From Deltaproteobacteria bacterium HGW-Deltaproteobacteria-3 (GTDB lineage Bacteria > Desulfobacterota > Desulfobulbia > Desulfobulbales > Desulfurivibrionaceae): DNA of 61,129 nucleotides. A program made the translations under genes and the position numbers. The DNA is taken from contig PHAW01000002.1 in assembly GCA_002841785.1 (NCBI GenBank), positions 1 to 61,129 of the forward strand. Reading direction: 5' to 3'. The notes under the pieces are model-generated. The model was not told the origin of the DNA. It searched no databases and saw only the letters and a program-made list of their open reading frames with translations. Shown here in pieces: positions 1-61,129 of this stretch (positions within the stretch are counted from its first letter, which is position 1; the number at the start of each line of letters is the position of its first letter).

Positions 1-1
1 C

Positions 2-1252
2 GACAGCGCCAAGGGGGTCGAGGCCCAGACCGAGAAGCTCATGGAGATCTGCCGGATGCGCAACACCCCGGTGATCACCTTCATCAACAAGCTGGACCGA
101 GAGGGACGCGAGCCCCTGGATATCTTAAGCGAGATCGAGGAGAAGCTGCAGATCGAGTGCACCCCGCTTTCCTGGCCCATCGGCATGGGCAAGAGCTTCA
201 AGGGCGTCTACAACATCATGCGTCAGGAGCTGAACCTCTTCACCCCCAGCAAGGACCGCAGGCCCCAGGACGGGATCGTGGTCAAGGACCTGAACGATCC
301 GCTCCTCGACCAGATGTTGGGCAGCCAGGCAGACCGGCTCCGCGAGGATCTCGAACTCCTGGCCGGGGCGGCCAGCCCCTTTGACCATGCCGAGTATCTC
401 AAGGCCAGCCAGTCCCCGGTGTTTTTCGGCAGCGCGGTGAACAACTTCGGGGTGAAGGAGCTCTTGGACGCCTTTGTCGAGCTGGCCCCGTCCCCCGGCC
501 CCCGCGCCACCACCACCCGCATGGTGTCTCCGGACGAAGAAGCCTTTTCCGGCTTCACTTTCAAGATCCAGGCCAACATGAACCCGGCCCACCGCGATCG
601 AATCGCCTTTTTCCGCATCTGCTCGGGCAAGTTCACCCGGGGAATGAAGGTCATGCACCACCGGCTGGGCAAGGAGGTCGCCCTGGCCAACGCCACCATC
701 TTCATGGCCCAGGACCGCACCAACGTGGAAGAGGCGTGGCCCGGCGACATCATCGGCATCCACAACCACGGGACCATCAAGATCGGCGACACCTTCTCCG
801 ACAAGGAGCCCCTCAAGTTCACCGGCATCCCCAACTTTGCGCCCGAGCATTTTAGGCGGGTATTGATCAAGAATCCGCTCAAGATCAAGCAGTTGAACAA
901 GGGGCTGGTGCAGTTGGCCGAGGAAGGGGCGGTGCAGCTTTTTCGGCCGCTGATGGGCAGCGATTACATCCTGGGCGCGGTGGGCGTGCTGCAGTTCGAG
1001 GTGACCATGGCCCGGTTGAAGGCGGAATACGGGGTGGATGCGGTGTACGAGCAGGTGAGCTACGCCACCGCCCGCTGGATCGATTGCGAGGACCGCAAGA
1101 AGCTCGATGAGTTCAAGAGCAAGAACCAGGCACACCTGGCCCTGGACGCCGAGGGGCATCTGGCCTATCTGGCGGAAAGCGAGTGGCGGTTGGGCAGGGT
1201 GGCCGAGCTGTTTCCGGAGATCGTCTTCCGCAAGACCCGCGAGCACAGTTGA
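2..1252 (+). CDS. prfC: Peptide chain release factor 3 (5'-truncated by window edge)
   Basis: This is a translation GTPase that recycles class I release factors RF1 and RF2 from the ribosome in the cytoplasm. The reading frame is open from base 2 with no start in the window, so the first part (G1-G3 motifs) lies upstream. The visible protein begins with [13 protein letters not shown], followed by the G4 motif NKLD in [14 protein letters not shown], then beta-barrel domain II and the RF3-specific C-terminal domain. About 416 of the usual ~530 residues are present. The frame is intact and ends at TGA 1250-1252. A palindromic repeat follows 16 bases downstream. Identification is firm because the [15 protein letters not shown] stretch is typical of RF3 rather than EF-G. 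Confidence 0.95.
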
Positions 1253-1267
1253 CCGGGGCATGAGAAA

Positions 1268-1336
1268 GCCCCGATGAGGCTTCGCCGCTGAGCAGTTGTG
1301 GGGAACTGTAAGTGGGTGAAAAGCGGCCATCGGGGC
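1268..1336. repeat. Palindromic intergenic repeat, copy 1
   Basis: The outer arms GCCCCGATG (1268-1276) and CATCGGGGC (1328-1336) are perfect inverted repeats. Inside them GCCGC pairs with GCGGC, and the middle can form a smaller CAGTT/AACTG hairpin. A second copy with the same ends but a different middle lies at 6628-6698. Here it sits between prfC and the PilZ gene and could act as a terminator, but there is no clean T-run on the + strand. The two copies show that it is a dispersed element and not only a local hairpin. Confidence 0.75.
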
Positions 1337-1506
1337 GTGTTTGTATTGTCGGCGAAACCGGCAGGGAAAAGCAAGCGAAAAAAAAAGGGTTTTCGCTCCC
1401 GAATGACAGGGTGGTGTTGACCGGGCATGGCAAAGCTTGGTATCGTGAACACCGTGTCCGGTCAGTTTTTTTGAGGGAGTTTGCGCCGCGGGGAGTTCTA
1501 TACGGA

Positions 1507-2220
1507 ATGGAAGAGGCTGAGGTCGAGATTGTCAGGAATGCGGGGGCGGTCAGCCGGATCTTCGAGCAGATGCTCGAGCGGCGCAAAACCCTGAGCATTG
1601 TCCAGCACGGGCATCGCAGCGATGCCTGGGTGGTCAAGGTCTCTCCCACCCGTCTGATCCTGGCCAAGCGGGATAAGGGTTCGAAATTCACCCCCGGGCC
1701 GGTGGAATTTCAGTTTCGCTGCGTCATCGGCCGCAATATCATCGGCAAGGGCGTGATCTTCCGGATCAAGGATGAGTACTTGGAGCTTGCGCTCCCGACG
1801 GAGGTTACGATCATCCAGCGGCGGCATGCCTACCGGGTTGTCCCCACCGCCGAGAGCATCGCCATCTTCCAGACCGCCGCACAATGGCTTCTCGCCGGCC
1901 GGATCGAAGATCTGAGCGCCACCGGGATTCGTCTTTGCCTGCCCCAGGCAACACCGGTTGTGGTGCCCAGCGATATCCGGGCCATCTGCCTCCAGCTCAA
2001 CCATGCGGTGCCGGCAAACGAATTCGGGGATCCGGCAACGGTGGTGAGCCAGTTGGTCAAACTCAAGACTGCGACCATTGCCAGAAAGGCCGACAACGGA
2101 GCAACGAAGTTCGCGAGTTATGGCATCCACTTCACCCCGACCCCTCACGAGGAACGGCAACTGGCGCAGATCATCCTCAATTTTGAACGGGCCGCCCGCC
2201 AGAAAGGGCTGACCGCTTAG
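1507..2220 (+). CDS. PilZ-domain protein (c-di-GMP binding)
   Basis: Predicted cytoplasmic c-di-GMP receptor of 237 residues. The C-terminal PilZ domain has the RxxxR-type motif RRHAYR (about residue 103) and the downstream D-x-S-x-x-G motif (DLSATG). The N-terminal ~95 residues resemble a YcgR-N-type beta domain. I chose ATG 1507 because a GGGAG site precedes it; longer in-frame starts back to 1312 would make the repeat at 1268-1336 part of the gene. It stands alone on the + strand. Its target is unknown: YcgR-like proteins usually act on flagella or exopolysaccharide. The GGDEF-EAL protein at 12.9 kb is a possible source of its ligand, but that link is only inference. Confidence 0.8.
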   Translation: MEEAEVEIVRNAGAVSRIFEQMLERRKTLSIVQHGHRSDAWVVKVSPTRLILAKRDKGSKFTPGPVEFQFRCVIGRNIIGKGVIFRIKDEYLELALPTEVTIIQRRHAYRVVPTAESIAIFQTAAQWLLAGRIEDLSATGIRLCLPQATPVVVPSDIRAICLQLNHAVPANEFGDPATVVSQLVKLKTATIARKADNGATKFASYGIHFTPTPHEERQLAQIILNFERAARQKGLTA

Positions 2221-2276
2221 GTCAGCCGCTTCCCTTTTCCCAAGATTCCCAGGCCGGGAACGATTGCCGGGTTTCG

Positions 2277-5200
2277 TTACGAGGCAATTTTATCCAGCGC
2301 CTCGCGCACCTTGGCGGCAAATGCCTGCATCGAGAATGGTTTCTGGATGAAATTGATCCCCTCGTCCAGCATACCCTGACGAGCGATGACATTTGCGCTA
2401 TAGCCGGACATGTATAAGCATTTGAGTTTCGGGTGTAGAGAGAGCAGGTTTTTTGCCAATTCGTGGCCGTTCATCTCGGGCATGACCACATCGGTTATGA
2501 GCAGGTGAATCTCTCCGGTATATTCCTTGGCCACCCGGATGGCCTCGCCCGGTGTCGAAGCTGCCAGTACCCGATACCCGAAATCCTCAAGTATTTGTTT
2601 CACCATGTCCAGAATCGCGGCTTCGTCTTCCGCCAGGAGGATGGTCTCGTGCCCTCCGGCGACGGGAGCCGCCGGGATTACCTTCGGTATCTCCACGCTC
2701 TTGCTCGTGTCTCGGGGCAGATAGATCTTGAAAGTCGATCCCTGGCCAGGTTCACTGTAGACGTTGACGAAGCCGCGGTTCTGTTTGACGATGCCATAGA
2801 CCGTGGCCAGTCCGAGGCCGGTGCCCTTGCCCAGTTCCTTGGTGGTGAAAAACGGTTCGAATATCTTGTCGAGGGTCTGCTTGTCCATGCCGCATCCGTC
2901 GTCGCTCACGGCCAGTAGGACGTATTCGCCGGGAATCGCTTCCGGATGGTCGGCGCAATAGGCCTCATCGATGATGGCATTGCGCGTTTCGATGGTGATC
3001 TTGCCCACTCCTGCTATGGCATCGCGGGCATTGACGCAGAGGTTGGCCAGGATTTGATCAATCTGGGAGGGATCCACCTTGATCGGCCACCCCTCTTCTC
3101 CCGGTAGCCAAGTGAGGTCGATGTCCTCGCCGATCAAACGCCGCAGCATCTTGAGCATCCCTTCCACGGTTTCATTCAGGTCGAGCACCTTGGGTACGAC
3201 GCTCTGTTTGCGGGCAAAGGCCAACAGTTGCCGGGTCAGGTCGGCGGAACGCCCGGCTGCCTTCCGGATTTCCTGCAGATTGGCAAAAAGCGGTTGATCC
3301 GGGGCTATCTGTTGCAGGGCCAGCTCCGCATGGCCGATGATCACCATCAGCATATTGTTGAAGTCGTGGGCCACGCCTCCGGCCAGCGTACCCACCGCTT
3401 CCATCTTTTGGGCCTGCCGCAGTTGTGCTTCCAGTTTTCTTTTTTCCGTCACGTCGTTGATGGTCTCGATGGCCGAAACCACCCGGCCTGATGCGTCGAA
3501 GACAGGGAAGGATCGCAATTCCATGTAATGTTTCGTTCCGGACGCGTCTTCGTGCGTATGGGAGGCGACATGGGGCATGCCGGTCTCAAAGGTGTGTCTG
3601 ACCGCGCATTCCCGGCGCTCCCCATCTTGTTCGAAGCAGGGTTGTGCAATGTGGTGTGAGGCTTCATAGCATAGCCGGCCAACCATCTGCTCCGCGGATA
3701 ACTGCATCATGTCGCAGAATGCCCTGTTCACTGAGAGGATTCGGTACTCACGGTCCACGACAATGAACCCCTCATCGACGGTCGCCAGGATATTCCGGTT
3801 GAATTCTTCGCTTTTCCTTAAAGCCTCCTCTGCCTGCTTCCGCTTGGTGGTGTCGCGCACCATTGCCAAATTATAGCTCTGGCCGCCATACTCAAAATAA
3901 TTGGCGTTGATTTCGACCGGGAAGATGCGACCATCCCTGCTCTTGTGGCATCCTTCAAAGGTGAGCGAATTCAATGCCCTGAGCTTGTTCCAGTGGTCGG
4001 GCCAGCGCTCCGGTGGGAAGTCCGGGTCAACATCCGGCACGCCCAAGCCGAGCAGTTCATTGCGACTGTATCCCAGGATACGGCAAGCCTCTTCGTTGAC
4101 GTACTGGAACCGTGCGTTTTCATCGATCAGAAAGGCGGCTTCGTGGATGTTGTTTAAGGCGAAGCTCAGGAGTGCGATGTCCTGTTCCGCCTGTTTGCGC
4201 TCGGTGATGTCCTGCACGGTTCCGACTCCGGTGAGTGCGTTTCCCGCCGCGTCGAAGCGTATCGTGGCGCGTTCCCGCACCCATCGTGTCTCGTTGCCAA
4301 CGAGGATGCGGTGCTCAATGTCGTACGGTCCGCCCCGCAAGGCCGCGTTCCAGGCCTGAAGCACCCGGTCGCGATCCTCCGGAAAAATGCAGGCGGCGAA
4401 GGTATCCAGGGCGAGCGGCTGTCCCTGCGGGATTCCGAACAGGCGGTATGTCTCGGCCGACCACTTCAACTCGTTGTGGCAAACGTCCAGGTACCAACTG
4501 CCTGTCTGTGCCACCGCTTGGGCGCGATTGAGCTCCTCTTCACTCTGGCGAAGGGCATCCTCCGCCAGTTTACGCTCGGAGATATCCCGGGCAACGGCAT
4601 AAATCCGTTGCCCGGACGGAAACGCCCGCCATTCGATCCAGTGGTACTTTCCGTTATTGTTGCGGTAACGGTTGGTGAAATTCAGCACCTCTTTCTGGTC
4701 GGCAAGCCTGGCAACCGCCTGCAGGGTCGCCTCCATATCCTCGGGATGGATAAAATCCAGAAAGCGTCGTCCTTCGAGTTGCGAGAGGGGAAAGCCGAGC
4801 GTTGTCTCCCAGGCCGGGTTCAACCGGCGAAAGTAACCGTCGGTGTCGGCAATGCATAAAAGATCCAGGGCATCGGTGAAGTAGTGATCCAGTTCCTCCG
4901 TCTTCTCCCGCAGTTCGGCGTCCTTTTCCACAATCACATCCAGCATGTGGTTGAACTCCCGCGCCATGACGGCCGTCTCGTCGTCGCCGGAAAGTGAAGA
5001 GCGGGCCAGGCGGTTGCCGGAGTGGACCGCGGCGATGGTCTCCTGGATGGCATAGAGCCTCCGGGTGATCCGGCGGCCCATAAACCAGGCGATAGCCGAG
5101 CCGAGGAGAATCGCGGCCAGAGCATAGGCGACACCGTCCCTGGTGATTGTCGTAAGCTTCTCTCCGGCTCTCTTTTGCCCTATGCCGACACGGGCCCAGC

Positions 5201-5636
5201 CGACCTGACGTCCTCCGATCATGGCGGGAGTTACGACATCAACCAACGCAGAAGTGTTGGCGAGCACCGTCTGGCGCGCTTCTCCGGGCAGGTCGAGCAT
5301 GTAGAGTCCCTGCCCGGATTTGTCGGTGTCGGCCAGCACGCGGCCTTCGTGGTCCGCGAGCATGGCAAAGATTAGATCCGGATAGCGGCGCTGGGCCTCC
5401 ACCAGCTCCTGTAGGCCCGAGATGTCGTCAGCGGCGATCCATCCCGCAGCGGAGATGGCGAGGGCCTGGGACAGCGCGGTCGCCTCCTCGATCTGGCGGT
5501 CCAGGAGCATGGTGCGCTGACGCGCGGTCAGATCGCCGATGAAAAGGGCCATCATTACGGCATGCACCACGGCCACGCCGATAATGAGACGACCACGAAG
5601 CGTGCCGAACAGGAAATGGTACAGGGTCTTCACCAT
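2277..5636 (-). CDS. Hybrid histidine kinase with four PAS domains
   Basis: Membrane sensor kinase of 1119 residues. Order: membrane helix ~17-35, periplasmic part ~36-165, second helix ~170-187, HAMP ~188-240, PAS ~250-358, ~365-484, ~487-602 and ~608-735, HisKA with phospho-acceptor H757 (GGVAHDFNN), HATPase ~850-965 with DDGCGMD and GTGLGL boxes, and a C-terminal receiver ~990-1105 ([13 protein letters not shown]). The last PAS contains three cysteines (C656, C667, C677). The start overlaps the stop of the upstream PhnD-like lipoprotein gene by 7 bases, so the two are probably translationally coupled and the lipoprotein is the likely periplasmic partner. No output regulator lies beside it. 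The ligand is not deducible. Confidence 0.9.
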
Positions 5637-6547
5637 CGCTTCTCCACAGGACGAACCTCGCTCTCGAAGCGGGAGGCGTAGCGGCGCACTATGTCGTAGT
5701 CCTCGTCCGAAGCGGGAAGGAAGCGTGCCGTTTCCATTCCCGCAAGGATCGACTTCCCTTCCGTGGTCTCCTCAAGTCCGAGCAGGAGTGCGCGGACCTG
5801 TATCGCCACCTGGGCGGGGATGCCGTTGCGCACCATGACGGAGTTGTTGATGAGCGATTCCGTTTCCCAGATGACTTTCAGCTCTGCCGCTTCCCGCGGA
5901 TGCTCCTTTTGGAATGCCCGCCAGGGCGGCGGCCAGGTCGCGCCCGCCGCGGTCTGGCCCATATGAACATTCATGATGGAAGACTCCTGGGAACCGACAT
6001 AACGGTTTTCGATGTCGGTATTGACGTTGAGGCCGTGGTTGTGGAGAAAGTACTGGGGCATGATGCAGGCCGCCAGGGCCGTGGGAGAGGGATAGCTCAC
6101 CGACTTCCCCCTCAGCTCGGCGGGGTGCGTCAGGCCACTGTCCCTGCGCACTACGAAAATCCCTTTGAAATCCCGCGGCTCTCCGGCCATGGCGATGACG
6201 CGGTAGCCGACCTTCATGGCCTGCAGGGTCTGCCAGGGATTGGGGAGGAGAAATTCGGGTTTGCGGGCCTGGTACTTTTTTTCGAAGTTGGCGTAGTCCC
6301 GCGACGCCTCCAGGGCCAGGCGTGCGCCTTGCAGCCGGCCATTCAGGTAGTCTATGAGCGGTTGATACGCCTGAATGAGTTTGCCCGGATTATGGAGGGG
6401 GTGAACCGCAAAGCGATAGACGGGGACCCCGGCGGATTGAGGCTTTGTCCCCAATTTCGGCCCCGTGACTTCGGGTTTTCGGTCGCAGCCGAGGAATGAT
6501 CCGAGAAGAAGCGTCAACATGAAAAATGTCACAACTCTCCGGCCCAT
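5630..6547 (-). CDS. PhnD-like periplasmic substrate-binding lipoprotein, sensor partner of the kinase
   Basis: This 305-residue protein belongs to the phosphate/phosphonate (PhnD) binding fold, in the form often paired with histidine kinases and not with transporters. It has a lipoprotein signal (MGRRVVTFFMLTLLLGSFLG then C). The mature part begins VYRFAVHPLHNPGKLIQAYQ, the family's strand plus 'YQPLIDYL' region. ATG 6547 was chosen because AGGAG lies just upstream and the lipobox then sits at the right place; a longer in-frame extension would run through the intergenic repeat. It overlaps the hybrid kinase gene. Unlike the second PhnD-like protein (9572-10498), it has no cysteine in the 'DLGFIC' position, so it probably binds something else. 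Confidence 0.8.
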   Translation of the reverse strand: MGRRVVTFFMLTLLLGSFLGCDRKPEVTGPKLGTKPQSAGVPVYRFAVHPLHNPGKLIQAYQPLIDYLNGRLQGARLALEASRDYANFEKKYQARKPEFLLPNPWQTLQAMKVGYRVIAMAGEPRDFKGIFVVRRDSGLTHPAELRGKSVSYPSPTALAACIMPQYFLHNHGLNVNTDIENRYVGSQESSIMNVHMGQTAAGATWPPPWRAFQKEHPREAAELKVIWETESLINNSVMVRNGIPAQVAIQVRALLLGLEETTEGKSILAGMETARFLPASDEDYDIVRRYASRFESEVRPVEKRW

Positions 6548-6627
6548 CCTCTTCTCCTGCGATCCGTCCGATTTTGCAGCCCTTTCCCCAGGAGGCATGT
6601 GGTGGGAGAAATGCTCGAAACAAAAAA

Positions 6628-6698
6628 GCCCTGATGAGGGTTTGCCGCGGAAAACCAGAGAGGGGTATGCCAGGGGGATGGAACGCGGCCATCGGGGC
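6628..6698. repeat. Palindromic intergenic repeat, copy 2
   Basis: The arms GCCCTGATG (6628-6636) and CATCGGGGC (6690-6698) pair almost perfectly. The left 21 bases match copy 1 at 18 positions and the right 14 bases (GCGGCCATCGGGGC) are identical. The middle differs between copies. On the - strand it follows the ABC-F gene and ends in a run of T, so this copy could also terminate that transcript. Confidence 0.75.
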
Positions 6699-6777
6699 TT
6701 GGGACCATTCTCGGTCAAAACGGGATCAATAAGCAACACAAAAAAGTGCGGTACAATCGCCGCGCAGGTTCTGCCGC

Positions 6778-8403
6778 TTAGCCCTGATAGCCCGCCTTGC
6801 GCAGGTAGTATTCGTAATCCCCCCCGTAGGACCGCATTTCCCCATGATCCACCTCCATGACCCGGTTCACCAGCGAGCGGAGAAAATGCCGGTCATGGCT
6901 GACCAGCACCACGGTGCCGGCGAATTTTTGCAGCGCTCCCAGCAGTATCTCCCGTGACTGGATGTCCAGATGGTTGGTGGGCTCGTCCAGGATCAGGAAA
7001 TTGAGCGGCCGGGCCAGCAGGGTGGCCAGCACCACCCTGCTTTTTTCCCCGCCGGAGAGGAGCTTGATCTGCTTGTCTACCGAGTCGCCCATAAAGAGAA
7101 AGGCGGCGCAGAGGTTGCGGATGGTGCCGATGTTGGCCTGGGGCAGGGCGTCCTGCACGGTGTCAAAGACGGTTCTTTCCGGGACCAGGACATCCATGGC
7201 ATGCTGGCTGAAATAGCCGAGGCCGACGTTGGCCCCGATGGTGACGCTGCCGGAGGTGGGCTCGGTCTGGTCGGCCAGGATTTTCAAGAAGGTTGACTTG
7301 CCCGCGCCGTTGACCCCGACCACCGCCACCTTTTCCCCCCGCTGGATCACCCCGGAGATGCCGGAAAACACCGGCCGTTCCCCGCCATCGTCCCGCGGCC
7401 AGCTCTTGGCCAGATTCTCCATGCGCACCACGTCGTCGCCGCTGCGGGGCGGCTCACCAAACTCGAAGCTGATCACCCGCTGTTCCGGGGGCAGCTCGAT
7501 GCGTTCGATCTTGTCCAGTTTCTTGACCCGGGACTGCACCTGGGAGGCGTGGGAGGCGCGGGCCGCGAAGCGGGCGATGAACTCCTCCTCCTTGGCCAGC
7601 ATCTCCTGCTGGCGGCGGAAGCTGGCGGCCAGTTGTTCCCGCCGGATCTCCCGCTCGCGCAGGTAGAAATCGTAATTGCCGCTGTAGGTGGTGATGGTGG
7701 CGTTGGCCACCTCGATGATCCGCGAAACCAGACGGTTCATGAAATCGCGGTCATGGCAGGTCATGAGCACCGCGCCCTTGAACTCCTTGGCCAGCCACTC
7801 CTCCAGCCAGACGATGGACTCCACGTCCAGATGGTTGGTGGGCTCGTCCAGCAGCAGGACATCGGGGTTCATGGTCAGGATGCGGGCCAGGGCGATGCGC
7901 ATCTTCCAGCCGCCGCTGAACGACTCCACCGGCCGGTTGAAATCCTCCTGTCCGATGCCCAGTCCGGTGAGCACTGCCTGGGACCGGGATTCCAGATCGT
8001 AGCCGCCGCGATGCTCGAACTCCTCCATGGCGTCGCCGTATTTCGCAAGCAGCGCGGTCATGGCCTCGTCCTCCATGGGCTGGGCCATGGCCGCTTCCAT
8101 CTCCTTGAGCTCCTCGCCCAACCGCACCACCTCGCCCACGGCGGCCATGGTTTCTTCCAGTGCCGAGCGGCCGGACATCTCGCCCACCTCCTGGGAAAAA
8201 TAGCCGATCACCGTCTTTTTGGCGCAGGAGATCTCGCCCTTGTCCGCCTCTTCCTCGCCGGTAATCAACCGGAAGATGGTGGATTTGCCCGCGCCGTTGG
8301 GGCCGACCAGGCCGGTGCGCACGCCGGGGAGGATCTGAAGGCCGGCGTTGGCGAAAAGAATCTGGGAGCCATGCTGTTTGCTGATGTTGGTGAGGTGTAT
8401 CAT
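6778..8403 (-). CDS. ABC-F family ATPase
   Basis: Soluble twin-nucleotide-binding-domain ATPase of 541 residues with no membrane segments, typical of the ABC-F translation factors (EttA, Uup, YbiT, YheS group) that bind the ribosomal E site. Walker A sites are GPNGAGKST and GVNGAGKST. ABC signatures are SFSGGWKMRIALAR and LLSGGEKSRVVLA. Both Walker B/H-loop regions contain LLLDEPTNHLD or LILDEPTNHLD. The inter-domain linker (~240-320) is charged and helical, with no arm-like insertion in NBD1 that would mark EttA. I cannot say which subfamily it is. It could be a housekeeping factor or an antibiotic-protection type. The start ATG 8403 gives the normal N-terminus MIHLTNISK. Confidence 0.9.
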   Translation of the reverse strand: MIHLTNISKQHGSQILFANAGLQILPGVRTGLVGPNGAGKSTIFRLITGEEEADKGEISCAKKTVIGYFSQEVGEMSGRSALEETMAAVGEVVRLGEELKEMEAAMAQPMEDEAMTALLAKYGDAMEEFEHRGGYDLESRSQAVLTGLGIGQEDFNRPVESFSGGWKMRIALARILTMNPDVLLLDEPTNHLDVESIVWLEEWLAKEFKGAVLMTCHDRDFMNRLVSRIIEVANATITTYSGNYDFYLREREIRREQLAASFRRQQEMLAKEEEFIARFAARASHASQVQSRVKKLDKIERIELPPEQRVISFEFGEPPRSGDDVVRMENLAKSWPRDDGGERPVFSGISGVIQRGEKVAVVGVNGAGKSTFLKILADQTEPTSGSVTIGANVGLGYFSQHAMDVLVPERTVFDTVQDALPQANIGTIRNLCAAFLFMGDSVDKQIKLLSGGEKSRVVLATLLARPLNFLILDEPTNHLDIQSREILLGALQKFAGTVVLVSHDRHFLRSLVNRVMEVDHGEMRSYGGDYEYYLRKAGYQG

Positions 8404-8698
8404 CGTTTAACTCGCAAGAAGGGAAAAAGGAAGCAGGGCCGCGACATAGACTCGAAGAGCTGCAGCAGCGAAGCGGCAACAGTCGCCGATCGTTTTCACT
8501 TCCTGCTGTAATCGCGGCTTGTTGCAATTTCAATAATCATGCGGGTCTCGTACAAAGGGAAAAAGTGAATTCGAAGCGTGCATGGTTCGCGCTGACGGGT
8601 ATGCGGGGTATCTGCACGAAAAAACGGCATTTATAGCATGGCAGGCAAGGCGGTGCAACTCTATTCTGCCGCAACCCGCAAGTCCGGACGCCCCGGCA

Positions 8699-8727
8699 TT
8701 GTCAAGGGCGGAGGGGTCTGCTATGAT
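8699..8727 (+). promoter_or_regulatory. Probable sigma70 promoter in a 386-base gene-free stretch
   Basis: TTGTCA (8699-8704) and TATGAT (8722-8727) are separated by exactly 17 bases, a strong match to the housekeeping consensus. It would start transcription near 8735, about 55 bases before the lipoprotein gene at 8790. The rest of the gene-free stretch 8404-8789 shows nothing else I can support. Confidence 0.6.
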
Positions 8728-8789
8728 GCGCGCAGGATCCGGGCGCAGCGTCCCTTGGAGCAATCAGAGAAGAAAAGAAGGGAGTTTCC

Positions 8790-9491
8790 ATGCAGCACAG
8801 CACACTCCGGCTGGCCGGAAAAATCTTTTTTATGGTCCTGCTTGTTTCCGGCTGCGTCCGGCACGAGCCTGTGGCAGATATTCCCGATGGCCGGGAAACG
8901 ATGCCGGAGACAAGGGTTTCTGCTCCCGCCCCAAGCCAGAGCAGCATCCCCTTTGTCCCTCCGCGCGAGCCGCGCCCCGAGCAGGATTCCGGGCCGGAGG
9001 AATTTATCGCCTCCCTTGCGGGCCGGGGTCGCGCCACTGCTGAGTGCTTTCAGTTGCGCCCCGGAAGCGTGGGCGGCAAGCAGGCAAAGGCACGCCGCTG
9101 CGAACCCCAGAGCCTCCCCTTTGCCCGCTGCCGGAGCGGCATCGACAGTTGCCGCCTTGGCCACGAAAACGGCCCCCTCACCTGGTTTGCTTGTGAAAAA
9201 GCGCGCGGCAACACCTCGCTTGTGCCCCGGTCCGGAAGCATCCTCATCCTTGGTGCCAATAACCGGCGCAAGATGCCCACCGGGCATGTCGCCTACGTCG
9301 AACAGGCGATCCCCCAAAGCGGCACAATCTACCGGCTTGTTTTCAGCCACACCAATTACGATCGCCGCTGCAGCCTGGAAACCAACATCGAGGCCACCTA
9401 CGACAGCGCTGCCCGGACCCTGGACATCCACGGCGGCGCCTGGCAGGCCTGGGGAAAAGGGCTTCCGGTGGCCGGGTTTATCCTGGAGTGA
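8790..9491 (+). CDS. Lipoprotein with CHAP-like amidase domain
   Basis: This 233-residue protein has a lipoprotein signal (FFMVLLVSGC, Cys ~22). A low-complexity, Pro-rich linker follows to ~65, then a domain resembling CHAP peptidases. CEPQSLPFAR looks like the catalytic-Cys strand, GSILIL and PTGHVAYVEQ look like the His strand, and FSHTNYD supplies the Asn-type third residue. It ends with a beta strand (GLPVAGFIL). CHAP domains cut peptidoglycan cross-links or glutathionylspermidine-type amides; which one cannot be told here. It lies 80 bases upstream of the PhnD-like sensor gene on the same strand and has its own promoter-like sequence. Moderate confidence in the fold, low in the substrate. 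Confidence 0.6.
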   Translation: MQHSTLRLAGKIFFMVLLVSGCVRHEPVADIPDGRETMPETRVSAPAPSQSSIPFVPPREPRPEQDSGPEEFIASLAGRGRATAECFQLRPGSVGGKQAKARRCEPQSLPFARCRSGIDSCRLGHENGPLTWFACEKARGNTSLVPRSGSILILGANNRRKMPTGHVAYVEQAIPQSGTIYRLVFSHTNYDRRCSLETNIEATYDSAARTLDIHGGAWQAWGKGLPVAGFILE

Positions 9492-9571
9492 CAAGCCGGC
9501 AGGGCAGGCCCGGTTGCCGCCTGGAGTTCCGGAGACAAAATAATGATACATTTAAGAGGAGACCTGTGGGC

Positions 9572-10498
9572 ATGACTGCGCAGACGAAAAAGAGGCTTGT
9601 TTTTTGTTGGGGCAGAGTGATTGGTCTGGGGTTTCTTTTTTTTCTGCTGGCGGGGTGCGAGGTTGGGCAGCAGGAAAAGGCGGAGCCGGAACGCCAGCTC
9701 CGCCTGGACAACCTGACCCAGCTCCCGGACGGACAAACAGATCCGGACTCGCAGGCGCTCCGGATCGGGGTGGCGGCCATCCTTTCTCCCCAGGGCACGG
9801 TGCTCTCCTACCAGCCGCTCATCGACTATCTGGGTCGCAAGATGGACAAACCGGCCATCCTGGTGCAGCGCAAAACCTATCAGGAGCTGAACGACCTGCT
9901 GGCCAGAAATGTGGTGGATCTGGGCTTCATCTGCACCGGCGCCTATCTCGAAGGCGCCCGGAACGGAACGATGTCGCTGTTGGTTGTTCCGCAGATAAAC
10001 GGCAAGACCACCTACCGCTCCTTTTTCATCGTGCCTGCCGCTTCTCCGGCCCGGGAACTTGGAGACCTGCGCGGCAAGGTGTTTGCCTTCACCGATCCGC
10101 TTTCCAATACCGGCTATAGGTACCCGTTGTCCCTGTTGCAGGACATGGGGCAGCAGCCGGAAACCTTTTTCGGCCGGACGATTTTCACTTACAGCCATGA
10201 CCGGTCCATTGCCGCGGTGATGGAGGGCATTACGGACGGTGCTTCGGTGGACAGTCTGGTGTATCAATTCGCCGGAAAACGCAACCCGGAAATTTTAAGG
10301 CGGACCAAGGTGATCTGGGAATCGCCGGATTTCGGCATCCCTCCGGTGGTGGTGCCGCGCATCATCGCCCCTGCCAAGAAGGCCTTGCTGAAGGAGCTGC
10401 TTCTCGGTATGCACCATAACGCAGAAGGCGAAAAAGCCCTGGCTGTGTTCGGGGTGGACCGGTTTGTCGAGCCTCCCCCCGGGTTGTATGGATTATAA
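9572..10498 (+). CDS. PhnD/AioX-like periplasmic sensor lipoprotein
   Basis: Periplasmic binding protein of 308 residues. ATG 9572 follows AGAGGAGA; signal peptide with lipobox LLAGC (Cys 29). The mature domain starts LRIGVAAILSPQGTVLSYQPL and has the family's 'YQPLIDYLGRK' and 'VDLGFICTGAYLEG' segments. C121 in GFICTGAY is the only cysteine in the mature protein apart from the lipid anchor. From memory, arsenite-sensing AioX-type proteins of this family bind As(III) through a conserved cysteine in the equivalent strand, so this protein is a candidate arsenic sensor. That assignment is inference from position and context. It is followed 15 bases later by a histidine kinase gene and then a response regulator, forming one operon. 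Confidence 0.75.
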   Translation: MTAQTKKRLVFCWGRVIGLGFLFFLLAGCEVGQQEKAEPERQLRLDNLTQLPDGQTDPDSQALRIGVAAILSPQGTVLSYQPLIDYLGRKMDKPAILVQRKTYQELNDLLARNVVDLGFICTGAYLEGARNGTMSLLVVPQINGKTTYRSFFIVPAASPARELGDLRGKVFAFTDPLSNTGYRYPLSLLQDMGQQPETFFGRTIFTYSHDRSIAAVMEGITDGASVDSLVYQFAGKRNPEILRRTKVIWESPDFGIPPVVVPRIIAPAKKALLKELLLGMHHNAEGEKALAVFGVDRFVEPPPGLYGL

Positions 10499-10513
10499 GG
10501 AGAGTCGCCCATC

Positions 10514-11977
10514 ATGCCTGTTTTCCGGACCCAGATGACCGCATTTTTTCGGCAAGCCGCGCGTAAAATTCGATCCGTCTTGCTCAGCGTGCCGCTGAAG
10601 TTGAAGATACTGGGGCTGGCCCTGGCTTTGATCCTTATCGTCGGCGCGGCCAGTATTTACAGGGTAGAGGCGGCGCTCAGCGAGAATTTCGACGATTTTC
10701 TCCGGGAAGAGAGCCGCTTCGTGGCAACGGAATTATCCTATCAGGCCCATGATTATCTGCTGATTAACGATATCTACGGCCTGACCCAGATGCTCAGGCG
10801 CACGGTGCAGAATCGCCCCAACATGCGCTATGGTTTTGTCCGCAATGCCGCAGGGCAGGTGGTGGCCCACACCTTTGAGGGCGGATTCCCCTCGGATCTG
10901 CTGGAAGATGTTCCCGTTTTTTCCCTCCCCGTCTCCATACCGCGACTGCTGCGCACCAATGAGGGGAATATATGGGAAACTACGGCAGGGATCAGCAACG
11001 GCAACGAAGGCGTGGTGGTGGTCGGGGTCAAGGGCGACAGCCTGCGCCAACAGATTGAGGCGATCACCGGATCCCTTGCCCGGACTACCCTGCTGGTCGC
11101 AATATTCGGGGTGCTGCTGTCCCTGAGGTTGACCTGGATTATCACCAGACCGGTGGGCATGCTGCTTGAAGCGACCCGGGCCGTGCGGCGCGGGGATTAT
11201 TCCGTGCATCTGGACCCGGCGGAAAGCCGGGATGAGTTGGGGAAACTTATGGAGGGCTTCAACGCCATGGAGCTTTCCCTTGCCAGCGCGGATAAGGCCC
11301 GGGTGGAGAAGGAGCAGCTCCAGCGGGATTTCCTGCACCGGATCATGGCCGGCCAGGAAGGGGAAAGAAAACGGATCGCCCGCGAGCTCCACGACCAGAC
11401 CGGCCAGGCCCTGGCTTCCTTTATGGTTGACCTCAAGGTGCTTGAAAACGCGCAGAGCGTGAAAGACATGGGCGAGGGGATCACCCGGCTGAAAAAAGCG
11501 ATAACCGAGGAGATGGAGGCGATCCATGATCTTGCGGTGGCGTTGCGGCCCACGGTGCTGGACGATCTCGGTCTGGTGCCGGCGGTGGAGATGCTGGCCC
11601 GCAACTTCGAAAAACGGCACCGGATACAAGTGCGTCTGAATTTCCTCGGCTTTCTTGACCGGCGGCTCGATCTCTGTCTGGAAACCTGCGTGTATCGCAT
11701 CATTCAGGAGGCCCTTACCAATATTGCCAAGCACGCCCAGGCCACCGAGGTGACTATTTTTCTGGAAGGCAGGGAGGAAACCCTGCGCGGCGGGGTTGAA
11801 GACAATGGCCGCGGCTTTGAGCCGGAGAATATAGACCAGACAAAACACATGGGCATCTACGGCATGCGGGAGCGGGTCCAGCTCCTGGGCGGCTCTTTTC
11901 ACATCGACAGCGACGAAGGGATTGGCGCCATGATCTCCTTTGAAACCCCTATCAAACAGGAAAAATGCCATGAGTAA
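10514..11977 (+). CDS. NarX-type sensor histidine kinase
   Basis: Membrane sensor kinase of 487 residues. Helix ~30-49, periplasmic region ~50-188, second helix ~190-210, HAMP ~211-262, then a HisKA_3 dimerization region with H293 in ERKRIARELHDQTGQAL. The HATPase domain follows (EALTNIAKHA, GVEDNGRGF, GIYGMRERV). This architecture belongs to the NarX/DegS/LiaS kinases that signal to LuxR-type regulators, matching the next gene. The periplasmic part has no recognisable ligand domain of its own, consistent with sensing through the lipoprotein encoded upstream. Its stop codon overlaps the start of the regulator gene by 8 bases. Confidence 0.92.
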   Translation: MPVFRTQMTAFFRQAARKIRSVLLSVPLKLKILGLALALILIVGAASIYRVEAALSENFDDFLREESRFVATELSYQAHDYLLINDIYGLTQMLRRTVQNRPNMRYGFVRNAAGQVVAHTFEGGFPSDLLEDVPVFSLPVSIPRLLRTNEGNIWETTAGISNGNEGVVVVGVKGDSLRQQIEAITGSLARTTLLVAIFGVLLSLRLTWIITRPVGMLLEATRAVRRGDYSVHLDPAESRDELGKLMEGFNAMELSLASADKARVEKEQLQRDFLHRIMAGQEGERKRIARELHDQTGQALASFMVDLKVLENAQSVKDMGEGITRLKKAITEEMEAIHDLAVALRPTVLDDLGLVPAVEMLARNFEKRHRIQVRLNFLGFLDRRLDLCLETCVYRIIQEALTNIAKHAQATEVTIFLEGREETLRGGVEDNGRGFEPENIDQTKHMGIYGMRERVQLLGGSFHIDSDEGIGAMISFETPIKQEKCHE

Positions 11978-12638
11978 AATACGCGTCCTGATTATTGATG
12001 ACCATCAGCTTCTTTCCTCCGGCCTGGCCATGCTGCTCTGCGCTGAAAAAGATCTGGAGGTGACCGGCCAGGCGGACAAGCCGGAGACTGCCCTGCGGCT
12101 GGCGGAGGAACAACAGCCGGACATTGTCCTCCTGGATATCTCCCTGCCGGGCAGAAGCGGCCTCGACCTGCTGCCGGAACTGCTGGCCCGTTCTCCGCAA
12201 TCCCGGATTATCATGATGACCATGCATGAGGAACAGCAATACCTCAAAAAAGCGTTGGAAGGCGGGGCCAAGGGTTTTGTCCTCAAAAAAGGGGGAGGCA
12301 CGGACCTGATGTACGCCATTCGGGCGGTGATGCAGGGCGACACCTATATCCAGCCCTCCATGCTGGCCGAGTTTGTCAAGACAGGCGAAGACAAGCGAGG
12401 GGGATCTCCGGAAAGGATTTCCGAGGATGAGCAGCGCTGGGGGATTCTCAGCCAGCGCGAACAACAGATTGTGCTTGGGGTGGCAAAAGGATACACCAGC
12501 CGAGAGATGGCGGAGGAATTTTTTTTAAGCGAAAAAACCGTGGCGACCTATCGCTCGCGGGCCATGACCAAGCTCGGCTTTGAGAGCAGGGCGGATCTTG
12601 TTGAGTTTGTACTGCGGCTGAGGAAAATCAATATCTGA
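11970..12638 (+). CDS. NarL/FixJ-type response regulator
   Basis: DNA-binding regulator of 222 residues. The receiver domain (1-120) has D10/D11, phospho-acceptor D56 (IVLLDISLPG) and a conserved Lys near residue 105. The C-terminal LuxR-type HTH includes LSQREQQIVLGVAKGYTS and TVATYRSRAMTKL. I chose ATG 11970 (MSKIRVLIIDDH), because the longer in-frame start would add kinase C-terminal sequence. It overlaps the kinase stop, so translation is coupled. Its targets are not known. The respiratory reductase operon begins 3.2 kb downstream on the same strand and is an obvious candidate. Confidence 0.93.
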   Translation: MSKIRVLIIDDHQLLSSGLAMLLCAEKDLEVTGQADKPETALRLAEEQQPDIVLLDISLPGRSGLDLLPELLARSPQSRIIMMTMHEEQQYLKKALEGGAKGFVLKKGGGTDLMYAIRAVMQGDTYIQPSMLAEFVKTGEDKRGGSPERISEDEQRWGILSQREQQIVLGVAKGYTSREMAEEFFLSEKTVATYRSRAMTKLGFESRADLVEFVLRLRKINI

Positions 12639-12809
12639 GCCTAAGGTCCCCGGCCGGTTTTAGGCCGCAAGGTTCACCTGTTGCCTACTGCCCCTTTCCC
12701 CGTGCCAGCAAAATCCCTTCACGGAAATCTAATTTTCCCCGCTATATTTTTCCCAAGATTTTCGTCATGGTGCCGTAAGATTTGGTGACGACCAAATACC
12801 ATCTCCTCC

Positions 12810-12852
12810 GCCCACTTCTCCCCTCCTCCCTCCGGGGGAAGTGGGCTTTTTT
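12810..12852 (+). terminator. Rho-independent terminator after the response regulator
   Basis: GCCCACTTC (12810-12818) pairs perfectly with GAAGTGGGC (12838-12846) and is followed by six T. It ends the 9.5-12.6 kb sensor operon. It also shows that the long in-frame extension upstream of the GGDEF-EAL gene is not coding. Confidence 0.85.
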
Positions 12853-12907
12853 ACAATATGCTTCTCGGCCAAATTTCGCGGAAATTGAATACGATCCGCA
12901 ATATCAT

Positions 12908-15691
12908 ATGAAAAAACCATACTTATTTCTCGATCCGTCGGTGGCCGAGATTTTTACCAAGGCCAAAAAGAATTGCGCCGAATTGTGTCGCCCCCAATCC
13001 CTCCGTTTTTTCCTGTTGTCTCGCATGGTATTTTTGGGCTTTGCGGTTTTCATAGCCATACTGGCCACAACCACCATGCTGTACGAACGGCTGATCGACC
13101 GCCAAGCCCGTTTCACCTCGGCATCCTTCGCCCAGCAGGCCTATGCCACGATAAACAATCTCATGCTGCGCGGGCCTTCTCGGCAGGAATTGCTGCAAAC
13201 CATAAGCGATTTCAAAACAGCCCAGCAAGACTCTCCGTACAGGCTGGAAATTTTTCGGGGAGCATTGGTTGAAAAGGATTACGGCTCCATCGTGCAGCCA
13301 CCCATTGACGAGGCCGTCCGGCAAGTGTTTGCAAGCGGGCGCCCGGAAACAAGGAAAAATCCCGAGGCAACCCGTTACATCTACCCTTTGATCGCGGAGG
13401 CCAACTGCCTGCGATGCCACCCCTCCGTCAAGCTCGGTGCGACCCTGGGCGCGGTGGAAGTGAGTCAGAATATCGCCGTGCTCACTGCCCGGATGCGCAA
13501 TGAGTCCATCTGGATTTTTTTCGCTTACGGGTTCATGACGCTGCTCTTCGCCGGGTTCGTGAGTTGGCGGGTGACGGCAAAGGTCTCCGCGGCAATACGG
13601 AAATTCCAGCAGCATACTTCCAGCATACAGAGCGTATCGGACCTGCAAGCCATCGGCCTGCTCGGAAAAACCGACATGGGGTTTCTCGAATTCAATCAAT
13701 CCGTGCAGGCGTTGTCCGAGCTGGCCCAACGCCTGCAGACCATTGCGGTCGACAAGGATATCCTCGAATTTGAAATCAAACTGCTCAATAAGTTCGTCAT
13801 CACCTCGGATGTGGTCAAGGATTGGACAACCTTCATCAAGGAACTGCTCGTCGACATCAACACTATTATCGACACAACCGCTATTGTCGCCTTTTTCCGG
13901 GATCAGGGCCTGGAGGACGCATACACCCTGGATATTTTCTGGCGCAGCGCTCCGCCCAAATCAGTCCAGGCAGGAATGGAGAACATGGTCAAGGAGCAAC
14001 TGTCCGGCTCCTTCCGGTTGGACCAGGAAACTTCCCTTATTCGAGTGACGCACCACGTCAGCAATAACGGCCTGCCGCTTGCCAGGGATTTTACCGTCGC
14101 TGAAATCGATCTGCACACGAAATCCATTTTTCTGGAACACCCCAAGGTGGGAGGGGTTGTCGGCCTCGGAGTCTGTTCGTCCCTGGTGACCGATCCCATC
14201 TATCATCTTGTGTTGAGCTCGATCCTTTCCACGCTGATGAACCTGGTCGGTTCCCTCAAGGCCATTTCCTATTATACGCGGGATTTGGAATACTTTGCGA
14301 CCAGAGACCCCCTCACCGGTCTGCACAACCGGCGGATGTTCATGGAGTTGCTCAACTACGAAACAAGCCGGGCAACGCGGCACGAGTACCCTTTTTGCCT
14401 GCTGTTCATCGACATGGATAATTTCAAGACGATCAACGATCGATTCGGTCACACTGTCGGCGATAATTATCTCAAAAAATTCGCGGAAATGATCCGGGCA
14501 AACGTGCGCGAAGGGGACTTCGTCGCCCGTTACGGCGGCGACGAATTTACCGTACTTCTGCCCGAAACTACCACAGAACAGGCGAACGAGATGGCCTCCC
14601 GCATCCTCAGGGCGACCGCCGCGATGAACATCCCTTCGCCAACCGGCAATGTGACGATCAACGGCACAATATCCATCGGCATTGCCCTATTTCCAGAGAA
14701 TGGCCGGACAGCGGAAGAGCTGGTTCAACTTGCCGACAGTATGATGTACAAGGTGAAAGGAGAAGGGAAAAATGCCGTGGCCGTTGCAGAACCAGCGAAG
14801 ACGGGCGCTTTTCTCAAAAACAAAAAACGCATTGTCTCCATGCTGTATGAGGCTGTTGAGCAAAAAAGTCCGGTGCCGTTTTTTCAGCCGATCGTTGATC
14901 TTTCCGCCGGAACCATCCTGGCCCATGAGCTGTTGATGAGAATCCCCGAGGCAGACGGATTCATGGCCGCGGGAATGTTCATCGAAACCGCCGAGGAACT
15001 GGGGCTTATCCACGCGCTTGACCTGATCGTCCTGGAGAAGGCCTGCGCGGCAATGCGCGACACGGCCTACAGCGGCAAACTTTTTGTCAACATCAGCCCC
15101 AAAAATTTCGTCGTTTCCAGATTCGCCTCCACATTCCATGCCATTGTCACCGGACACGGAATCAACCCCGGCCAGATTGTCCTGGAAATCACCGAGAGGG
15201 AGACCACCCGAGATATCAGCGAGCTGCAGCATTTTATCTTCCGCATGCATAAGTTGGGGTATCTTCTCGCCATCGATGATTTTGGTTCCGGATATTCCTC
15301 TTTCAGATATTTGCAGATCTTTCCCATCGATTACTTGAAGATCGAAGGTGAGTTCATCAGGAAAATACATTGCGACAGCGAATGCCGGGCACTTGTTAAG
15401 AGTATTGTTTTTCTGGCCAAGGATCTGAAGATAAAAACCGTTGCCGAGTGTATAGAGAAAAAAAGTTATGTGCGAACACTCCGTTCCCTGGGGATCGACT
15501 ATGGTCAGGGATACCATATGGGTCGCCCGGTTCCGGAGTTGACCCCGGCACAGAGTATCATGTTGCCGCCGCCTCGGGGGGATGAAAAGCATGACCATCG
15601 CCGGACTGCCTCAACCATCAGGCGGCAGAATCCCGGCGAAAAAATTCTTGAGCCCAATGAGGGTGGAGAGCCACCTTTCCCTGTGTCATAA
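12908..15691 (+). CDS. Membrane GGDEF-EAL protein with CXXCH (haem-type) sensor domain
   Basis: Bifunctional c-di-GMP enzyme candidate of 927 residues. Helix ~33-52, extracytoplasmic domain ~60-198 with CLRCH (C167, C170, H171) as in DUF3365/Tll0287-type haem sensors, and helix ~200-218. A GAF-like cytoplasmic region lies at ~280-450. The GGDEF domain has an intact GGDEF (543-547) and an inhibitory I-site RxxD five residues earlier (REGD-FVARY). The EAL domain (~645-885) has the motif as ELL in HELLMR and keeps NISPKNF, LEITERE, DDFGSGYS and LKIEGEF. Both halves look active. ATG 12908 was chosen because a terminator occupies the longer extension. The haem domain suggests redox or gas sensing. 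Confidence 0.88.
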   Translation: MKKPYLFLDPSVAEIFTKAKKNCAELCRPQSLRFFLLSRMVFLGFAVFIAILATTTMLYERLIDRQARFTSASFAQQAYATINNLMLRGPSRQELLQTISDFKTAQQDSPYRLEIFRGALVEKDYGSIVQPPIDEAVRQVFASGRPETRKNPEATRYIYPLIAEANCLRCHPSVKLGATLGAVEVSQNIAVLTARMRNESIWIFFAYGFMTLLFAGFVSWRVTAKVSAAIRKFQQHTSSIQSVSDLQAIGLLGKTDMGFLEFNQSVQALSELAQRLQTIAVDKDILEFEIKLLNKFVITSDVVKDWTTFIKELLVDINTIIDTTAIVAFFRDQGLEDAYTLDIFWRSAPPKSVQAGMENMVKEQLSGSFRLDQETSLIRVTHHVSNNGLPLARDFTVAEIDLHTKSIFLEHPKVGGVVGLGVCSSLVTDPIYHLVLSSILSTLMNLVGSLKAISYYTRDLEYFATRDPLTGLHNRRMFMELLNYETSRATRHEYPFCLLFIDMDNFKTINDRFGHTVGDNYLKKFAEMIRANVREGDFVARYGGDEFTVLLPETTTEQANEMASRILRATAAMNIPSPTGNVTINGTISIGIALFPENGRTAEELVQLADSMMYKVKGEGKNAVAVAEPAKTGAFLKNKKRIVSMLYEAVEQKSPVPFFQPIVDLSAGTILAHELLMRIPEADGFMAAGMFIETAEELGLIHALDLIVLEKACAAMRDTAYSGKLFVNISPKNFVVSRFASTFHAIVTGHGINPGQIVLEITERETTRDISELQHFIFRMHKLGYLLAIDDFGSGYSSFRYLQIFPIDYLKIEGEFIRKIHCDSECRALVKSIVFLAKDLKIKTVAECIEKKSYVRTLRSLGIDYGQGYHMGRPVPELTPAQSIMLPPPRGDEKHDHRRTASTIRRQNPGEKILEPNEGGEPPFPVS

Positions 15692-15879
15692 GCAAGCTCG
15701 GATTTTAAACCGGAGCCGAATGTGTTGTGTTTGCTTGTGGCGCGTAGGGAAAACACCTACATTTTTTGACAAACAAATCCAAGAAAAGCTGCTACTTGTT
15801 TTTTCTTTTTCATGCATAATAGAGTCGTTGCCATGAGAAAATTCTTCATAGCGCATAGTGCGCGACTTCCATAGGACTG

Positions 15880-16872
15880 ATGAGGATCATGCCCAATACT
15901 CTTTGTGACTCCCATGGCAGAGACATTACCTATCTGCGCCTGGCTGTCACCGACCGTTGCAACCTGCGGTGCACGTATTGTATGCCGAAGGGTTGCCGCA
16001 CCTCCAGAAACGAACTGCTCGATTATGATGAGCTGCTCCGGGTGGTCCGGATCTTTGCCGGTCTCGGGATCGGCAAAATCAGGCTGACCGGCGGAGAACC
16101 TTTTGCCCGCAAAGGCTTGGTCGATTTTCTGCCGGAGATACAAAGCGTGCCGGGCATCAAGGAGATCGGCATTACCACCAACGGCACGCTCTGCTTTAAT
16201 GATATCCCACGTCTCAAGGCCTCGGGGGTTACCGGGCTCAACTTCAGCCTGGACACCCTGTCGCCTGCCCGGTACCGGAAAATCACCGGCGCGGACCTGT
16301 TCCATGAGGCGTTTGCCTCCATCATGGAGGCTATTCTTCAGGGAATCCGCGTCAAGGTGAATGTGGTGGTTCTGGACAACGACAATTGCGATGAATTGCT
16401 CCACCTGGCCGGACTGGCGGAGGATTATCCCGTGGAGGTGCGTTTTATCGAGCCCATGCATTTTAACGGCCGCGGAGAATTCACCCCGCCGCATTGGCAT
16501 GCGGCGCGACTCAAGGCTTTTTTCCTGGAAAATCTTCCCGGCTGCGTCGAACTCCTCAAAAAACACGACTCCACGGCCCAGCTTTTCAAGGTGAAAAATT
16601 ATCTCGGCACAGTGGGCATCATCGCCGGGCACTCCCGCAGTTTCTGCGCCTCCTGCAATAAGGTGCGTCTGACCCCGCAGGGAATGCTGAAAAACTGCCT
16701 GTACGACAACGGCGTTCTCGACATGAAAAGGCTATTGCGCAACAACGCCGATGACGAGGAAATAATCGCCGCCATCCGGAACGCGGTGACGGCAAAGTCC
16801 GCGGATGGTTCCATCGCGGAACAAGATCGGCGCGACCGCATGCCCCGCTCCATGGCGACAATCGGAGGATAA
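15880..16872 (+). CDS. moaA: GTP 3',8-cyclase (molybdenum cofactor synthesis)
   Basis: Radical SAM enzyme that makes the first intermediate of molybdopterin from GTP. It is 330 residues long. The SAM cluster motif is CNLRCTYC. The second 4Fe-4S cluster cysteines are in FCASCNKVRLTPQG and LKNC. LTGGEP (SAM-binding GGEP) and the C-terminal GG tail (TIGG) needed for catalysis are present. A second ATG nine bases on (15889) has a GAGG site and could be the real start. It begins a + strand run that continues with a MOSC protein 6 bases later and the molybdoenzyme itself. This suggests the operon carries its own cofactor supply. A TTGACA box lies at 15766-15771 but no convincing -10 accompanies it. 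Confidence 0.95.
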   Translation: MRIMPNTLCDSHGRDITYLRLAVTDRCNLRCTYCMPKGCRTSRNELLDYDELLRVVRIFAGLGIGKIRLTGGEPFARKGLVDFLPEIQSVPGIKEIGITTNGTLCFNDIPRLKASGVTGLNFSLDTLSPARYRKITGADLFHEAFASIMEAILQGIRVKVNVVVLDNDNCDELLHLAGLAEDYPVEVRFIEPMHFNGRGEFTPPHWHAARLKAFFLENLPGCVELLKKHDSTAQLFKVKNYLGTVGIIAGHSRSFCASCNKVRLTPQGMLKNCLYDNGVLDMKRLLRNNADDEEIIAAIRNAVTAKSADGSIAEQDRRDRMPRSMATIGG

Positions 16873-16878
16873 ATAAGA

Positions 16879-17352
16879 ATGAAAGCGAACACCGGACATG
16901 TGGAAGCGGTCTGTATCAGCGAAAAAAAAGGCATGGTGAAAAAAGAGGTGCCTGAGATTCTCCTGGAGGAAAAATGGGGGATTACCGGGGACGCCCATGC
17001 CGGGATCTGGCACAGGCAGGTGTCGCTGCTGGCCGGGGAAAGTATCGATGCGGTGAAGCAGAAGATGCCCCACCTGAAGCACGGGGTGTTTGCCGAGAAC
17101 ATCGTCACCCGTGGGATGGATCTGATGCAGCTTGCCATCGGCGACCGGTTGGTGATCGATGGCACGGTGGTTCTCGAGGTCACCCAGATCGGCAAGGAGT
17201 GCCACAACGACGGCTGCGCCATCAAAAAGGCCACCGGAGACTGCATCATGCCCAAGGAAGGGATTTTCACCAGGGTTATCCACGGCGGGGTTGTCAAGGC
17301 GGGCCTTGCCATTGATATAGAAAGAATTTCGGGGGCAACAAGGGTAGCATAG
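16879..17352 (+). CDS. MOSC-domain protein
   Basis: Stand-alone MOSC domain of 157 residues, the fold that handles sulfur on molybdenum cofactors (as in the C-terminus of Moco sulfurase, and YiiM). Visible family features are GITGDAHAG, FAENIVTRGMDL, GDRLVIDG and the conserved cysteine segment IGKECHNDGC. It is the same length as other single-domain MOSC proteins next to moaA. Lying between moaA and the molybdoenzyme catalytic subunit, with gaps of 6 and 27 bases, it probably helps mature that enzyme's cofactor. The exact reaction is unknown. Confidence 0.9.
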   Translation: MKANTGHVEAVCISEKKGMVKKEVPEILLEEKWGITGDAHAGIWHRQVSLLAGESIDAVKQKMPHLKHGVFAENIVTRGMDLMQLAIGDRLVIDGTVVLEVTQIGKECHNDGCAIKKATGDCIMPKEGIFTRVIHGGVVKAGLAIDIERISGATRVA

Positions 17353-17379
17353 CCTTAAGCAAACAAAGGAGAGAAACGC

Positions 17380-19920
17380 ATGAAGATCAAAAGAAGGGAT
17401 TTTCTCAAAATGAGCGCGGCAACCGGTTTGGCGGTCGCAGCGTTCAAGGGAACCACCTTGAACGCCCTGGCCGAAGCGCCGAAGGGAACCATCGGCGGCG
17501 AGAAGGCCGGCAAATGGATGGCCTCCACCTGTCAGGGGTGCACCACTTGGTGTCCCATTGAAATTTTCGTTCAGGAGGGCCGGGCCACCAAGGTGCGCGG
17601 CAATCAGCTCAGCAAGGCCAACGACGGCTACTGCTGCGTGCGGGGCCATTTGATCATCCAGCAGATTTACGATCCGGACCGGATCAAGACCCCGATGAAG
17701 CGCACCAATCCGGTCAAGGCCCGCGGCGTCGATCCCAAGTTCGTGCCCATTACCTGGGACGAGGCCTTGAATACCCTCGCCGACAAGATCATGGAGCTGC
17801 GCACGAACAACGAATCCCACAAGTACATGTTGATGCGCGGCCGGTACTCCTATAACAACGATATTCTCTACGGGAATCTCACCAAGGTGATCGGCTCCCC
17901 GAACAACATCTCCCACAGCGCCATCTGCGCCGAGGTGGAGAAGATGGGTTCTTTTTACACCGAGGGCTTCTGGGGCTACCGGGACTACGATTTGGAAAAC
18001 ATGAAGTATCTCATCGTCTGGGGTTGCGATCCACTCTCCTCCAACCGTCAGATCCCCACCGCCATCAGCAAGTTCGGCAACCTCCTGGACCAGGGCACCG
18101 TGGTTGCCATCGACCCTCGCATGACCAACACCGCGGCCAAGGCGCACAAGTGGCTGCCGGTCAAGCCCGGCGAGGACGGCGCCCTGGCCACTGCCATGGC
18201 CCATGTGATTTTGACCTCGGGCCTCTGGAACAAGGATTTCTGCGGCGATTTCAAGGACGGCAAGAACCTGTTCAAGGCCGGCCAGACCGTGGATGAGGCT
18301 GCTTTTGACGAGAAGCGCACCCACGGCCTGGTCAAGTGGTGGAACATCGAATTGAAGGACCGCACCCCGGAATGGGCTGCCAAGATCACCGGCTTGAACA
18401 AGAAAGACATCGTCGAGGTGGCCACCGGTTTTGCCAAGGCCGCGCCCCGCTGCGCGGTCTGGAACGGCCCCAACATGATGCCCCGAGGCACCTACGGCGC
18501 CATGGCCATGTATGCCCTAAACGGCCTGGTGGGCGCCACGGACAGCATCGGCGGCGTCTGCACCGGCATGGGCGGCCCTAGCAGCAGTCATCCCAAGGTC
18601 GATGACTTCCTGGACGACATCGCCAAGGCAGGCAGCAAGAACAAGAAGATCGACCAGCGCGGCACCCTGGAGTTCCCGGCCCTGTCCGAGGGCAAGGTGG
18701 GCGGCGGGGTGGTCACCAACAATGTGGCCAATGCCATTCTGGCGGCCAAGCCTTACGACATCAAGGTGGCCATCGGCTATTTCTGCAACTTCAACTTCTC
18801 CGGGGCCGAGGGCGGCCGCTGGGACAAGGCCTTGGCCAAGATCCCCTTCTTTGCCCATATCACCACCATGGCCTCGGAGATGAGTCAGTTCGCTGATATC
18901 GTTCTGCCCTCGGCCATGCATCACAGCGAGCAGTGGGCTCCGGTCAAGAGCAAGGCCAACCTCCACGGCCATACCTCCCTCCAGCAGCCGGTGATCAAAC
19001 GGATGTTCGAGGTCAAGGCGCCGGAAACCGAGTTTGTCTGGATGCTGGCCGAAAAGCTCAAGGCCAGGGGGTTTGAGAATCCGATGAACTGGCTGCTCTC
19101 CTACAAGGATCCGGAAACCGGCAAGCCAGCCACCAGCGCCGAGGAGTTCGCCCTCGTCGCCACCAAGGTTTTCACCCAGAAGGCCTGGGATCCGGCAATG
19201 AACAAGGACTACAAGGGAGATCGTCCCACCGGCTGGGCCGATTTTGCCGAGAAGGGCATCGTCAACTCCGAAAAATTCACCTTTGGCAAGAAGTGGGAAA
19301 AAGGCTTTGAGAAAACCGCGACCAAGAAGTTCGAGTTCTACAGCGAAACTTTGAAAAAGACCCTCACCGAGCATGCCGAGAAGCAGAAAGTCACCATCGA
19401 CCAGGCGCTGGAGGCGATCAACTACACCGCCCGCGGCGAGCAGGCCTTTGTGCCCCACTACGAGCCGGTGCGCCGCCACGGCGAGGTCAAGGACTTCCCC
19501 TTCACCCTGGTGGACATGAAATCCCGCCTGAACCGCGAAGGCCGCAGCGGCAACCTGCCCTGGTATCTGGCCTTCAAGCAGTGCGACCCAGGTGATGTCA
19601 ACAACGAGGACGTTCTCCAGATCAATCCGGCCGACGCCAAAAAACTTGGCGTCAAGGAAGGCGACATGATCAAGGTGACCTCCACCGTGGGCAGCCTCAA
19701 GGTCCGCGCCCGCCTCTGGGAGGGCATTCAGCCTGGCACCGTGGCCAAGTGCTTCGGCCAGGGCCACTGGGCCTATGGCCGGGTTGCGGCAAAGGACTAT
19801 GCCAAGGCCATTCCCCGCGGCGCCAACTTCAACGAGATCATGCCGGACGACTACGACCGTCTGGTCGGCGCCGCCTGCCGCAACGGTGGCTTCACCGGGC
19901 TGAAGATCGAAAAGGCCTAA
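17380..19920 (+). CDS. arrA: Periplasmic molybdopterin oxidoreductase, probable arsenate respiratory reductase large subunit
   Basis: Catalytic subunit of the DMSO-reductase superfamily, 846 residues, exported by Tat (KRRDFLKMSAATG). The N-terminal cluster motif is C-X2-C-X3-C-X27-C (CQGCTTWC ... CVRGH), as described for ArrA. RGRYSY (about residue 151) matches the RGRY segment recalled for ArrA, whereas arsenite-oxidizing ArxA has a GRGWG-type motif there. IYDPDRIKTPMKRTNP and DYDLENMKYLIVWGCDP are also ArrA-like. Length matches ArrA (~850). Context supports it: arrB-type partner, TorD-type chaperone and an arsenic-resistance island converging from the other strand. Thiosulfate/polysulfide and tetrathionate reductases are the main alternatives. 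RBS AGGAG at 17365-17373. Confidence 0.8.
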   Translation: MKIKRRDFLKMSAATGLAVAAFKGTTLNALAEAPKGTIGGEKAGKWMASTCQGCTTWCPIEIFVQEGRATKVRGNQLSKANDGYCCVRGHLIIQQIYDPDRIKTPMKRTNPVKARGVDPKFVPITWDEALNTLADKIMELRTNNESHKYMLMRGRYSYNNDILYGNLTKVIGSPNNISHSAICAEVEKMGSFYTEGFWGYRDYDLENMKYLIVWGCDPLSSNRQIPTAISKFGNLLDQGTVVAIDPRMTNTAAKAHKWLPVKPGEDGALATAMAHVILTSGLWNKDFCGDFKDGKNLFKAGQTVDEAAFDEKRTHGLVKWWNIELKDRTPEWAAKITGLNKKDIVEVATGFAKAAPRCAVWNGPNMMPRGTYGAMAMYALNGLVGATDSIGGVCTGMGGPSSSHPKVDDFLDDIAKAGSKNKKIDQRGTLEFPALSEGKVGGGVVTNNVANAILAAKPYDIKVAIGYFCNFNFSGAEGGRWDKALAKIPFFAHITTMASEMSQFADIVLPSAMHHSEQWAPVKSKANLHGHTSLQQPVIKRMFEVKAPETEFVWMLAEKLKARGFENPMNWLLSYKDPETGKPATSAEEFALVATKVFTQKAWDPAMNKDYKGDRPTGWADFAEKGIVNSEKFTFGKKWEKGFEKTATKKFEFYSETLKKTLTEHAEKQKVTIDQALEAINYTARGEQAFVPHYEPVRRHGEVKDFPFTLVDMKSRLNREGRSGNLPWYLAFKQCDPGDVNNEDVLQINPADAKKLGVKEGDMIKVTSTVGSLKVRARLWEGIQPGTVAKCFGQGHWAYGRVAAKDYAKAIPRGANFNEIMPDDYDRLVGAACRNGGFTGLKIEKA

Positions 19921-19994
19921 GCCGTTGTTACGGATAAATTCATGATCCTGGCCGGCAAGAACGGCATAAAGAGCCGTAACGAAACAGCAACGGC
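19921..19994 (+). promoter_or_regulatory. Long intercistronic stem-loop between arrA and arrB
   Basis: GCCGTTG (19921-19927) directly after the arrA stop pairs with CAACGGC (19988-19994). The adjoining TTACGG pairs with CCGTAA (19974-19979), with a small internal bulge, and a minor CCG/CGG hairpin sits in the loop. No T-run follows, so it looks like an mRNA processing or stabilising element setting the arrA:arrB ratio and not a terminator. Confidence 0.6.
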
Positions 19995-20041
19995 TATTTC
20001 ATAACGGTTCTTAATTTTTCTGAATTCAGGAGGAACACACA

Positions 20042-20797
20042 ATGACGCAATATGCGATGGTTATAGATCTTCATAAATGCTCGGGCTGCGGCGCCTGCGC
20101 CCTGGCCTGCAAAACCGGGAACAACACCGCGAACCCAGCCAACGGCCAGGCTCACAACTGGGCCGATTTTCAGGCCGAGGTCAGCGGCAAGTTTCCGAAA
20201 ACCAAGTACGCCATGCGGCCGGTGCTTTGCAACCACTGCGCCAATGCCCCCTGTGTCAAGGCCTGCCCGGTAACGCCCAAGGCCATGTACAAGACCAAGG
20301 ACGGGATCACCATGCACAACGACGAGCGCTGCATCGGCTGCCGCGCCTGCCAGGAGGCGTGCCCCTACTCCAAGATGGAGGTCAAGGGCAATGAGTACAG
20401 TGTCATCAGCTACAACGAAGAGGGCAAGCCCTATCGGGCCGATTTTGCCGACAAGACCGAGCTCATTCCGGGCTGTACCACCTCCGGCGCCGAATTGGCC
20501 GCCAAGGCCGGGGCCATCCCGCCGCACCGCACCGCTTATGACCATCCGGATTACCAGGATGTGCGCCGCGATAACATCACGGAAAAATGCATCTTTTGTG
20601 ACCATCGGGTGAAGAAAGGGGAGCTGCCGAACTGTGTGGTTGCCTGTCCGGCCAAGGCCCGGACCTTCGGCGACATCTCCGACAAGAACAGCGAGGTTGC
20701 CCAGTTGGTCAAGAAGTACAAAGGCACCGTTCTCAAGCCCGAAAAGGGCACCAAGCCCAATGTCTATTACATCCGGAGCTTCAGCGTTGCCAAGTAG
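20042..20797 (+). CDS. arrB: Four-cluster ferredoxin subunit, probable ArrB
   Basis: Electron-transfer subunit of 251 residues, predicted to carry four 4Fe-4S clusters between the electron donor and the molybdenum subunit. Cysteine groups: CSGCGACALAC, CNHCANAPCVKACP, CIGCRACQEACP and CIFCDHRVKKG...CVVACP. DYQDVRRDNITEKCIFC is typical of ArrB, DmsB and PhsB proteins. There is no signal peptide, as expected for a subunit that hitch-hikes through Tat with the RR-bearing partner. An AGGAGG site lies 8 bases before ATG. No membrane anchor of the NrfD (ArrC) type follows, which fits the ArrAB two-subunit form. Confidence 0.88.
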   Translation: MTQYAMVIDLHKCSGCGACALACKTGNNTANPANGQAHNWADFQAEVSGKFPKTKYAMRPVLCNHCANAPCVKACPVTPKAMYKTKDGITMHNDERCIGCRACQEACPYSKMEVKGNEYSVISYNEEGKPYRADFADKTELIPGCTTSGAELAAKAGAIPPHRTAYDHPDYQDVRRDNITEKCIFCDHRVKKGELPNCVVACPAKARTFGDISDKNSEVAQLVKKYKGTVLKPEKGTKPNVYYIRSFSVAK

Positions 20798-20832
20798 TCC
20801 GGGAAAGGCATGGGGTAAGGCTCTGTAAAGCC

Positions 20833-20865
20833 GGGGGCGGGATGCGGGAGCGTTCCGCCCCTTTT
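20833..20865 (+). terminator. Terminator-like hairpin between arrB and torD
   Basis: GGGGCGG at 20834-20840 pairs with CCGCCCC at 20855-20861 and is followed by TTTT. It falls in the 88-base gap after arrB, so torD and the polyferredoxin gene may be made at a lower level than arrAB. Confidence 0.6.
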
Positions 20866-20885
20866 CATATCTTTGGGGGATTTCC

Positions 20886-21545
20886 ATGAACACCGATCGT
20901 GCGCGACTTGACCTGGCCCGGAGCGACGTCTACCGTCTGCTTGCCGCCTGCTTTTATGAACCGGACCGGGAGATGTTGCTTGAGGAAAATCTCTGCGCCA
21001 ACCTCGCCGGTTTGATGGAGGAGTTGTCGATACCGGCGGCCCGGTCTTGTCGCCGTATGGAACAGGGTCTTCAGGAAAACAGCCGGGAAGAGCTGCTGGT
21101 GGAGTACTCCTCCCTTTTCCTGAATCCCTTCGGCGCTCCTGCCCAGCCCTACGGTTCGGTCTATCTTGACAAAGAACGACAGCTCATGGGCGACTCGACC
21201 ATGCAGGTCCGGAAAATCTATGCTGCCGCCGGAGTGAAGCAGGAGACCGATGGTCCTCCGGACCATATTGCCATCGAATTGGAATTCATGAGTTTTCTCG
21301 GGCAGCGGATCGCCCAGGCCATCGCCTGTTCGGACCAGGAGGCAGTGGCGGAATTTACCGCCATCCAGGCCTGTTTTTTTAACACATATCTGGCTTCCTG
21401 GGCTCCATTGCTGGGCAGGGCCATTCAGGAGCACGCCGAGCTGCCGCTGTATCGCGCCTTGGGAGACTGTCTGCTCGGCTTCATCGGCGCGGAACAGCAG
21501 CGGCTCCGGAAATCTGCCGATTCCCCACTCCATGAGCCTCGTTGA
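20886..21545 (+). CDS. TorD-family molybdoenzyme chaperone
   Basis: All-helical cytoplasmic chaperone of 219 residues of the TorD/DmsD/NarJ type. These bind the Tat signal and apoprotein of molybdoenzymes until the cofactor is inserted. Features: YRLLAACFYEPDREML near the N-terminus, the conserved LLVEYSSLFLNPFG-x-AQPYGSVYLD segment, DHIAIELEFMSFL, and FFNTYLASWAPLLGRAI. Its likely client is the ArrA-like protein encoded 1 kb upstream. It overlaps the next gene by 14 bases, so the two are probably translated together. Confidence 0.9.
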   Translation: MNTDRARLDLARSDVYRLLAACFYEPDREMLLEENLCANLAGLMEELSIPAARSCRRMEQGLQENSREELLVEYSSLFLNPFGAPAQPYGSVYLDKERQLMGDSTMQVRKIYAAAGVKQETDGPPDHIAIELEFMSFLGQRIAQAIACSDQEAVAEFTAIQACFFNTYLASWAPLLGRAIQEHAELPLYRALGDCLLGFIGAEQQRLRKSADSPLHEPR

Positions 21546-22530
21546 CCGGTTCAAGAACAGCGAGGCAGCGGCCCTTGAGGTTATCTCTCGCCGCTGCCTC
21601 CGGACCCGCTTTCAGGGCAGTTCCTGCGACCGTTGTGTACGCGAGTGCCCGGTGGAGGCCATTCGTTTTGAGCCGGGGAAAATCCTCATTGACCCGAAAC
21701 GCTGCGTGGGTTGTCTGGCCTGCACCGCCGTCTGTCCGGCCGAGGCGCTGGTCGGGTGCGATTCCCGTCTGATTGCGGCTCCGGCCAAGGCGGCTGCGGG
21801 AAAAGCGGTCTTTTTGTGCTGTGAAAAGGGAATCCGCACCGGGGAGGAGATCATTCTTCCTTGCCTGGGGGCATTTTCCGAGGAGCATCTGGTTGCCTTC
21901 GCCGTCCGGGCAAGGGAAGGTGTTTGCCTCTGCCTTGCCCGATGCGGAGATTGCCGGGGTTCGTTTGTGCCGGAGGTTCTATCCCGACGCCTCCAGGCCC
22001 TTGCAAGCAAGCTGGGGCCAGAGGGACTCCTCTCTGCAATTAAACTGATTACGCGGGAGGAAGAGACCGAGCAGGCGGCATCAGTGAGCAGACGTTCCTT
22101 TTTTCGCGCCTTCTGGGATCTTTCAATCCATGCCGCCACCGAGACCATCACCACCCTGCAGTCGGAGCCGGACCCCAAGGAAAAGCATGCCCACAAGCAT
22201 CAGCCCGCTCGTTTGATTTTACTTCGTCAAGCCCTGGCGGATTCCGGCGAGGAAGCCGCCAGCCTGACTCTGTCGCAATTCTTTTTCACCCTTACGGTGA
22301 ACACGGAATGCAACTTCTGCGGCGGGTGCGCCGGGATGTGCCCCACCGGGGCGCTCAAGAACACCAGGGAAGGCGAGTTGAAACGGTTGCAGTTCGACTG
22401 GGCTCGCTGCAGCGGCTGCGGCCTCTGCCTGGAATTCTGCCGGAAAAAAGCGCTCACCCTTGTTGCCGGTCGTAGCCTTGAATCGTTGGAGCTGGAAAGC
22501 GAGGTCTTGCTGGAGATGAATGTGGCGTAG
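21532..22530 (+). CDS. Polyferredoxin-like protein of the arr operon
   Basis: Soluble 332-residue iron-sulfur protein. The N-terminal pair of 4Fe-4S motifs is CDRCVRECP and CVGCLACTAVCP. The middle is Cys-rich (LCCEKG, LPCLGAF, CLCLARCGDCRG). The C-terminal pair is CNFCGGCAGMCP and CSGCGLCLEFC. No signal peptide or membrane helix is visible; SRRSFFRAFW at ~188 resembles a Tat motif but is internal. The operon has no membrane anchor subunit, so this protein might pass electrons on the cytoplasmic side or take part in maturation, as NapF does. That role is inference. It is the last gene before the convergent - strand island. Confidence 0.8.
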   Translation: MSLVDRFKNSEAAALEVISRRCLRTRFQGSSCDRCVRECPVEAIRFEPGKILIDPKRCVGCLACTAVCPAEALVGCDSRLIAAPAKAAAGKAVFLCCEKGIRTGEEIILPCLGAFSEEHLVAFAVRAREGVCLCLARCGDCRGSFVPEVLSRRLQALASKLGPEGLLSAIKLITREEETEQAASVSRRSFFRAFWDLSIHAATETITTLQSEPDPKEKHAHKHQPARLILLRQALADSGEEAASLTLSQFFFTLTVNTECNFCGGCAGMCPTGALKNTREGELKRLQFDWARCSGCGLCLEFCRKKALTLVAGRSLESLELESEVLLEMNVA

Positions 22531-22547
22531 TTCCTTTACCAGAAAGG

Positions 22548-22838
22548 CATGAGCAGAAAGTATCCCTCAAGCCCGCTGATCAGCAGCCCGGTTCTTTTGC
22601 GAAACCAAGTGCTCGCCTGGCCGAAGGATGAGCTGGCCGGCAGCCGTTTTTCCGTGGCGGTCGAACTGTCGGCCACGGCAATGGGCAGGCAATGGCCGAC
22701 GGCAAAAGGAATATGGCCACAATCACGGCCAGCATTGCTGCCGGACCGTGATTGTGGCCAGGATGGAGGCGGTTAATGAAGCCGAAGGCGCGGGAGCTGG
22801 AAAGAAAGCCTGGTAAGGCCCAGCACAAAAGATGCCCC
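22548..22838 (-). pseudogene. Degraded copy of the 3' part of the ccdA-like gene
   Basis: Base by base this stretch matches the last ~300 bases of the intact ccdA-like gene at 25645-26343, including GGCCGAAGGATGAGCTGGCC and GTGGCGGTCGAACTG. It carries scattered substitutions and small deletions that destroy the frame. The equivalent of the stop end is at 22548 and the match fades near 22838. It has no start and cannot code for a protein. It lies directly downstream of tusA on the same strand, so it records a past tandem duplication or rearrangement of the thiol-relay genes. Confidence 0.8.
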
Positions 22839-22849
22839 ACGCCCCTCAG

Positions 22850-23092
22850 CTAACCCTTCTTGATATAAAACCTCGTAAAACCGGCATCTTCTACATCGCC
22901 CAAAAATTCGTGCCCCGCTCGTTGGCACCAACCGGGCAGGTCATTTTTGGAGCCCGGATCAGTGCCCAAAATTTCCAGAATCTCTCCGGATTTGATGGCG
23001 TCAATTGCCTTCTTGGTTTTGAGCAACGGCATGGGGCAACTCATTCCTTTGCAGTCCAGGGTCTTGTCCGGCTTGATGCTGTTCGGCTCCAT
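22850..23092 (-). CDS. TusA-family sulfur carrier, copy 1
   Basis: Small cytoplasmic sulfur-relay protein of 80 residues. The motif DCKGMSCPMPLLKTKKAI contains the CPxP cysteine that carries the persulfide. A second part, GTDPGSKNDLPGWC, has another cysteine and the family's usual loop. The gene begins inside the 3' end of the sigma54 regulator gene (92-base overlap, different frame). A close paralogue lies at 56108-56350. Its neighbours (rhodanese, CcdA-like, thioredoxin) suggest a sulfane-sulfur chain. A selenium- or arsenic-related role is possible but not shown. Confidence 0.9.
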   Translation of the reverse strand: MEPNSIKPDKTLDCKGMSCPMPLLKTKKAIDAIKSGEILEILGTDPGSKNDLPGWCQRAGHEFLGDVEDAGFTRFYIKKG

Positions 23093-25559
23093 GTGATTCT
23101 TCCTCCGTTATGTGAGTGGGGCTTGATTGGCCGGCGTTGTTTTCCTCCGCCGGGTTTTTAAGCTGATATTGCGCGATTTTACGGCGCAGGGTGTCCTTGG
23201 ATATGTCCAGTTCGCGGCAGACCGTCATCTTTTTCCATTTGTGCCGCTCAAGGGATCGCAAAATAGTCTGGCACGCCATTTCCTCAAGCGTCAAGGCGGC
23301 TCCGGCAGGGTGTGCGCCATGGAGGAGGGATTCATCATCCTTCCGCGGAGCAAACGGATCGGGAAGATGGGCCGGTTGAATAAGTCCGCCGGGGCAGAGA
23401 ATGAAAGTATACTCGATGATGTTTTTTATTTCCCTGATATTTCCCGGAAAATCATATTGCAGAAGCAGCGCCAGGGCTGCGTCCGAAATTCCCGTGATGT
23501 TTTTTCCCGTTTTGGCGGAGAACAGGGTGATCATATGCTGCACCAGCAGAGGGATGTCCTCCCTGCGTTCCCGCAGGGGCGGCAGGGTGATCCGGACTAC
23601 GTTGAGGCGGTAGAAAAGGTCTTCCCGGAAAAGACCCTTCTGCACCTGGTCGTGAAGATTCCTGTTGGTTGCGGCGATAATCCGGGCATCCGCCTCGATG
23701 GTTCTGTTTGACCCCAGGGGTTCATACCGCTTTTCCTGGAGCACCCGCAACAGTTTCACCTGGACGCCGAGCGGGATGTCGCCGATTTCGTCAAGGAAGA
23801 GCGTGCCTTTCCCGGCGGCGGCAAAGCGTCCCTGCTTGTCTTGTCTTGCATCGGTAAACGCCCCGGCCTTGTAACCAAAAAGCTCCGACTCCAGAAGGGT
23901 TTCCGGCAAGGCCCCGCAACTGACCGCCACGAAGGGGTTGTCTTTTCTGGTACTGGCATTGTGGATTGCCCTCGCCAGTATTTCCTTGCCGGTGCCGGAT
24001 TCTCCCAGGATCAAAACGTTGCTGTCGCTGTGGGCGATCTCCGGCAGGATGCCGAAGATGTTTTGCATCTTGGCATTCTTGCTGACGATCTCGTCAAAAG
24101 AGTAGCGCTGCGATATCTGTTTGCGCAAGATTGTCTCAATGCGCAAGTCGCGGAAGGTTTCCACCCCGCCGATGACGTTGCCCTCATGGTCTGTCAAAGG
24201 TGAGGCACTTACGCTGACAGGAACATTTTTCCCGTGGGCGTCGCGGAGGTGGATGGTGCGGCTGGCCACTGCTTTGCCCCCGTAAAGACTATGGGCAATG
24301 GCGCATTCCTTGCCGCAGACGTCGGACTGAAAGACCTCGGAGCATAATTTGCCCACGGCCTCATGCCGGCTCCAGCCGGTGATGATTTCCGCCGCCCGGT
24401 TAAACGAGGTGATATGCCAGTTGCGGTCTACGGTGAACACCCCGTCGGCGACACTCTCCAGTATCAGGTCTGTCGTCATGACCTGGGTCAGGTCGCGGAA
24501 AGTTTCCACTCCACCGATCACCTTGCCGGAACAATCGGTAAGCGGCGCTACGCTGAGACTGACCGGAATGCTTCGTCCGTTTCTGGTTTTGATGAAGATG
24601 GATTGATCAAGGGTCGTGTTCCCGCTTTGTAAGCTTTGGGCCAGGATACAGTTTTTTCCGCACAGGCTGGACTGGAGGACTTCCGCGCAGGGTCTGCCCA
24701 CAGCCTCATCCCTGGTCCAGCCGGTGATCTGTTCGGCTGCCCGATTGAATGAGGTCACATTCCATTTTTGATCAACGGTGAGTACTCCATCGGCGATGCT
24801 GTTCAGGATGAGTTCGTTCTGGAACAGCGTGGTCATGTCCCGAAAGGTGCCGACCCCGCCGACGACTTCACCCTCCGAGCTCATCATGGATGCAGCGCTG
24901 ATACTGATCGGGATGCTCCGGCCATTTTTATCCGTCGGGAAGACGAGCCGGCCGACAATGGGATTGTCATGCCGGATGCTTTGTCCTAGAACACATTCGG
25001 CGCCGCAGAGGCTGCCCCCGAATATTTCCAGGCAGGGCGTGCCGAGCACTTCTTCTTCTGTCCAACCCAAAATCCGTTGCGCGGCAGGGTTGAACGAGGT
25101 GATGAGCAGGTCGTTGTCCACGGTGAAGACGCCATCGGCGATATTGTTGAGAACCAGGGAAAAACTTTGCGAGGAATCCGAGCTGTCGCGCAGGGAGATA
25201 ACGGCGCCGGAAAAATTGCCTTCCATATCGGGAATCGCTTGGGCGGTTACCCGCACGGCCGTTGGAGATCCATCGGCCGGGTCGGAAAAAACAATCTGGT
25301 GTTTGGGTATACTGTGCCCCTTGGCAAGAGAGCGCTGGATGGCATGGAGTCCGCCGAACCGTTGCTCGCTGAATATCGTCTTGAAGTCCTGACCGATGAC
25401 GGCATGCGCCGAAAGGTGGAGAAGTTTTTCCGCCCTGCTGTTCAGCCAACTGACTTTCCAATGGCGGTCGACCATAAATGCCGCCTCCGGCTGGGCTTTG
25501 GCTCCGGATTTTGGTGACGACTTGGCTGTCTGGAAGAGCCGCAGATCTTCTATGCTCAT
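23001..25559 (-). CDS. Sigma54-dependent regulator with Cys-rich PAS repeats
   Basis: Enhancer-binding protein of 852 residues. One plain PAS lies at ~25-125. Three similar PAS domains follow at ~135-245, ~250-360 and ~365-475, each with C-X8-C-X3-C (C176/C185/C189, C291/C300/C304, C406/C415/C419). The AAA+ domain (~485-720) has Walker A GESGTGKE and a GAFTDA form of the sigma54-contact loop (566-571). A Fis-type HTH is near the end (KKMTVCRELDISKDTLRRK). The last ~30 residues are encoded within tusA and look like read-through of a lost stop. ATG 25559 follows GGTGG. The cysteines suggest redox, metal or As(III) sensing. Its targets are unknown. Confidence 0.9.
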   Translation of the reverse strand: MSIEDLRLFQTAKSSPKSGAKAQPEAAFMVDRHWKVSWLNSRAEKLLHLSAHAVIGQDFKTIFSEQRFGGLHAIQRSLAKGHSIPKHQIVFSDPADGSPTAVRVTAQAIPDMEGNFSGAVISLRDSSDSSQSFSLVLNNIADGVFTVDNDLLITSFNPAAQRILGWTEEEVLGTPCLEIFGGSLCGAECVLGQSIRHDNPIVGRLVFPTDKNGRSIPISISAASMMSSEGEVVGGVGTFRDMTTLFQNELILNSIADGVLTVDQKWNVTSFNRAAEQITGWTRDEAVGRPCAEVLQSSLCGKNCILAQSLQSGNTTLDQSIFIKTRNGRSIPVSLSVAPLTDCSGKVIGGVETFRDLTQVMTTDLILESVADGVFTVDRNWHITSFNRAAEIITGWSRHEAVGKLCSEVFQSDVCGKECAIAHSLYGGKAVASRTIHLRDAHGKNVPVSVSASPLTDHEGNVIGGVETFRDLRIETILRKQISQRYSFDEIVSKNAKMQNIFGILPEIAHSDSNVLILGESGTGKEILARAIHNASTRKDNPFVAVSCGALPETLLESELFGYKAGAFTDARQDKQGRFAAAGKGTLFLDEIGDIPLGVQVKLLRVLQEKRYEPLGSNRTIEADARIIAATNRNLHDQVQKGLFREDLFYRLNVVRITLPPLRERREDIPLLVQHMITLFSAKTGKNITGISDAALALLLQYDFPGNIREIKNIIEYTFILCPGGLIQPAHLPDPFAPRKDDESLLHGAHPAGAALTLEEMACQTILRSLERHKWKKMTVCRELDISKDTLRRKIAQYQLKNPAEENNAGQSSPTHITEEESHGAEQHQAGQDPGLQRNELPHAVAQNQEGN

Positions 25560-25644
25560 GGTTTGTCCACCTTTTTTATCTTTGAGAGAGAGGGGAAATT
25601 GGCTCCTGCAACTTATTATGGGAAGCAGGGCAATTGTCCTGACT

Positions 25645-26343
25645 TTACACAAAGGGCCTGACCAGAAAATATATCCCAAGCCCGGCGATCAGCAGCCCGG
25701 CTCCCTTGCGGATCCAGGCGCTGGCCTGGCCGAAGGATGAGCTGGCCAGCAGCCTTTTCACCGTGGCGGTCGAACTGCCGGCCACGGCAATGGGCAGGCA
25801 GTGGCCGGCGGCGAAAAGGAGGATGAACAAAATTCCGGTCAGCACCTGCTGCTGGACCGTGATGATGGCCAGGATGGGGGCGATGAAGCCGAAGGTGCAG
25901 GAGCCGGAGAGCACGCCATAGGCAAGGCCCAGGATAAAGGCGCCCCAAGCCCCCCTCACCTGTAGTTTTGCCATGAGCCCGCTGGGCATGGAGCACTTGG
26001 CGATACCCAGCATGTCAACGGCCACCCAGAGGAGAATCACCCCCACGGCCATGGTCCAGTATGGCCCCACATCGCCCAGCATCCGGCCGAGCAGGGCGCA
26101 GATCACCCCCACCAGGACGATGGTCAGGAAAAGGCCGACACTGAACAGCACCGCGTAGTGTACCGCCTGCCTGCCCCTGATCAGTTGTTGCTGCCCCCCC
26201 ACATAGGCCACCACCAGAGGGATGGAGGCCAGGTGGCAGGGGCTGAGCAAGACGCTGATCATGCCCCAGAGAAAGCAGCCCAGGGCGGCAAGGGCGAGGC
26301 CCGCGCCCATCCATTGGTTGACCTGGAGAAAAAGAGCATCCAT
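25645..26343 (-). CDS. CcdA/DsbD-type membrane thiol transporter
   Basis: Inner-membrane protein of 232 residues with about six hydrophobic helices. Family cysteines are visible in LSPCHLASIP and SGSCTFGFIAP, the pair that shuttles reducing equivalents from cytoplasmic thioredoxin to periplasmic partners. It starts on the last base of the thioredoxin gene's stop (TAATG), so the two are coupled and the thioredoxin is the likely periplasmic partner. A degraded copy of its 3' end is at 22548-22838. Confidence 0.88.
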   Translation of the reverse strand: MDALFLQVNQWMGAGLALAALGCFLWGMISVLLSPCHLASIPLVVAYVGGQQQLIRGRQAVHYAVLFSVGLFLTIVLVGVICALLGRMLGDVGPYWTMAVGVILLWVAVDMLGIAKCSMPSGLMAKLQVRGAWGAFILGLAYGVLSGSCTFGFIAPILAIITVQQQVLTGILFILLFAAGHCLPIAVAGSSTATVKRLLASSSFGQASAWIRKGAGLLIAGLGIYFLVRPFV

Positions 26344-26738
26344 TATTTGCCGCTCCCGGCGGAGGGCTGGACAACACCCATCTTGGACAACTGGTCAATG
26401 ATGGCCTGCTTTTCCATGAAGCCGACATGGCGGTATACTTCGGTGCCGTTTTGGTCAAAAAACACCTGGGTGGGAATCATGCTCACCTTGAATTTTTTCC
26501 CCTGCTCCGGCATTTTCCAGACATCGATGAATACAATGGCGGCTTTGCCCTGGTATTCCGTTTTCAGTTCTTCCAGAATGGGGGCCATCATCTTGCAAGG
26601 GATGCAGGAAGTGGCGCCCAGGTCAACCATGGTCACCATGCCGGGAGCCGGCACTTGGGCAGCCGCGGCCGCAGCGGTGGATGTGTGCATAATAACCATG
26701 GCGGCCACCAGCAAAGCGAAGCGGACAATTATTTTCAT
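26343..26738 (-). CDS. Exported thioredoxin-fold protein
   Basis: Periplasmic thioredoxin of 131 residues. A cleavable signal peptide (FALLVAAMVIMHTSTAAAA) precedes the thioredoxin domain with active site CIPC in LGATSCIPCKMMAPIL. The cis-proline region is VSMIPTQVFFDQNG. ATG 26738 follows AGGAG with good spacing. The gene is coupled to the CcdA-like gene that would reduce it. Substrates could be cytochrome apoproteins, the rhodanese-like protein encoded upstream, or arsenical thiol adducts; the sequence does not decide. Confidence 0.92.
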   Translation of the reverse strand: MKIIVRFALLVAAMVIMHTSTAAAAAAQVPAPGMVTMVDLGATSCIPCKMMAPILEELKTEYQGKAAIVFIDVWKMPEQGKKFKVSMIPTQVFFDQNGTEVYRHVGFMEKQAIIDQLSKMGVVQPSAGSGK

Positions 26739-26799
26739 GTGTTCTCCTTGGTCTTGTGCATAGGATGTTCTTTTGCGAACGGGAACGCTTGCAAAGCTT

Positions 26800-27255
26800 T
26801 TACTGTGCCGGTGCGTTGACGAAATCCCTGGCCGTGTCTCCCCGCAACAATTCGGCCAACCCGAGCAGCCCATCGTTGAGGTATCTGGCTCTGTATCCCT
26901 TGGTAATGAGATAGAGCCGGGCCATGCTGGAGCGGTCATAGTGGGGGCAGGCGGTGACGATGAGCTTGTTTTTGTCCAGCTCACCCAGCCGAGACGGCAA
27001 TTCGTTGAGTGGGATGTTCTTGGCAAAGCCCATCCGCCAGGCGGCGAACTCCTCGGGAAAGCGGATATCGATGAGCTGGGCTTCCCCTTTTTTGAGCAGC
27101 TCCACCAGTTCCTTGCTGCCGATTTTCATATCCTTGCGTTCCTGGTAGGAGAAGTTCGCTAAATATTCGTCAAATGTATCGGCCTTGGAGGTGGCAGGAA
27201 GCACGAGAAACAGTGTCATGACAAGAACGGCTGCTGGTACGGATTGTATTTTCAT
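26800..27255 (-). CDS. Exported rhodanese-like protein
   Basis: Single-domain rhodanese of 151 residues with an N-terminal signal peptide (VLVMTLFLVLPATSKA). The domain has LIDIRFPEEFAAWRMGFAKNIPLNEL and the catalytic cysteine loop TACPHYDRSS. It probably moves sulfane sulfur in the periplasm. ATG overlaps the stop of the upstream small DUF1566-like gene (ATGA), so they are co-translated. It sits 62 bases upstream of the thioredoxin gene in the same operon. Confidence 0.88.
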   Translation of the reverse strand: MKIQSVPAAVLVMTLFLVLPATSKADTFDEYLANFSYQERKDMKIGSKELVELLKKGEAQLIDIRFPEEFAAWRMGFAKNIPLNELPSRLGELDKNKLIVTACPHYDRSSMARLYLITKGYRARYLNDGLLGLAELLRGDTARDFVNAPAQ

Positions 27256-27488
27256 TGGGCGCCTCCTGGGACTTGTAAAGAGTGTTGATCATGGTTTGCT
27301 TTGCGTCGGGTGTCGCCGTCGGTATCGAACTGTTCCGGGCTCTTGTCGAGTTGCCAGATGAGCCCGGTATTGGTGTCCTTGATCATGACGCTATCAAGTT
27401 GCACCAGACGTGCTTCCCCGGTAAGGGCCGGCGAGGCGGTGAAAGCGGCAAGCAGTACGAACACGAGACCGGAACGAGTTCTTTTCAT
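27252..27488 (-). CDS. Short exported DUF1566-like protein
   Basis: A 78-residue protein with a signal peptide (SGLVFVLLAAFTASPALTG). The segment IKDTNTGLIWQLDKSPEQF resembles the opening strand of DUF1566 (Lcl) domains, but only that start is present. It may be a truncated or minimal member. An AAAGGA site precedes ATG 27488, and the stop overlaps the start of the rhodanese gene. Function unknown. Confidence 0.6.
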   Translation of the reverse strand: MKRTRSGLVFVLLAAFTASPALTGEARLVQLDSVMIKDTNTGLIWQLDKSPEQFDTDGDTRRKANHDQHSLQVPGGAQ

Positions 27489-27509
27489 GATTCTGTTCCT
27501 TTGGGGAAC

Positions 27510-27733
27510 TGCTGAGTGGTTTTCCCTTCCACGGAATAGGCGAACATGGGGATGTAGATCAGGGTCAGGAAGGATGGAGACGGGCCGGGTGCGGCGGTAG
27601 CCCGAGACATCCACCGAGTAGAGCATCTGGTTGCGCTCGATTCGGTATAGTTCTTCGGTGCATCCGCCGGGGCGTGCAGTCCGCAATGGATCACGCCTAT
27701 CGGCGTGATCCGGATATCCCCTGTTTTCTCCAT
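27510..27733 (-). pseudogene. Patchwork of gene remnants
   Basis: From 27733 the - strand begins like a TrmO/TsaA-type tRNA methyltransferase (MEKTGDIRITPIGVIH, then ADAPKNYTES), but after about 32 residues the similarity stops. Further on, SFLTLIYIPMFAYSVEG in the same frame looks like the end of a membrane transporter, with a long out-of-frame open stretch between. No full domain exists. I read it as two or more fused remnants; the exact origin is uncertain. Confidence 0.4.
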
Positions 27734-27750
27734 GTGTACGCCTTCTCCAT

Positions 27751-28059
27751 TCAGCAGCAGGCATTGCCTTTGGCGGTGGGTGAACAGCAACAGGCGGCAC
27801 CCTCGGGAGAAATAAGATTCAGACTGACCGGCGCCTGGGTGGGGACAGAGGCCGCCTCGAATTCCTGGTCGAGCATCTCGCCGGCCTCGTTGCGCAGATG
27901 GCGGGCGATATCGACCACCTGGGCGATCTGTTCCTCCGATACCCCGTAGCCGCGAAGGCGCTCAAGCTGACACAGCCCCTTCTTGGGATGATTGGCGGCG
28001 ATATTGGCCGCAAGCGACACCATGCCCAGAGTGATGCGATCCAATGTGCAGTCGGACAT
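27751..28059 (-). CDS. Small helical protein with cysteine-rich tail
   Basis: A 102-residue protein. The helical body (LDRITLGMVSLAANIAANHP ... VDIARHLRNEAGEMLDQEF) resembles small carboxymuconolactone-decarboxylase-like proteins. The C-terminus ends with a CCC-SPTAKGNA-CC cluster. Five clustered cysteines suggest binding of a thiophilic ion such as As(III), Cu(I) or Zn(II). GGAGG precedes ATG 28059. It lies 16 bases after the small CXXC protein gene and is part of the ArsP operon. The metal role is inference. Confidence 0.6.
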   Translation of the reverse strand: MSDCTLDRITLGMVSLAANIAANHPKKGLCQLERLRGYGVSEEQIAQVVDIARHLRNEAGEMLDQEFEAASVPTQAPVSLNLISPEGAACCCSPTAKGNACC

Positions 28060-28075
28060 CCTGAATCCTCCGCCT

Positions 28076-28309
28076 CTACCCGGCCAGCCAGCCCAAGGCC
28101 TCGGCCTTGGAGGGCACCTTGCCGACGCATTTGATCTGGCCGTCGATGACCACCGCCGGGGTGGAGAAAACCCCGAACTTGGCAATCTGCTGAAAATCGC
28201 TGACCTTCTCGATGGTGGCGGCAACCCCCGCCTCTTCGACCGCTGCTTTCATAATTTTCTCCGCCTCGCCGCACTTCGCGCAGCCCGGTCCCAGTACCTT
28301 GATTTCCAT
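28076..28309 (-). CDS. Small thioredoxin-like CXXC protein, copy 1
   Basis: A 77-residue single-domain redox protein of the short thioredoxin/glutaredoxin-like class (MTH895/TM0996 type). The active site is GPGCAKC, followed by FSTPAVVIDG (cis-Pro loop) and GKVPSKAEALGWL. GGAGGT precedes the start. It sits between the ArsP-like permease gene and the Cys-tailed protein. Such proteins commonly accompany DUF318 permeases. A paralogue lies at 29917-30180. Confidence 0.88.
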   Translation of the reverse strand: MEIKVLGPGCAKCGEAEKIMKAAVEEAGVAATIEKVSDFQQIAKFGVFSTPAVVIDGQIKCVGKVPSKAEALGWLAG

Positions 28310-28323
28310 AATTGACCTCCGTA

Positions 28324-29394
28324 TCAGATGATAATGTTGAAGAGATAGCCCACCAGCATGATGCCGGTGCCCACCACGCCGAGGAACACCGCGATGAGGC
28401 GCGGTTTGAGCACCTTCCGGAGAATAACCGTTTCGGGAAGTGAGAGGGCGATGACCGCCATCATGAACGCAAGCACCGTGCCCAGCGCCGCCCCCTTGCC
28501 GAGCAGGGCCTCCACCACCGGCACGATGCCGGCGGCGTTGGAGTACATGGGGATGCCGACCAGCACTGCGGCCGGCACCGACCACCAGGCGCCCTTGCCC
28601 ATGATCGAGGCCATGAAGCCCTCGGGCACATAGCCGTGGATTCCGGCGCCCACCGCGATGCCGAGCACCACATAGATCCAGACCTTGCCCACGATCTCCC
28701 GCACCGCTGTCTTGCCGAGACCGAACCGTTCCGTCCAGGTCAGCCTCTGGTCCGGGACATCGGAGGCATTGGCGTGCATTTCTCGTACCCAGTCTTCGAT
28801 ATGGTGTTCCATTTTTAAGCGGCCGATGGTCCAACCGGCGACAATGGCGATCAAAAGTCCAGTTCCCAGGTAGAGCGTCGCCACTTTCCAGCCCAGCAAG
28901 CCGTACAGAAGCACCAGGGCAATTTCGTTGATCATGGGGGCCGAGATCAAAAAGGAGAAGGTCACGCCCAGGGGGACGCCTGCGGTGACAAAACCGATGA
29001 ACAGCGGCACGGCCGAGCAGGAGCAAAAGGGGGTGACGATGCCGAGCAGGGCGGCCAGAACATTGCCGGTGGACTCCCGCCGTCCGGCGAGGATCTTTCG
29101 GGTCCGCTCCGGGGTGAAGAAGGAGCGTAGCACCCCGACCGCATAGACGACCAGGACCAGCAGCATCAGAACCTTGGGGGTATCGTAGACGAAAAACTCG
29201 ATCGCCTCCCCAAGATGGCTCTCCGGATTGATCCCCAGAAGTTGGTAGGTGAAGAAGCGGGAGAATGGGGCAAGCTGGCGGTAAATTGCAAACCAGAGGC
29301 CAAGCCCCGCCAGGCCGGTGAGGAGATATCTGATCTTTGTCGGGTTCGCAAGCGGTGGAGCGGAGTGTGTGTTTTCGGGGGTATCTGGCTGCAT
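28324..29394 (-). CDS. arsP: ArsP-like permease (DUF318 family)
   Basis: Membrane protein of 356 residues with about eight to ten helices and a cytoplasmic loop around 185-235. The signature TPFCSCSAVPLFIGF carries the cysteine pair characteristic of the DUF318/ArsP permeases; ArsP members export trivalent organoarsenicals. LSLPETVILRKVLKP near the C-terminus is also typical. It follows arsR by 11 bases and is followed by the small CXXC protein, a common arrangement. DUF318 proteins are not all arsenic transporters, so the substrate rests on context. Confidence 0.8.
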   Translation of the reverse strand: MQPDTPENTHSAPPLANPTKIRYLLTGLAGLGLWFAIYRQLAPFSRFFTYQLLGINPESHLGEAIEFFVYDTPKVLMLLVLVVYAVGVLRSFFTPERTRKILAGRRESTGNVLAALLGIVTPFCSCSAVPLFIGFVTAGVPLGVTFSFLISAPMINEIALVLLYGLLGWKVATLYLGTGLLIAIVAGWTIGRLKMEHHIEDWVREMHANASDVPDQRLTWTERFGLGKTAVREIVGKVWIYVVLGIAVGAGIHGYVPEGFMASIMGKGAWWSVPAAVLVGIPMYSNAAGIVPVVEALLGKGAALGTVLAFMMAVIALSLPETVILRKVLKPRLIAVFLGVVGTGIMLVGYLFNIII

Positions 29395-29405
29395 GGAAAG
29401 TTTCC

Positions 29406-29753
29406 TTAAGGCTTACAGATGTTGTTCCGGTCAATGTCGGGCAGGATTTTAGATATCTCCTGAATTGCCGGATCCTCATTGAGCCAGTGCGGAAGATGCC
29501 TGAGCATGGCGGCTCCATAAGAAGAACCATCGGCGGTGTTCAGCCGGTAATTGACCCAGAGTTTTTCCTTGCTGCCGACAACGAGCCCCGCGTCTTCCAG
29601 CACCTTGAGATGCTTGGATACGGTGGGCTGGGCAAGTTTCAGGACGAAACGTATCTCGCAGACGCACAGTTCGTCCTTCTGCTGGAGCATCTTGATGATC
29701 TTAACCCGGTTTGGGTCGGAGAGGGCTTTCATGACTTTGACAAAGCGTTTCAT
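29406..29753 (-). CDS. arsR: ArsR-family repressor, copy 1
   Basis: Winged-helix repressor of 115 residues. ALSDPNRVKIIKML begins the fold, and DELCVCEI carries the Cys-x-Cys pair of the ELCVCDL-type As(III) site. The recognition helix region is KLAQPTVSKHLKVL. The final CKP gives another cysteine. ATG 29753 is preferred; an alternative at 29783 would add ten residues and swallow a CCATATGG palindrome (29780-29787) that may be part of its own operator. It leads the arsP operon. Confidence 0.88.
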   Translation of the reverse strand: MKRFVKVMKALSDPNRVKIIKMLQQKDELCVCEIRFVLKLAQPTVSKHLKVLEDAGLVVGSKEKLWVNYRLNTADGSSYGAAMLRHLPHWLNEDPAIQEISKILPDIDRNNICKP

Positions 29754-29916
29754 GTGCAACCCGTGGTGTTGGTAAATAGCCATATGGAAATATAGTTGTT
29801 CTGGCGGCCTCGTCAAGTGCTTTTATTATGTCAAATGGCTGCCTTCCTGTTTGTCAGGCGCGGAACAGGTTGATTTATGGTGTTAATGTTATTGGGTGAC
29901 GCAATGCATCGGGAGA

Positions 29917-30180
29917 CTATTCCGGTGTGCCCTGATATTTTCTCAGCCATTGGAGAATTTCATGGGGCTCCGGTATGCGGCCCGCGCATTTTACATCCCC
30001 GCCGATAACCACGGCCGGCGTGGACAACACCCCGAATTCCGCGATCTTGTCCATGCTTGAAATTTCTTCAATCTGCGCCGGGAGGTTGTATTTTTCAATT
30101 ACCTGCCGGACAATCTCGGCGACCTGGATACATTTTCTGCAGCCTGGTCCCAGAATTTTTATGTCAATATCCAATTCCAT
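29917..30180 (-). CDS. Small thioredoxin-like CXXC protein, copy 2
   Basis: An 87-residue paralogue of the protein at 28076-28309. The active site is GPGCRKC, followed by GVLSTPAVVIGGDVKCAGRIP. It follows the broken acr3 gene on the same strand by 48 bases and is preceded by GGAGG. Presumably it moves electrons or thiols to an arsenic-handling partner; the real partner is unknown. Confidence 0.85.
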   Translation of the reverse strand: MELDIDIKILGPGCRKCIQVAEIVRQVIEKYNLPAQIEEISSMDKIAEFGVLSTPAVVIGGDVKCAGRIPEPHEILQWLRKYQGTPE

Positions 30181-30228
30181 GATGTTCCTCCGTTAGATTT
30201 TTTGCTTGAGCACTGGCTGGCGATGGCC

Positions 30229-31285
30229 TCAGGGCTTGCAAGATACATGGCAGACCCCGGCCAGGGTTTCCTTGGTGAAGGGGAAGTATTTTTTCCGGAA
30301 CCAGAGCGCCACGTTGACGAGGGCGATGAGCACCGGGACTTCGACTAAGGGCCCTATCACCGCGGCAAAGGCGACGCCGGAGTTGATCCCGAACACGGCG
30401 ATGGCCACGGCAATGGCCAGCTCGAAGTTGTTGGAGGCGGCGGTGAAGGAAAGGGTGGTGGACTGCTCATAGGTGGCCCCCACCTTCATGGACATGAAAA
30501 AGGAAACCAGGAACATGACCAGAAAGTAGATGGTGAGCGGGATGGCGATGCGGATCACGTCAAAGGGCAATTGCACGATGTATTCGCCCTTGAGGGAAAA
30601 CATTGAAGGGGCTGATCCTGGGGATGAGTTTTTCCTGGTACCAGGCCTCGCCCTTGAGCCTTACCCCGATAAAACGGGTGAGCATCCCGGCGATGAAGGG
30701 GATGCCCAGATAGATAAAGACCGATTCGGCGATCTGGCCCATGGAGATGTCCACCACCGCGCCTTTAAGACCAAGCAAGCCCGGAAGCACGGAGATGAAA
30801 AACCAGGCGTAGACCGAGAAGAAGAGCACCTGGAAGATGGAGTTGAAGGCTACCAGCCCGGCGCAGTATTCGGTATCTCCGTCGGCCAGATCGTTCCAGA
30901 CAATGACCATGGCGATGCAGCGGGCCAGGCCGATGAGAATGAGTCCCACCATGTATTCATGGTGGCCGGAGAGAAAGGTGATGGCCAGGAGAAACATGAG
31001 GATCGGGCCGATGATCCAGTTCTGCACCAGGGAGAGCGCGAGCACCCTGAAATTGCGGAAAACCTCGTGCAGCTTTTCATAGCGCACCTTGGCCAGGGGC
31101 GGGTACATCATGAGGATCAGGCCGATGGCTATGGGGATGTTGGTGGTGCCGACCTGAAAGGAGTTGATGATCTCGGTGACGGGTGGATAAAGATAGCCGG
31201 TCATCACCCCGATGAACATGGCCAGAAATATCCAGAGGGTGAGGTACTGGTCGAGAAAGCTTAATTTTTTTTCGATGTTTGGCAT
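30229..31285 (-). pseudogene. acr3: ACR3-type arsenite exporter, broken by a small deletion
   Basis: Two out-of-frame halves together make an ACR3 (arsB2-class) arsenite efflux carrier. The first half (31285 to ~30606) runs from [15 protein letters not shown] through [19 protein letters not shown], with the conserved transport cysteine, to EKLIPRISP. The second half (30603-30229) resumes at [16 protein letters not shown] and contains [19 protein letters not shown] and the normal C-terminus. Between ISP and MFSLKG family members have about 12 residues (LTL..LLFTIVV-like); here only four bases remain, a net loss near 32 bases that shifts the frame. Not a single-base sequencing slip in appearance. 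An arsR-type operator lies upstream. Confidence 0.85.
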
Positions 31286-31342
31286 GGAGAGCCTCCTGTG
31301 TCAGTTGCCAAAATGTGTAATGAGGGGCAGATTTATTTTTTT

Positions 31343-31358
31343 ATCCGCATAGCCGGAT
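31343..31358. promoter_or_regulatory. Probable ArsR operator upstream of acr3
   Basis: ATCCG-N6-CGGAT, 58 bases before the acr3 start. It is the same 16-base inverted repeat as at 31776-31791 and stands at almost the same distance from its gene. Confidence 0.65.
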
Positions 31359-31373
31359 GATTGTAGAAAAAAA

Positions 31374-31721
31374 TCAGGCGCATTGTTTATTGGTGCGCCG
31401 GAAATCCTGCAGCTTCGTGTTGTCCTGCTGTATTTCCGGTAACTCGGGTAATTTTCTGTTGAGCAGCTCAAGCAGTTCCCTGGCAAGCGGGGTTTCCATC
31501 TCGGCCAGCCGGTAATACATCCAGACTTCGCGGCGCCTGCCTTTTACCCAGCCCGTGTTGCGCAGATAGGCAAGGTGCCGGGAGATTGTCGATTGGGGCA
31601 GTTGGAGCACGGCCATCAGGTCGCACACGCAGAGTTCGCCGTTCAGGAGCAGGGCCAGAATCCGTAGGCGGGGCTCCTCGGATAAGGCTTTGAAAAATTG
31701 TGCCGTTGTCTGCATATGCAT
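31374..31721 (-). CDS. arsR: ArsR-family repressor, copy 2
   Basis: Winged-helix repressor of 115 residues. ELCVCDLMAVLQLPQSTISR contains the classic arsenite-binding ELCVCDL motif at the start of the recognition helix. FFKALSEEPRLRILALL starts the fold, and RREVWMYYRL is the wing. Both this gene and acr3 downstream have an ATCCG-N6-CGGAT inverted repeat about 55 bases before their starts, so it probably represses itself and acr3. ATG 31715 (MQTTAQF) is an equally good start. Confidence 0.93.
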   Translation of the reverse strand: MHMQTTAQFFKALSEEPRLRILALLLNGELCVCDLMAVLQLPQSTISRHLAYLRNTGWVKGRRREVWMYYRLAEMETPLARELLELLNRKLPELPEIQQDNTKLQDFRRTNKQCA

Positions 31722-31775
31722 CCTGGTCGCGTTCGTTCAGGATTGTTCGGGAGGGAGAAAATCTGAACTCAATAT

Positions 31776-31791
31776 ATCCGCACAGGCGGAT
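31776..31791. promoter_or_regulatory. Probable ArsR operator upstream of arsR copy 2
   Basis: ATCCG-N6-CGGAT, extended by one pair to TATCCG/CGGATA, 55 bases before the arsR start. It matches the repeat at 31343-31358. Confidence 0.65.
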
Positions 31792-31795
31792 AAGC

Positions 31796-32713
31796 TCAAG
31801 TGGTATTTATCTCAGCAGGTGGGGCCATCCGGGGCCGGTTGCTTATCCGCCAGGCAAAGGGAGCGCTGACTCCCGGCACATGCACAATTTCCAGATGCGC
31901 TGGTTGTTGTTTCGAGGAGAGCGCCTCGGCCAATATTCTGGCCCGGTTTTCTGTCAAGACCGCTTTTTTCAGGGCCATGATCCGCTGGCCTTCCATTTCC
32001 ACTGCCTGGCGCAATGCCAGAAGTTTTTCCAGGCTGTCAGGTCCGGCCATGATCCGGGCGATATCGTCGGCCAGTTCCTTTACCAGGGATTGATCTGGAT
32101 GCTTGAGTTGGGTTGCGGTGAAAATCCGGGCGAGTCTTTGCCACGTTTCGGGGGTGAATTTTTTCCGCTGGCGCACTGCCTGGATGGCCGTGTAGAGCAG
32201 GCCGGCAGGGGAGAGGGTCTCACGGATGGCCTTGAGTCGAGGGAGATTGTCCCGGACGATCACCCCGTCGGCGTGATGGCAGATAAACAAATAACTCCCG
32301 GCAAAGGTCAAAACCCGATCGACTTCCTGTATCGCAGCCGAAATGTTGGTGTACTCAATAGCGAACTGACTGGTAATTACCTCGAAGCTCCCGTCATCAA
32401 AGGGAAGATTCTCAAGCCTGGTTCCGGGATGCAGGGTGATGGTCTTATCCAGTTCGGGAAGCACGGCGGCATAATCAACGCCGGTTAATAGCAGGTCGGA
32501 ACGGAAGGCTTGTGCCTCAACAAGCACGGCCCCGCCGCCGGTACCCAGGTCCAACAGCCGTGCGCCCAGGGGAAGGCTGGCAAAGAATTGTCGCCATATT
32601 TCCTGGAGATGATTGGCCGCCACCTCAGGCAAACCCGGCAGGCAGCCGCGTGACATGGCAGGCGCTTTGGACCAGTAATGGGTCCAGGCGTTCATTTCCT
32701 GTTTTAGGGGCAT
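31796..32713 (-). CDS. SAM-dependent methyltransferase
   Basis: Class I methyltransferase of 305 residues. Motif I is ARLLDLGTGGGAVLVEA. ENLPFDDGSFEVITSQFAIE is the motif IV region of the UbiE-like group. The C-terminal third is helical and charged. It lacks the conserved cysteines of the ArsM arsenite methyltransferases, so I do not call it ArsM despite its place beside arsR. Its start overlaps the upstream small gene by 10 bases (ATG 32713; 32695 is an alternative). Substrate unknown. Confidence 0.82.
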   Translation of the reverse strand: MPLKQEMNAWTHYWSKAPAMSRGCLPGLPEVAANHLQEIWRQFFASLPLGARLLDLGTGGGAVLVEAQAFRSDLLLTGVDYAAVLPELDKTITLHPGTRLENLPFDDGSFEVITSQFAIEYTNISAAIQEVDRVLTFAGSYLFICHHADGVIVRDNLPRLKAIRETLSPAGLLYTAIQAVRQRKKFTPETWQRLARIFTATQLKHPDQSLVKELADDIARIMAGPDSLEKLLALRQAVEMEGQRIMALKKAVLTENRARILAEALSSKQQPAHLEIVHVPGVSAPFAWRISNRPRMAPPAEINTT

Positions 32714-33075
32714 GTTTTTTTCCACGGGGCGGCCGTATATTTGGGGGCGCTCTCCCCCCGGTTTTGCCGGGCCACCTTGGTTTCCCGCTGGAGCCAGGCC
32801 AGGATTTCCTTGGCCTCGGTTGGGGTTTTCACGCAATTGATGGCGATGCTGTCCGCATCCACGGTGACGAGTATGCCCCGGGAATAATGGAAGGTGAGCG
32901 AGGGTGGCTCTTTGATATAGGTGTACCCGCCCAGGACGGCATTCAGGAAGGGAAGAGCCTCGCTCACATTCTGATCGAGCCGGGCGAGACAACGCAGGGA
33001 TGGCCCCTTGTTTCGGCAGCAATCGGCAGGGAAAAATTTTACGGTAAAGGAGGTGAGGAGCATTTCTTTCTCCAT
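32704..33075 (-). CDS. N-terminal half of a Fe-S-domain protein, apparently truncated
   Basis: A 123-residue protein resembling the first part of ~180-residue proteins common in Deltaproteobacteria. In those, this domain (LLTSFTVKFFPADC, LDQNVSEALPFLNAVLGG, SIAINCVKTPTEAKEILAWL) is followed by a CxxC-rich Fe-S domain. Here the protein stops at APWKKTCP with no Fe-S part, and the methyltransferase gene begins in the overlap. Either this is a short natural form or the Fe-S half was lost. Function unknown. Confidence 0.65.
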   Translation of the reverse strand: MEKEMLLTSFTVKFFPADCCRNKGPSLRCLARLDQNVSEALPFLNAVLGGYTYIKEPPSLTFHYSRGILVTVDADSIAINCVKTPTEAKEILAWLQRETKVARQNRGESAPKYTAAPWKKTCP

Positions 33076-33130
33076 AGCGCGGGAATCATTTTTGGATCAA
33101 GGGGTGCGGGAAACATGGCATCGGCACCTG

Positions 33131-33388
33131 TCATCCTTGGGGAACTCCGCTGCACTGAGCCAATTGTATGTCCGTATGATCTTCCAATGCCCGTTCGTGC
33201 ACGGTGTTGTCAAAATCGGCGTCCTCGTTGGCGGCATAAACGGATTTGTACGCCAGGTACCTCGCATCGTATGAAAGCTGGGGGATGTGCGCATTTTCGA
33301 GGATAAAGCATTCCAACTGTTTGATCAGGTCGGCGGAAAGCTCACCGCCGGGGGTAAAGAGCGTCCCTGCCGGGTTCGGCAAAGACAT
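33131..33388 (-). CDS. Hypothetical small protein
   Basis: An 85-residue open frame (MSLPNPAGTLFTPGGELSAD...) with plausible amino-acid composition and a helical middle (DLIKQLECFILEN), but no clear ribosome-binding site. It lies on the - strand between the truncated Fe-S gene and the divergent Crp/Fnr gene. I recognise no family. Could be spurious. Confidence 0.4.
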   Translation of the reverse strand: MSLPNPAGTLFTPGGELSADLIKQLECFILENAHIPQLSYDARYLAYKSVYAANEDADFDNTVHERALEDHTDIQLAQCSGVPQG

Positions 33389-33467
33389 ATTTTTGTAAGT
33401 TTTTTTTATAAAAGCGAGTACGTATTATCAGAATACACGCACAAAATTGCATTCAGGAGGAGACGCG

Positions 33468-34157
33468 ATGGTCAATGGCCCGGATTATGATTTTCTGCAA
33501 GCGATCCCTGTCTTTTCCTCCCTTCCGGACGAAGTGCTCCGGGAGTTGCTGGTCCGCTGCCGGAAAAAGAAATTCCGCAGCGGTCAGCATGTTTTTTATC
33601 AGGACGATGCCGTGGAGCATCTCTACATTGTCGAGATGGGTTCTGTGGAGATTTATAAAAGCGATGTCAATGGCCGCAAGGTTACCCTCTGGCATGTCGA
33701 TGCGGGCAAGGTTTTCTGTCTGGCCAACCTCTTTGCCGGCAGATCCTTTGCCAATGCCCTTGCCCAGGATGATTGCCTGATTTTCTGTCTGCCGCGTAAG
33801 GATCTGGACTGGATCTTGGCCCAGCATCATGAGCTCGCCCTGCATTTTATCACCTGTATTTCTTCGAAGATGGCCGGCTATGCGACCCTGCTGGAGGATT
33901 TCACCTTTAAGAATGTGCAGGAGCGGCTGGTCAAGATCCTGCTCACCAATTCCCAGCCGGGCAAGGACAAGATTCCGGTGTGCAGCCTTACCCAGAACGA
34001 ACTGGCCTGCCGCTTGGGAACCTGTCGCGAGGTGGTCTCCCGCAGCCTGACCAAACTCAAGAATGATGGGCTTCTGGATACGGTGAGCACGGGGAAATTA
34101 TCGCGTATCATGCTGAAAGACCCTGTCAGGTTGCGGGATCTGGGTGAACCTTTCTGA
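33468..34157 (+). CDS. Crp/Fnr-family transcription regulator
   Basis: Regulator of 229 residues with an N-terminal cyclic-nucleotide-binding-like beta roll (~12-125), a long dimer helix and a C-terminal HTH. No FNR-type N-terminal cysteine cluster is present, and no haem motif is obvious. The recognition helix contains CREVVSRSLTKL. Its R-E-x-x-x-R spacing is the same as CRP residues R180-E181-R185, which read GTGA, so a TGTGA-N6-TCACA site is expected. One such site lies 2.1 kb away at 36271-36286, upstream of the porin. ATG 33468 follows AGGAGGAG. Effector unknown. Confidence 0.9.
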   Translation: MVNGPDYDFLQAIPVFSSLPDEVLRELLVRCRKKKFRSGQHVFYQDDAVEHLYIVEMGSVEIYKSDVNGRKVTLWHVDAGKVFCLANLFAGRSFANALAQDDCLIFCLPRKDLDWILAQHHELALHFITCISSKMAGYATLLEDFTFKNVQERLVKILLTNSQPGKDKIPVCSLTQNELACRLGTCREVVSRSLTKLKNDGLLDTVSTGKLSRIMLKDPVRLRDLGEPF

Positions 34158-34226
34158 TAGGGTGTGTGGCTTGAGGGCTGTAATTTTCAAGGTGTCCGCT
34201 GATTCTTTCTCTTTGTGGTTAAAGGC

Positions 34227-34254
34227 CCCGGCTGGCCGCGGGAGGCCAGCCGGG
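34227..34254. terminator. Strong hairpin after the Crp/Fnr gene
   Basis: CCCGGCTGGCC (34227-34237) and GGCCAGCCGGG (34244-34254) form an 11-bp perfect stem with a 6-base loop between two convergent genes. T-runs are weak on both strands, so termination is likely but not certain. Confidence 0.5.
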
Positions 34255-34343
34255 AAGGAGATAAGGAGACAGGTGATACTGCAAAGGGCCGTCGCCCTGA
34301 ATAGCTTTTGTACAGCGATGACCGCGCATTTTTCGGCAGGCTT

Positions 34344-34664
34344 CTAATCCTCGCCCTTCGGCTCTGCCCACTTGAAGCGAAACCATCGTTCTTTTCCGTT
34401 TTTCGCCTCAACCTGTTCGGGTTGAGGCGGAGAAGCCTGCTTTTCCGCAACAGGTTGTTGGGTTTTAGTTGCGGGCTTGGCCGTGGTCGGCATGTCCAGC
34501 CCTGCTATGGCATCGGTCTTGCCTTGAAAACTTACCCCCTGAATGCTTCCCGTGTATTGGATCACCACCGCATTGCCGGAGGTAAGATGCACGACCAACT
34601 CTTCGGCAAACGCGGGGCTGCTTGCGATAAGGCCAAGCAGGACGAAGAGGATTGTTTTTTTCAT
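34344..34664 (-). CDS. Exported small protein of unknown function
   Basis: A 106-residue protein with a clear signal peptide (KKTILFVLLGLIASSPAFA) ending in AFA-EE. The mature part starts with a short beta domain (LVVHLTSGNAVVIQYTGSIQGVSFQG) that could be a small SH3-like or hyperosmotic-type fold. A Pro/Lys/Gln-rich linker and a basic-aromatic end (RWFRFKWAEP) follow. It lies downstream of the porin on the same strand, behind a hairpin. Confidence 0.65.
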   Translation of the reverse strand: MKKTILFVLLGLIASSPAFAEELVVHLTSGNAVVIQYTGSIQGVSFQGKTDAIAGLDMPTTAKPATKTQQPVAEKQASPPQPEQVEAKNGKERWFRFKWAEPKGED

Positions 34665-34721
34665 GGTTTCTCCTGATGATCTGTTACGCCGTTTAATTTT
34701 TTCCGACGTTAATCTGAGAGA

Positions 34722-34756
34722 ACAGGCCTTCCCGCCTTGCGGGCAAGAAGGCCTGT
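34722..34756 (-). terminator. Terminator-like hairpin after the porin gene
   Basis: ACAGGCCTTC (34722-34731) pairs with GAAGGCCTGT (34747-34756), with a further inner GC pairing. It lies 15 bases beyond the porin stop on the - strand. A short pyrimidine tract follows on that strand. Confidence 0.55.
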
Positions 34757-34770
34757 GAAATCATGACGGA

Positions 34771-36165
34771 TTAAAATGAAACCATGAACATGGCCGTCAT
34801 CGTGTCGTAGCTGGTTGTCGTGCCGACGGTGGGGGTGAGGAAGTCTATATAATCTGCGAGATTGGTGGGCTTGTCGTACTCGGTCCGGTAATATTCCACA
34901 GTGAACCGCAACTTGTCATTGCCCCACACAAAGTAATTTATCCCGATGCCCCACTGTTTCACTTCCTGGTCGTCGACATTCAGCAGGTTCGCCACATTCC
35001 AATCTTCGTAGCGGGCAAAGGGCTGGAGTTTGCCTTTGGGGCCAACGGTGATGGGGAGAACGTAGCCAAGCTTTGCATAATATCCATCGCGCTGGCCGGT
35101 GGCTCCACCCACAATGGTTCCCAGATCTCCAGGCGCGCGGGCGGTCTTGTAGGCATCGTCAAAATCGACGTCAAGATAGAGGGCGGTGGCGGTGAGCACC
35201 CCGCCATCGGCGAATGGGTATTCAAAAAAGATATCCGCTGTCCAGGCCGTGTAATCCACGGTCTCATCGCCGGTAATCGTAGGCAAAAAGAAGTTATCCG
35301 TCCCCATCGCTCCGGCAGGCGCCGTGTTTTTATAGGCGGCATCCTTTTCGTATGCTCCGGCAACACCCAGGGTCAAGACCTTGCCCTTTTTGCCAAGGTA
35401 GGTGCCCTTGTACCCGCCGGCGCTGGCGCTGGTTTCGGGGTCCAGAAATGAATAATGGAGTCGCGCCACATATTCCAGATTGCTGCTGGGCTCGGCGCTG
35501 GTGGTATAGGTCTTGTCCTGGAACGGATTATAGAAAGTGGCAGCGCCCTCTCTTCCCTCCATGATTCCGGCGAAGTATTTCAGGTGATTATCAATAAAAG
35601 CGCCGGTGGCCACAACGCCCATATCCCGGCTGTTCTTGGTGGCGTCCGTGCCATAGGGAGAATACACAAAAGATGACCGCTCGTGGCTGAGCGGCGCGAA
35701 GCATTCGTCCAGATTGGCGCGGGTCAGAGGGATCTTGGTGAGACCGACCTTGATATTGAGCTCATCATTAAACATCCCGATGAGATAGCCGTCGGTCAAT
35801 CTGATCTGGGAATTGGTCTTGCTGTTATTTTTTGAAAGTTCATAGCCGCCGCCTCCGAAGTTCCGGGTGGCGCTGGTGCCGCCGCAGGTCTGAAATTTGG
35901 CGCCCCAGGTATCGTCATACATGCCGGTGAAAACGATCCGAGCCCTCCGGAGATCGGCGTCCCAGCGGCTTGCCTGGCCATCCGCGCCGGAACCAAAATT
36001 CGTGTGGTCCAAAATTCCCTGAAATTTCACATCGAGTTGCAGGTAGCCGCCATCATCGCCGAAATCAATGGATGGTCCGGCGTTGGCCTTGTCCGGCAAG
36101 GCCAGTCCACCCGCGAGGCATGAACAAAAGGCGGTTGCCGCAAGAACCGTGTACATTTTTTTCAT
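34771..36165 (-). CDS. Outer-membrane porin of the OprO/OprP type
   Basis: Beta-barrel porin of 464 residues. The signal peptide ends near KANAGPSIDFGDDGG. YLQLDVKFQGILDHTNFGS, WDADLRRARIVFTGMY and LNIKVGLTKIPLTRANLDE are features of the phosphate-selective porin O/P family. It ends in the aromatic residue typical of outer-membrane barrels (MFMVSF). ATG 36165 follows GGAGGAG. The 276-base upstream region carries a perfect CRP-type palindrome and a second palindrome, so a Crp/Fnr-like factor probably controls it. The name 'phosphate-selective' should not be taken as proof of substrate; arsenate is a chemical analogue. Confidence 0.87.
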   Translation of the reverse strand: MKKMYTVLAATAFCSCLAGGLALPDKANAGPSIDFGDDGGYLQLDVKFQGILDHTNFGSGADGQASRWDADLRRARIVFTGMYDDTWGAKFQTCGGTSATRNFGGGGYELSKNNSKTNSQIRLTDGYLIGMFNDELNIKVGLTKIPLTRANLDECFAPLSHERSSFVYSPYGTDATKNSRDMGVVATGAFIDNHLKYFAGIMEGREGAATFYNPFQDKTYTTSAEPSSNLEYVARLHYSFLDPETSASAGGYKGTYLGKKGKVLTLGVAGAYEKDAAYKNTAPAGAMGTDNFFLPTITGDETVDYTAWTADIFFEYPFADGGVLTATALYLDVDFDDAYKTARAPGDLGTIVGGATGQRDGYYAKLGYVLPITVGPKGKLQPFARYEDWNVANLLNVDDQEVKQWGIGINYFVWGNDKLRFTVEYYRTEYDKPTNLADYIDFLTPTVGTTTSYDTMTAMFMVSF

Positions 36166-36248
36166 CTCTCTCCTCCTTAATGAAGATTGAAAAACAGCGC
36201 GCAGGCACAATGCCTTGGTCTCTCTTAGCAAGAGAAGGAAGAGGGAAC

Positions 36249-36264
36249 AATGACCGAGGTCATT
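36249..36264. promoter_or_regulatory. Palindrome upstream of the porin
   Basis: AATGACC-GA-GGTCATT is a perfect inverted repeat whose centre lies 22 bases from the centre of the CRP-type site at 36271-36286, about two helical turns. It may be a second operator. Confidence 0.5.
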
Positions 36265-36270
36265 GGGCGA

Positions 36271-36286
36271 TGTGACTTTAGTCACA
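36271..36286. promoter_or_regulatory. CRP-type operator
   Basis: TGTGACTTTAGTCACA is an exact TGTGA-N6-TCACA site, 106 bases before the porin start and 155 bases before the ZIP transporter start. It matches the sequence expected for the recognition helix of the Crp/Fnr protein at 33468-34157. Confidence 0.7.
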
Positions 36287-36441
36287 ACGGAGACTGAGGG
36301 AAAAGGAAAGAAGAGGTGCGGCAAGAACCGTGAGGCGTTCCGCCCCATTTCCCGCATATACTTTTTGCTGTTTCTGGCATACAATGGCGCCATACGGTTT
36401 TTCAGGACAACTCCCCACGAGACAGGCGGCAGGCTCCGACC

Positions 36442-37257
36442 ATGGTGATTTTTTTTCAGGAATTGAACCCGGTTCTCCAGGCCCTTCTGGCCACCATTTT
36501 TACCTGGGGCGTGACCGCTGCGGGCGCGGCCCTGGTTTTTATGCATCGAACCATGAACCAGAAGCTCATGGATTCCATGCTCGGCTTTGCCGCGGGGGTG
36601 ATGATCGCCGCGAGTTTCTGGTCGCTGCTCGCCCCGGGCATCGAGATGGCCGGGGCGATGGGCTTTGTTCCCTGGCGTACCGCCGCCCTCGGGTTTCTGG
36701 CCGGCGGGTTGTTCATGCGGCTCATTGACCGTTTCCTGCCCCATCTCCATCCCGGGTTGGATATCAGCAAGAGCGAGGGAGTGAAAACCTCCTGGCAGCG
36801 CAGCACGTTGCTGGTGCTGGCCATTACCCTGCACAACATCCCCGAGGGTCTGGCCGTGGGCGTGGCCTTCGGCGCGGTGGCCGCCAATATCCCTTCGGCA
36901 AGCCTGGGCGGCGCCATTGCCTTGGCCATCGGCATCGGCTTGCAGAATTTCCCCGAAGGCGCGGCGGTGTCCTTGCCCTTGCGCCGCGAAGGCTTGAGCC
37001 GGACGAAGAGCTTCCTGCTGGGTCAGTCCTCCGGGTTGGTGGAGCCGGTGGCCGGGGTGCTGGGCGCCTATTTCGTCCTCAGCATGCAGTCCGTTCTCCC
37101 CTTCGCCCTCTGTTTTGCCGCCGGGGCCATGATCTTTGTCGTGGTGGAAGAGCTGATTCCGGAGTCGCAGCAGAATCCCAAGCATATCGATATCGTCACC
37201 ATGGCGACCATGGTGGGTTTTGCGGTGATGATGGTGCTTGACGTGGCGTTGGGGTAA
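36442..37257 (+). CDS. ZIP-family metal transporter
   Basis: Inner-membrane divalent-metal importer of 271 residues with about eight helices. The metal-site helices carry LHNIPEGLAVGVAFG and LQNFPEGAAVSLPL. VEELIPESQ in a later helix is also typical of the GufA/ZupT branch. It is divergent from the porin and shares its upstream region with the CRP-type site. Specificity (Zn, Fe, Mn or others) cannot be read from the sequence. Confidence 0.9.
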   Translation: MVIFFQELNPVLQALLATIFTWGVTAAGAALVFMHRTMNQKLMDSMLGFAAGVMIAASFWSLLAPGIEMAGAMGFVPWRTAALGFLAGGLFMRLIDRFLPHLHPGLDISKSEGVKTSWQRSTLLVLAITLHNIPEGLAVGVAFGAVAANIPSASLGGAIALAIGIGLQNFPEGAAVSLPLRREGLSRTKSFLLGQSSGLVEPVAGVLGAYFVLSMQSVLPFALCFAAGAMIFVVVEELIPESQQNPKHIDIVTMATMVGFAVMMVLDVALG

Positions 37258-37268
37258 GGGCAATGAAT

Positions 37269-37373
37269 AATGAAAAGTGAAGAGTGAAAAATGAAAAGAC
37301 AACACAGTGGGTACGGTTTGGGGTACAGAAGCGCACAGGATCTTTTTGCATTATGCATTCTTCACTTTTCATT
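37269..37373. repeat. A/T-rich inverted repeat element between ZIP and srkA
   Basis: AATGAAAAGTGAAGAGTG (37269-37286) is the reverse complement of CATTCTTCACTTTTCATT (37356-37373) with one mismatch. The 69 bases between look unlike coding sequence. It resembles the small dispersed repeats common in intergenic regions of this group; no transposase is present. Confidence 0.6.
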
Positions 37374-37381
37374 GAGTTGCC

Positions 37382-38392
37382 ATGAACCGTACTGTTAAGC
37401 CCCCCGCGCATTCCGCCTTTCACCATCTGACCCCGGACATGGTCCTCGGTCTGGTGGAAAAGGCTCTGGATATCCGCTGCACCAACCTCTGCCGGCCTCT
37501 GGCCAGCTACATCAATCGGGTCTATGAGCTGGAGGGCGAAAACGGCGAAGGGCTGGTGGTCAAGTTCTATCGGCCCGGGCGCTGGAGCCATGGTGCGCTC
37601 CAGGATGAGCATGAGTTTTTGCTGGAGCTTGCCGGCCGGGAGATTCCCGTCATCGCTCCGCTTGTTTTGCAGGGCAACGGCAGTCTCGGCGAGCATGAAG
37701 GGATGTATTTCACCGTGTTTCCCAAGTGCGGCGGCCGCAGCCTGGATGAATACAGCGAGGAGCAGTGGCTGGAAATCGGCCGTCTGCTCGGGCGGATCCA
37801 TGCCGTGGGCGCGGGCCGGATCCCGGAGGGGCGGATCACCATGACCCCGGAGAAATCAACCCGGCAGCAGGCGGACTATCTTCTGGCCGGGAAGTTCATG
37901 CCTGCGGACCTGGCCGTGCAATTCGCCGAACTGACCAAGGCTCTGATCGGTGAGATCAGCCCGTTGTTTGCCAACACCGAGATGATCCGCATCCACGGCG
38001 ACTGCCATTTCTCCAACCTCATCTACCGCCCGGGCGAATCCTTCTATCTCATCGACTTCGACGATATGGCCCTTGGCCCGCCGGTGCAGGATTTCTGGAT
38101 GCTGCTGCCCGGCTATCGGGAAGAAACCTTTGCCGAGATCGAGCTTTTTCTCGAAGGCTACGAGACCTTCCGGGATTTCGACCGGCGGAGCCTGCGGCTG
38201 ATCGAGCCGCTGAGGGCCATGCGTTTTATCCACTACATGGCCTGGTGCGGGTATCAGGTGGCCGAGGAGGGATTGAGCCGGGTGGCCCCGGATTTCGGCA
38301 CCCGCGAGTACTGGCAGCGGGAGCTGCGCGATCTTGCCGACCAGATGGAGCGGATCAGGAGTACGCCCGAGCCCCAGGGAAACTGGCTCTGA
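37382..38392 (+). CDS. srkA: Stress response kinase A (YihE-type protein kinase)
   Basis: Ser/Thr kinase of 336 residues with an aminoglycoside-phosphotransferase-like fold. Family segments: LASYINRVYELEGENGEGLVVKFYRP (nucleotide-binding lobe with the Lys), EHEFLLELAGREIPV, the catalytic loop MIRIHGDCHFSNLIY, and FYLIDFDDMALGPPVQDFW (metal-binding Asp). E. coli SrkA limits stress-induced death. The length matches. A short gap separates it from the LpxR-type gene downstream on the same strand. Confidence 0.93.
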   Translation: MNRTVKPPAHSAFHHLTPDMVLGLVEKALDIRCTNLCRPLASYINRVYELEGENGEGLVVKFYRPGRWSHGALQDEHEFLLELAGREIPVIAPLVLQGNGSLGEHEGMYFTVFPKCGGRSLDEYSEEQWLEIGRLLGRIHAVGAGRIPEGRITMTPEKSTRQQADYLLAGKFMPADLAVQFAELTKALIGEISPLFANTEMIRIHGDCHFSNLIYRPGESFYLIDFDDMALGPPVQDFWMLLPGYREETFAEIELFLEGYETFRDFDRRSLRLIEPLRAMRFIHYMAWCGYQVAEEGLSRVAPDFGTREYWQRELRDLADQMERIRSTPEPQGNWL

Positions 38393-38491
38393 GGCTGGGC
38401 GGTTTGGCGAGAGACAGGTGGGGTGTCCCCATAATGGACGACAAGCGGCAACCTTCCCGGCCGGAAAACGGAAGGATGGAGAAAAGAAGAT

Positions 38492-39544
38492 ATGCTGCTG
38501 CCGACAGATTTTGCTCGTCCCGGTCTCCGGGCCTCCCTGGCCGGGCTGCTTTTTGGCCTTTTCTGCCTTGCTCCGGCAACATCCTCCCTGGCCGCGGAAG
38601 AACCGCAGTTGCCGTGGACCGTGAATGTCTACTTTGAAAACGACCTCTTTACCGGCACGGATCGCAACTACACCAACGGCGTCAAGATTTCCCTCATCTC
38701 TCCGGACCTGGTCAGCTTTGTCGAGAGCGGCAAGCTGCCGGAGTGGAGCCTTGAATACATTTACCGGCTGCCCTTTATCAACGATCCGGATCCGGCTTTG
38801 AAGCGCAAGGTGGAATTCTCCCTTGGCCAGGACATCTACACCCCTGACGACATCTCCCGCAGCGACCTGATCAGCGAGGACCGCCCCTATGCCGGCTGGA
38901 CCTACTTTGCCGCGGCATTTCATACCAGAAGCAGCAAGCAAATGGATACCATCGAGCTGCAACTGGGCATGGTCGGGCCGAGTTCCTTTGCCGAGGAGAC
39001 GCAGAAGATGGTGCACGATCTTACCGGCAATCAAAAGCCAAACGGCTGGGAGCACCAGTTGAAAAACGAGCCGGGGTTGGCCGCGATTTACGAACGCAAA
39101 TGGCACCTCACCCCTTTCATCAGCCGGGGCAATTTTGCCGTCGACGCCATAACCCACCTCGGCTGCGCCCTGGGCAATGTTTTCACCTATGCCAACACCG
39201 GCTTCGAAACCCGTTTGGGCTGGAACCTGCCCGACGACTTCGGCGTAAGCCTGATCCGGCCGGCAGGCAATACCAGCTTTTCCGCAAGGCAGCAGCAGGG
39301 CGGTTATTTCTTTGCCGCAGTGAACGGTCGGGCGGTGCTCCAGGACATCTTCCTGGACGGCAATACCTTCGCCCACAGCCACAGCGTTGACAAGCGACCA
39401 TTTGTCGCCGACCTGGCAGGCGGGGCCGCCGTCTATTTCCAACAGTTCAAGCTGACCTGGACCCAGGTGCTCCGCACCAAGGAATACGAAGAACAACACG
39501 GCAATCACACCTTCGGTTCCTTCACCCTCTCCTTCTTTTTTTAG
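38492..39544 (+). CDS. LpxR/DUF2219-family outer-membrane protein, copy 1
   Basis: Outer-membrane barrel of 350 residues with an N-terminal signal peptide ending ...SSLAAEEPQ. Family motifs near the N-terminus are YFENDLFTGTDRNYTNG and EDRPYAGWTYFAA, as in the LpxR lipid A 3'-O-deacylases. The C-terminus ends in phenylalanines (TLSFFF), as expected for barrel insertion. LpxR removes the 3' acyloxyacyl chain of lipid A; activity here is inferred. A close paralogue, similar along its whole length, lies 9.8 kb away at 48322-49362. Confidence 0.87.
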   Translation: MLLPTDFARPGLRASLAGLLFGLFCLAPATSSLAAEEPQLPWTVNVYFENDLFTGTDRNYTNGVKISLISPDLVSFVESGKLPEWSLEYIYRLPFINDPDPALKRKVEFSLGQDIYTPDDISRSDLISEDRPYAGWTYFAAAFHTRSSKQMDTIELQLGMVGPSSFAEETQKMVHDLTGNQKPNGWEHQLKNEPGLAAIYERKWHLTPFISRGNFAVDAITHLGCALGNVFTYANTGFETRLGWNLPDDFGVSLIRPAGNTSFSARQQQGGYFFAAVNGRAVLQDIFLDGNTFAHSHSVDKRPFVADLAGGAAVYFQQFKLTWTQVLRTKEYEEQHGNHTFGSFTLSFFF

Positions 39545-39757
39545 CGTTGTCCCGGCCTGGAGACTCGGCAAATTCCAAAATTTTGCAAGATCTGGGCGGG
39601 TACCTATTATTTTTCAATCTTCGGCATTTTCCTGGCGAATTGCATTGACCAGCTTTGTCTGTTTCTGCGAATATGGAAGAGTCGGCAGGGCATAAATCCT
39701 TGCGCGGCAACACCGATGGCAGTCATGCCAACACATCAACGAATCAGGAGGAATGCG

Positions 39758-40264
39758 ATGAGGATTTTAGGGAAACGTAGGGTTGCACCGATGCTGGCGC
39801 TGTTTGTCCTTGGACTGCTAATGGCAGGGGCGGTTACCGCCATGGCGGCAACGGAATCTTCGGCCAAGATCAAAACCGCCATGGCCGCCATGAAAGACGA
39901 GGCGGCAAAGCTTGGCGCACCCAAGATTGAAGGAGGATCACTCTTCTTCGGCACCAGCAAGATAAACGACAACTATGCGCTGGTGGACTCCCTGAAAGCC
40001 AAATTCGGCTGCACCGCCACCTTTTTCATGAAAAAAGGGGATGCATTCGTCCGCGTCAGCACCAATGTAATGAAAGACGGCAAACGCGCGGTCGGCACCC
40101 CGCTGGACCCAAGCGGCCCTGCCATCGCGGCCATCCGCCAGGGCAACGCCTTTTACGGAATGGTTGACATCCTCGGCAAGCTCTACGACACCGGCTATGA
40201 ACCGATCAAGAACGCGGGCGGCGAAATCATCGGCGTATACTACATCGGCTACCTGATGGAATAG
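39758..40264 (+). CDS. Exported single Cache-domain protein
   Basis: A 168-residue protein consisting of a signal peptide (MLALFVLGLLMAGAVTAMAA) and one Cache_3/Cache_2-type ligand-binding domain: LFFGTSKINDNYALVDSLKAKFG, TATFFMKKGDAFVRVSTNV, AIRQGNAFYGMVDILGKLYDTGYEPIK and GVYYIGY. There is no membrane signalling part. CAGGAGG precedes ATG 39758. It lies 202 bases upstream of a chemoreceptor gene and may be a soluble periplasmic sensor that docks with it; that partnership is inference. Confidence 0.85.
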   Translation: MRILGKRRVAPMLALFVLGLLMAGAVTAMAATESSAKIKTAMAAMKDEAAKLGAPKIEGGSLFFGTSKINDNYALVDSLKAKFGCTATFFMKKGDAFVRVSTNVMKDGKRAVGTPLDPSGPAIAAIRQGNAFYGMVDILGKLYDTGYEPIKNAGGEIIGVYYIGYLME

Positions 40265-40466
40265 CACGGCAATATGGGGCTTCGCTCCCGGCTGTTGCAT
40301 CGTTCCTGCGGCCGTGGAGGAGGGGAAAAGGGAAGATCGTCCCGCGCGGGGGGGGCGAGGCAAAAATAGTATGGGCCGGCAAGGGAGCAGTCGTCGAAGG
40401 GACTTTTCTCCCTTACCGGCAAAATCATATCAACGCTATCACTATCACTGTGCATAAAGGAAAGAG

Positions 40467-42080
40467 ATGTCCAGGCAACAGACAACCATAGGTAAGAAAA
40501 TCGGAGGAGGATTCGGAGGGGTACTTCTGTTGGTCGTGGTGCTCACCGGGATTTATGAGTTTGCGTTGATCTCCGCCACAACGAAGTTCACCCGTCTCAT
40601 CGAACAGGACATGGCCATCGCCCTGCGCGCCAGCACGGCCAAAATCGTCTTGATCCAGTGCAGGCAGGATGAAAAAATGTTGCTGTACGCCGACGATGCG
40701 CTGCTCGCCAAGGAAGCCGACGGCTACATCGCCTCCTTCAAGGAGGAGCTTGAATCCATCGCGAATCTGGCCAAGAACGCAGGGCAGCCAAAACTGATGG
40801 ACAACGCCAGGCAGCTCCTGACCTTGGCCGATGACTACCAAAGAGCCTTTGGCGCCATGCTCGCCGCCCCCGTGGGCAATGAACGCATGGTCGCCGCCCT
40901 GGCGGTGCGCAAAACAACCAAGGCTGTTGATCCGCTGCTGGAGGAGTTGCTCAATGAAGCCAAGGATGGAGCCCAAAAACAAACCGCTCTGGCCACGAAT
41001 TCAGCCGCCTTCCAGGCCAGGATCGCCTTGGGGCTTGGGATTGCGGTTTTGGTAACCGGCGGGTTGCTGGCCTTTTTCCTCGGCCGGGGTATCTCGACCA
41101 CCCTCAAGCGGATCAGCCTCACTCTGGGCGACGGCGCCAATCAGGTCGGCGCGGCGGCGGGGGAAGTCTCCTCTTCCAGCCAGACCTTGGCGGAAGGTGC
41201 GTCCCAGCAGGCGGCGGCGGTGGAGGAAACCTCCGCCTCCCTGGAAGAAGTCGGGGCCATGATCAAGCAGGATGCCGACAATGCCCGGCAGGCGGACGCG
41301 CTGATGAAGGAAGCGAATCAGGTTATCCAGAACGCCGATGAATCCATGAAGAAACTCACCGCCTCCATGCATGAGATCTCGGCGGCCAGCGCCGAAACCC
41401 AGAAAATCGTCAAAACCATCGACGAGATAGCCTTCCAGACCAACCTGCTGGCCCTGAATGCCGCGGTTGAGGCGGCCCGGGCCGGCGAGGCAGGGGCCGG
41501 GTTCGCGGTGGTGGCCGACGAGGTGCGCAATCTGGCCATGCGGGCGGCGGAGGCGGCCAAGAACACCTCCAATCTCATCGAGGGCACGGTGCAGAAGATC
41601 ATCACCGGCAACGCCCTGGTCAGCGAGACCAGCGAGTCGTTTAACGTTGCCGCCCAATCCACCACCCGTATCGGCACGATCATCACCGAAATGGCCGGAG
41701 CGGCAAGCCAGCAGGCCAACGCCATCAACCAGGTCACCAAGGCCATTCACGAGATCGACACCGTGACCCAGAGCAATGCAGCGGCAGCGGAACAATCCGC
41801 CTCCGCCTCCGAGGAGCTGAGCGCTCAGGCGGAGATGATGAACGGCTCGGTTGGGGAATTGCTGGCCTTGGTTATCTGCGTGAAAGAAGGAGGTTCAGGC
41901 GGCACAATCGGCTCCTCCAACCTGGGCCAGCTCAGGCGTCCTCCGGTGGCAGCCAAACTCCCGGGATCGCGCAAATCAGCGGGCCAGAGAAAGAGTCTGC
42001 CGCCCGCGGTCAAGAAGCAAGCGGCCTCGCCGAAACCTGAAGACGTGATCCCCATGGGTGAGGATTTCGAGGATTTTTAA
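40467..42080 (+). CDS. Methyl-accepting chemotaxis protein, 4-helix-bundle type
   Basis: Chemoreceptor of 537 residues. Helix ~17-36, periplasmic helical bundle ~37-186 with [14 protein letters not shown], helix ~190-208, and cytoplasmic coiled coil. The kinase-control tip is [20 protein letters not shown] and [17 protein letters not shown]. The C-terminus is a Pro/Lys-rich tail ending in GEDFEDF, which might tether CheR or CheB; the chemoreceptor at 53681 ends similarly. The cooS gene starts 46 bases after its stop, so they may share a transcript. Ligand unknown. Confidence 0.9.
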
Positions 42081-42126
42081 CCGGGCAAGGAACTGAACCT
42101 TTCCGGGAACACGAGGAGGACGCAAG

Positions 42127-44001
42127 ATGGCACGGGAAAAGCGATCGATCGAGGAGAAATCCATCTGGCCCGATGCCCGGAAAATGCTTGCCAAGGCCGA
42201 GCGCGACGGGGTGGAAACGGCCTGGGACCGGCTGGAGCAGCAGACCCCGCACTGCAAATTCTGCGAGCTTGGCACCACCTGCCGCAATTGCGTCATGGGG
42301 CCGTGCCGGATCAGCGACAAGATGAAACGCGGCGTCTGCGGCGCCGATGCGGATGTGATCGTGGCCAGGAACTTCGGCCGTTTCATCGCCGGGGGGGCTG
42401 CCGGCCACTCGGACCACGGCCGCGATCTGGTCGAGGTGCTGGAAGCGATTGTCGAGGGCGGTACCACGGATTACCGGATCCGGGATGAGGCAAAGCTCAT
42501 CCGCATTGCCGGGGAAGTCGGAGTCAAAACGGAAAATCGCAAGGTTCTTGAAATCGCCCGCGATCTTTTGGATGTTTTCTACGGCGACTTCGGCAGCCGC
42601 AAGAAAGAAGTTTCCTTTGTGTGCCGGGTGCCTGCCAAGCGGCGGGCAATCTGGAAGCAGCTCGGCATGACCCCCCGCGGCGTGGACCGGGAGATCGCCG
42701 AGATGATGCACCGCACCCACATGGGCTGCGACAACGACGCCCCCAACACCCTGATCCACGCGGCGCGCACCGCCCTGGCAGACGGCTGGGCCGGCTCGAT
42801 GATCGGCACCGAACTCTCCGACGTGATTTTCGGCACCCCCACCCCCCAAAAGGCGAAGGTGAATCTGGCGGTAATCAAGAAAGACCAGGTGAACATTCTG
42901 GTCCATGGCCACAACCCGGTGGTGAGCGAGATGATCGTCGCCGCGGCCCAAGACCCGGCCTTGCTGGCCAAGGCCAAGGCCTTGGGCGCCGGCGGCATCA
43001 ATGTCGCCGGTCTCTGCTGCACCGGCAACGAGATTATGGCCCGCCAGGGCATCCCCATGGCCGGCAACCACCTGATGACCGAGCTGGCGGTGGTCACCGG
43101 CGCGGTGGAGGCCATCGTCGTCGACTACCAGTGCATCATGCCGAGCCTGATCCCGGCGGCGGCCTGCTACCACACCCAGTTCATCACAACCGCCAACAAG
43201 GCCAGGTTTACCGGGGCGATCCACTTCAACGTCCGGCCGGAAACGGCCCTGGCCCAGGCCAAGGAAATCGTCGGTATCGCGGTGGAGGGCTTTGCCAGGC
43301 GCGATCCCAGCCGGGTGGAGATTCCCGGCGAGCCGGTGGAGATCATGACCGGTTTCAGCAACGAGGCGATTCTTGCCGCCTTGGGCGGGAGCCTTGCCCC
43401 TCTGCTTGATGCGGTCAAGGCTGGAAAGGTGCGCGGCTTTGTGGCCATTGTCGGCTGCAACAACCCGAAACTGCAGCAGGATTCCTGCAACGTCGGGTTG
43501 GCCAAGGCGTTGATCGAGAGAGACATCATGGTTCTGGTCACCGGCTGCGTGACCACCGCCGCGGGCAAGGCCGGCTTGCTGATGCCCGAGGCGATCTCCA
43601 TGGCCGGGCCGGGACTGAAAGCAGTGTGCGGTTCTTTGGGCATCCCGCCGGTTCTGCACATGGGCAGTTGCGTGGACAACTCGCGGGTCATCCAGCTCTG
43701 CGCCCTGATCGCCAACGAATTGGGGGTCGACATCTCCGACCTGCCGGTGTGCGCCTCCTCGCCCGAGTGGTATTCGGAAAAGGCGGCGGCCATCGGCCTG
43801 TATGCGGTGGCTTGCGGCATCTATACCCACCTGGGCCTGCCGCCCAACATCCTCGGCTCCAAGGTGGTCACCGATCTGGCCCTGCACGGACTGGAAGGCT
43901 TGGTGGGCGCCAGCTTCGTCGTTGAAGCCGATCCGCTCAAGGCGGCCGAGCTGCTCGACCAGCGGATCACCATCAAGCGCAAGGCGCTGGGGCTTTCCTG
44001 A
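42127..44001 (+). CDS. cooS: Anaerobic carbon monoxide dehydrogenase catalytic subunit
   Basis: Ni-Fe CO dehydrogenase of 624 residues, reversible CO/CO2 conversion. The N-terminal cluster cysteines lie in CKFCELGTTCRNCVMGPCRI and GVCGADADV. The C-cluster His is in AGGAAGHSDHGRD. Later cysteines occur in NVAGLCCTGNE, VGCNNPK, DSCNVGLAK, VTGCVTT, MGSCVDNSR and VCASSPEW. Length matches the CooS family. It is a monofunctional enzyme, with no acetyl-CoA synthase subunits and no cooF or cooC next to it. It follows a chemoreceptor gene and converges with the PA2778-type gene. GAGGAGG precedes ATG. Confidence 0.95.
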   Translation: MAREKRSIEEKSIWPDARKMLAKAERDGVETAWDRLEQQTPHCKFCELGTTCRNCVMGPCRISDKMKRGVCGADADVIVARNFGRFIAGGAAGHSDHGRDLVEVLEAIVEGGTTDYRIRDEAKLIRIAGEVGVKTENRKVLEIARDLLDVFYGDFGSRKKEVSFVCRVPAKRRAIWKQLGMTPRGVDREIAEMMHRTHMGCDNDAPNTLIHAARTALADGWAGSMIGTELSDVIFGTPTPQKAKVNLAVIKKDQVNILVHGHNPVVSEMIVAAAQDPALLAKAKALGAGGINVAGLCCTGNEIMARQGIPMAGNHLMTELAVVTGAVEAIVVDYQCIMPSLIPAAACYHTQFITTANKARFTGAIHFNVRPETALAQAKEIVGIAVEGFARRDPSRVEIPGEPVEIMTGFSNEAILAALGGSLAPLLDAVKAGKVRGFVAIVGCNNPKLQQDSCNVGLAKALIERDIMVLVTGCVTTAAGKAGLLMPEAISMAGPGLKAVCGSLGIPPVLHMGSCVDNSRVIQLCALIANELGVDISDLPVCASSPEWYSEKAAAIGLYAVACGIYTHLGLPPNILGSKVVTDLALHGLEGLVGASFVVEADPLKAAELLDQRITIKRKALGLS

Positions 44002-44014
44002 ACCGCTCCGGCAA

Positions 44015-44968
44015 CTATCGTATTTTTTTGCGGCGGCCGTTTTTGGGCGGTGGCTGCGCCTTGATCTCTTCCAGGGTTTGCCGGAACGTCTCAAGGAGCG
44101 GGCCGCCAAGATCCACGGCTCGCTGCGCCGCGGCCAGCGCCTCTTTCCGCTTTCCCTGTTTGCTCAGGGCCTGGGCCAGGTTGTTGAAGGGGATGCCGTT
44201 TTTCGGCTGCAGCAAGGTCGCCTTCCGAAAGGCCCCGGCGCTGCCCGCCAGATCGTGCAGGCTGTAGCGGCTGTTGCCAAGCCCCATCCAGGCACCAAAA
44301 CTCTCGGGCCAGCGTTTCAGGGCCGCGTCATATCCGGCGGCCGCACCCTGCCACTGGCCGGTTCTTTCCAGGCCGGCAACGGCTTCAAGCCAAGCCTCTT
44401 CCGTCGCGGTGGCAGGCAGCCGTCCGGGCGGCAGGATCAGAAGCCCCCAATGCTCGCTGCGCTGCCAGATATTCAGAAAAACCCCGGAACTGAGATGCTC
44501 GCCGGCGGTGAGTCCCGAGTGGAGGATCACCTCGCCGCGTTCCTGGTCATAGCCGATCACCACGCCATAATGCCATTTCGGGTACCAGGACAAGCCGAGA
44601 TTGACCAGGACGATGACCGGATGGCCGGCGGCAACCTCGGCCAACAGGGCCTCGCTGCCGGCAATGGGGTATGCGACCCGGCCATGGCGGCGGGCCGAAC
44701 CGATCAGCCCGCTTTGCAGGCTTCCCTTGAGGCCGGGGCTGAAAACCTCGGGGGTGAGCGCGGAGGGCTGTACCGCAATTCCGCTCCACTGCAGAGCCAT
44801 GGCCAGGGCTGCCGGGCCGCACTGCAGCTCATCCTGGGCAAAAAAAGGCACTCCGGCAACCATGGCCTTGTCCGGCAGGTTCGGCGTCTGGGGCAGCCGT
44901 CCCGTTGACAGGAGGCCGCACCCGGACACAACAAGGGGCAGCGCGAGAAAAAACAGGCCGGCAATCAT
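44015..44968 (-). CDS. PA2778-type C39-like peptidase lipoprotein with TPR
   Basis: A 317-residue lipoprotein (LFFLALPLVVSGC). The N-terminal papain-like C39 peptidase domain has catalytic Cys in FFAQDELQCGPAALAMAL and His in WHYGVVIGYD. The C-terminal tetratricopeptide repeats (~205-300) contain AGYDAALKRWPESFGAWMGLG. This matches the PA2778 family, which is encoded next to a PA2779 partner as here. The real start is taken as ATG 44968. The role of the pair is not established. It runs convergent to cooS with a 13-base gap. Confidence 0.85.
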   Translation of the reverse strand: MIAGLFFLALPLVVSGCGLLSTGRLPQTPNLPDKAMVAGVPFFAQDELQCGPAALAMALQWSGIAVQPSALTPEVFSPGLKGSLQSGLIGSARRHGRVAYPIAGSEALLAEVAAGHPVIVLVNLGLSWYPKWHYGVVIGYDQERGEVILHSGLTAGEHLSSGVFLNIWQRSEHWGLLILPPGRLPATATEEAWLEAVAGLERTGQWQGAAAGYDAALKRWPESFGAWMGLGNSRYSLHDLAGSAGAFRKATLLQPKNGIPFNNLAQALSKQGKRKEALAAAQRAVDLGGPLLETFRQTLEEIKAQPPPKNGRRKKIR

Positions 44969-45008
44969 CCGATTGCCGGCCTGAGTGAAACGCGAGAGGG
45001 TCCGTTTT

Positions 45009-45416
45009 TCAGCGCTTATGGTTAACAAAGGAGAAAACATGGGTGAGACCGAGGAGGTCAGTGATCAGCAAGACCACAAAAATGAAAACCGCCGCGCCAA
45101 CGATCGCGCCCACCGCATCGCCACCGGCGGGCATTTGCTCCATGGCCTGGGAGATTTTCGCCAGCTCCGCATCGGAAAGGGAGGCCACCCTTTTTTGCGC
45201 CTCAACAGCATCGACGCCGTGTTGCTCCATAACCTTCCGGACATCTTCACGACCGAGGAAGGCGGCAACCCGCCCTCGGCTCGCTTCCTGCTTCTGCGCC
45301 AAGATGGCGGTGTTGGTGTCGATCATCTGGGCCGTTGCCGTTTGCGCGGAAAAATCGAGGAGAAGAAAGGAAAAAACCAAAAAGAGACTCACGGGTTTGA
45401 TCATTTTCTGCAACAT
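45009..45416 (-). CDS. PA2779-family protein
   Basis: A 135-residue protein that accompanies the PA2778-type peptidase. The signal peptide (VSLFLVFSFLLLDFSAQ) is followed by a helical region with IDTNTAILAQKQEASRGRV, FLGREDVRKVMEQHGVD and SDAELAKISQAMEQMPAGGD. A C-terminal membrane helix (IVGAAVFIFVVLLITDLLGL) comes before VFSFVNHKR. It lies upstream of the peptidase gene in the same operon. It could be the peptidase's substrate or membrane partner. Confidence 0.85.
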   Translation of the reverse strand: MLQKMIKPVSLFLVFSFLLLDFSAQTATAQMIDTNTAILAQKQEASRGRVAAFLGREDVRKVMEQHGVDAVEAQKRVASLSDAELAKISQAMEQMPAGGDAVGAIVGAAVFIFVVLLITDLLGLTHVFSFVNHKR

Positions 45417-45565
45417 GGAGCGTCATCCTTGTTCTGAGGGTTGATGGAAAGCATACGCACGAAAAGAATTCCTTTACTATATAAAGAATAGGGGCAAACC
45501 CTGCAATGGCTTTCCTTCTTCCCGGCGCCTGCTTTCTTAGCGAGCGCAAGAAGGGTGGCGCGCTT

Positions 45566-46370
45566 CTACCAGTTCGCCGCCGCAACGGGCACGTCCACGC
45601 GGTCGATGAGGCGGATGGCCCCGTGCTGGCAAACGGGGCGGCAGACTCCGCAGCCATAGCAGGCGGCAACGTCGATTCGGCATTTCCGGTTGTCGCGGTC
45701 AAAACCGATGGCGGCAAAAAAGCAGCGCGTGCGGCAGAGGTTGCAGCCGGTGCAGGCGAGCGGGTCGATTTCGGCCACGTACTCCGCTTTCCACATGGTG
45801 CGCGTCACCCCCAGGGTGATCGGCCATGCAGTCCTGGTCGCAGTTGCAGATCGCGCCGATGAAGGGGGTGTTGAAGGTCCAGACGCTGTGGGTCTTGCCC
45901 TCCTGGTCGAGTTGGCGGATGAACGAGATGGCCCGTTCCCGGCTCCAGTGCTCGAAGGCGGCGAAATCCGGCGCTTGGGCGAGGATCGGGGTCAGATCCA
46001 TGCCCACCCCGAAGCAATAGCGCTTTTCGGCGCCGAGGGTGACCTTCCGGCAGACGCAGGGCAGCCGGACGATGTGCTCCACCTGCGAGAGAATCGCTTC
46101 CACATCTTCCAAAGGCACGACCTGGCCGAAGTGGGTTTTTTGCATCGTGCGGGAGAGAAGCGGATAAGCGATGAAGCGGTAGATCCGGGGAAAGCGGCGC
46201 TGCCAGCGGGAGGCGGTGGCGACGTCGTCCCGCAGCGACTTGACAAAACCGCGCAGGAAGCGGACAAGGTTCTGCTCGGAATTGACCTGATGGAACACTT
46301 CGGCCGTGTAGTTGGCCATGTTCTCGTACCATTTCTTTCCTTCCCCGTGTTGGGTGCAGAATTGGCACAT
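45566..46370 (-). pseudogene. 4Fe-4S ferredoxin-type protein with a single-base frameshift
   Basis: The first part (46370 to ~45818) reads MCQFCTQHGEGKKWYENMANY, with PCVCRKVTLGAEKRYCFG and ICNCDQDCMA. The frame then shifts by one base near 45815, and the rest continues TRTMWKAEYVAEIDPLACTGCNLCRTRC and CYGCGVCRPVCQHG, two 4Fe-4S motifs. Joined, they form a normal ~265-residue protein of a family with an N-terminal Cys-rich domain and C-terminal ferredoxin. The break could be a sequencing error or a real mutation. Function of the family is not known to me. Confidence 0.75.
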
Positions 46371-46543
46371 GCCGCTCACCATTCCAGAACGAGTATGGGG
46401 CGCCGGTGATCCGGGCGCCAAGATTGCCGCGCAAATGCATGGTGCCCAAGGAGTATGGCCGGGCATCTCCGGCGGAATGCGCTCTTCCGCACGGGGAGCG
46501 AGGCGTGGCGGATGAAGCCTCGGCGTGGAAAATAGCGTGGTCG

Positions 46544-47083
46544 CTAAGAGGAAACTCCGCCGGAGACGATGAACTTCATGACCGCTTTCGGATTGGCGGC
46601 AAGAAGGGTGACCCTGCTCCGGTCGACGATGATCAGGTTGGCGGCAAAATTGTATGACTGGGGCAGGTAAACGGCGACGCTGTCGGCAATGCCGAGGGTA
46701 TTGAGATCTTCCCGGGTGATGAAGCCCAGCACGTTGATCCGGTTGTCCGCATCAAGGGCGACAAGAACCGGCTTGTTGAAGCTTTTCTTGTCGCCGACAA
46801 AGGCGTCGACCAGATCCTTGATGGAGGTATAGAGCATGGTCACCAGCGGCATCCGGGCGAACATCCGGTCCACATGGAGCATGATGCTGTTTGCCAGCAG
46901 GTTGGAGCTCACGAACCCCACGGCAAGGATGAGCCCGATGGTAACCAGAAATCCGAGCCCGGGCACATCAAAGGAGAAGAACCCGTCGATCTTGGAAAAA
47001 ATGATATAAATCATATAGAGCGTGGCCGCCACCGGCACGAGAAAGAGGAGGCCCTGCAGGAAATACTGGGTGATTTTCTTCAT
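46544..47083 (-). CDS. DUF502 membrane protein
   Basis: A 179-residue membrane protein with two N-terminal helices (FLQGLLFLVPVAATLYMIYII and GLGFLVTIGLILAVGFVSSN). A soluble domain follows with MPLVTMLYTSIKDLVDAFVGDKK, the DUF502 hallmark, ending in SYNFAANLIIVDRSRVT and AVMKFIVSGGV. ATG 47083 (MKKITQYFLQG) is the family start. Stand-alone; role in this organism unknown. The 226 bases upstream to the next gene hold nothing I can support. Confidence 0.9.
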   Translation of the reverse strand: MKKITQYFLQGLLFLVPVAATLYMIYIIFSKIDGFFSFDVPGLGFLVTIGLILAVGFVSSNLLANSIMLHVDRMFARMPLVTMLYTSIKDLVDAFVGDKKSFNKPVLVALDADNRINVLGFITREDLNTLGIADSVAVYLPQSYNFAANLIIVDRSRVTLLAANPKAVMKFIVSGGVSS

Positions 47084-47310
47084 GGTTCGGTCCTGTGTGT
47101 TGTGCTGGTTGTGACGAAAGCTCGGCTGTCCGGTGGAAATATACGATCGGCGCAGCGCCACAGTGCAGGACCATCATAACGCTGCCGGAAAAAATTGCCA
47201 CATCCCTGTTGCGAGGAAAGCATTGCTAGGACAGGGATGCAGGTCCACCCGGCACGCGGAGCGAGTCCCGGTGGCCCAGGATTCGCTCCGTTGCCGGAAT
47301 TGGGAAAGAA

Positions 47311-47793
47311 TCAACAGCCTTCGAGGGCTTTGGCCTTTTTTTGATGGCACTGGGTGCAACCGGTGGGGCCTGCCTTTTTTTCCTTATGGCAGCCCTGGCA
47401 CAGGGCGTGGGCAGCATCTTTTCCCAGCTTGAACGGCCCGGGGGTCTTGTCGCCGTGGCAGACAGCGCAGCCGTAAGCCTCGGCGTGCTTCTTGTGCGGA
47501 AGAATGACCTGGCCATTCTTGTTGTCGATCACAATGCTTTCCACCGTGGTGACAGGCTTGGCCACGGCCTCCTTGGCCTGGGCTGCCGTCTCTGCAACCT
47601 TTTCCGCAACCGCCTCGGCGGTTTTCTCCGCCTGCCCGCTAACCGCTCCGGCGGTTTCTTTCGCTTTGTCCATGGCCTGCTCGACCGTGGGCATTGTTGC
47701 CGGGGGCGGCGTCTCGGCTTGTTTTTCCTCCTGACCGCAGCCCCAGAGGATCAGTCCCGCCATGATCATGCCGATACAGAGGTTTCGTTTCAT
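47311..47793 (-). CDS. Trihaem c7-like cytochrome lipoprotein
   Basis: A 160-residue lipoprotein (IGMIMAGLILWGC). An Ala/Lys/Glu-rich helical spacer (~40-95) precedes a small haem domain with three CXXCH motifs: CAVCHG, CQGCHK and CTQCHQ. LPHKKHAEAYG supplies distal histidines, as in cytochrome c7. The long charged helix resembles apolipoprotein-like spacers and may hold the haem domain away from the membrane. A periplasmic electron shuttle is likely. ATG 47793 sets the lipobox correctly. Confidence 0.87.
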   Translation of the reverse strand: MKRNLCIGMIMAGLILWGCGQEEKQAETPPPATMPTVEQAMDKAKETAGAVSGQAEKTAEAVAEKVAETAAQAKEAVAKPVTTVESIVIDNKNGQVILPHKKHAEAYGCAVCHGDKTPGPFKLGKDAAHALCQGCHKEKKAGPTGCTQCHQKKAKALEGC

Positions 47794-48098
47794 TGATGTC
47801 TCCTGTGGTTTGAGGAATGGGAAATGGCAGCCGCGTCTATTTTTCAGGGGAAAAAGAACTGTCCGGCCATTGAGAGCGTGTCCGTAAATAAATCTGTAAT
47901 CCATGCTATCAGGCAACACCCGGAAAGGAAAGCCGTAAGGTCAGAGAGGCCGGCGAAGGAATGGGCGCGGCGTCGGCGCGATTTAATGCTTGAAAAAGTC
48001 GGCAAAGGCTATAAGTTGCGAGCAGTGTCATTGTGCAACGGATCAGCAAAGGCTTCCCGTTGCTGAAGAAATAAAAACCCCCCGAGGAGGAATGCCGC
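47794..48098. other. Gene-free 305-base stretch
   Basis: The region lies between the divergent trihaem lipoprotein gene and a small His-rich protein gene. I see no convincing gene. It should hold promoters for both sides, but no -35/-10 pair with good spacing stands out. The GGAAAGG...AAAGCCGTAAGGTC run at ~47930-47945 resembles part of a c-di-GMP riboswitch core but lacks the essential middle. Confidence 0.4.
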
Positions 48099-48227
48099 AT
48101 GAGTGGACATGACGAACACCACGACGACCCGCACGGATACGGACACGATGAACCGGATGTTGCCGCCAAGGTAGGCATCATTTTCATCTGCGTTGCCGCG
48201 GCACTGTATCTCATTTCCCTGTTCTAG
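48099..48227 (+). CDS. Small His-rich single-pass membrane protein
   Basis: A 42-residue protein. The N-terminal half is rich in His, Asp and Glu (MSGHDEHHDDPHGYGHDEPD), and the C-terminal half is one hydrophobic helix (IIFICVAAALYLISLF). GAGGAGG lies 8 bases before ATG 48099. The His/Asp cluster suggests a metal-binding patch on a membrane anchor. No family is recognised. It lies 95 bases upstream of the second LpxR gene on the same strand. Confidence 0.65.
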   Translation: MSGHDEHHDDPHGYGHDEPDVAAKVGIIFICVAAALYLISLF

Positions 48228-48321
48228 CCTCCTCCGACAGGGGGAAATGGCGGCAGAAGAAGGCCAATGCCGCATTTCCCCCCTTTTTTTTTGTTCCGCC
48301 CGTTGTCTCCCCGAGGCTGCC

Positions 48322-49362
48322 ATGTCCCTTTTCCGTTTCGCTCCCCTGGTTTTTTTTCGTGGCCTTTTCCTGTGTTTTCTGTGCCTCGTTGCGCCGGCGC
48401 TTTCCCTGGCAGGAGAAGAACCGCAATTGCCGTGGACCATGCATGTCTATTTTGAAAACGATCTTTTTACCGGCACGGACCGCAACTACACCAACGGCGT
48501 CAAGATTTCCCTCATTTCTCCCGATCTGGTCAGCTTTGTCGAAAGCGGCAAGCTGCCGGACTGGAGTCTGGAATACATCTACCGGCTGCCCTTTATCAAC
48601 GATCCCGACCCGGCCATGAAGCGCAAGGTGGAGTTCTCCCTCGGCCAGAACATCTATACCCCAGCCGACATCTCCCGCAGCGATCTGCTTGTGGACGATC
48701 GCCCTTATGCGGGCTGGACCTATTTTGCCGCGGCATTCCACAGCAGAAGCAAGGAGTGGATGGACACCATCGAGCTGCAATTGGGCATGATCGGACCGAG
48801 TTCCTTTGCCGATGAGACGCAAAAGGCGATCCACGACCTCCGCGACCTGCAACGGCCAAACGGCTGGGAGCATCAGTTGAAAAACGAGCCGGGGGTGGCC
48901 GCGATTTACGAACGCAAGTGGCAGTTTGCCCCCTTCTTCAGCAACGGCGCCTTTGCCATGGATGCCATCTCCCATCTGGGCTGCTCCCTGGGCAATGTCG
49001 CCACCTATGCCAATACCGGTTTTGAAACCCGGTTGGGCTGGAATCTGCCCGACGATTTCGGGGTCAGCCTGATCCGGCCGGCGGGCAACACCTCTTTTTC
49101 CGCACGGCAGCAGCGGGGCGGCTACCTTTTTGCCGCGGTAAACACCCGTGCTGTGCTGCGGGATATCTTTCTTGACGGCAATACCTTCGCCCACAGCCAC
49201 AGCGTCAGCAAAAAACCGGTTGTCGCCGATCTGGCGGGCGGCGCGGCCCTCTATTTCAAGCAGGGCAAGCTGACCTGGACCCAGGTGCTTCGCACCAAGG
49301 AATTCGACGGCCAACCGGACAACCACAGCTTCGGCTCCCTCATTCTTTCCTTCTTTTTTTAA
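48322..49362 (+). CDS. LpxR/DUF2219-family outer-membrane protein, copy 2
   Basis: A 346-residue barrel protein, clearly a paralogue of the gene at 38492-39544. Shared runs include YFENDLFTGTDRNYTNG, VKISLISPDLVSFVESGK and LIRPAGNTSFSARQQ, with differences scattered over the protein. The signal peptide (LFLCFLCLVAPALSLA) differs from copy 1. It also ends in SFFF. ATG 48322 follows CCGAGG. The two copies could act on different lipid A forms or be expressed under different conditions; the sequence does not say. Confidence 0.87.
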   Translation: MSLFRFAPLVFFRGLFLCFLCLVAPALSLAGEEPQLPWTMHVYFENDLFTGTDRNYTNGVKISLISPDLVSFVESGKLPDWSLEYIYRLPFINDPDPAMKRKVEFSLGQNIYTPADISRSDLLVDDRPYAGWTYFAAAFHSRSKEWMDTIELQLGMIGPSSFADETQKAIHDLRDLQRPNGWEHQLKNEPGVAAIYERKWQFAPFFSNGAFAMDAISHLGCSLGNVATYANTGFETRLGWNLPDDFGVSLIRPAGNTSFSARQQRGGYLFAAVNTRAVLRDIFLDGNTFAHSHSVSKKPVVADLAGGAALYFKQGKLTWTQVLRTKEFDGQPDNHSFGSLILSFFF

Positions 49363-49480
49363 CCCTGTTCCGGACCGGAACGGCGAGCAGCACGGAGAGC
49401 GCCGCCATGCTCGCCCAGAGATGCTTGGGGCTGTGTCCGCCGAGGATGGCGGTATAATATCTTTTCTGTGCTTCCCCCAT
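49340..49480 (-). CDS. Possible 46-residue membrane peptide after nfo
   Basis: Starts 8 bases after the nfo stop with a strong AGGAGG site. The peptide MGEAQKRYYTAILGGHSPKH is followed by one hydrophobic helix (LWASMAALSVLLAVPV) and a basic end (RNRVKKRRKE), the positive-inside pattern of a small membrane protein. Its last 23 bases overlap the 3' end of the LpxR copy 2 gene on the other strand. No family known to me. Chance open frame is possible. Confidence 0.45.
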   Translation of the reverse strand: MGEAQKRYYTAILGGHSPKHLWASMAALSVLLAVPVRNRVKKRRKE

Positions 49481-49488
49481 GCCCCCTC

Positions 49489-50352
49489 CTACAAAGGCCC
49501 TTGTCTGACAAGACTCCGCAGCAGTTGCAGGTTCTCCCGGTCTTCGTGGAGATCCTCCGACTTGGGGGTTTCCAGGACCATGGGATGGTTGCTGAAGCGC
49601 GGGTCGTTGACCAGGTTGCGGAATCCCTCCACGGTGATTTCGCCTTGGCCGATATGGGCGTGGCGGTCGATCCGGCTGCCCAACCCTTTGCCGGCGTCGT
49701 TGAGATGGAAAAACCGGAGCCGCTCCAGGCCGAGCAACTGGTCGAATCTGGCCATGGTTTCGGCATATCCCTTTGGGGTGCGAATATCGTAGCCGGCCGC
49801 AAAGGTGTGGCAGGTGTCGTAGCAGACGCCCAGTTGCTTCGGGTGGGCAGAGGCGGCGATAATCGTGGCCAGCTCCTCGAAGCTTGCGCCCAGGTTGGTC
49901 CCCTGGCCGGCGGTGGTCTCAAGGAGCACCATGACCTGAAGGCCGATGTCGGCCTCGCCGATGGCCCGGTCGAGGTTGGCGGTGAATCTCCGTAGCCCCG
50001 CCTCGACCCCTTCGCCGAGATGGGAACCGGGATGCATGATCAGGTATTCTACGCCCAGGGCAGCGCAGCGGCGTAACTCCTCGCTGAAGGCGGCGAGCGA
50101 TTTGCCCTCCGTCTCCGGGTTGGGCGAGGCGAGGTTGATAAGGTAGGAGTCGTGGGCGGCGACCGGAACCCCAGCCGCCTGTCGCCGCCTGACCTTGAAG
50201 GTCTCGATCTCCGCCGAGGTCGGTGTCTTGGGCTGCCATTGCCGCTGGTTGGCGGTGAAGATCTGCAACGCCTCCCCCTCCACTTGGGCCAGACGGTCGA
50301 AGGCCAGGGCTATCCCGCCGCTGATGGACATGTGGGCGCCGAATCGGGGCAT
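49489..50352 (-). CDS. nfo: Endonuclease IV
   Basis: AP endonuclease for base-excision repair, a TIM-barrel with three zinc ions, 287 residues. Family features: FGAHMSISGGIALAFDRL, FTANQRQWQ, LIMHPGSHLGEG, VLLETTAGQGTNLG, GVCYDTCHTFAAGYD, FFHLNDAGKGLGSRIDRHAHIGQG and MVLETPKSED. All the metal-binding His, Asp and Glu positions appear present. Intact and of normal length. Probably co-transcribed with the downstream small peptide. Confidence 0.96.
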   Translation of the reverse strand: MPRFGAHMSISGGIALAFDRLAQVEGEALQIFTANQRQWQPKTPTSAEIETFKVRRRQAAGVPVAAHDSYLINLASPNPETEGKSLAAFSEELRRCAALGVEYLIMHPGSHLGEGVEAGLRRFTANLDRAIGEADIGLQVMVLLETTAGQGTNLGASFEELATIIAASAHPKQLGVCYDTCHTFAAGYDIRTPKGYAETMARFDQLLGLERLRFFHLNDAGKGLGSRIDRHAHIGQGEITVEGFRNLVNDPRFSNHPMVLETPKSEDLHEDRENLQLLRSLVRQGPL

Positions 50353-50398
50353 GGCTTACTCCTTCAGCCCGGGGAAGGGGGGCCGGGCGTGGTGTATA

Positions 50399-50947
50399 TC
50401 ATTGCTTTTCAAGCAGCGCCGCATGGCTCAAGGAGATCATAGGCGAACCAATACGTTTGAACCCTGTGTTATGGGCGATGGTCAGCGTTTTTTGGAATTC
50501 ACCTCCGGTGACATGGAGCTTGGGCTCAGCCAGGAGGAGCGTGCCTGATTCTTTGAGGGTCGCATGGACCTGCTTGAAAAAGTTGAATTCATCCGGAGTT
50601 TCGTGCTCCATCCAGAACGCCAAGGCGAAATCAACCTCGTCGTGGTTGCCGATATTGCTTTCATCGCACAGCAAAGGGGTGATGCGGCTGGCGACCCCTG
50701 CTTTCCTGGCCCGCTGCATCAGGGTGTCCAGCATCTGCTGTTGCAGGTCAACGGAGAGTACCTTGCCGCTTTCGCCAACAAGTTTGGCCATGCCGATGGA
50801 GAAATACCCCATGCCGCAACCCAGGTCGATGGCGGTCATTCCTTCCTGGAGATACGGAGCAAATATCTCCTCCGGTTTGTGGAAGATCCGCCGCAACGGA
50901 TTGTCAAAGGTATAGGCCATCCACCAGGGACACACGTGTTTTGCCAT
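50399..50947 (-). CDS. SAM-dependent methyltransferase
   Basis: Class I methyltransferase of 182 residues. Motif I is AIDLGCGMGYFSIGMAKLVG, followed by GKVLSVDLQQQML. The N-terminal KHVCPWWMAYTFDNPLRRIFHKP is typical of a small family annotated only as class I methyltransferase. Substrate unknown. It lies 46 bases upstream of nfo and 44 bases downstream of the OYE gene, all on the - strand. Confidence 0.87.
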   Translation of the reverse strand: MAKHVCPWWMAYTFDNPLRRIFHKPEEIFAPYLQEGMTAIDLGCGMGYFSIGMAKLVGESGKVLSVDLQQQMLDTLMQRARKAGVASRITPLLCDESNIGNHDEVDFALAFWMEHETPDEFNFFKQVHATLKESGTLLLAEPKLHVTGGEFQKTLTIAHNTGFKRIGSPMISLSHAALLEKQ

Positions 50948-50991
50948 TGTGGGGTGATCCTTGTTCCTGATTAGGTTTACACGGCAGCAGA

Positions 50992-52077
50992 TTATTTATA
51001 CGGCGCATAATCCGTATATCCCTTGGCTCCCGGGGTATACCACAGCGACATATCCTCGGCAGGGTTGAGGGGCCAATTATTCCTGAAGCGTTCGGGCAGG
51101 TCGGGGTTGGTGATAAAAGGGCGGCCAAAGGCGATCATGTCCGCAGTGGTCTCGGCTAATCGCTGCTCAGCCGCTTCCTTGGTGTAGCCGCAATTGCCGA
51201 TGATCCTTCCCTGAAAAAGCGGCCTGAATTCCGCCAGGGTCATGGGCTCGCCCTTGCCGTGAAAGCCAAAGGCCAACCCGTCCATGATATGGAGATAGCC
51301 GAGGTTGAATTTGTTTAATTCCTCGGCCGCGTACAGATACGTTTCCCGGAAGTCCTCGTTGCCCATATCGTTGAAAACCCCGTTGGGCGAGATGCGCGCG
51401 CCGACCTGCTCCGCCGGCCAGACCTCAAGCACCGCCTCGACCACCTCTTTGTAAAAACGGAAACGGTTTTCAAGGCTGCCGCCGTATTGGTCCGTGCGGA
51501 GATTGGTTTTGGAATCGAGGAATTGATTGATCAGATACCCGTTGGCGCCATGCACCTCAACCCCGGAAAATCCGGCCTCCTTGGCATTGCTCGCGGCCCG
51601 GCGGTAATCAGCCACGGTCGCCTTGATTTCTCCAACCGTCAGGGCGCGGGGAATTTCGTAGCGCTTCTTGCCCAGAGGGGTGTGGATGGAATCGCCGTTC
51701 AGTTGCACCGCAGAGGCGGAAACCGGGAGTGCGCCGTCATGGAAATCGCTGTGCGACGCCCTGCCGCAATGCCATAACTGCAGGAAAATGTGCGTGCCGG
51801 CGGGCTTGACATTATCGGTAATTTTCCGCCAGCCCGCAACCATCTCTTCGGTGTAGATGCCCGGCGAATCGATCCAGCCGATGCCCTGTTTTGAAACCAC
51901 GGTTGCCTCGGTGATGAGCAGTCCGGCTGTTGAGCGCTGAAGATAATATTCGGCCATCAACTCATTGGGCACCCGCGCCGAGCCGGCCCGGGATCTGGTC
52001 ATGGGAGCCAGGGCGATTCTGTTTTTGAAGTGGAGATTTCCGATGGAGAGTGGTTCGAGCAACCTGCTTGGTTTCAT
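50992..52077 (-). CDS. Old Yellow Enzyme-family ene-reductase
   Basis: FMN-dependent NADPH oxidoreductase of 361 residues (NemA/OYE class). KNRIALAPMTRSRA, the active-site region VEVHGANGYLINQFLDSKTN, RTDQYGGSLENRFRF and the FMN phosphate site IIGNCGYTKEAAEQRL with FGRPFITNPDLPERF are all visible. It would reduce activated C=C bonds or nitro groups. Intact. Upstream (52078-52207) is a short gap with the motif AAATAAATTTGTCCCC at 52128-52143, often seen at edges of mobile or repeat elements in related genomes. Confidence 0.93.
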   Translation of the reverse strand: MKPSRLLEPLSIGNLHFKNRIALAPMTRSRAGSARVPNELMAEYYLQRSTAGLLITEATVVSKQGIGWIDSPGIYTEEMVAGWRKITDNVKPAGTHIFLQLWHCGRASHSDFHDGALPVSASAVQLNGDSIHTPLGKKRYEIPRALTVGEIKATVADYRRAASNAKEAGFSGVEVHGANGYLINQFLDSKTNLRTDQYGGSLENRFRFYKEVVEAVLEVWPAEQVGARISPNGVFNDMGNEDFRETYLYAAEELNKFNLGYLHIMDGLAFGFHGKGEPMTLAEFRPLFQGRIIGNCGYTKEAAEQRLAETTADMIAFGRPFITNPDLPERFRNNWPLNPAEDMSLWYTPGAKGYTDYAPYK

Positions 52078-52207
52078 GGGGTCTCCTGAGGAGATTTTGC
52101 TGATTGATTCATGGGTGGGGAGGAATTAAATAAATTTGTCCCCTTTTTATGGTCTCTCTTCTGGCTTCGTGTAACATGTGAACTCAGGTCGCGGCCCGTC
52201 AGGGCCG

Positions 52208-52730
52208 TCACGCCTGCAGCGAATGGTTGGAATTTTTCTCCACGTATGCGTCGGTTGCCTTTGCAAGCTCCCTAATGAAATGTATGTGCTTGCGAAGATC
52301 GTTCCGCGTAACGGCGTGCGGTACTGGCTGCCCTGGCAGTGGGCGCCAAGATCTATGCGCAATGTCTCCGCGCTTTTTCGCTAGACGGTTTAGTTCAGCC
52401 TTTGCCTTTGGCGGATCAAAGTTATTCCAGTGCCAGCCATCTGAAACATCAATTCCCAGATATTTCGTAAAAATTGGCCGCACCCGATCAGTACTTGGCG
52501 TATGAAATGTCTTCAAATCACTCTCAAGTGATTCTCGGAAGAAAATGCTCAGTCTCTCATTCGCACCATTCTTTTCGCCAACAGCCGCAACCGTCTCCAC
52601 AAGAAGGTCTTCAAAATATGACTCTAGCGCAGCCAAAGCCATCACCAATGTTGAGCGCATCAAAGTGAGTTAGGAGGTCTACGGCATCCTGAATGGTATG
52701 TTCAAATGTCTGAAGTGCGTTCGATGTCAT
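52208..52730 (-). pseudogene. HEPN (RiboL-PSP-type) protein, probably N-terminally disrupted
   Basis: The open part (52663-52208, up to 151 residues) carries MRSTLVMALAALESYFEDLL and KKRGDIAHRSWRP, the RxxxxH-type HEPN ribonuclease motif. In another frame just upstream, 52730-52660 reads MTSNALQTFEHTIQDAVDLL and THFDALN, which looks like the missing N-terminus of the same family. The join lacks roughly 15-20 residues and shifts frame, so a small deletion seems to have broken the gene. A shorter protein from TTG 52663 or ATG 52660 could still be made. HEPN proteins of this type act in toxin-antitoxin or phage-defence settings. Confidence 0.55.
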
Positions 52731-52749
52731 GTGAAAACTCTAGAAAAGA

Positions 52750-52770
52750 GGGGGCCCTCCCCGTTTTTTT
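52750..52770 (+). terminator. Short GC hairpin with T-run
   Basis: GGGG-CCCT-CCCC-type hairpin (52751-52762) followed by seven T (52764-52770), oriented on the + strand where no gene ends. It may be a leftover of a lost gene. Confidence 0.5.
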
Positions 52771-52851
52771 GCGACTGGTTTCCGAGTAGGGCGATATTGT
52801 CTGATAGGGTATGGAAAATCAAAAGAAAAGTAAACTGATATCTAATCCCGC

Positions 52852-52871
52852 AATCCCTGAAGCGCAGGCGG
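52852..52871. repeat. 20-base direct repeat, copy 1 (copy 2 at 57634-57653)
   Basis: AATCCCTGAAGCGCAGGCGG occurs here, just downstream of the parE-like gene, and again at 57634-57653 inside the last codons of the pseudouridine synthase gene. The flanks differ. Twenty identical bases are unlikely by chance in 61 kb. Its meaning is unknown. Confidence 0.5.
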
Positions 52872-52900
52872 GGGTGTGGTCGGTGGTGCTTCGGCGGCGG

Positions 52901-53218
52901 TCAATCCTGAATGCGCCGGATGGCATCCATGTGGTGGTGGAGAATGCGGATAACGAGGATGCTGTTTTTGCCGGTCGGTTTGTAGAAAATCAGGTGGCCT
53001 TTATGGGGGAAGCGGCGGTATCCGGGTCGTATTTCCTCTGCAGTACGGACCATTTCCGGATTGTTACCGAGAAGTTTCAGGCAGCGGGCCAGAGAGTTGA
53101 AGTAGTTTTTTGTTTGCAACAGGCCAATCTCGGCCAAGGATTGCTCCAGGATATCTTCGATATCCTGGGCTGCGGCATTGGAAAGCCTATATATCGAGTC
53201 CGCGCCGTTTTTTGACAC
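52901..53218 (-). CDS. parE: ParE-family toxin, start codon uncertain
   Basis: RelE/ParE-superfamily toxin of about 105 residues. YRLSNAAAQDIEDILEQSLAEIG opens the fold, with PGYRRFPHKGHLIFYKP and ILVIRILHHHMDAIRRI, the usual C-terminal strand and helix. ParE acts on DNA gyrase in studied cases. No ATG lies at the expected place: the codon before YRLS is ATA, so either an ATG was lost or the GTG at 53216-53218 is used (MSKNGADSIYRL). Its antitoxin gene directly upstream is broken, so a fully active toxin would be harmful; the toxin is probably silent or weak. Confidence 0.6.
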   Translation of the reverse strand: MSKNGADSIYRLSNAAAQDIEDILEQSLAEIGLLQTKNYFNSLARCLKLLGNNPEMVRTAEEIRPGYRRFPHKGHLIFYKPTGKNSILVIRILHHHMDAIRRIQD

Positions 53219-53319
53219 CTTGCCAGATGTCCTCGACCGTGCGTTCGGAAATGCCGCTGTTTTCTCCGGCGATGAGCGCCTTGACAAGGGTCTGGCAGGG
53301 AAACATTCATGGTTGCCAT
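53187..53319 (-). pseudogene. parD: ParD antitoxin with internal deletion
   Basis: An ideal AGGAGGTGG site precedes ATG 53319 and the normal ParD opening MATMNVSLPD. After ten residues the frame shifts, and the other frame gives only the typical C-terminal part (TLVKALIAGENSGISE then RTVEDIWQGVKKRRGLDI) with a stop at 53187. About 40-45 residues of the usual ~85 are missing, including most of the dimer and DNA-binding part. It overlaps the parE gene. Confidence 0.6.
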
Positions 53320-53363
53320 GGCGCCACCTCCTGTTGAAAAGATGATCTTTTTGGCAATCTTTG

Positions 53364-53648
53364 TCAAGAGGAAGAGGGGCGTGGTTCTTCCTTCAGCTCG
53401 TGAAAACGGGGCAGCTCACGGGGTAAATGCTGTGTCGTCACAAGGGAGACATCGACGCTAAGGTTCCGCAGGAAGACAACTTCTTTTTCTCTACAGGAGA
53501 ACAGTTTGACGACCTTGATGGGCAAGCGAAGTTCCGGATGAATCCAGACACGATCCGTTGTTTCCGGATTGGGCGAGGCGAGCCGGGAAAATGGAATCTC
53601 CCGGGCCTGCGGCAGAACAACTGAAAAAAAGCCCTTGCCGCGAGGCAA
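53364..53648 (-). CDS. Uncertain open frame
   Basis: An open frame of up to 94 codons whose only ATG lies in the terminator of the chemoreceptor gene. The stretch from EIPFSRLASPNPETTDRV to LPIKVVKLFSCREKEVVF reads like protein, but I recognise no family and see no ribosome-binding site. It may be a gene remnant in this decayed stretch. Confidence 0.25.
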   Translation of the reverse strand: MPRGKGFFSVVLPQAREIPFSRLASPNPETTDRVWIHPELRLPIKVVKLFSCREKEVVFLRNLSVDVSLVTTQHLPRELPRFHELKEEPRPSSS

Positions 53649-53656
53649 GGGCTTTT
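53623..53656. terminator. Bidirectional terminator
   Basis: GCCCTTGCC (53631-53639) pairs with GGCAAGGGC (53644-53652), flanked by seven A on the left and TTTT on the right. It follows the chemoreceptor stop on the - strand. Confidence 0.85.
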
Positions 53657-53680
53657 GCGAAAGACCCAGCCCGGCGTGCC

Positions 53681-55590
53681 TTAAAAATCCTCGAACTCAT
53701 CATCCGTTTCCTTCCGCAGGGGAAGGGCCTTGACGGAAGAAAGTTTGCTTGCTCGCGCAGGTACGGGTTTTGCCTGTGCACGGTCAAGCAGTTTTGTTTT
53801 ATTGGGCAGCCGCGGCAAGGAGGCCGCCGACCTGCCTTCGGCCCTCCCTGCGGAGTGAAGACTCTCCTCTCCGGAAACCAGGGCGGCAAGGCCACCGACA
53901 ATGTCCTGCATGCGGCTGGCCTGTGCACTCAGCACTTCGGAAGAAGAGGCGGATTCCTCGGCGCTGGCGGCATTCTGCTGGGTGACGGAGTCGATATGCC
54001 CGATTGCCTTGTTGATTTGGTTGATGCCATGGGCCTGTTCTTTCGATGCCGAGGCAATTTCGCTGATCAACAGGTTGATGCGGCCAGAAGCCTCGGAAAC
54101 CTCGGCAAAGGATTGATTGGTTTTGGAAACGAGTTCTGATCCCGTCTGGACCTTGCCAACAGTCCCTTCGATGAGGGTGGCGGTATTTTTGGCCGCTTCC
54201 GCCGCGCGCATGGCGAGATTTCTTACCTCGTCCGCAACAACGGCGAACCCGGCCCCGGCCTCGCCGGCCCGGGCCGCTTCCACCGCCGCATTAAGCGCCA
54301 GAAGATTGGTTTGGAAGGCAATTTCGTCGATGGTTTTGATGATCTTGGATGTCTGCTCGCTGGCCTTGGAGATTTCCTGCATGGAACCGGTAAGGCGCTG
54401 CATGGATTCCCCGGCCTCGGTGATGGTTCGGCTGGCATCCTTCATCAGGGTTTCCGTCTGGCTGGCGTTGTCTGAATTGCGGAGGGTCATCGAGGCCATT
54501 TCCTCAAGGGATGAGGAGGTTTCCTCCAGCGATGCAGCCTGCTCTGAAGCACCTTCGGCCAGTTGATGGCTGGTGCTGTTGATCTCTTGGGCGGCTGACA
54601 GCATGTTGCCGCCGGCCTCGCCCAAGGTGTCGATGGTTTGATTGAGCCGGCGGGTGATTGTGCCCGAGGAGAAGAAGAGCAGCACCGACAGCAGGGCAAC
54701 CAGGGCAATCCCGCCCAGGGTTAAGCCCCATTGCAGATAGCGGATCTTATTGACCATGGAGCTGGCGTCCCGGACATACACCAGAACCCCCTTGGTTTCA
54801 TTGGCGAAATCAAGAATGGGCATGGCGGTTATGAGGCGTCCGCTGTTTTCCGCCATGCTGATTTCCGTTTTAGCGCTCTGGAGTATTTTTTCCGTGATAA
54901 AAGGGTCGGTTTCGGTGTCGGCGGAACTGAATATCCTTGCCATGTCGCCCACAATGGGGGGATTCATCTCCTTGGCTTTTTTCGCGAATTCCAATTGGGA
55001 GGAAAGCAGGTAAATGGCCACATTGTCCGTCTCTAGGGCCTTGGAGGTTTCAAACACCTTGCCGATGGGCATCAAGCCTTCCACTGAGCCGAGATGTTCA
55101 CCGTTCGGACCGATAATCGGAATGACGCCGCGGATGGCAAACCCCTGGTCGCCCACTTCGAGGCCGGAAACCTGGGTTTTTTCGTTGTTGGCCTTGAGAA
55201 TGGTCTTGCGGAAGGCGGAAAGATCATCGCCGCCGTCCCGGTCACCCGGCTTGCGCCAGATGCGGAGAAAGCTCTTGGCCGGGGGCAGATGAAACTGAAT
55301 TTCCACGGTCTTGAGCCCGAGGGTTTTGGCGAGTTCTTCATGGATGGGGTCAAAACTTTTGCGCAGCAACCTGCGGCCTTCGGCCTCATTGCCCTGCCGG
55401 GCCATTTCATAAGCCTCATGCACGCCGGGAACCTGGGCGGAGAAGCCCGCTAAAACAAGGGCCTGCTTTTTGAGGCTCTCAAGGCTTTTTTCCGTGAGTC
55501 CTGCCTGGCTTTTGGCACCAGTGATGCAATGGCCGCCGCCACCAAGGCCAGCGGGATACCCATTACCCTTGTCCGAAGCGAGAGTTTCAT
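53681..55590 (-). pseudogene. Methyl-accepting chemotaxis protein with frameshift in the N-terminal anchor
   Basis: Nearly complete chemoreceptor. The true start is ATG 55590 behind AAAGGAG, giving the membrane anchor [20 protein letters not shown], but this frame ends soon after. The remaining ~610 codons continue in another frame from about 55530 ([20 protein letters not shown]). That part has a periplasmic double-Cache/helical region with [17 protein letters not shown], a second helix ([20 protein letters not shown]), HAMP-like linker, tip [20 protein letters not shown] and the ending DDEFEDF. The break may be sequencing error or mutation. No other start with a ribosome site restores the anchor. 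Confidence 0.75.
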
Positions 55591-56107
55591 GATATTCAAC
55601 TCCTTTCCTTTGGGAAATCCGATTGTTTGTCTTGATGAAATCCGAACAGTATCTAAACAATCGTTGAAAAAAGAAGAGAAGTCAAAAAAAAACGTCACGC
55701 TTCTCCTGTGGTTATCGGAGTTGAAGGGAGCGACTGGGAGAGTGCCCGGGAGGGGAAGCATCACGAAGGAAGGCAAAGCGAAACATTTTCGTTTCAGTCT
55801 ATTGATGCGGATACCGTAGCCGCCGGCAGGCGCCGCCGCTTCTGCCGGAGGATGCGGCGATGATCGTGGTCCGCGTTTTGATGCCTGTCCGGATTGGGCG
55901 AGACGGAGTGATCCGGCGGGAGGAAGAGGGGCAGGATTTTTCTTCGGGAGGGGGAAAGAGGGGCAGGCGCGGCATTCGGACATTCGATGCTCTCCCGTCC
56001 GGCAGGATGAGAATCCCCCGGCAGGGAAATGGACGAACCTCCACCTGCCCCCATGCTTTCAGGTCCGGTGTATTTTTGCTATTGTGCCTGAAGTTCAAAC
56101 AGGGCGG
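55591..56107. other. Gene-free 517-base stretch
   Basis: Lies between the broken chemoreceptor and the second tusA. Short open frames on both strands are Arg/Ser/Pro-rich and look non-coding. I see no tRNA, strong hairpin with T-run or repeat seen elsewhere. It should contain the chemoreceptor promoter. Confidence 0.4.
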
Positions 56108-56350
56108 CTACCCCTTCTTGATATAAAAAATGAAAACTCCTTCATTTTCCTTGTTGCCCAAAAATTCATGGCCGCAGCGCGCACACCAGTTGGGGAGGTC
56201 ATTTTTGGATCCGGGGTCGGTGCCGAGAACTTCCAGAATCTGGCCCGAATTTATGGATTCAATGGCCTTTTTGGTTTTAAGCAGCGGCATAGGGCAACAC
56301 ATGCCCTTCACATCAAGGGTCTGGTCCGGTTTAACGATTGTGAAATCCAT
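56108..56350 (-). CDS. TusA-family sulfur carrier, copy 2
   Basis: An 80-residue paralogue of the protein at 22850-23092. DVKGMCCPMPLLKTKKAI carries the persulfide cysteine (here CCPMP). Most of EVLGTDPGSKNDLPNWCARC and GHEFLGNKENEG is shared with copy 1, with one more cysteine in WCARC. ATG 56350 follows GAGGAGG. The gene lies directly downstream of a 12-haem cytochrome gene on the same strand, separated by a strong hairpin. Confidence 0.9.
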   Translation of the reverse strand: MDFTIVKPDQTLDVKGMCCPMPLLKTKKAIESINSGQILEVLGTDPGSKNDLPNWCARCGHEFLGNKENEGVFIFYIKKG

Positions 56351-56400
56351 GCATTCCTCCTCTGAAGATTGTAATAAAGCTCCTCTACTGGCAAGAACGG

Positions 56401-56435
56401 CCATGCGGGGCACGTTTTCAATCATGCCCCGCATG
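56401..56435. terminator. Perfect 12-bp hairpin between the cytochrome and tusA genes
   Basis: CCATGCGGGGCA (56401-56412) pairs with TGCCCCGCATGG (56424-56435), with an 11-base loop. It starts 9 bases after the cytochrome stop on the - strand. No T-run follows, so it may stabilise the cytochrome mRNA or only partly stop transcription before tusA. Confidence 0.6.
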
Positions 56436-56443
56436 GGTGACGA

Positions 56444-57244
56444 TCATTTGTGCAGCTCATGGGCTGTCCCGTGGCATTGACTGCACTGCGGGAAAGTCTG
56501 GTGCATGGCCGCGGCGTGCGGTTTTGCGCCATGGCAGCCCTGGCACTGCGGGATCATCCTGTGTTTCTCCTTGTGACAGGTGGCGCATTCCAGCTTGGCA
56601 TGCTTGGCCGCGCTCTTTTTGAGTTTTTCATAGGCCGCGGCATGGCAGCCCGCGCAATTCTTGGAGGATATATCTCCCGGGTAGGTGACGTTTTTCGGCG
56701 TGTGGGCTTTGTGGCAGGTAAGGCAATCTTTCTGCACCTGCCCTTCGGCATGGGGCGAATGACAGTCGGTGCAGTTGGGGATAAGGCCGTGCCGTTCCCG
56801 GTGGCAGGTGGAGCAGGCCACGGCGGTGTGCTTGCTGACATCCTGCTGCAGCTCGCTCATCTGCTTGCTGTGGCAACTCAGGCAAGGCTCGGTAATTCCC
56901 GAGGGAATCGTCACCACCAGCGGAGTGTGCGGGTTGCTGTGGCAGCCGGCACACCCTTGCAACTTGAAGTGGGGAGTGTCGGCATGGCAGGTGCTGCATT
57001 TCGGGATGATATCCTTGGATTTGGGAGGATGGCTGACATGGCAGTCCACGCAGCTCACTTTTTCCTTGTGCGCTCCCCCGGCCTTGGCAATATCCAGGGG
57101 CGCCTGATCATGGCATTTTATGCAGTCGCCGGGTAGGAGTTCACTTCCCGCCGCAATGGCCTGCGTCCATGCCGCCGTGGTCAGGAGCAGCCCCCCGGCA
57201 AGTATTCCCACCCAATGTCGTCCACTTTTTTCTGATCGCATCAT
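56444..57244 (-). CDS. Dodecahaem c-type cytochrome
   Basis: A 266-residue periplasmic cytochrome with a signal peptide (GILAGGLLLTTAAWTQAIAA) and twelve CXXCH motifs in order: CIKCH, CVDCH, CSTCH, CAGCH, CLSCH, CSTCH, CTDCH, CLTCH, CAGCH, CATCH, CQGCH and CSQCH. One haem per ~20 residues is very dense, as in nanowire-like or NrfH/MtrA-like electron carriers. No membrane helix or lipobox. Start ATG 57244 (57241 also possible). A good sigma54 promoter match lies 83 bases upstream. Its partner enzyme is not identified; the ArrAB system, which lacks a membrane anchor, is one possibility. Confidence 0.9.
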   Translation of the reverse strand: MMRSEKSGRHWVGILAGGLLLTTAAWTQAIAAGSELLPGDCIKCHDQAPLDIAKAGGAHKEKVSCVDCHVSHPPKSKDIIPKCSTCHADTPHFKLQGCAGCHSNPHTPLVVTIPSGITEPCLSCHSKQMSELQQDVSKHTAVACSTCHRERHGLIPNCTDCHSPHAEGQVQKDCLTCHKAHTPKNVTYPGDISSKNCAGCHAAAYEKLKKSAAKHAKLECATCHKEKHRMIPQCQGCHGAKPHAAAMHQTFPQCSQCHGTAHELHK

Positions 57245-57326
57245 TTCTATGTGTGCCTCGTGAAAAAATTTCTGTGTAATTGTTCCTGTCTCCGGAAACA
57301 AAACCCCAACGCTTCCCCTGTCGTTC

Positions 57327-57342
57327 AGCAATTCCCATGCCA
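57327..57342 (-). promoter_or_regulatory. Candidate sigma54 promoter of the cytochrome gene
   Basis: On the - strand TGGCAT-N5-TTGCT matches the -24/-12 consensus (TGGCAY-N5-TTGCW) exactly. Transcription would start near 57317, leaving a 5' leader of about 70 bases. The sigma54 regulator at 23-25.6 kb is the only such activator in the window. The rest of the gene-free stretch 57245-57623 shows nothing else I can support. Confidence 0.55.
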
Positions 57343-57623
57343 TTGCAATCACCGGGAGCATTGTTCGCACAATCCCGCGCCAACCGAGGCTGTCGGCGGG
57401 AGGTGGTCCGCCAGCCGCCCGTGGGGCTGGATTCCTGCCCATCAAAAAATGACCGGTTCCGTCAGAAACTGTTGAGCTGAGAGAAAAGGAAGGCCCGCGA
57501 CATATAAGGAGAAGGTGAAAAAAGAGGCATCCACCCTACATATCTATCCAGAGAAAAAGTGGAATTTCCCCTCGATTTTGCGGATGCAAGGGAGTGACAC
57601 GGCCAAGACACCTGGCGCTGGTT

Positions 57624-58580
57624 CTACTCCATTAATCCCTGAAGCGCAGGCGGCAAGGGGGCGGAAAATGCCAGCTCCTTTCCGGTTGCCGGGTGGCTGA
57701 AACGCAGGCTGGCTGCATGCAGGGCCTGGCGGGGGATGCGGAGGAGGGCGTGATCAGCAGGGCGTAACCGGTCTTCCTGAAAGCGGAGGAAAAGCTGTTC
57801 GTCCACGCCGTAAAGTTTGTCGCCCACCACGGGAAAGCCCAAGAGTAAGAGGGTGGCACGGATCTGGTGGCAGCGGCCGGTGTGCGGCGTGGCTTCCACC
57901 AGGCTCAATTTGCCGTTGTCCGAGGTGGAGATTCGCCGGAAAGCGGTGCTGGCTGCCATCGCTTTGGGGGGTGCATCCCCTTGCTCCGGAAAGAACCGCA
58001 TTTTTTTGCGGATCGCGCTGTCCGGGTCCACCCCCAGCCAGCCGGCGGCCTTAACCGGGACGGGCGTGTCCGGGAAATTCCCTTCCACCACCACCAGATA
58101 GACCTTCTCCACCCGCTGCCGGGCAAACTGTTCCTGGCAGAGACGGGCCGCGGTTTTGTTTTTGGCCACCAGCACGAGACCGGATGTTTCCCGGTCCAGC
58201 CGGTTGACGAGCCTCGGGACGGCAAGTCCGTGCTGTTCCTTGAGCAGGGCCCAGAGGGTGTGGGCGAAGAAGCGGCCGCCGGGATGGCAGGGCAGGGGGG
58301 CGGGTTTGTTGATCACCAGCAGGTCGCCATCCTCGTGGAGCACGGTGTAGCCGGAATCAACCGGGGGTTCCACCAGGGCGGGCATCAGGTAGACGAGGCG
58401 GTCGCCGGGGGCCAGGACGGCATCGCCCTGCGCCTCGGTATCGTTGAGCAGGAAGCGGTGGGCTGCCAGCTCCGCCTGCCATTCCTCCCGGCTCCGGTAG
58501 GTGAAGCGCTGGCTGACAAAATCGAGGAGCGGCTGGCCTGCCTGGTGGGGCTGGATGCGCACCGAGGTTTTTCTTTGCAT
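57624..58580 (-). CDS. RluA-family pseudouridine synthase
   Basis: A 318-residue synthase that isomerises uridine in rRNA or tRNA. The N-terminal S4-like region (QPLLDFVSQRFTYRSREEW) precedes the catalytic domain with LLVINKPAPLPCHPGG, the catalytic Asp in RLVNRLDRETSGLVLVAK, and TPHTGRCHQIRATLLLLGFP. ATG 58580 (MQRKTSVRI) gives the family-like N-terminus; a longer start at 58622 adds 14 residues. The exact target base cannot be told. The last codons overlap a 20-base sequence repeated at 52852-52871. Confidence 0.9.
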   Translation of the reverse strand: MQRKTSVRIQPHQAGQPLLDFVSQRFTYRSREEWQAELAAHRFLLNDTEAQGDAVLAPGDRLVYLMPALVEPPVDSGYTVLHEDGDLLVINKPAPLPCHPGGRFFAHTLWALLKEQHGLAVPRLVNRLDRETSGLVLVAKNKTAARLCQEQFARQRVEKVYLVVVEGNFPDTPVPVKAAGWLGVDPDSAIRKKMRFFPEQGDAPPKAMAASTAFRRISTSDNGKLSLVEATPHTGRCHQIRATLLLLGFPVVGDKLYGVDEQLFLRFQEDRLRPADHALLRIPRQALHAASLRFSHPATGKELAFSAPLPPALQGLME

Positions 58581-58641
58581 TATTGCCCGGTCATGTGCAG
58601 GAATCTCGTGGTTTGATTGCAACTGTTCCTTGATTTTTTAT

Positions 58642-58740
58642 CCCCCCTTTGCAAAAGGGGGGTGAGGGGGGATTTGCGGACGGGGGCGCACGATTCCGGC
58701 GTTTTGAAATTCTCCTCGTTTCCCCTTTGTTAAAGGGGGA
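58642..58740. repeat. C/G-rich palindromic intergenic repeats
   Basis: CCCCCCTTTGCAAAAGGGGGG (58642-58662) and TCCCCTTTGTTAAAGGGGGA (58721-58740) are two related palindromes in the gap between the outer-membrane factor and the pseudouridine synthase. Such elements are dispersed in many Deltaproteobacterial genomes. Either could also form a hairpin ending the upstream transcript. Confidence 0.65.
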
Positions 58741-58782
58741 AGAAAAGTGCAGCCGCCTTGGGCGGTTTGCGGTTTAACGCAT

Positions 58783-60237
58783 CTACGAACCCTCGCGGTC
58801 CGCACCCTCTTCCGTCTGCCAGCCGCCGCCCAACGCTTTGAACAGGGCAACCAGATTGGTGGAAACGGTGCGGCTGGACTGGGCCAGAGCATCCTCGGCG
58901 GTGTAGAGGGAGCGCTGGGCGTCCAGCACGGCGAGGAAATCGTTTTGCCCCGCGGTATAGAGGGAGGTGGCCAGTTCCACCGCGGTGCGGTTGGCTGCCA
59001 CGGCCTGGGCCATTGAGCGGCGATGCTCTTCCTCCTTGGTCGAGGCGATCAGGGCGTTTTCCACCTCCCGCAGGGCATTGAGTACTGTCTGTTCATAGGC
59101 CAGGAGCTCCTCTTCCTGAAGGGCTTTTTTCAGCTCCAGGTTGGCGCGGGTGCGGCCCATGTCAAAGAGCGGCCAGTTCAGGGCCGGGCCGAGGGACCAG
59201 AAGCTGCTGGCGGGGTTGAAGAGCGCATTGGAGTTGGTATTCTGGTAGCCCAGGGCCCCGGAGATGGTGAATTTGGGAAAGAGATCGGCCTTGGCCATCC
59301 CGATCCGGGCGGTGGCTGCATGGATCTTCGCAATCGCCCGGCGGATATCCGGCCTGCGCAGGAGCAGGTCCGAAGGCAGCCCCACGGGCACCGTGGCCCG
59401 GGCCGCTGGCAACGGTGCCTCCGGGGTCAGTTCCGCCAGGAGGGCGGACGGTTCGCCGCCCAAAAGCAGGCTGAGGCTGTAAATGGTTTGCCGGACCTGC
59501 GCCTCCAGCAGCGGGATCTGTCCGGCCGTGGTGGCGGCCAGGGCTTCCGCCCGCACCAGATCGAGTTTGCTGGCAAAGCCCACGTTGAAGCGTTGGCGGG
59601 TCAGGTCGGCGGTGTGGGCCTGGGCCTTGAGGTTCTCGCGGGCAATGGCGAGCCGCTGCTGCAGGGAGCGCAGGTTCAGGTAGTTGCTGGCCACCTCGGC
59701 GCTCAGGCTCACCAGCAGGTCGCTCCGGCTTTCCATGGCGGCGTCGAGATCCGCGCCAGCGGCCTCAACCCCGCGCCGCAAGCCGCCGAAGAGATCGATC
59801 TCCCACCCGGCGTCAAATCCCGCCTGGTAGAGATTGCCGGTCGTCACCTCGCTCCGGGTCGAGGATGCCGGAGTTCGGCTGCGGGTAAGCGAGGCATTGG
59901 TGTTCACGGTCGGGCCGAGGTCCGCCCCGGCGATGCCCATGGAGGCGCGGGCTTGGCGGATACGGCTTTCGGCCATGCGCAGGTCCAGATTGGCCTGCAT
60001 GCCCCGCTCCACCAGGGAAGTGAGCTGGGGATCGTTGAAGATCGTCCACCATTGGGCCAGGTTTTGTTCCGCTGTGGGCGCGGTCTCTGCGTCGGTAGGA
60101 GCGGTGGGCGGTTGCCCCAGCCACTGGGAAGAGACCTTGGCTTCCGGGCGCTGGAAATCAGGGCCAATCATGCAACTGGCCACAAGGGGCAGGCAGAGGC
60201 AAAGAGCCAGGCTGGTCCGGTATGGTGTGGGGATCAT
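58783..60237 (-). CDS. Outer-membrane efflux factor (NodT/OprM type lipoprotein)
   Basis: TolC-like outer-membrane channel of 484 residues with a lipobox (CLPLVASC) and two repeats of the OEP domain. Features: GPDFQRPEAKVSSQW, AQWWTIFNDPQLTSLVERG, AESRIRQARASMGIAGADLGP, GWEIDLFGGLRRGVEAA, SDLLLRRPDIRRAIAKIHAAT and FDMGRTRANLELKKAL. It would join an ABC or RND pump; the MacB-type permease gene lies just upstream on the same strand. Intact, usual length. Confidence 0.93.
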   Translation of the reverse strand: MIPTPYRTSLALCLCLPLVASCMIGPDFQRPEAKVSSQWLGQPPTAPTDAETAPTAEQNLAQWWTIFNDPQLTSLVERGMQANLDLRMAESRIRQARASMGIAGADLGPTVNTNASLTRSRTPASSTRSEVTTGNLYQAGFDAGWEIDLFGGLRRGVEAAGADLDAAMESRSDLLVSLSAEVASNYLNLRSLQQRLAIARENLKAQAHTADLTRQRFNVGFASKLDLVRAEALAATTAGQIPLLEAQVRQTIYSLSLLLGGEPSALLAELTPEAPLPAARATVPVGLPSDLLLRRPDIRRAIAKIHAATARIGMAKADLFPKFTISGALGYQNTNSNALFNPASSFWSLGPALNWPLFDMGRTRANLELKKALQEEELLAYEQTVLNALREVENALIASTKEEEHRRSMAQAVAANRTAVELATSLYTAGQNDFLAVLDAQRSLYTAEDALAQSSRTVSTNLVALFKALGGGWQTEEGADREGS

Positions 60238-60486
60238 GGGGATGCTCCTTATAAAAAGATGGGCCGGGAGGCTGGCCCGGTTGCTTGTATACAGTAACTG
60301 TTCAGCTCGAAGCAGGGGAATAAGGATAATCCCAGAACGGTAATTGTCCAGCAGCGGCCACTTTGCTGCTGCCGCAGATGCTAGGAAGAGGCCGGCGAAA
60401 TGTGCTGTTGCACATGAGCCGACCGATGACAGCTAAGCGAGCACCGCGAGACTGCGACGCAGATGCGGTGCTGCTGGGCAATTACC

Positions 60487-61129
60487 TTATTCATAACGCA
60501 GAGCCTCGATGGGATCAAGCCGCGAGGCCTTCCAGGCCGGATAAAAGCCGAAGATGATCCCCACCCCGGCCGAAACCAGCACCGCGGTGGCAATGGCCGC
60601 TGGCGAGGTCTCCACCGGCCACTTGAGCAGGAGCTGCACCAGCATGGAGCCGCCGTGGCCGAGGATGATGCCCATGGCTCCGCCGGTGAGACAGAGGACC
60701 ACCGCTTCCACGAGAAACTGGCGGAGGATGTCGCGGCCCCGGGCGCCGACGGCCATGCGCAGCCCGATCTCCCGCGTCCGTTCGGTAACCGAGACGAGCA
60801 TGATGTTCATGATCCCCACCCCGCCCACGACCAGGGAGATCATGGCCACGGCCAGCAGCAGGTTGGTCATCAGCTTGGTGGTGGTGGAGAGGGTGCGGGT
60901 CAGCTCGGCCATGTCGCGGATGTTGAAATCATCGGGGTCGTCGTTGCGGATGCGGTGACGTTCCCGGAGCACCCCGGAGATCTGTTCGATGGCCTGCGGG
61001 ATCTCCGCCGAGCTGTTGGCTGCGGCCATGATCTGGTCGATATTGGCAAAGCGCACCGGCATGGGGTTGTTGGCCTGCTGGACAGCGGAGCGTTCCGGAT
61101 AGAGGCTGCGCTGGGCCGTGGGGTAGAGG
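60487..61129 (-). CDS. MacB-type ABC transporter permease (5' part outside window)
   Basis: C-terminal 213 residues of a MacB/FtsX-family permease; the frame is open to the window edge ([20 protein letters not shown] ...). The periplasmic domain end ([14 protein letters not shown]) is followed by a helix, then [37 protein letters not shown], two further helices and the closing [21 protein letters not shown] typical of MacB. The ATPase part would lie upstream in MacB proper. With the outer-membrane factor 249 bases downstream it forms a tripartite macrolide/peptide-type exporter. The gap 60238-60486 holds a CAGCAGC/GCTGCTG hairpin and no gene. Confidence 0.92.

Follow-up and report, generated by a model that had tools for sequence, protein, structure and literature searches.

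An ArrXSR-type three-component system beside the arsenate reductase operon of a Desulfobulbales bacterium: probable arsenate sensing, a predicted operator and switching of the partner enzyme

The DNA analysed here, a stretch of 61,129 nucleotides from Deltaproteobacteria bacterium HGW-Deltaproteobacteria-3 (hereafter the window), carries at positions 9572-12638 a three-gene cassette which probably functions as an arsenate-responsive three-component system of the ArrXSR kind and governs the neighbouring arr operon. Its nearest relatives mark the source as a Desulfurivibrio-like metagenome-assembled genome of the Desulfobulbales. The evidence obtained by computation comprises the gene set, the identity of the sensor pocket, the ArrX-type fold, the linkage to arrA across the order Desulfobulbales and a conserved intergenic site. 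The cassette belongs to the already known ArrXSR systems. An initial annotation had presented it as a possible arsenite sensor related to AioX, with a kinase and a regulator in a new combination; the relationship and the cysteine on which it relied were right, the ligand was probably wrong, and the novelty of the pairing was overstated.

All three open reading frames lie on the forward strand, and their domain matches agree with the proposed set of a PhnD-fold lipoprotein, a kinase and a NarL-type regulator. The first gene (9572..10498) encodes an ArrX-type periplasmic oxyanion-binding lipoprotein of 308 aa (PF12974, E=4e-56). It is followed by an ArrS-type sensor kinase of 487 aa (10514..11977) with a Cache-like periplasmic part, HAMP, HisKA_3 (His293) and HATPase_c, and by an ArrR-type regulator of 222 aa (11970..12638) of the NarL/FixJ (LuxR HTH) class, composed of Response_reg, with Asp56, and GerE. 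The domain search assigned this regulator to the CitB/NarL-FixJ type, without an AAA+ domain. The spacing is operon-like, with a gap of 15 bp between the lipoprotein and kinase genes and an overlap of 8 bp between those of the kinase and the regulator. A CHAP-like lipoprotein gene (8790..9491, forward strand), located 80 bp before arrX, is probably the first gene of the operon; its product, whose PF05257 CHAP match is weak (E 1e-5 to 1e-3), is kept at 60-88% identity directly upstream of arrX only in loci of the same genus.

The designation of the second gene as a NarX kinase holds for the HisKA_3 transmitter alone, whereas the periplasmic part resembles a single Cache domain, weakly in the window (sCache_3_2, E=0.11) and at 4e-6 to 3e-4 in three orthologues. 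No NarX-type sensor match to this part appeared in the domain search, and the whole-protein scores of both kinase and regulator are far under the NarX and NarL equivalog cut-offs.

The sensor lipoprotein has a LAGC lipobox (C29) and, as had been noticed, exactly one later cysteine, C121, in the sequence GFICTGAY (codon at 9932..9934, forward strand). Its proposed correspondence to the arsenite-binding cysteine of AioX is confirmed by an alignment that places it column for column on AioX Cys106. All seven pocket positions of AioX are kept in this alignment (Y103, C121, Y148, S178, T180, H209 and D227); position 180 is Thr in the window protein and Ser in ArrX of Chrysiogenes arsenatis, and Thr also occurs in a bona fide ArxX. 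The other PhnD-like lipoprotein of the window (5630-6547, within an open reading frame at 5630-6739) indeed lacks the cysteine, having Asn at that column, and keeps one of the seven pocket residues.

Among solved structures, C. arsenatis ArrX (PDB 6x6b) is the best relative of the sensor at E=4.7e-50; AioX (2.4e-28) and PtxB rank behind it. An AlphaFold2 model of the lipoprotein (mean pLDDT 80, core mostly 85-98) superposes on AioX with Z about 30 and 28-29% identity, but arsenate-bound ArrX (6xl2) is closer, at 38% identity, a Z of 32.0 and an rmsd of 1.7 A. The PhnD and PtxB folds follow at Z 27-28. ArrX leads AioX, PtxB and PhnD by E-value, Z, rmsd and identity alike. The score against the PhnD equivalog TIGR03431 is 102 bits, compared with a cut-off of 261.

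Local sequence features point in the same direction. One loop reads ILSPQG in the window protein and MISPLE in ArrX, in place of the hydrophobic PVFL of AioX and ArxX, and the residues around the cysteine are FICT, shared with ArrX, instead of the W[IL]C[GD] of AioX and ArxX. Since one of the AioX sequences used, PDB 8ed5, is a loop-deletion mutant, the loop comparison is based on the sequences from Sinorhizobium, Paraburkholderia, Sulfuricella, Azoarcus and Cereibacter. In a tree of 54 rows, AioX and ArxX form a clade with support 100/99, and the window protein falls outside it. Sequence, model and tree thus agree that the sensor is ArrX-like and not a member of the AioX/ArxX group.

This placement bears directly on the ligand. 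ArrX of C. arsenatis bound arsenate (1 uM) and, weakly, phosphate (150 uM), and it did not bind arsenite despite its conserved cysteine (Badilla et al., PMC5908839), while arsenite binding was measured for AioX and ArxX (PMC5908839). The cysteine is a mark of the family and not of arsenite, since ArrX keeps it and binds no arsenite. In an alignment of 84 rows every sensor-type homologue carries it, whatever its partner enzyme and also beside non-Arr enzymes, and it is missing only from the paralogue in the window; a residue present in every sensor homologue examined is unable to identify arsenite. C121 was therefore rejected as proof of arsenite binding, and its use as a diagnostic for that ligand failed. 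Moreover, AioX, ArxX, ArrX and the homologues beside a TtrA-like enzyme described below have nearly the same pocket, so the pocket by itself does not tell arsenate apart from other oxyanions such as arsenite or phosphate. Similarity to ArrX, at 38% identity, and linkage to arr suggest that the ligand of the window sensor is most likely arsenate.

An arsenite sensor, with As(III) held by C121 in a thiolate adduct like that of AioX and with arr induced by arsenite as the reaction product, is favoured by the alignment with Cys106, the complete set of AioX pocket positions and the arsenite binding of AioX and ArxX (PMC5908839). It is nevertheless unlikely, given that ArrX with the same cysteine does not bind this ion (PMC5908839), that the loop and flank typical of AioX and ArxX are missing here, and that these proteins form their own clade, whose examined loci encode HisKA kinases and sigma-54-type regulators.

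The position of the cassette favours a role in arsenate respiration. The initial annotation had placed arr-type genes 3.2 kb downstream, which is indeed the distance from the end of the regulator gene to moaA; arrA begins after 4.7 kb. The operon comprises, all on the forward strand, moaA (GTP 3',8-cyclase, 15880..16872), a gene for a MOSC-domain protein (16879..17352), arrA for the catalytic subunit of respiratory arsenate reductase (17380..19920), arrB for a four-cluster ferredoxin subunit (20042..20797; NF041715, 241.7 bits), a TorD-family chaperone gene (20886..21545) and, after arrB and torD, a gene for a 4Fe-4S ferredoxin-type protein (21532..22530) in an order kept in relatives. To judge from its sequence, the arrA product is a true ArrA homologue: its best PDB match is Shewanella ArrA (6cz7, E=1.8e-289), and its NF041714 score of 1088 bits lies under a 1600-bit cut-off that no genome of the order exceeds. 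Between arrXSR and this operon lies a forward-strand gene for a GGDEF-EAL protein with a CxxCH motif (12782..15691, start codon tentative). This insertion recurs in loci L063 and L069 and is missing from most others; in this genome, the separation of cassette and operon by it counts against control of arr by ArrXSR.

Association of the sensor with arrA extends across the order. Among 258 genomes, a sensor homologue (E up to 1e-30) occurs in 82, ArrA in 52 and both in 41, so that the sensor is present in 41 of the 52 arrA genomes (Fisher 3e-15). Wherever the two genes share a contig in this set, the sensor gene precedes arrA on a common strand. Loci with a separate sensor gene (X), a HisKA_3 kinase and a NarL regulator are referred to as type I; in most of them these genes are followed by MOSC/arrA, and the kinase and regulator genes are nearly all that separates the sensor from the reductase operon. 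In the window, as in L063 and L069, GGDEF-EAL, moaA and MOSC genes are added before arrA.

The same HisKA_3/NarL pair accompanies ArrX before arrA in a Bacillota metagenome-assembled genome (locus L021). The CitB-like class to which ArrR has been assigned is, as we take it, COG2197 (NarL/FixJ). For ArrR of Chrysiogenetes and Firmicutes, a CitB-like type distinct from AtoC, in which the HTH is FixJ-like, has been published (PMC5908839). With this published regulator and the L021 pair, the combination regarded as new in the initial annotation is not new. Its remark that AioX partners with a HisKA kinase and a sigma-54 regulator agrees with the AioX/ArxX loci L096-L100. Three of its broader points are supported: a three-component system of arsenic-oxyanion type related to AioXSR, the equivalence of C121 to the cysteine ligand in AioX, and the association of the cassette with the neighbouring arr operon.

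The sensor is also found with a different enzyme. In nine genomes of the order, the cassette, the pocket and the palindrome described below adjoin not ArrA but a TtrA-like molybdoenzyme, some 1050-1150 aa long and represented on its contig in L104 by the ferredoxin subunit only. None of these nine genomes has arrA (Fisher 0.002), and three scanned enzymes score 448-495 bits against NF011567, far under its cut-off. The tree contains at least five changes of partner on starred branches, and nine by parsimony. In loci from outside the order, TtrA-like enzymes are commoner partners than ArrA, the kinase in TtrA-like loci is often apparently fused to a sigma-54 regulator, and the cassette recurs beside a TtrA-like enzyme in many other Desulfobacterota families.

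Such partner switching is a new result. Its simplest reading is that ArrA and the TtrA-like enzyme both reduce the oxyanion detected by the sensor, which makes the latter a candidate alternative oxyanion reductase; the TtrA/SrdA lineage includes an archaeal arsenate reductase (PMC7331816). The absence of arrA from the nine genomes, the five or more switches and the same arrangement in other Desulfobacterota families lead to the tentative suggestion, held with less than even confidence, that the Desulfobacterota TtrA-like enzymes are bacterial reductases of arsenate (or of related As/Sb/Se oxyanions) which form a class so far unrecognised and have repeatedly replaced ArrA under the same sensor.

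The occurrence of the same sensor family and pocket beside TtrA-like enzymes, and with hybrid kinases where Arr is missing, could also mean that arr is one of several targets of a sensor for a different oxyanion (phosphate, selenate, antimonate or a sulfur oxyanion such as tetrathionate). TtrS likewise has a PhnD-type sensor, and P0002 gives a weak match to the TtrS model. This reading has a low probability, because ArrX of C. arsenatis bound no selenate, sulphate, tetrathionate, thiosulphate, molybdate or antimonite (PMC5908839), sensor and arrA are strongly linked throughout the order, and the predicted operator, among intergenic sites of this genome, is unique to the arr promoter.

This predicted ArrR operator, GTAGGGAAAACACCTAC, is a 17-bp palindrome of the form GTMRG-N7-CCTAC at 15744..15760, 120 bp before moaA and ahead of moaA-MOSC-arrA. 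It was noticed by reading the intergenic regions of the window, and the interval between regulator and reductase genes was then searched in other loci. The pattern, with an A/T-rich spacer, is present there at 0-1 mismatch in 27 of 27 type-I Desulfobulbales loci, a set which covers many families, contains same-genus loci that are not independent and includes six loci fetched from outside the pattern-defining set; about 1.3 occurrences in total would be expected by chance. No exact copy was found in the 0.31 Mb of 20 control loci, whose regulators are of the hybrid or sigma-54 type. Among loci from outside the order, L137-L139, which are of type I, carry it at 0-1 mismatch, and it was not found in L140 or in loci with kinase/sigma-54-regulator fusions beside reductases. 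Its presence in type-I loci and absence from loci with other regulators indicate that the palindrome tracks the NarL-type regulator.

In L021 there is no clear operator (2 mismatches at best), so that the evidence for the motif comes from Desulfobacterota and from the published motif tcaggtttttccctga upstream of C. arsenatis arrA (PMC5908839). The latter, rewritten as (G)TCAG-N7-CCTGA(C), resembles GTMRG-N7-CCTAC. Pattern searches of whole genomes gave four exact matches in this genome, three of them inside open reading frames and the only intergenic one at 15744-15760, and 3 to 25 per genome in others, with palindromic sites counted on both strands. Some of the exact matches in other genomes resemble tRNA T-arms (GGTTCGAATCC). 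The conserved palindrome is a new result and a candidate for the site at which ArrR would bind in the arr operon.

The window copy, with its 5-bp stem, 7-nt loop and subsequent T run, appeared terminator-like in a scan. A role as an intrinsic terminator in place of an operator is, however, very improbable: pairing of the arms is incomplete in most loci (GTC against TAC), where a flank of the type aaagaaatc takes the place of a T run; what is conserved across loci is the letters of the palindrome and not the pairing. The terminator candidate was rejected on this conservation pattern, its appearance being confined to the window copy. An ordinary phosphonate/phosphite ABC transporter binding protein beside an unrelated two-component system, as PF12974 membership and the similar PhnD and PtxB folds might suggest, can be practically discounted, as no permease or ATPase lies beside the lipoprotein gene, the X-S-R order is fixed over dozens of genomes, and none of the other PF12974 proteins checked in this 2.85-Mb genome has the arsenic-sensor pocket.

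For the arsenate-responsive ArrXSR system, the steps of arsenate binding, phosphotransfer, DNA binding and activation may be inferred as follows. ArrX would bind a pentavalent oxyanion of tetrahedral shape, with arsenate the most likely one, in the cleft presumably lined by its seven pocket residues. Loaded ArrX would then engage the Cache-like periplasmic part of the HisKA_3 kinase ArrS, which would phosphorylate the NarL-type ArrR at Asp56. ArrR could subsequently bind the palindrome at 15744-15760 and, once bound, activate moaA-MOSC-arrA-arrB-torD-FeS.

These results extend ArrXSR across the Desulfobulbales, the only characterised binding protein of such a system that was found being that of Chrysiogenes, and they supply a concrete, testable operator for it. 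They also correct the use of the conserved cysteine as a shortcut to arsenite sensors. Partner switching offers a sensor-based route to same-substrate reductases unlike ArrA, which bears on metagenome surveys of arsenate respiration.

Among known systems, NarX/NarL shares with the window the HisKA_3 transmitter and the class of the regulator, but the window kinase has a Cache-like periplasmic part and probably works with a separate binding protein. TtrS/TtrR has a PhnD-type sensing domain and a LuxR-family regulator, as in the window system; it differs in the fusion of the TtrS sensor to a HisKA kinase and in its target, and it is not known to have the cysteine pocket of the arsenic sensors. 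AioXSR (Rhizobium NT-26, Agrobacterium, Sinorhizobium M14) is alike in three-component layout, cysteine and pocket and differs in 28-30% identity, the PVFL loop, the HisKA kinase, the sigma-54 regulator, arsenite as ligand and aio as target. ArxXSR (Alkalilimnicola; Sulfuricella and Azoarcus KH32C plasmids) shares pocket and layout, whereas ArxX clusters with AioX and the system has a sigma-54 regulator, an arsenite ligand and an arx target; the HisKA plus sigma-54 (AtoC) combination of L096-L100 is not that of the window kinase and regulator. ArrXSR of C. arsenatis (6x6b, 6xl2) differs in sharing only 38% identity, in Ser where the window protein has Thr at the second serine position, and in that the window has moaA, MOSC and GGDEF-EAL genes between cassette and arrA and a CHAP-like lipoprotein gene before arrX. 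It is alike in the PhnD-fold ArrX with its cysteine pocket and ArrX-type loop, in the NarL/FixJ-type HTH regulator without an AAA+ domain, in the association with arrA and in a (G)TCAG-N7-CCT-type motif before arr.

An ArrX-type sensor cassette (PhnD-fold lipoprotein, kinase ArrS and regulator ArrR) is adjoined at several loci of the order Desulfobulbales not by ArrA but by a molybdoenzyme that is TtrA-like and about 1050-1150 aa long, as is the case in L075, L076, L077, L078, L092, L101, L104 (where the contig carries only its ferredoxin subunit), L107 and L112. The TtrA-like enzyme likewise stands in place of ArrA outside the order, in L137-L140 and L143-L156. Among genomes of the order, no case of ArrA and the TtrA-like partner co-occurring was found.

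Locus L137 carries two complete, divergent cassettes separated by 1.5 kb (8097-9134, minus strand, and 10678-11592, plus strand, in L137 coordinates), each followed by a TtrA-like enzyme.

In the window, a CHAP-like lipoprotein gene (8790-9491) lies immediately 5' of arrX, and conservation at this position is limited to the same genus. A GGDEF-EAL protein (12782-15691) adjoins the arr operon, as it also does in a few relatives; its N-terminal part contains CLRCH, a CxxCH haem-binding-like motif. The region 2277-6739 (minus strand) encodes a further PhnD-like lipoprotein and, after it, a large hybrid kinase with PAS domains; the pocket of this lipoprotein differs from the arsenic pocket, and the pair is also kept in L066.

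About 5-60 bp 3' of the predicted ArrR palindrome, several loci share a loosely conserved GACAAA.AAATC-like element (15766-15780 in the window), which might serve as a -35 promoter element or else be another half-site.

Other signalling arrangements also occur. L080-L083 and L085-L089 encode a tandem double PhnD-domain protein, with the cysteine pocket in domain 1 and none in domain 2, together with a kinase of Cache-HAMP-HisKA layout and an NtrC-type sigma-54 regulator; in most cases this set lies immediately upstream of arrA. In L143-L147, L149-L152 and L154-L156, the ArrX-like sensor is adjoined by an apparent kinase/sigma-54 regulator fusion of about 730-765 aa.
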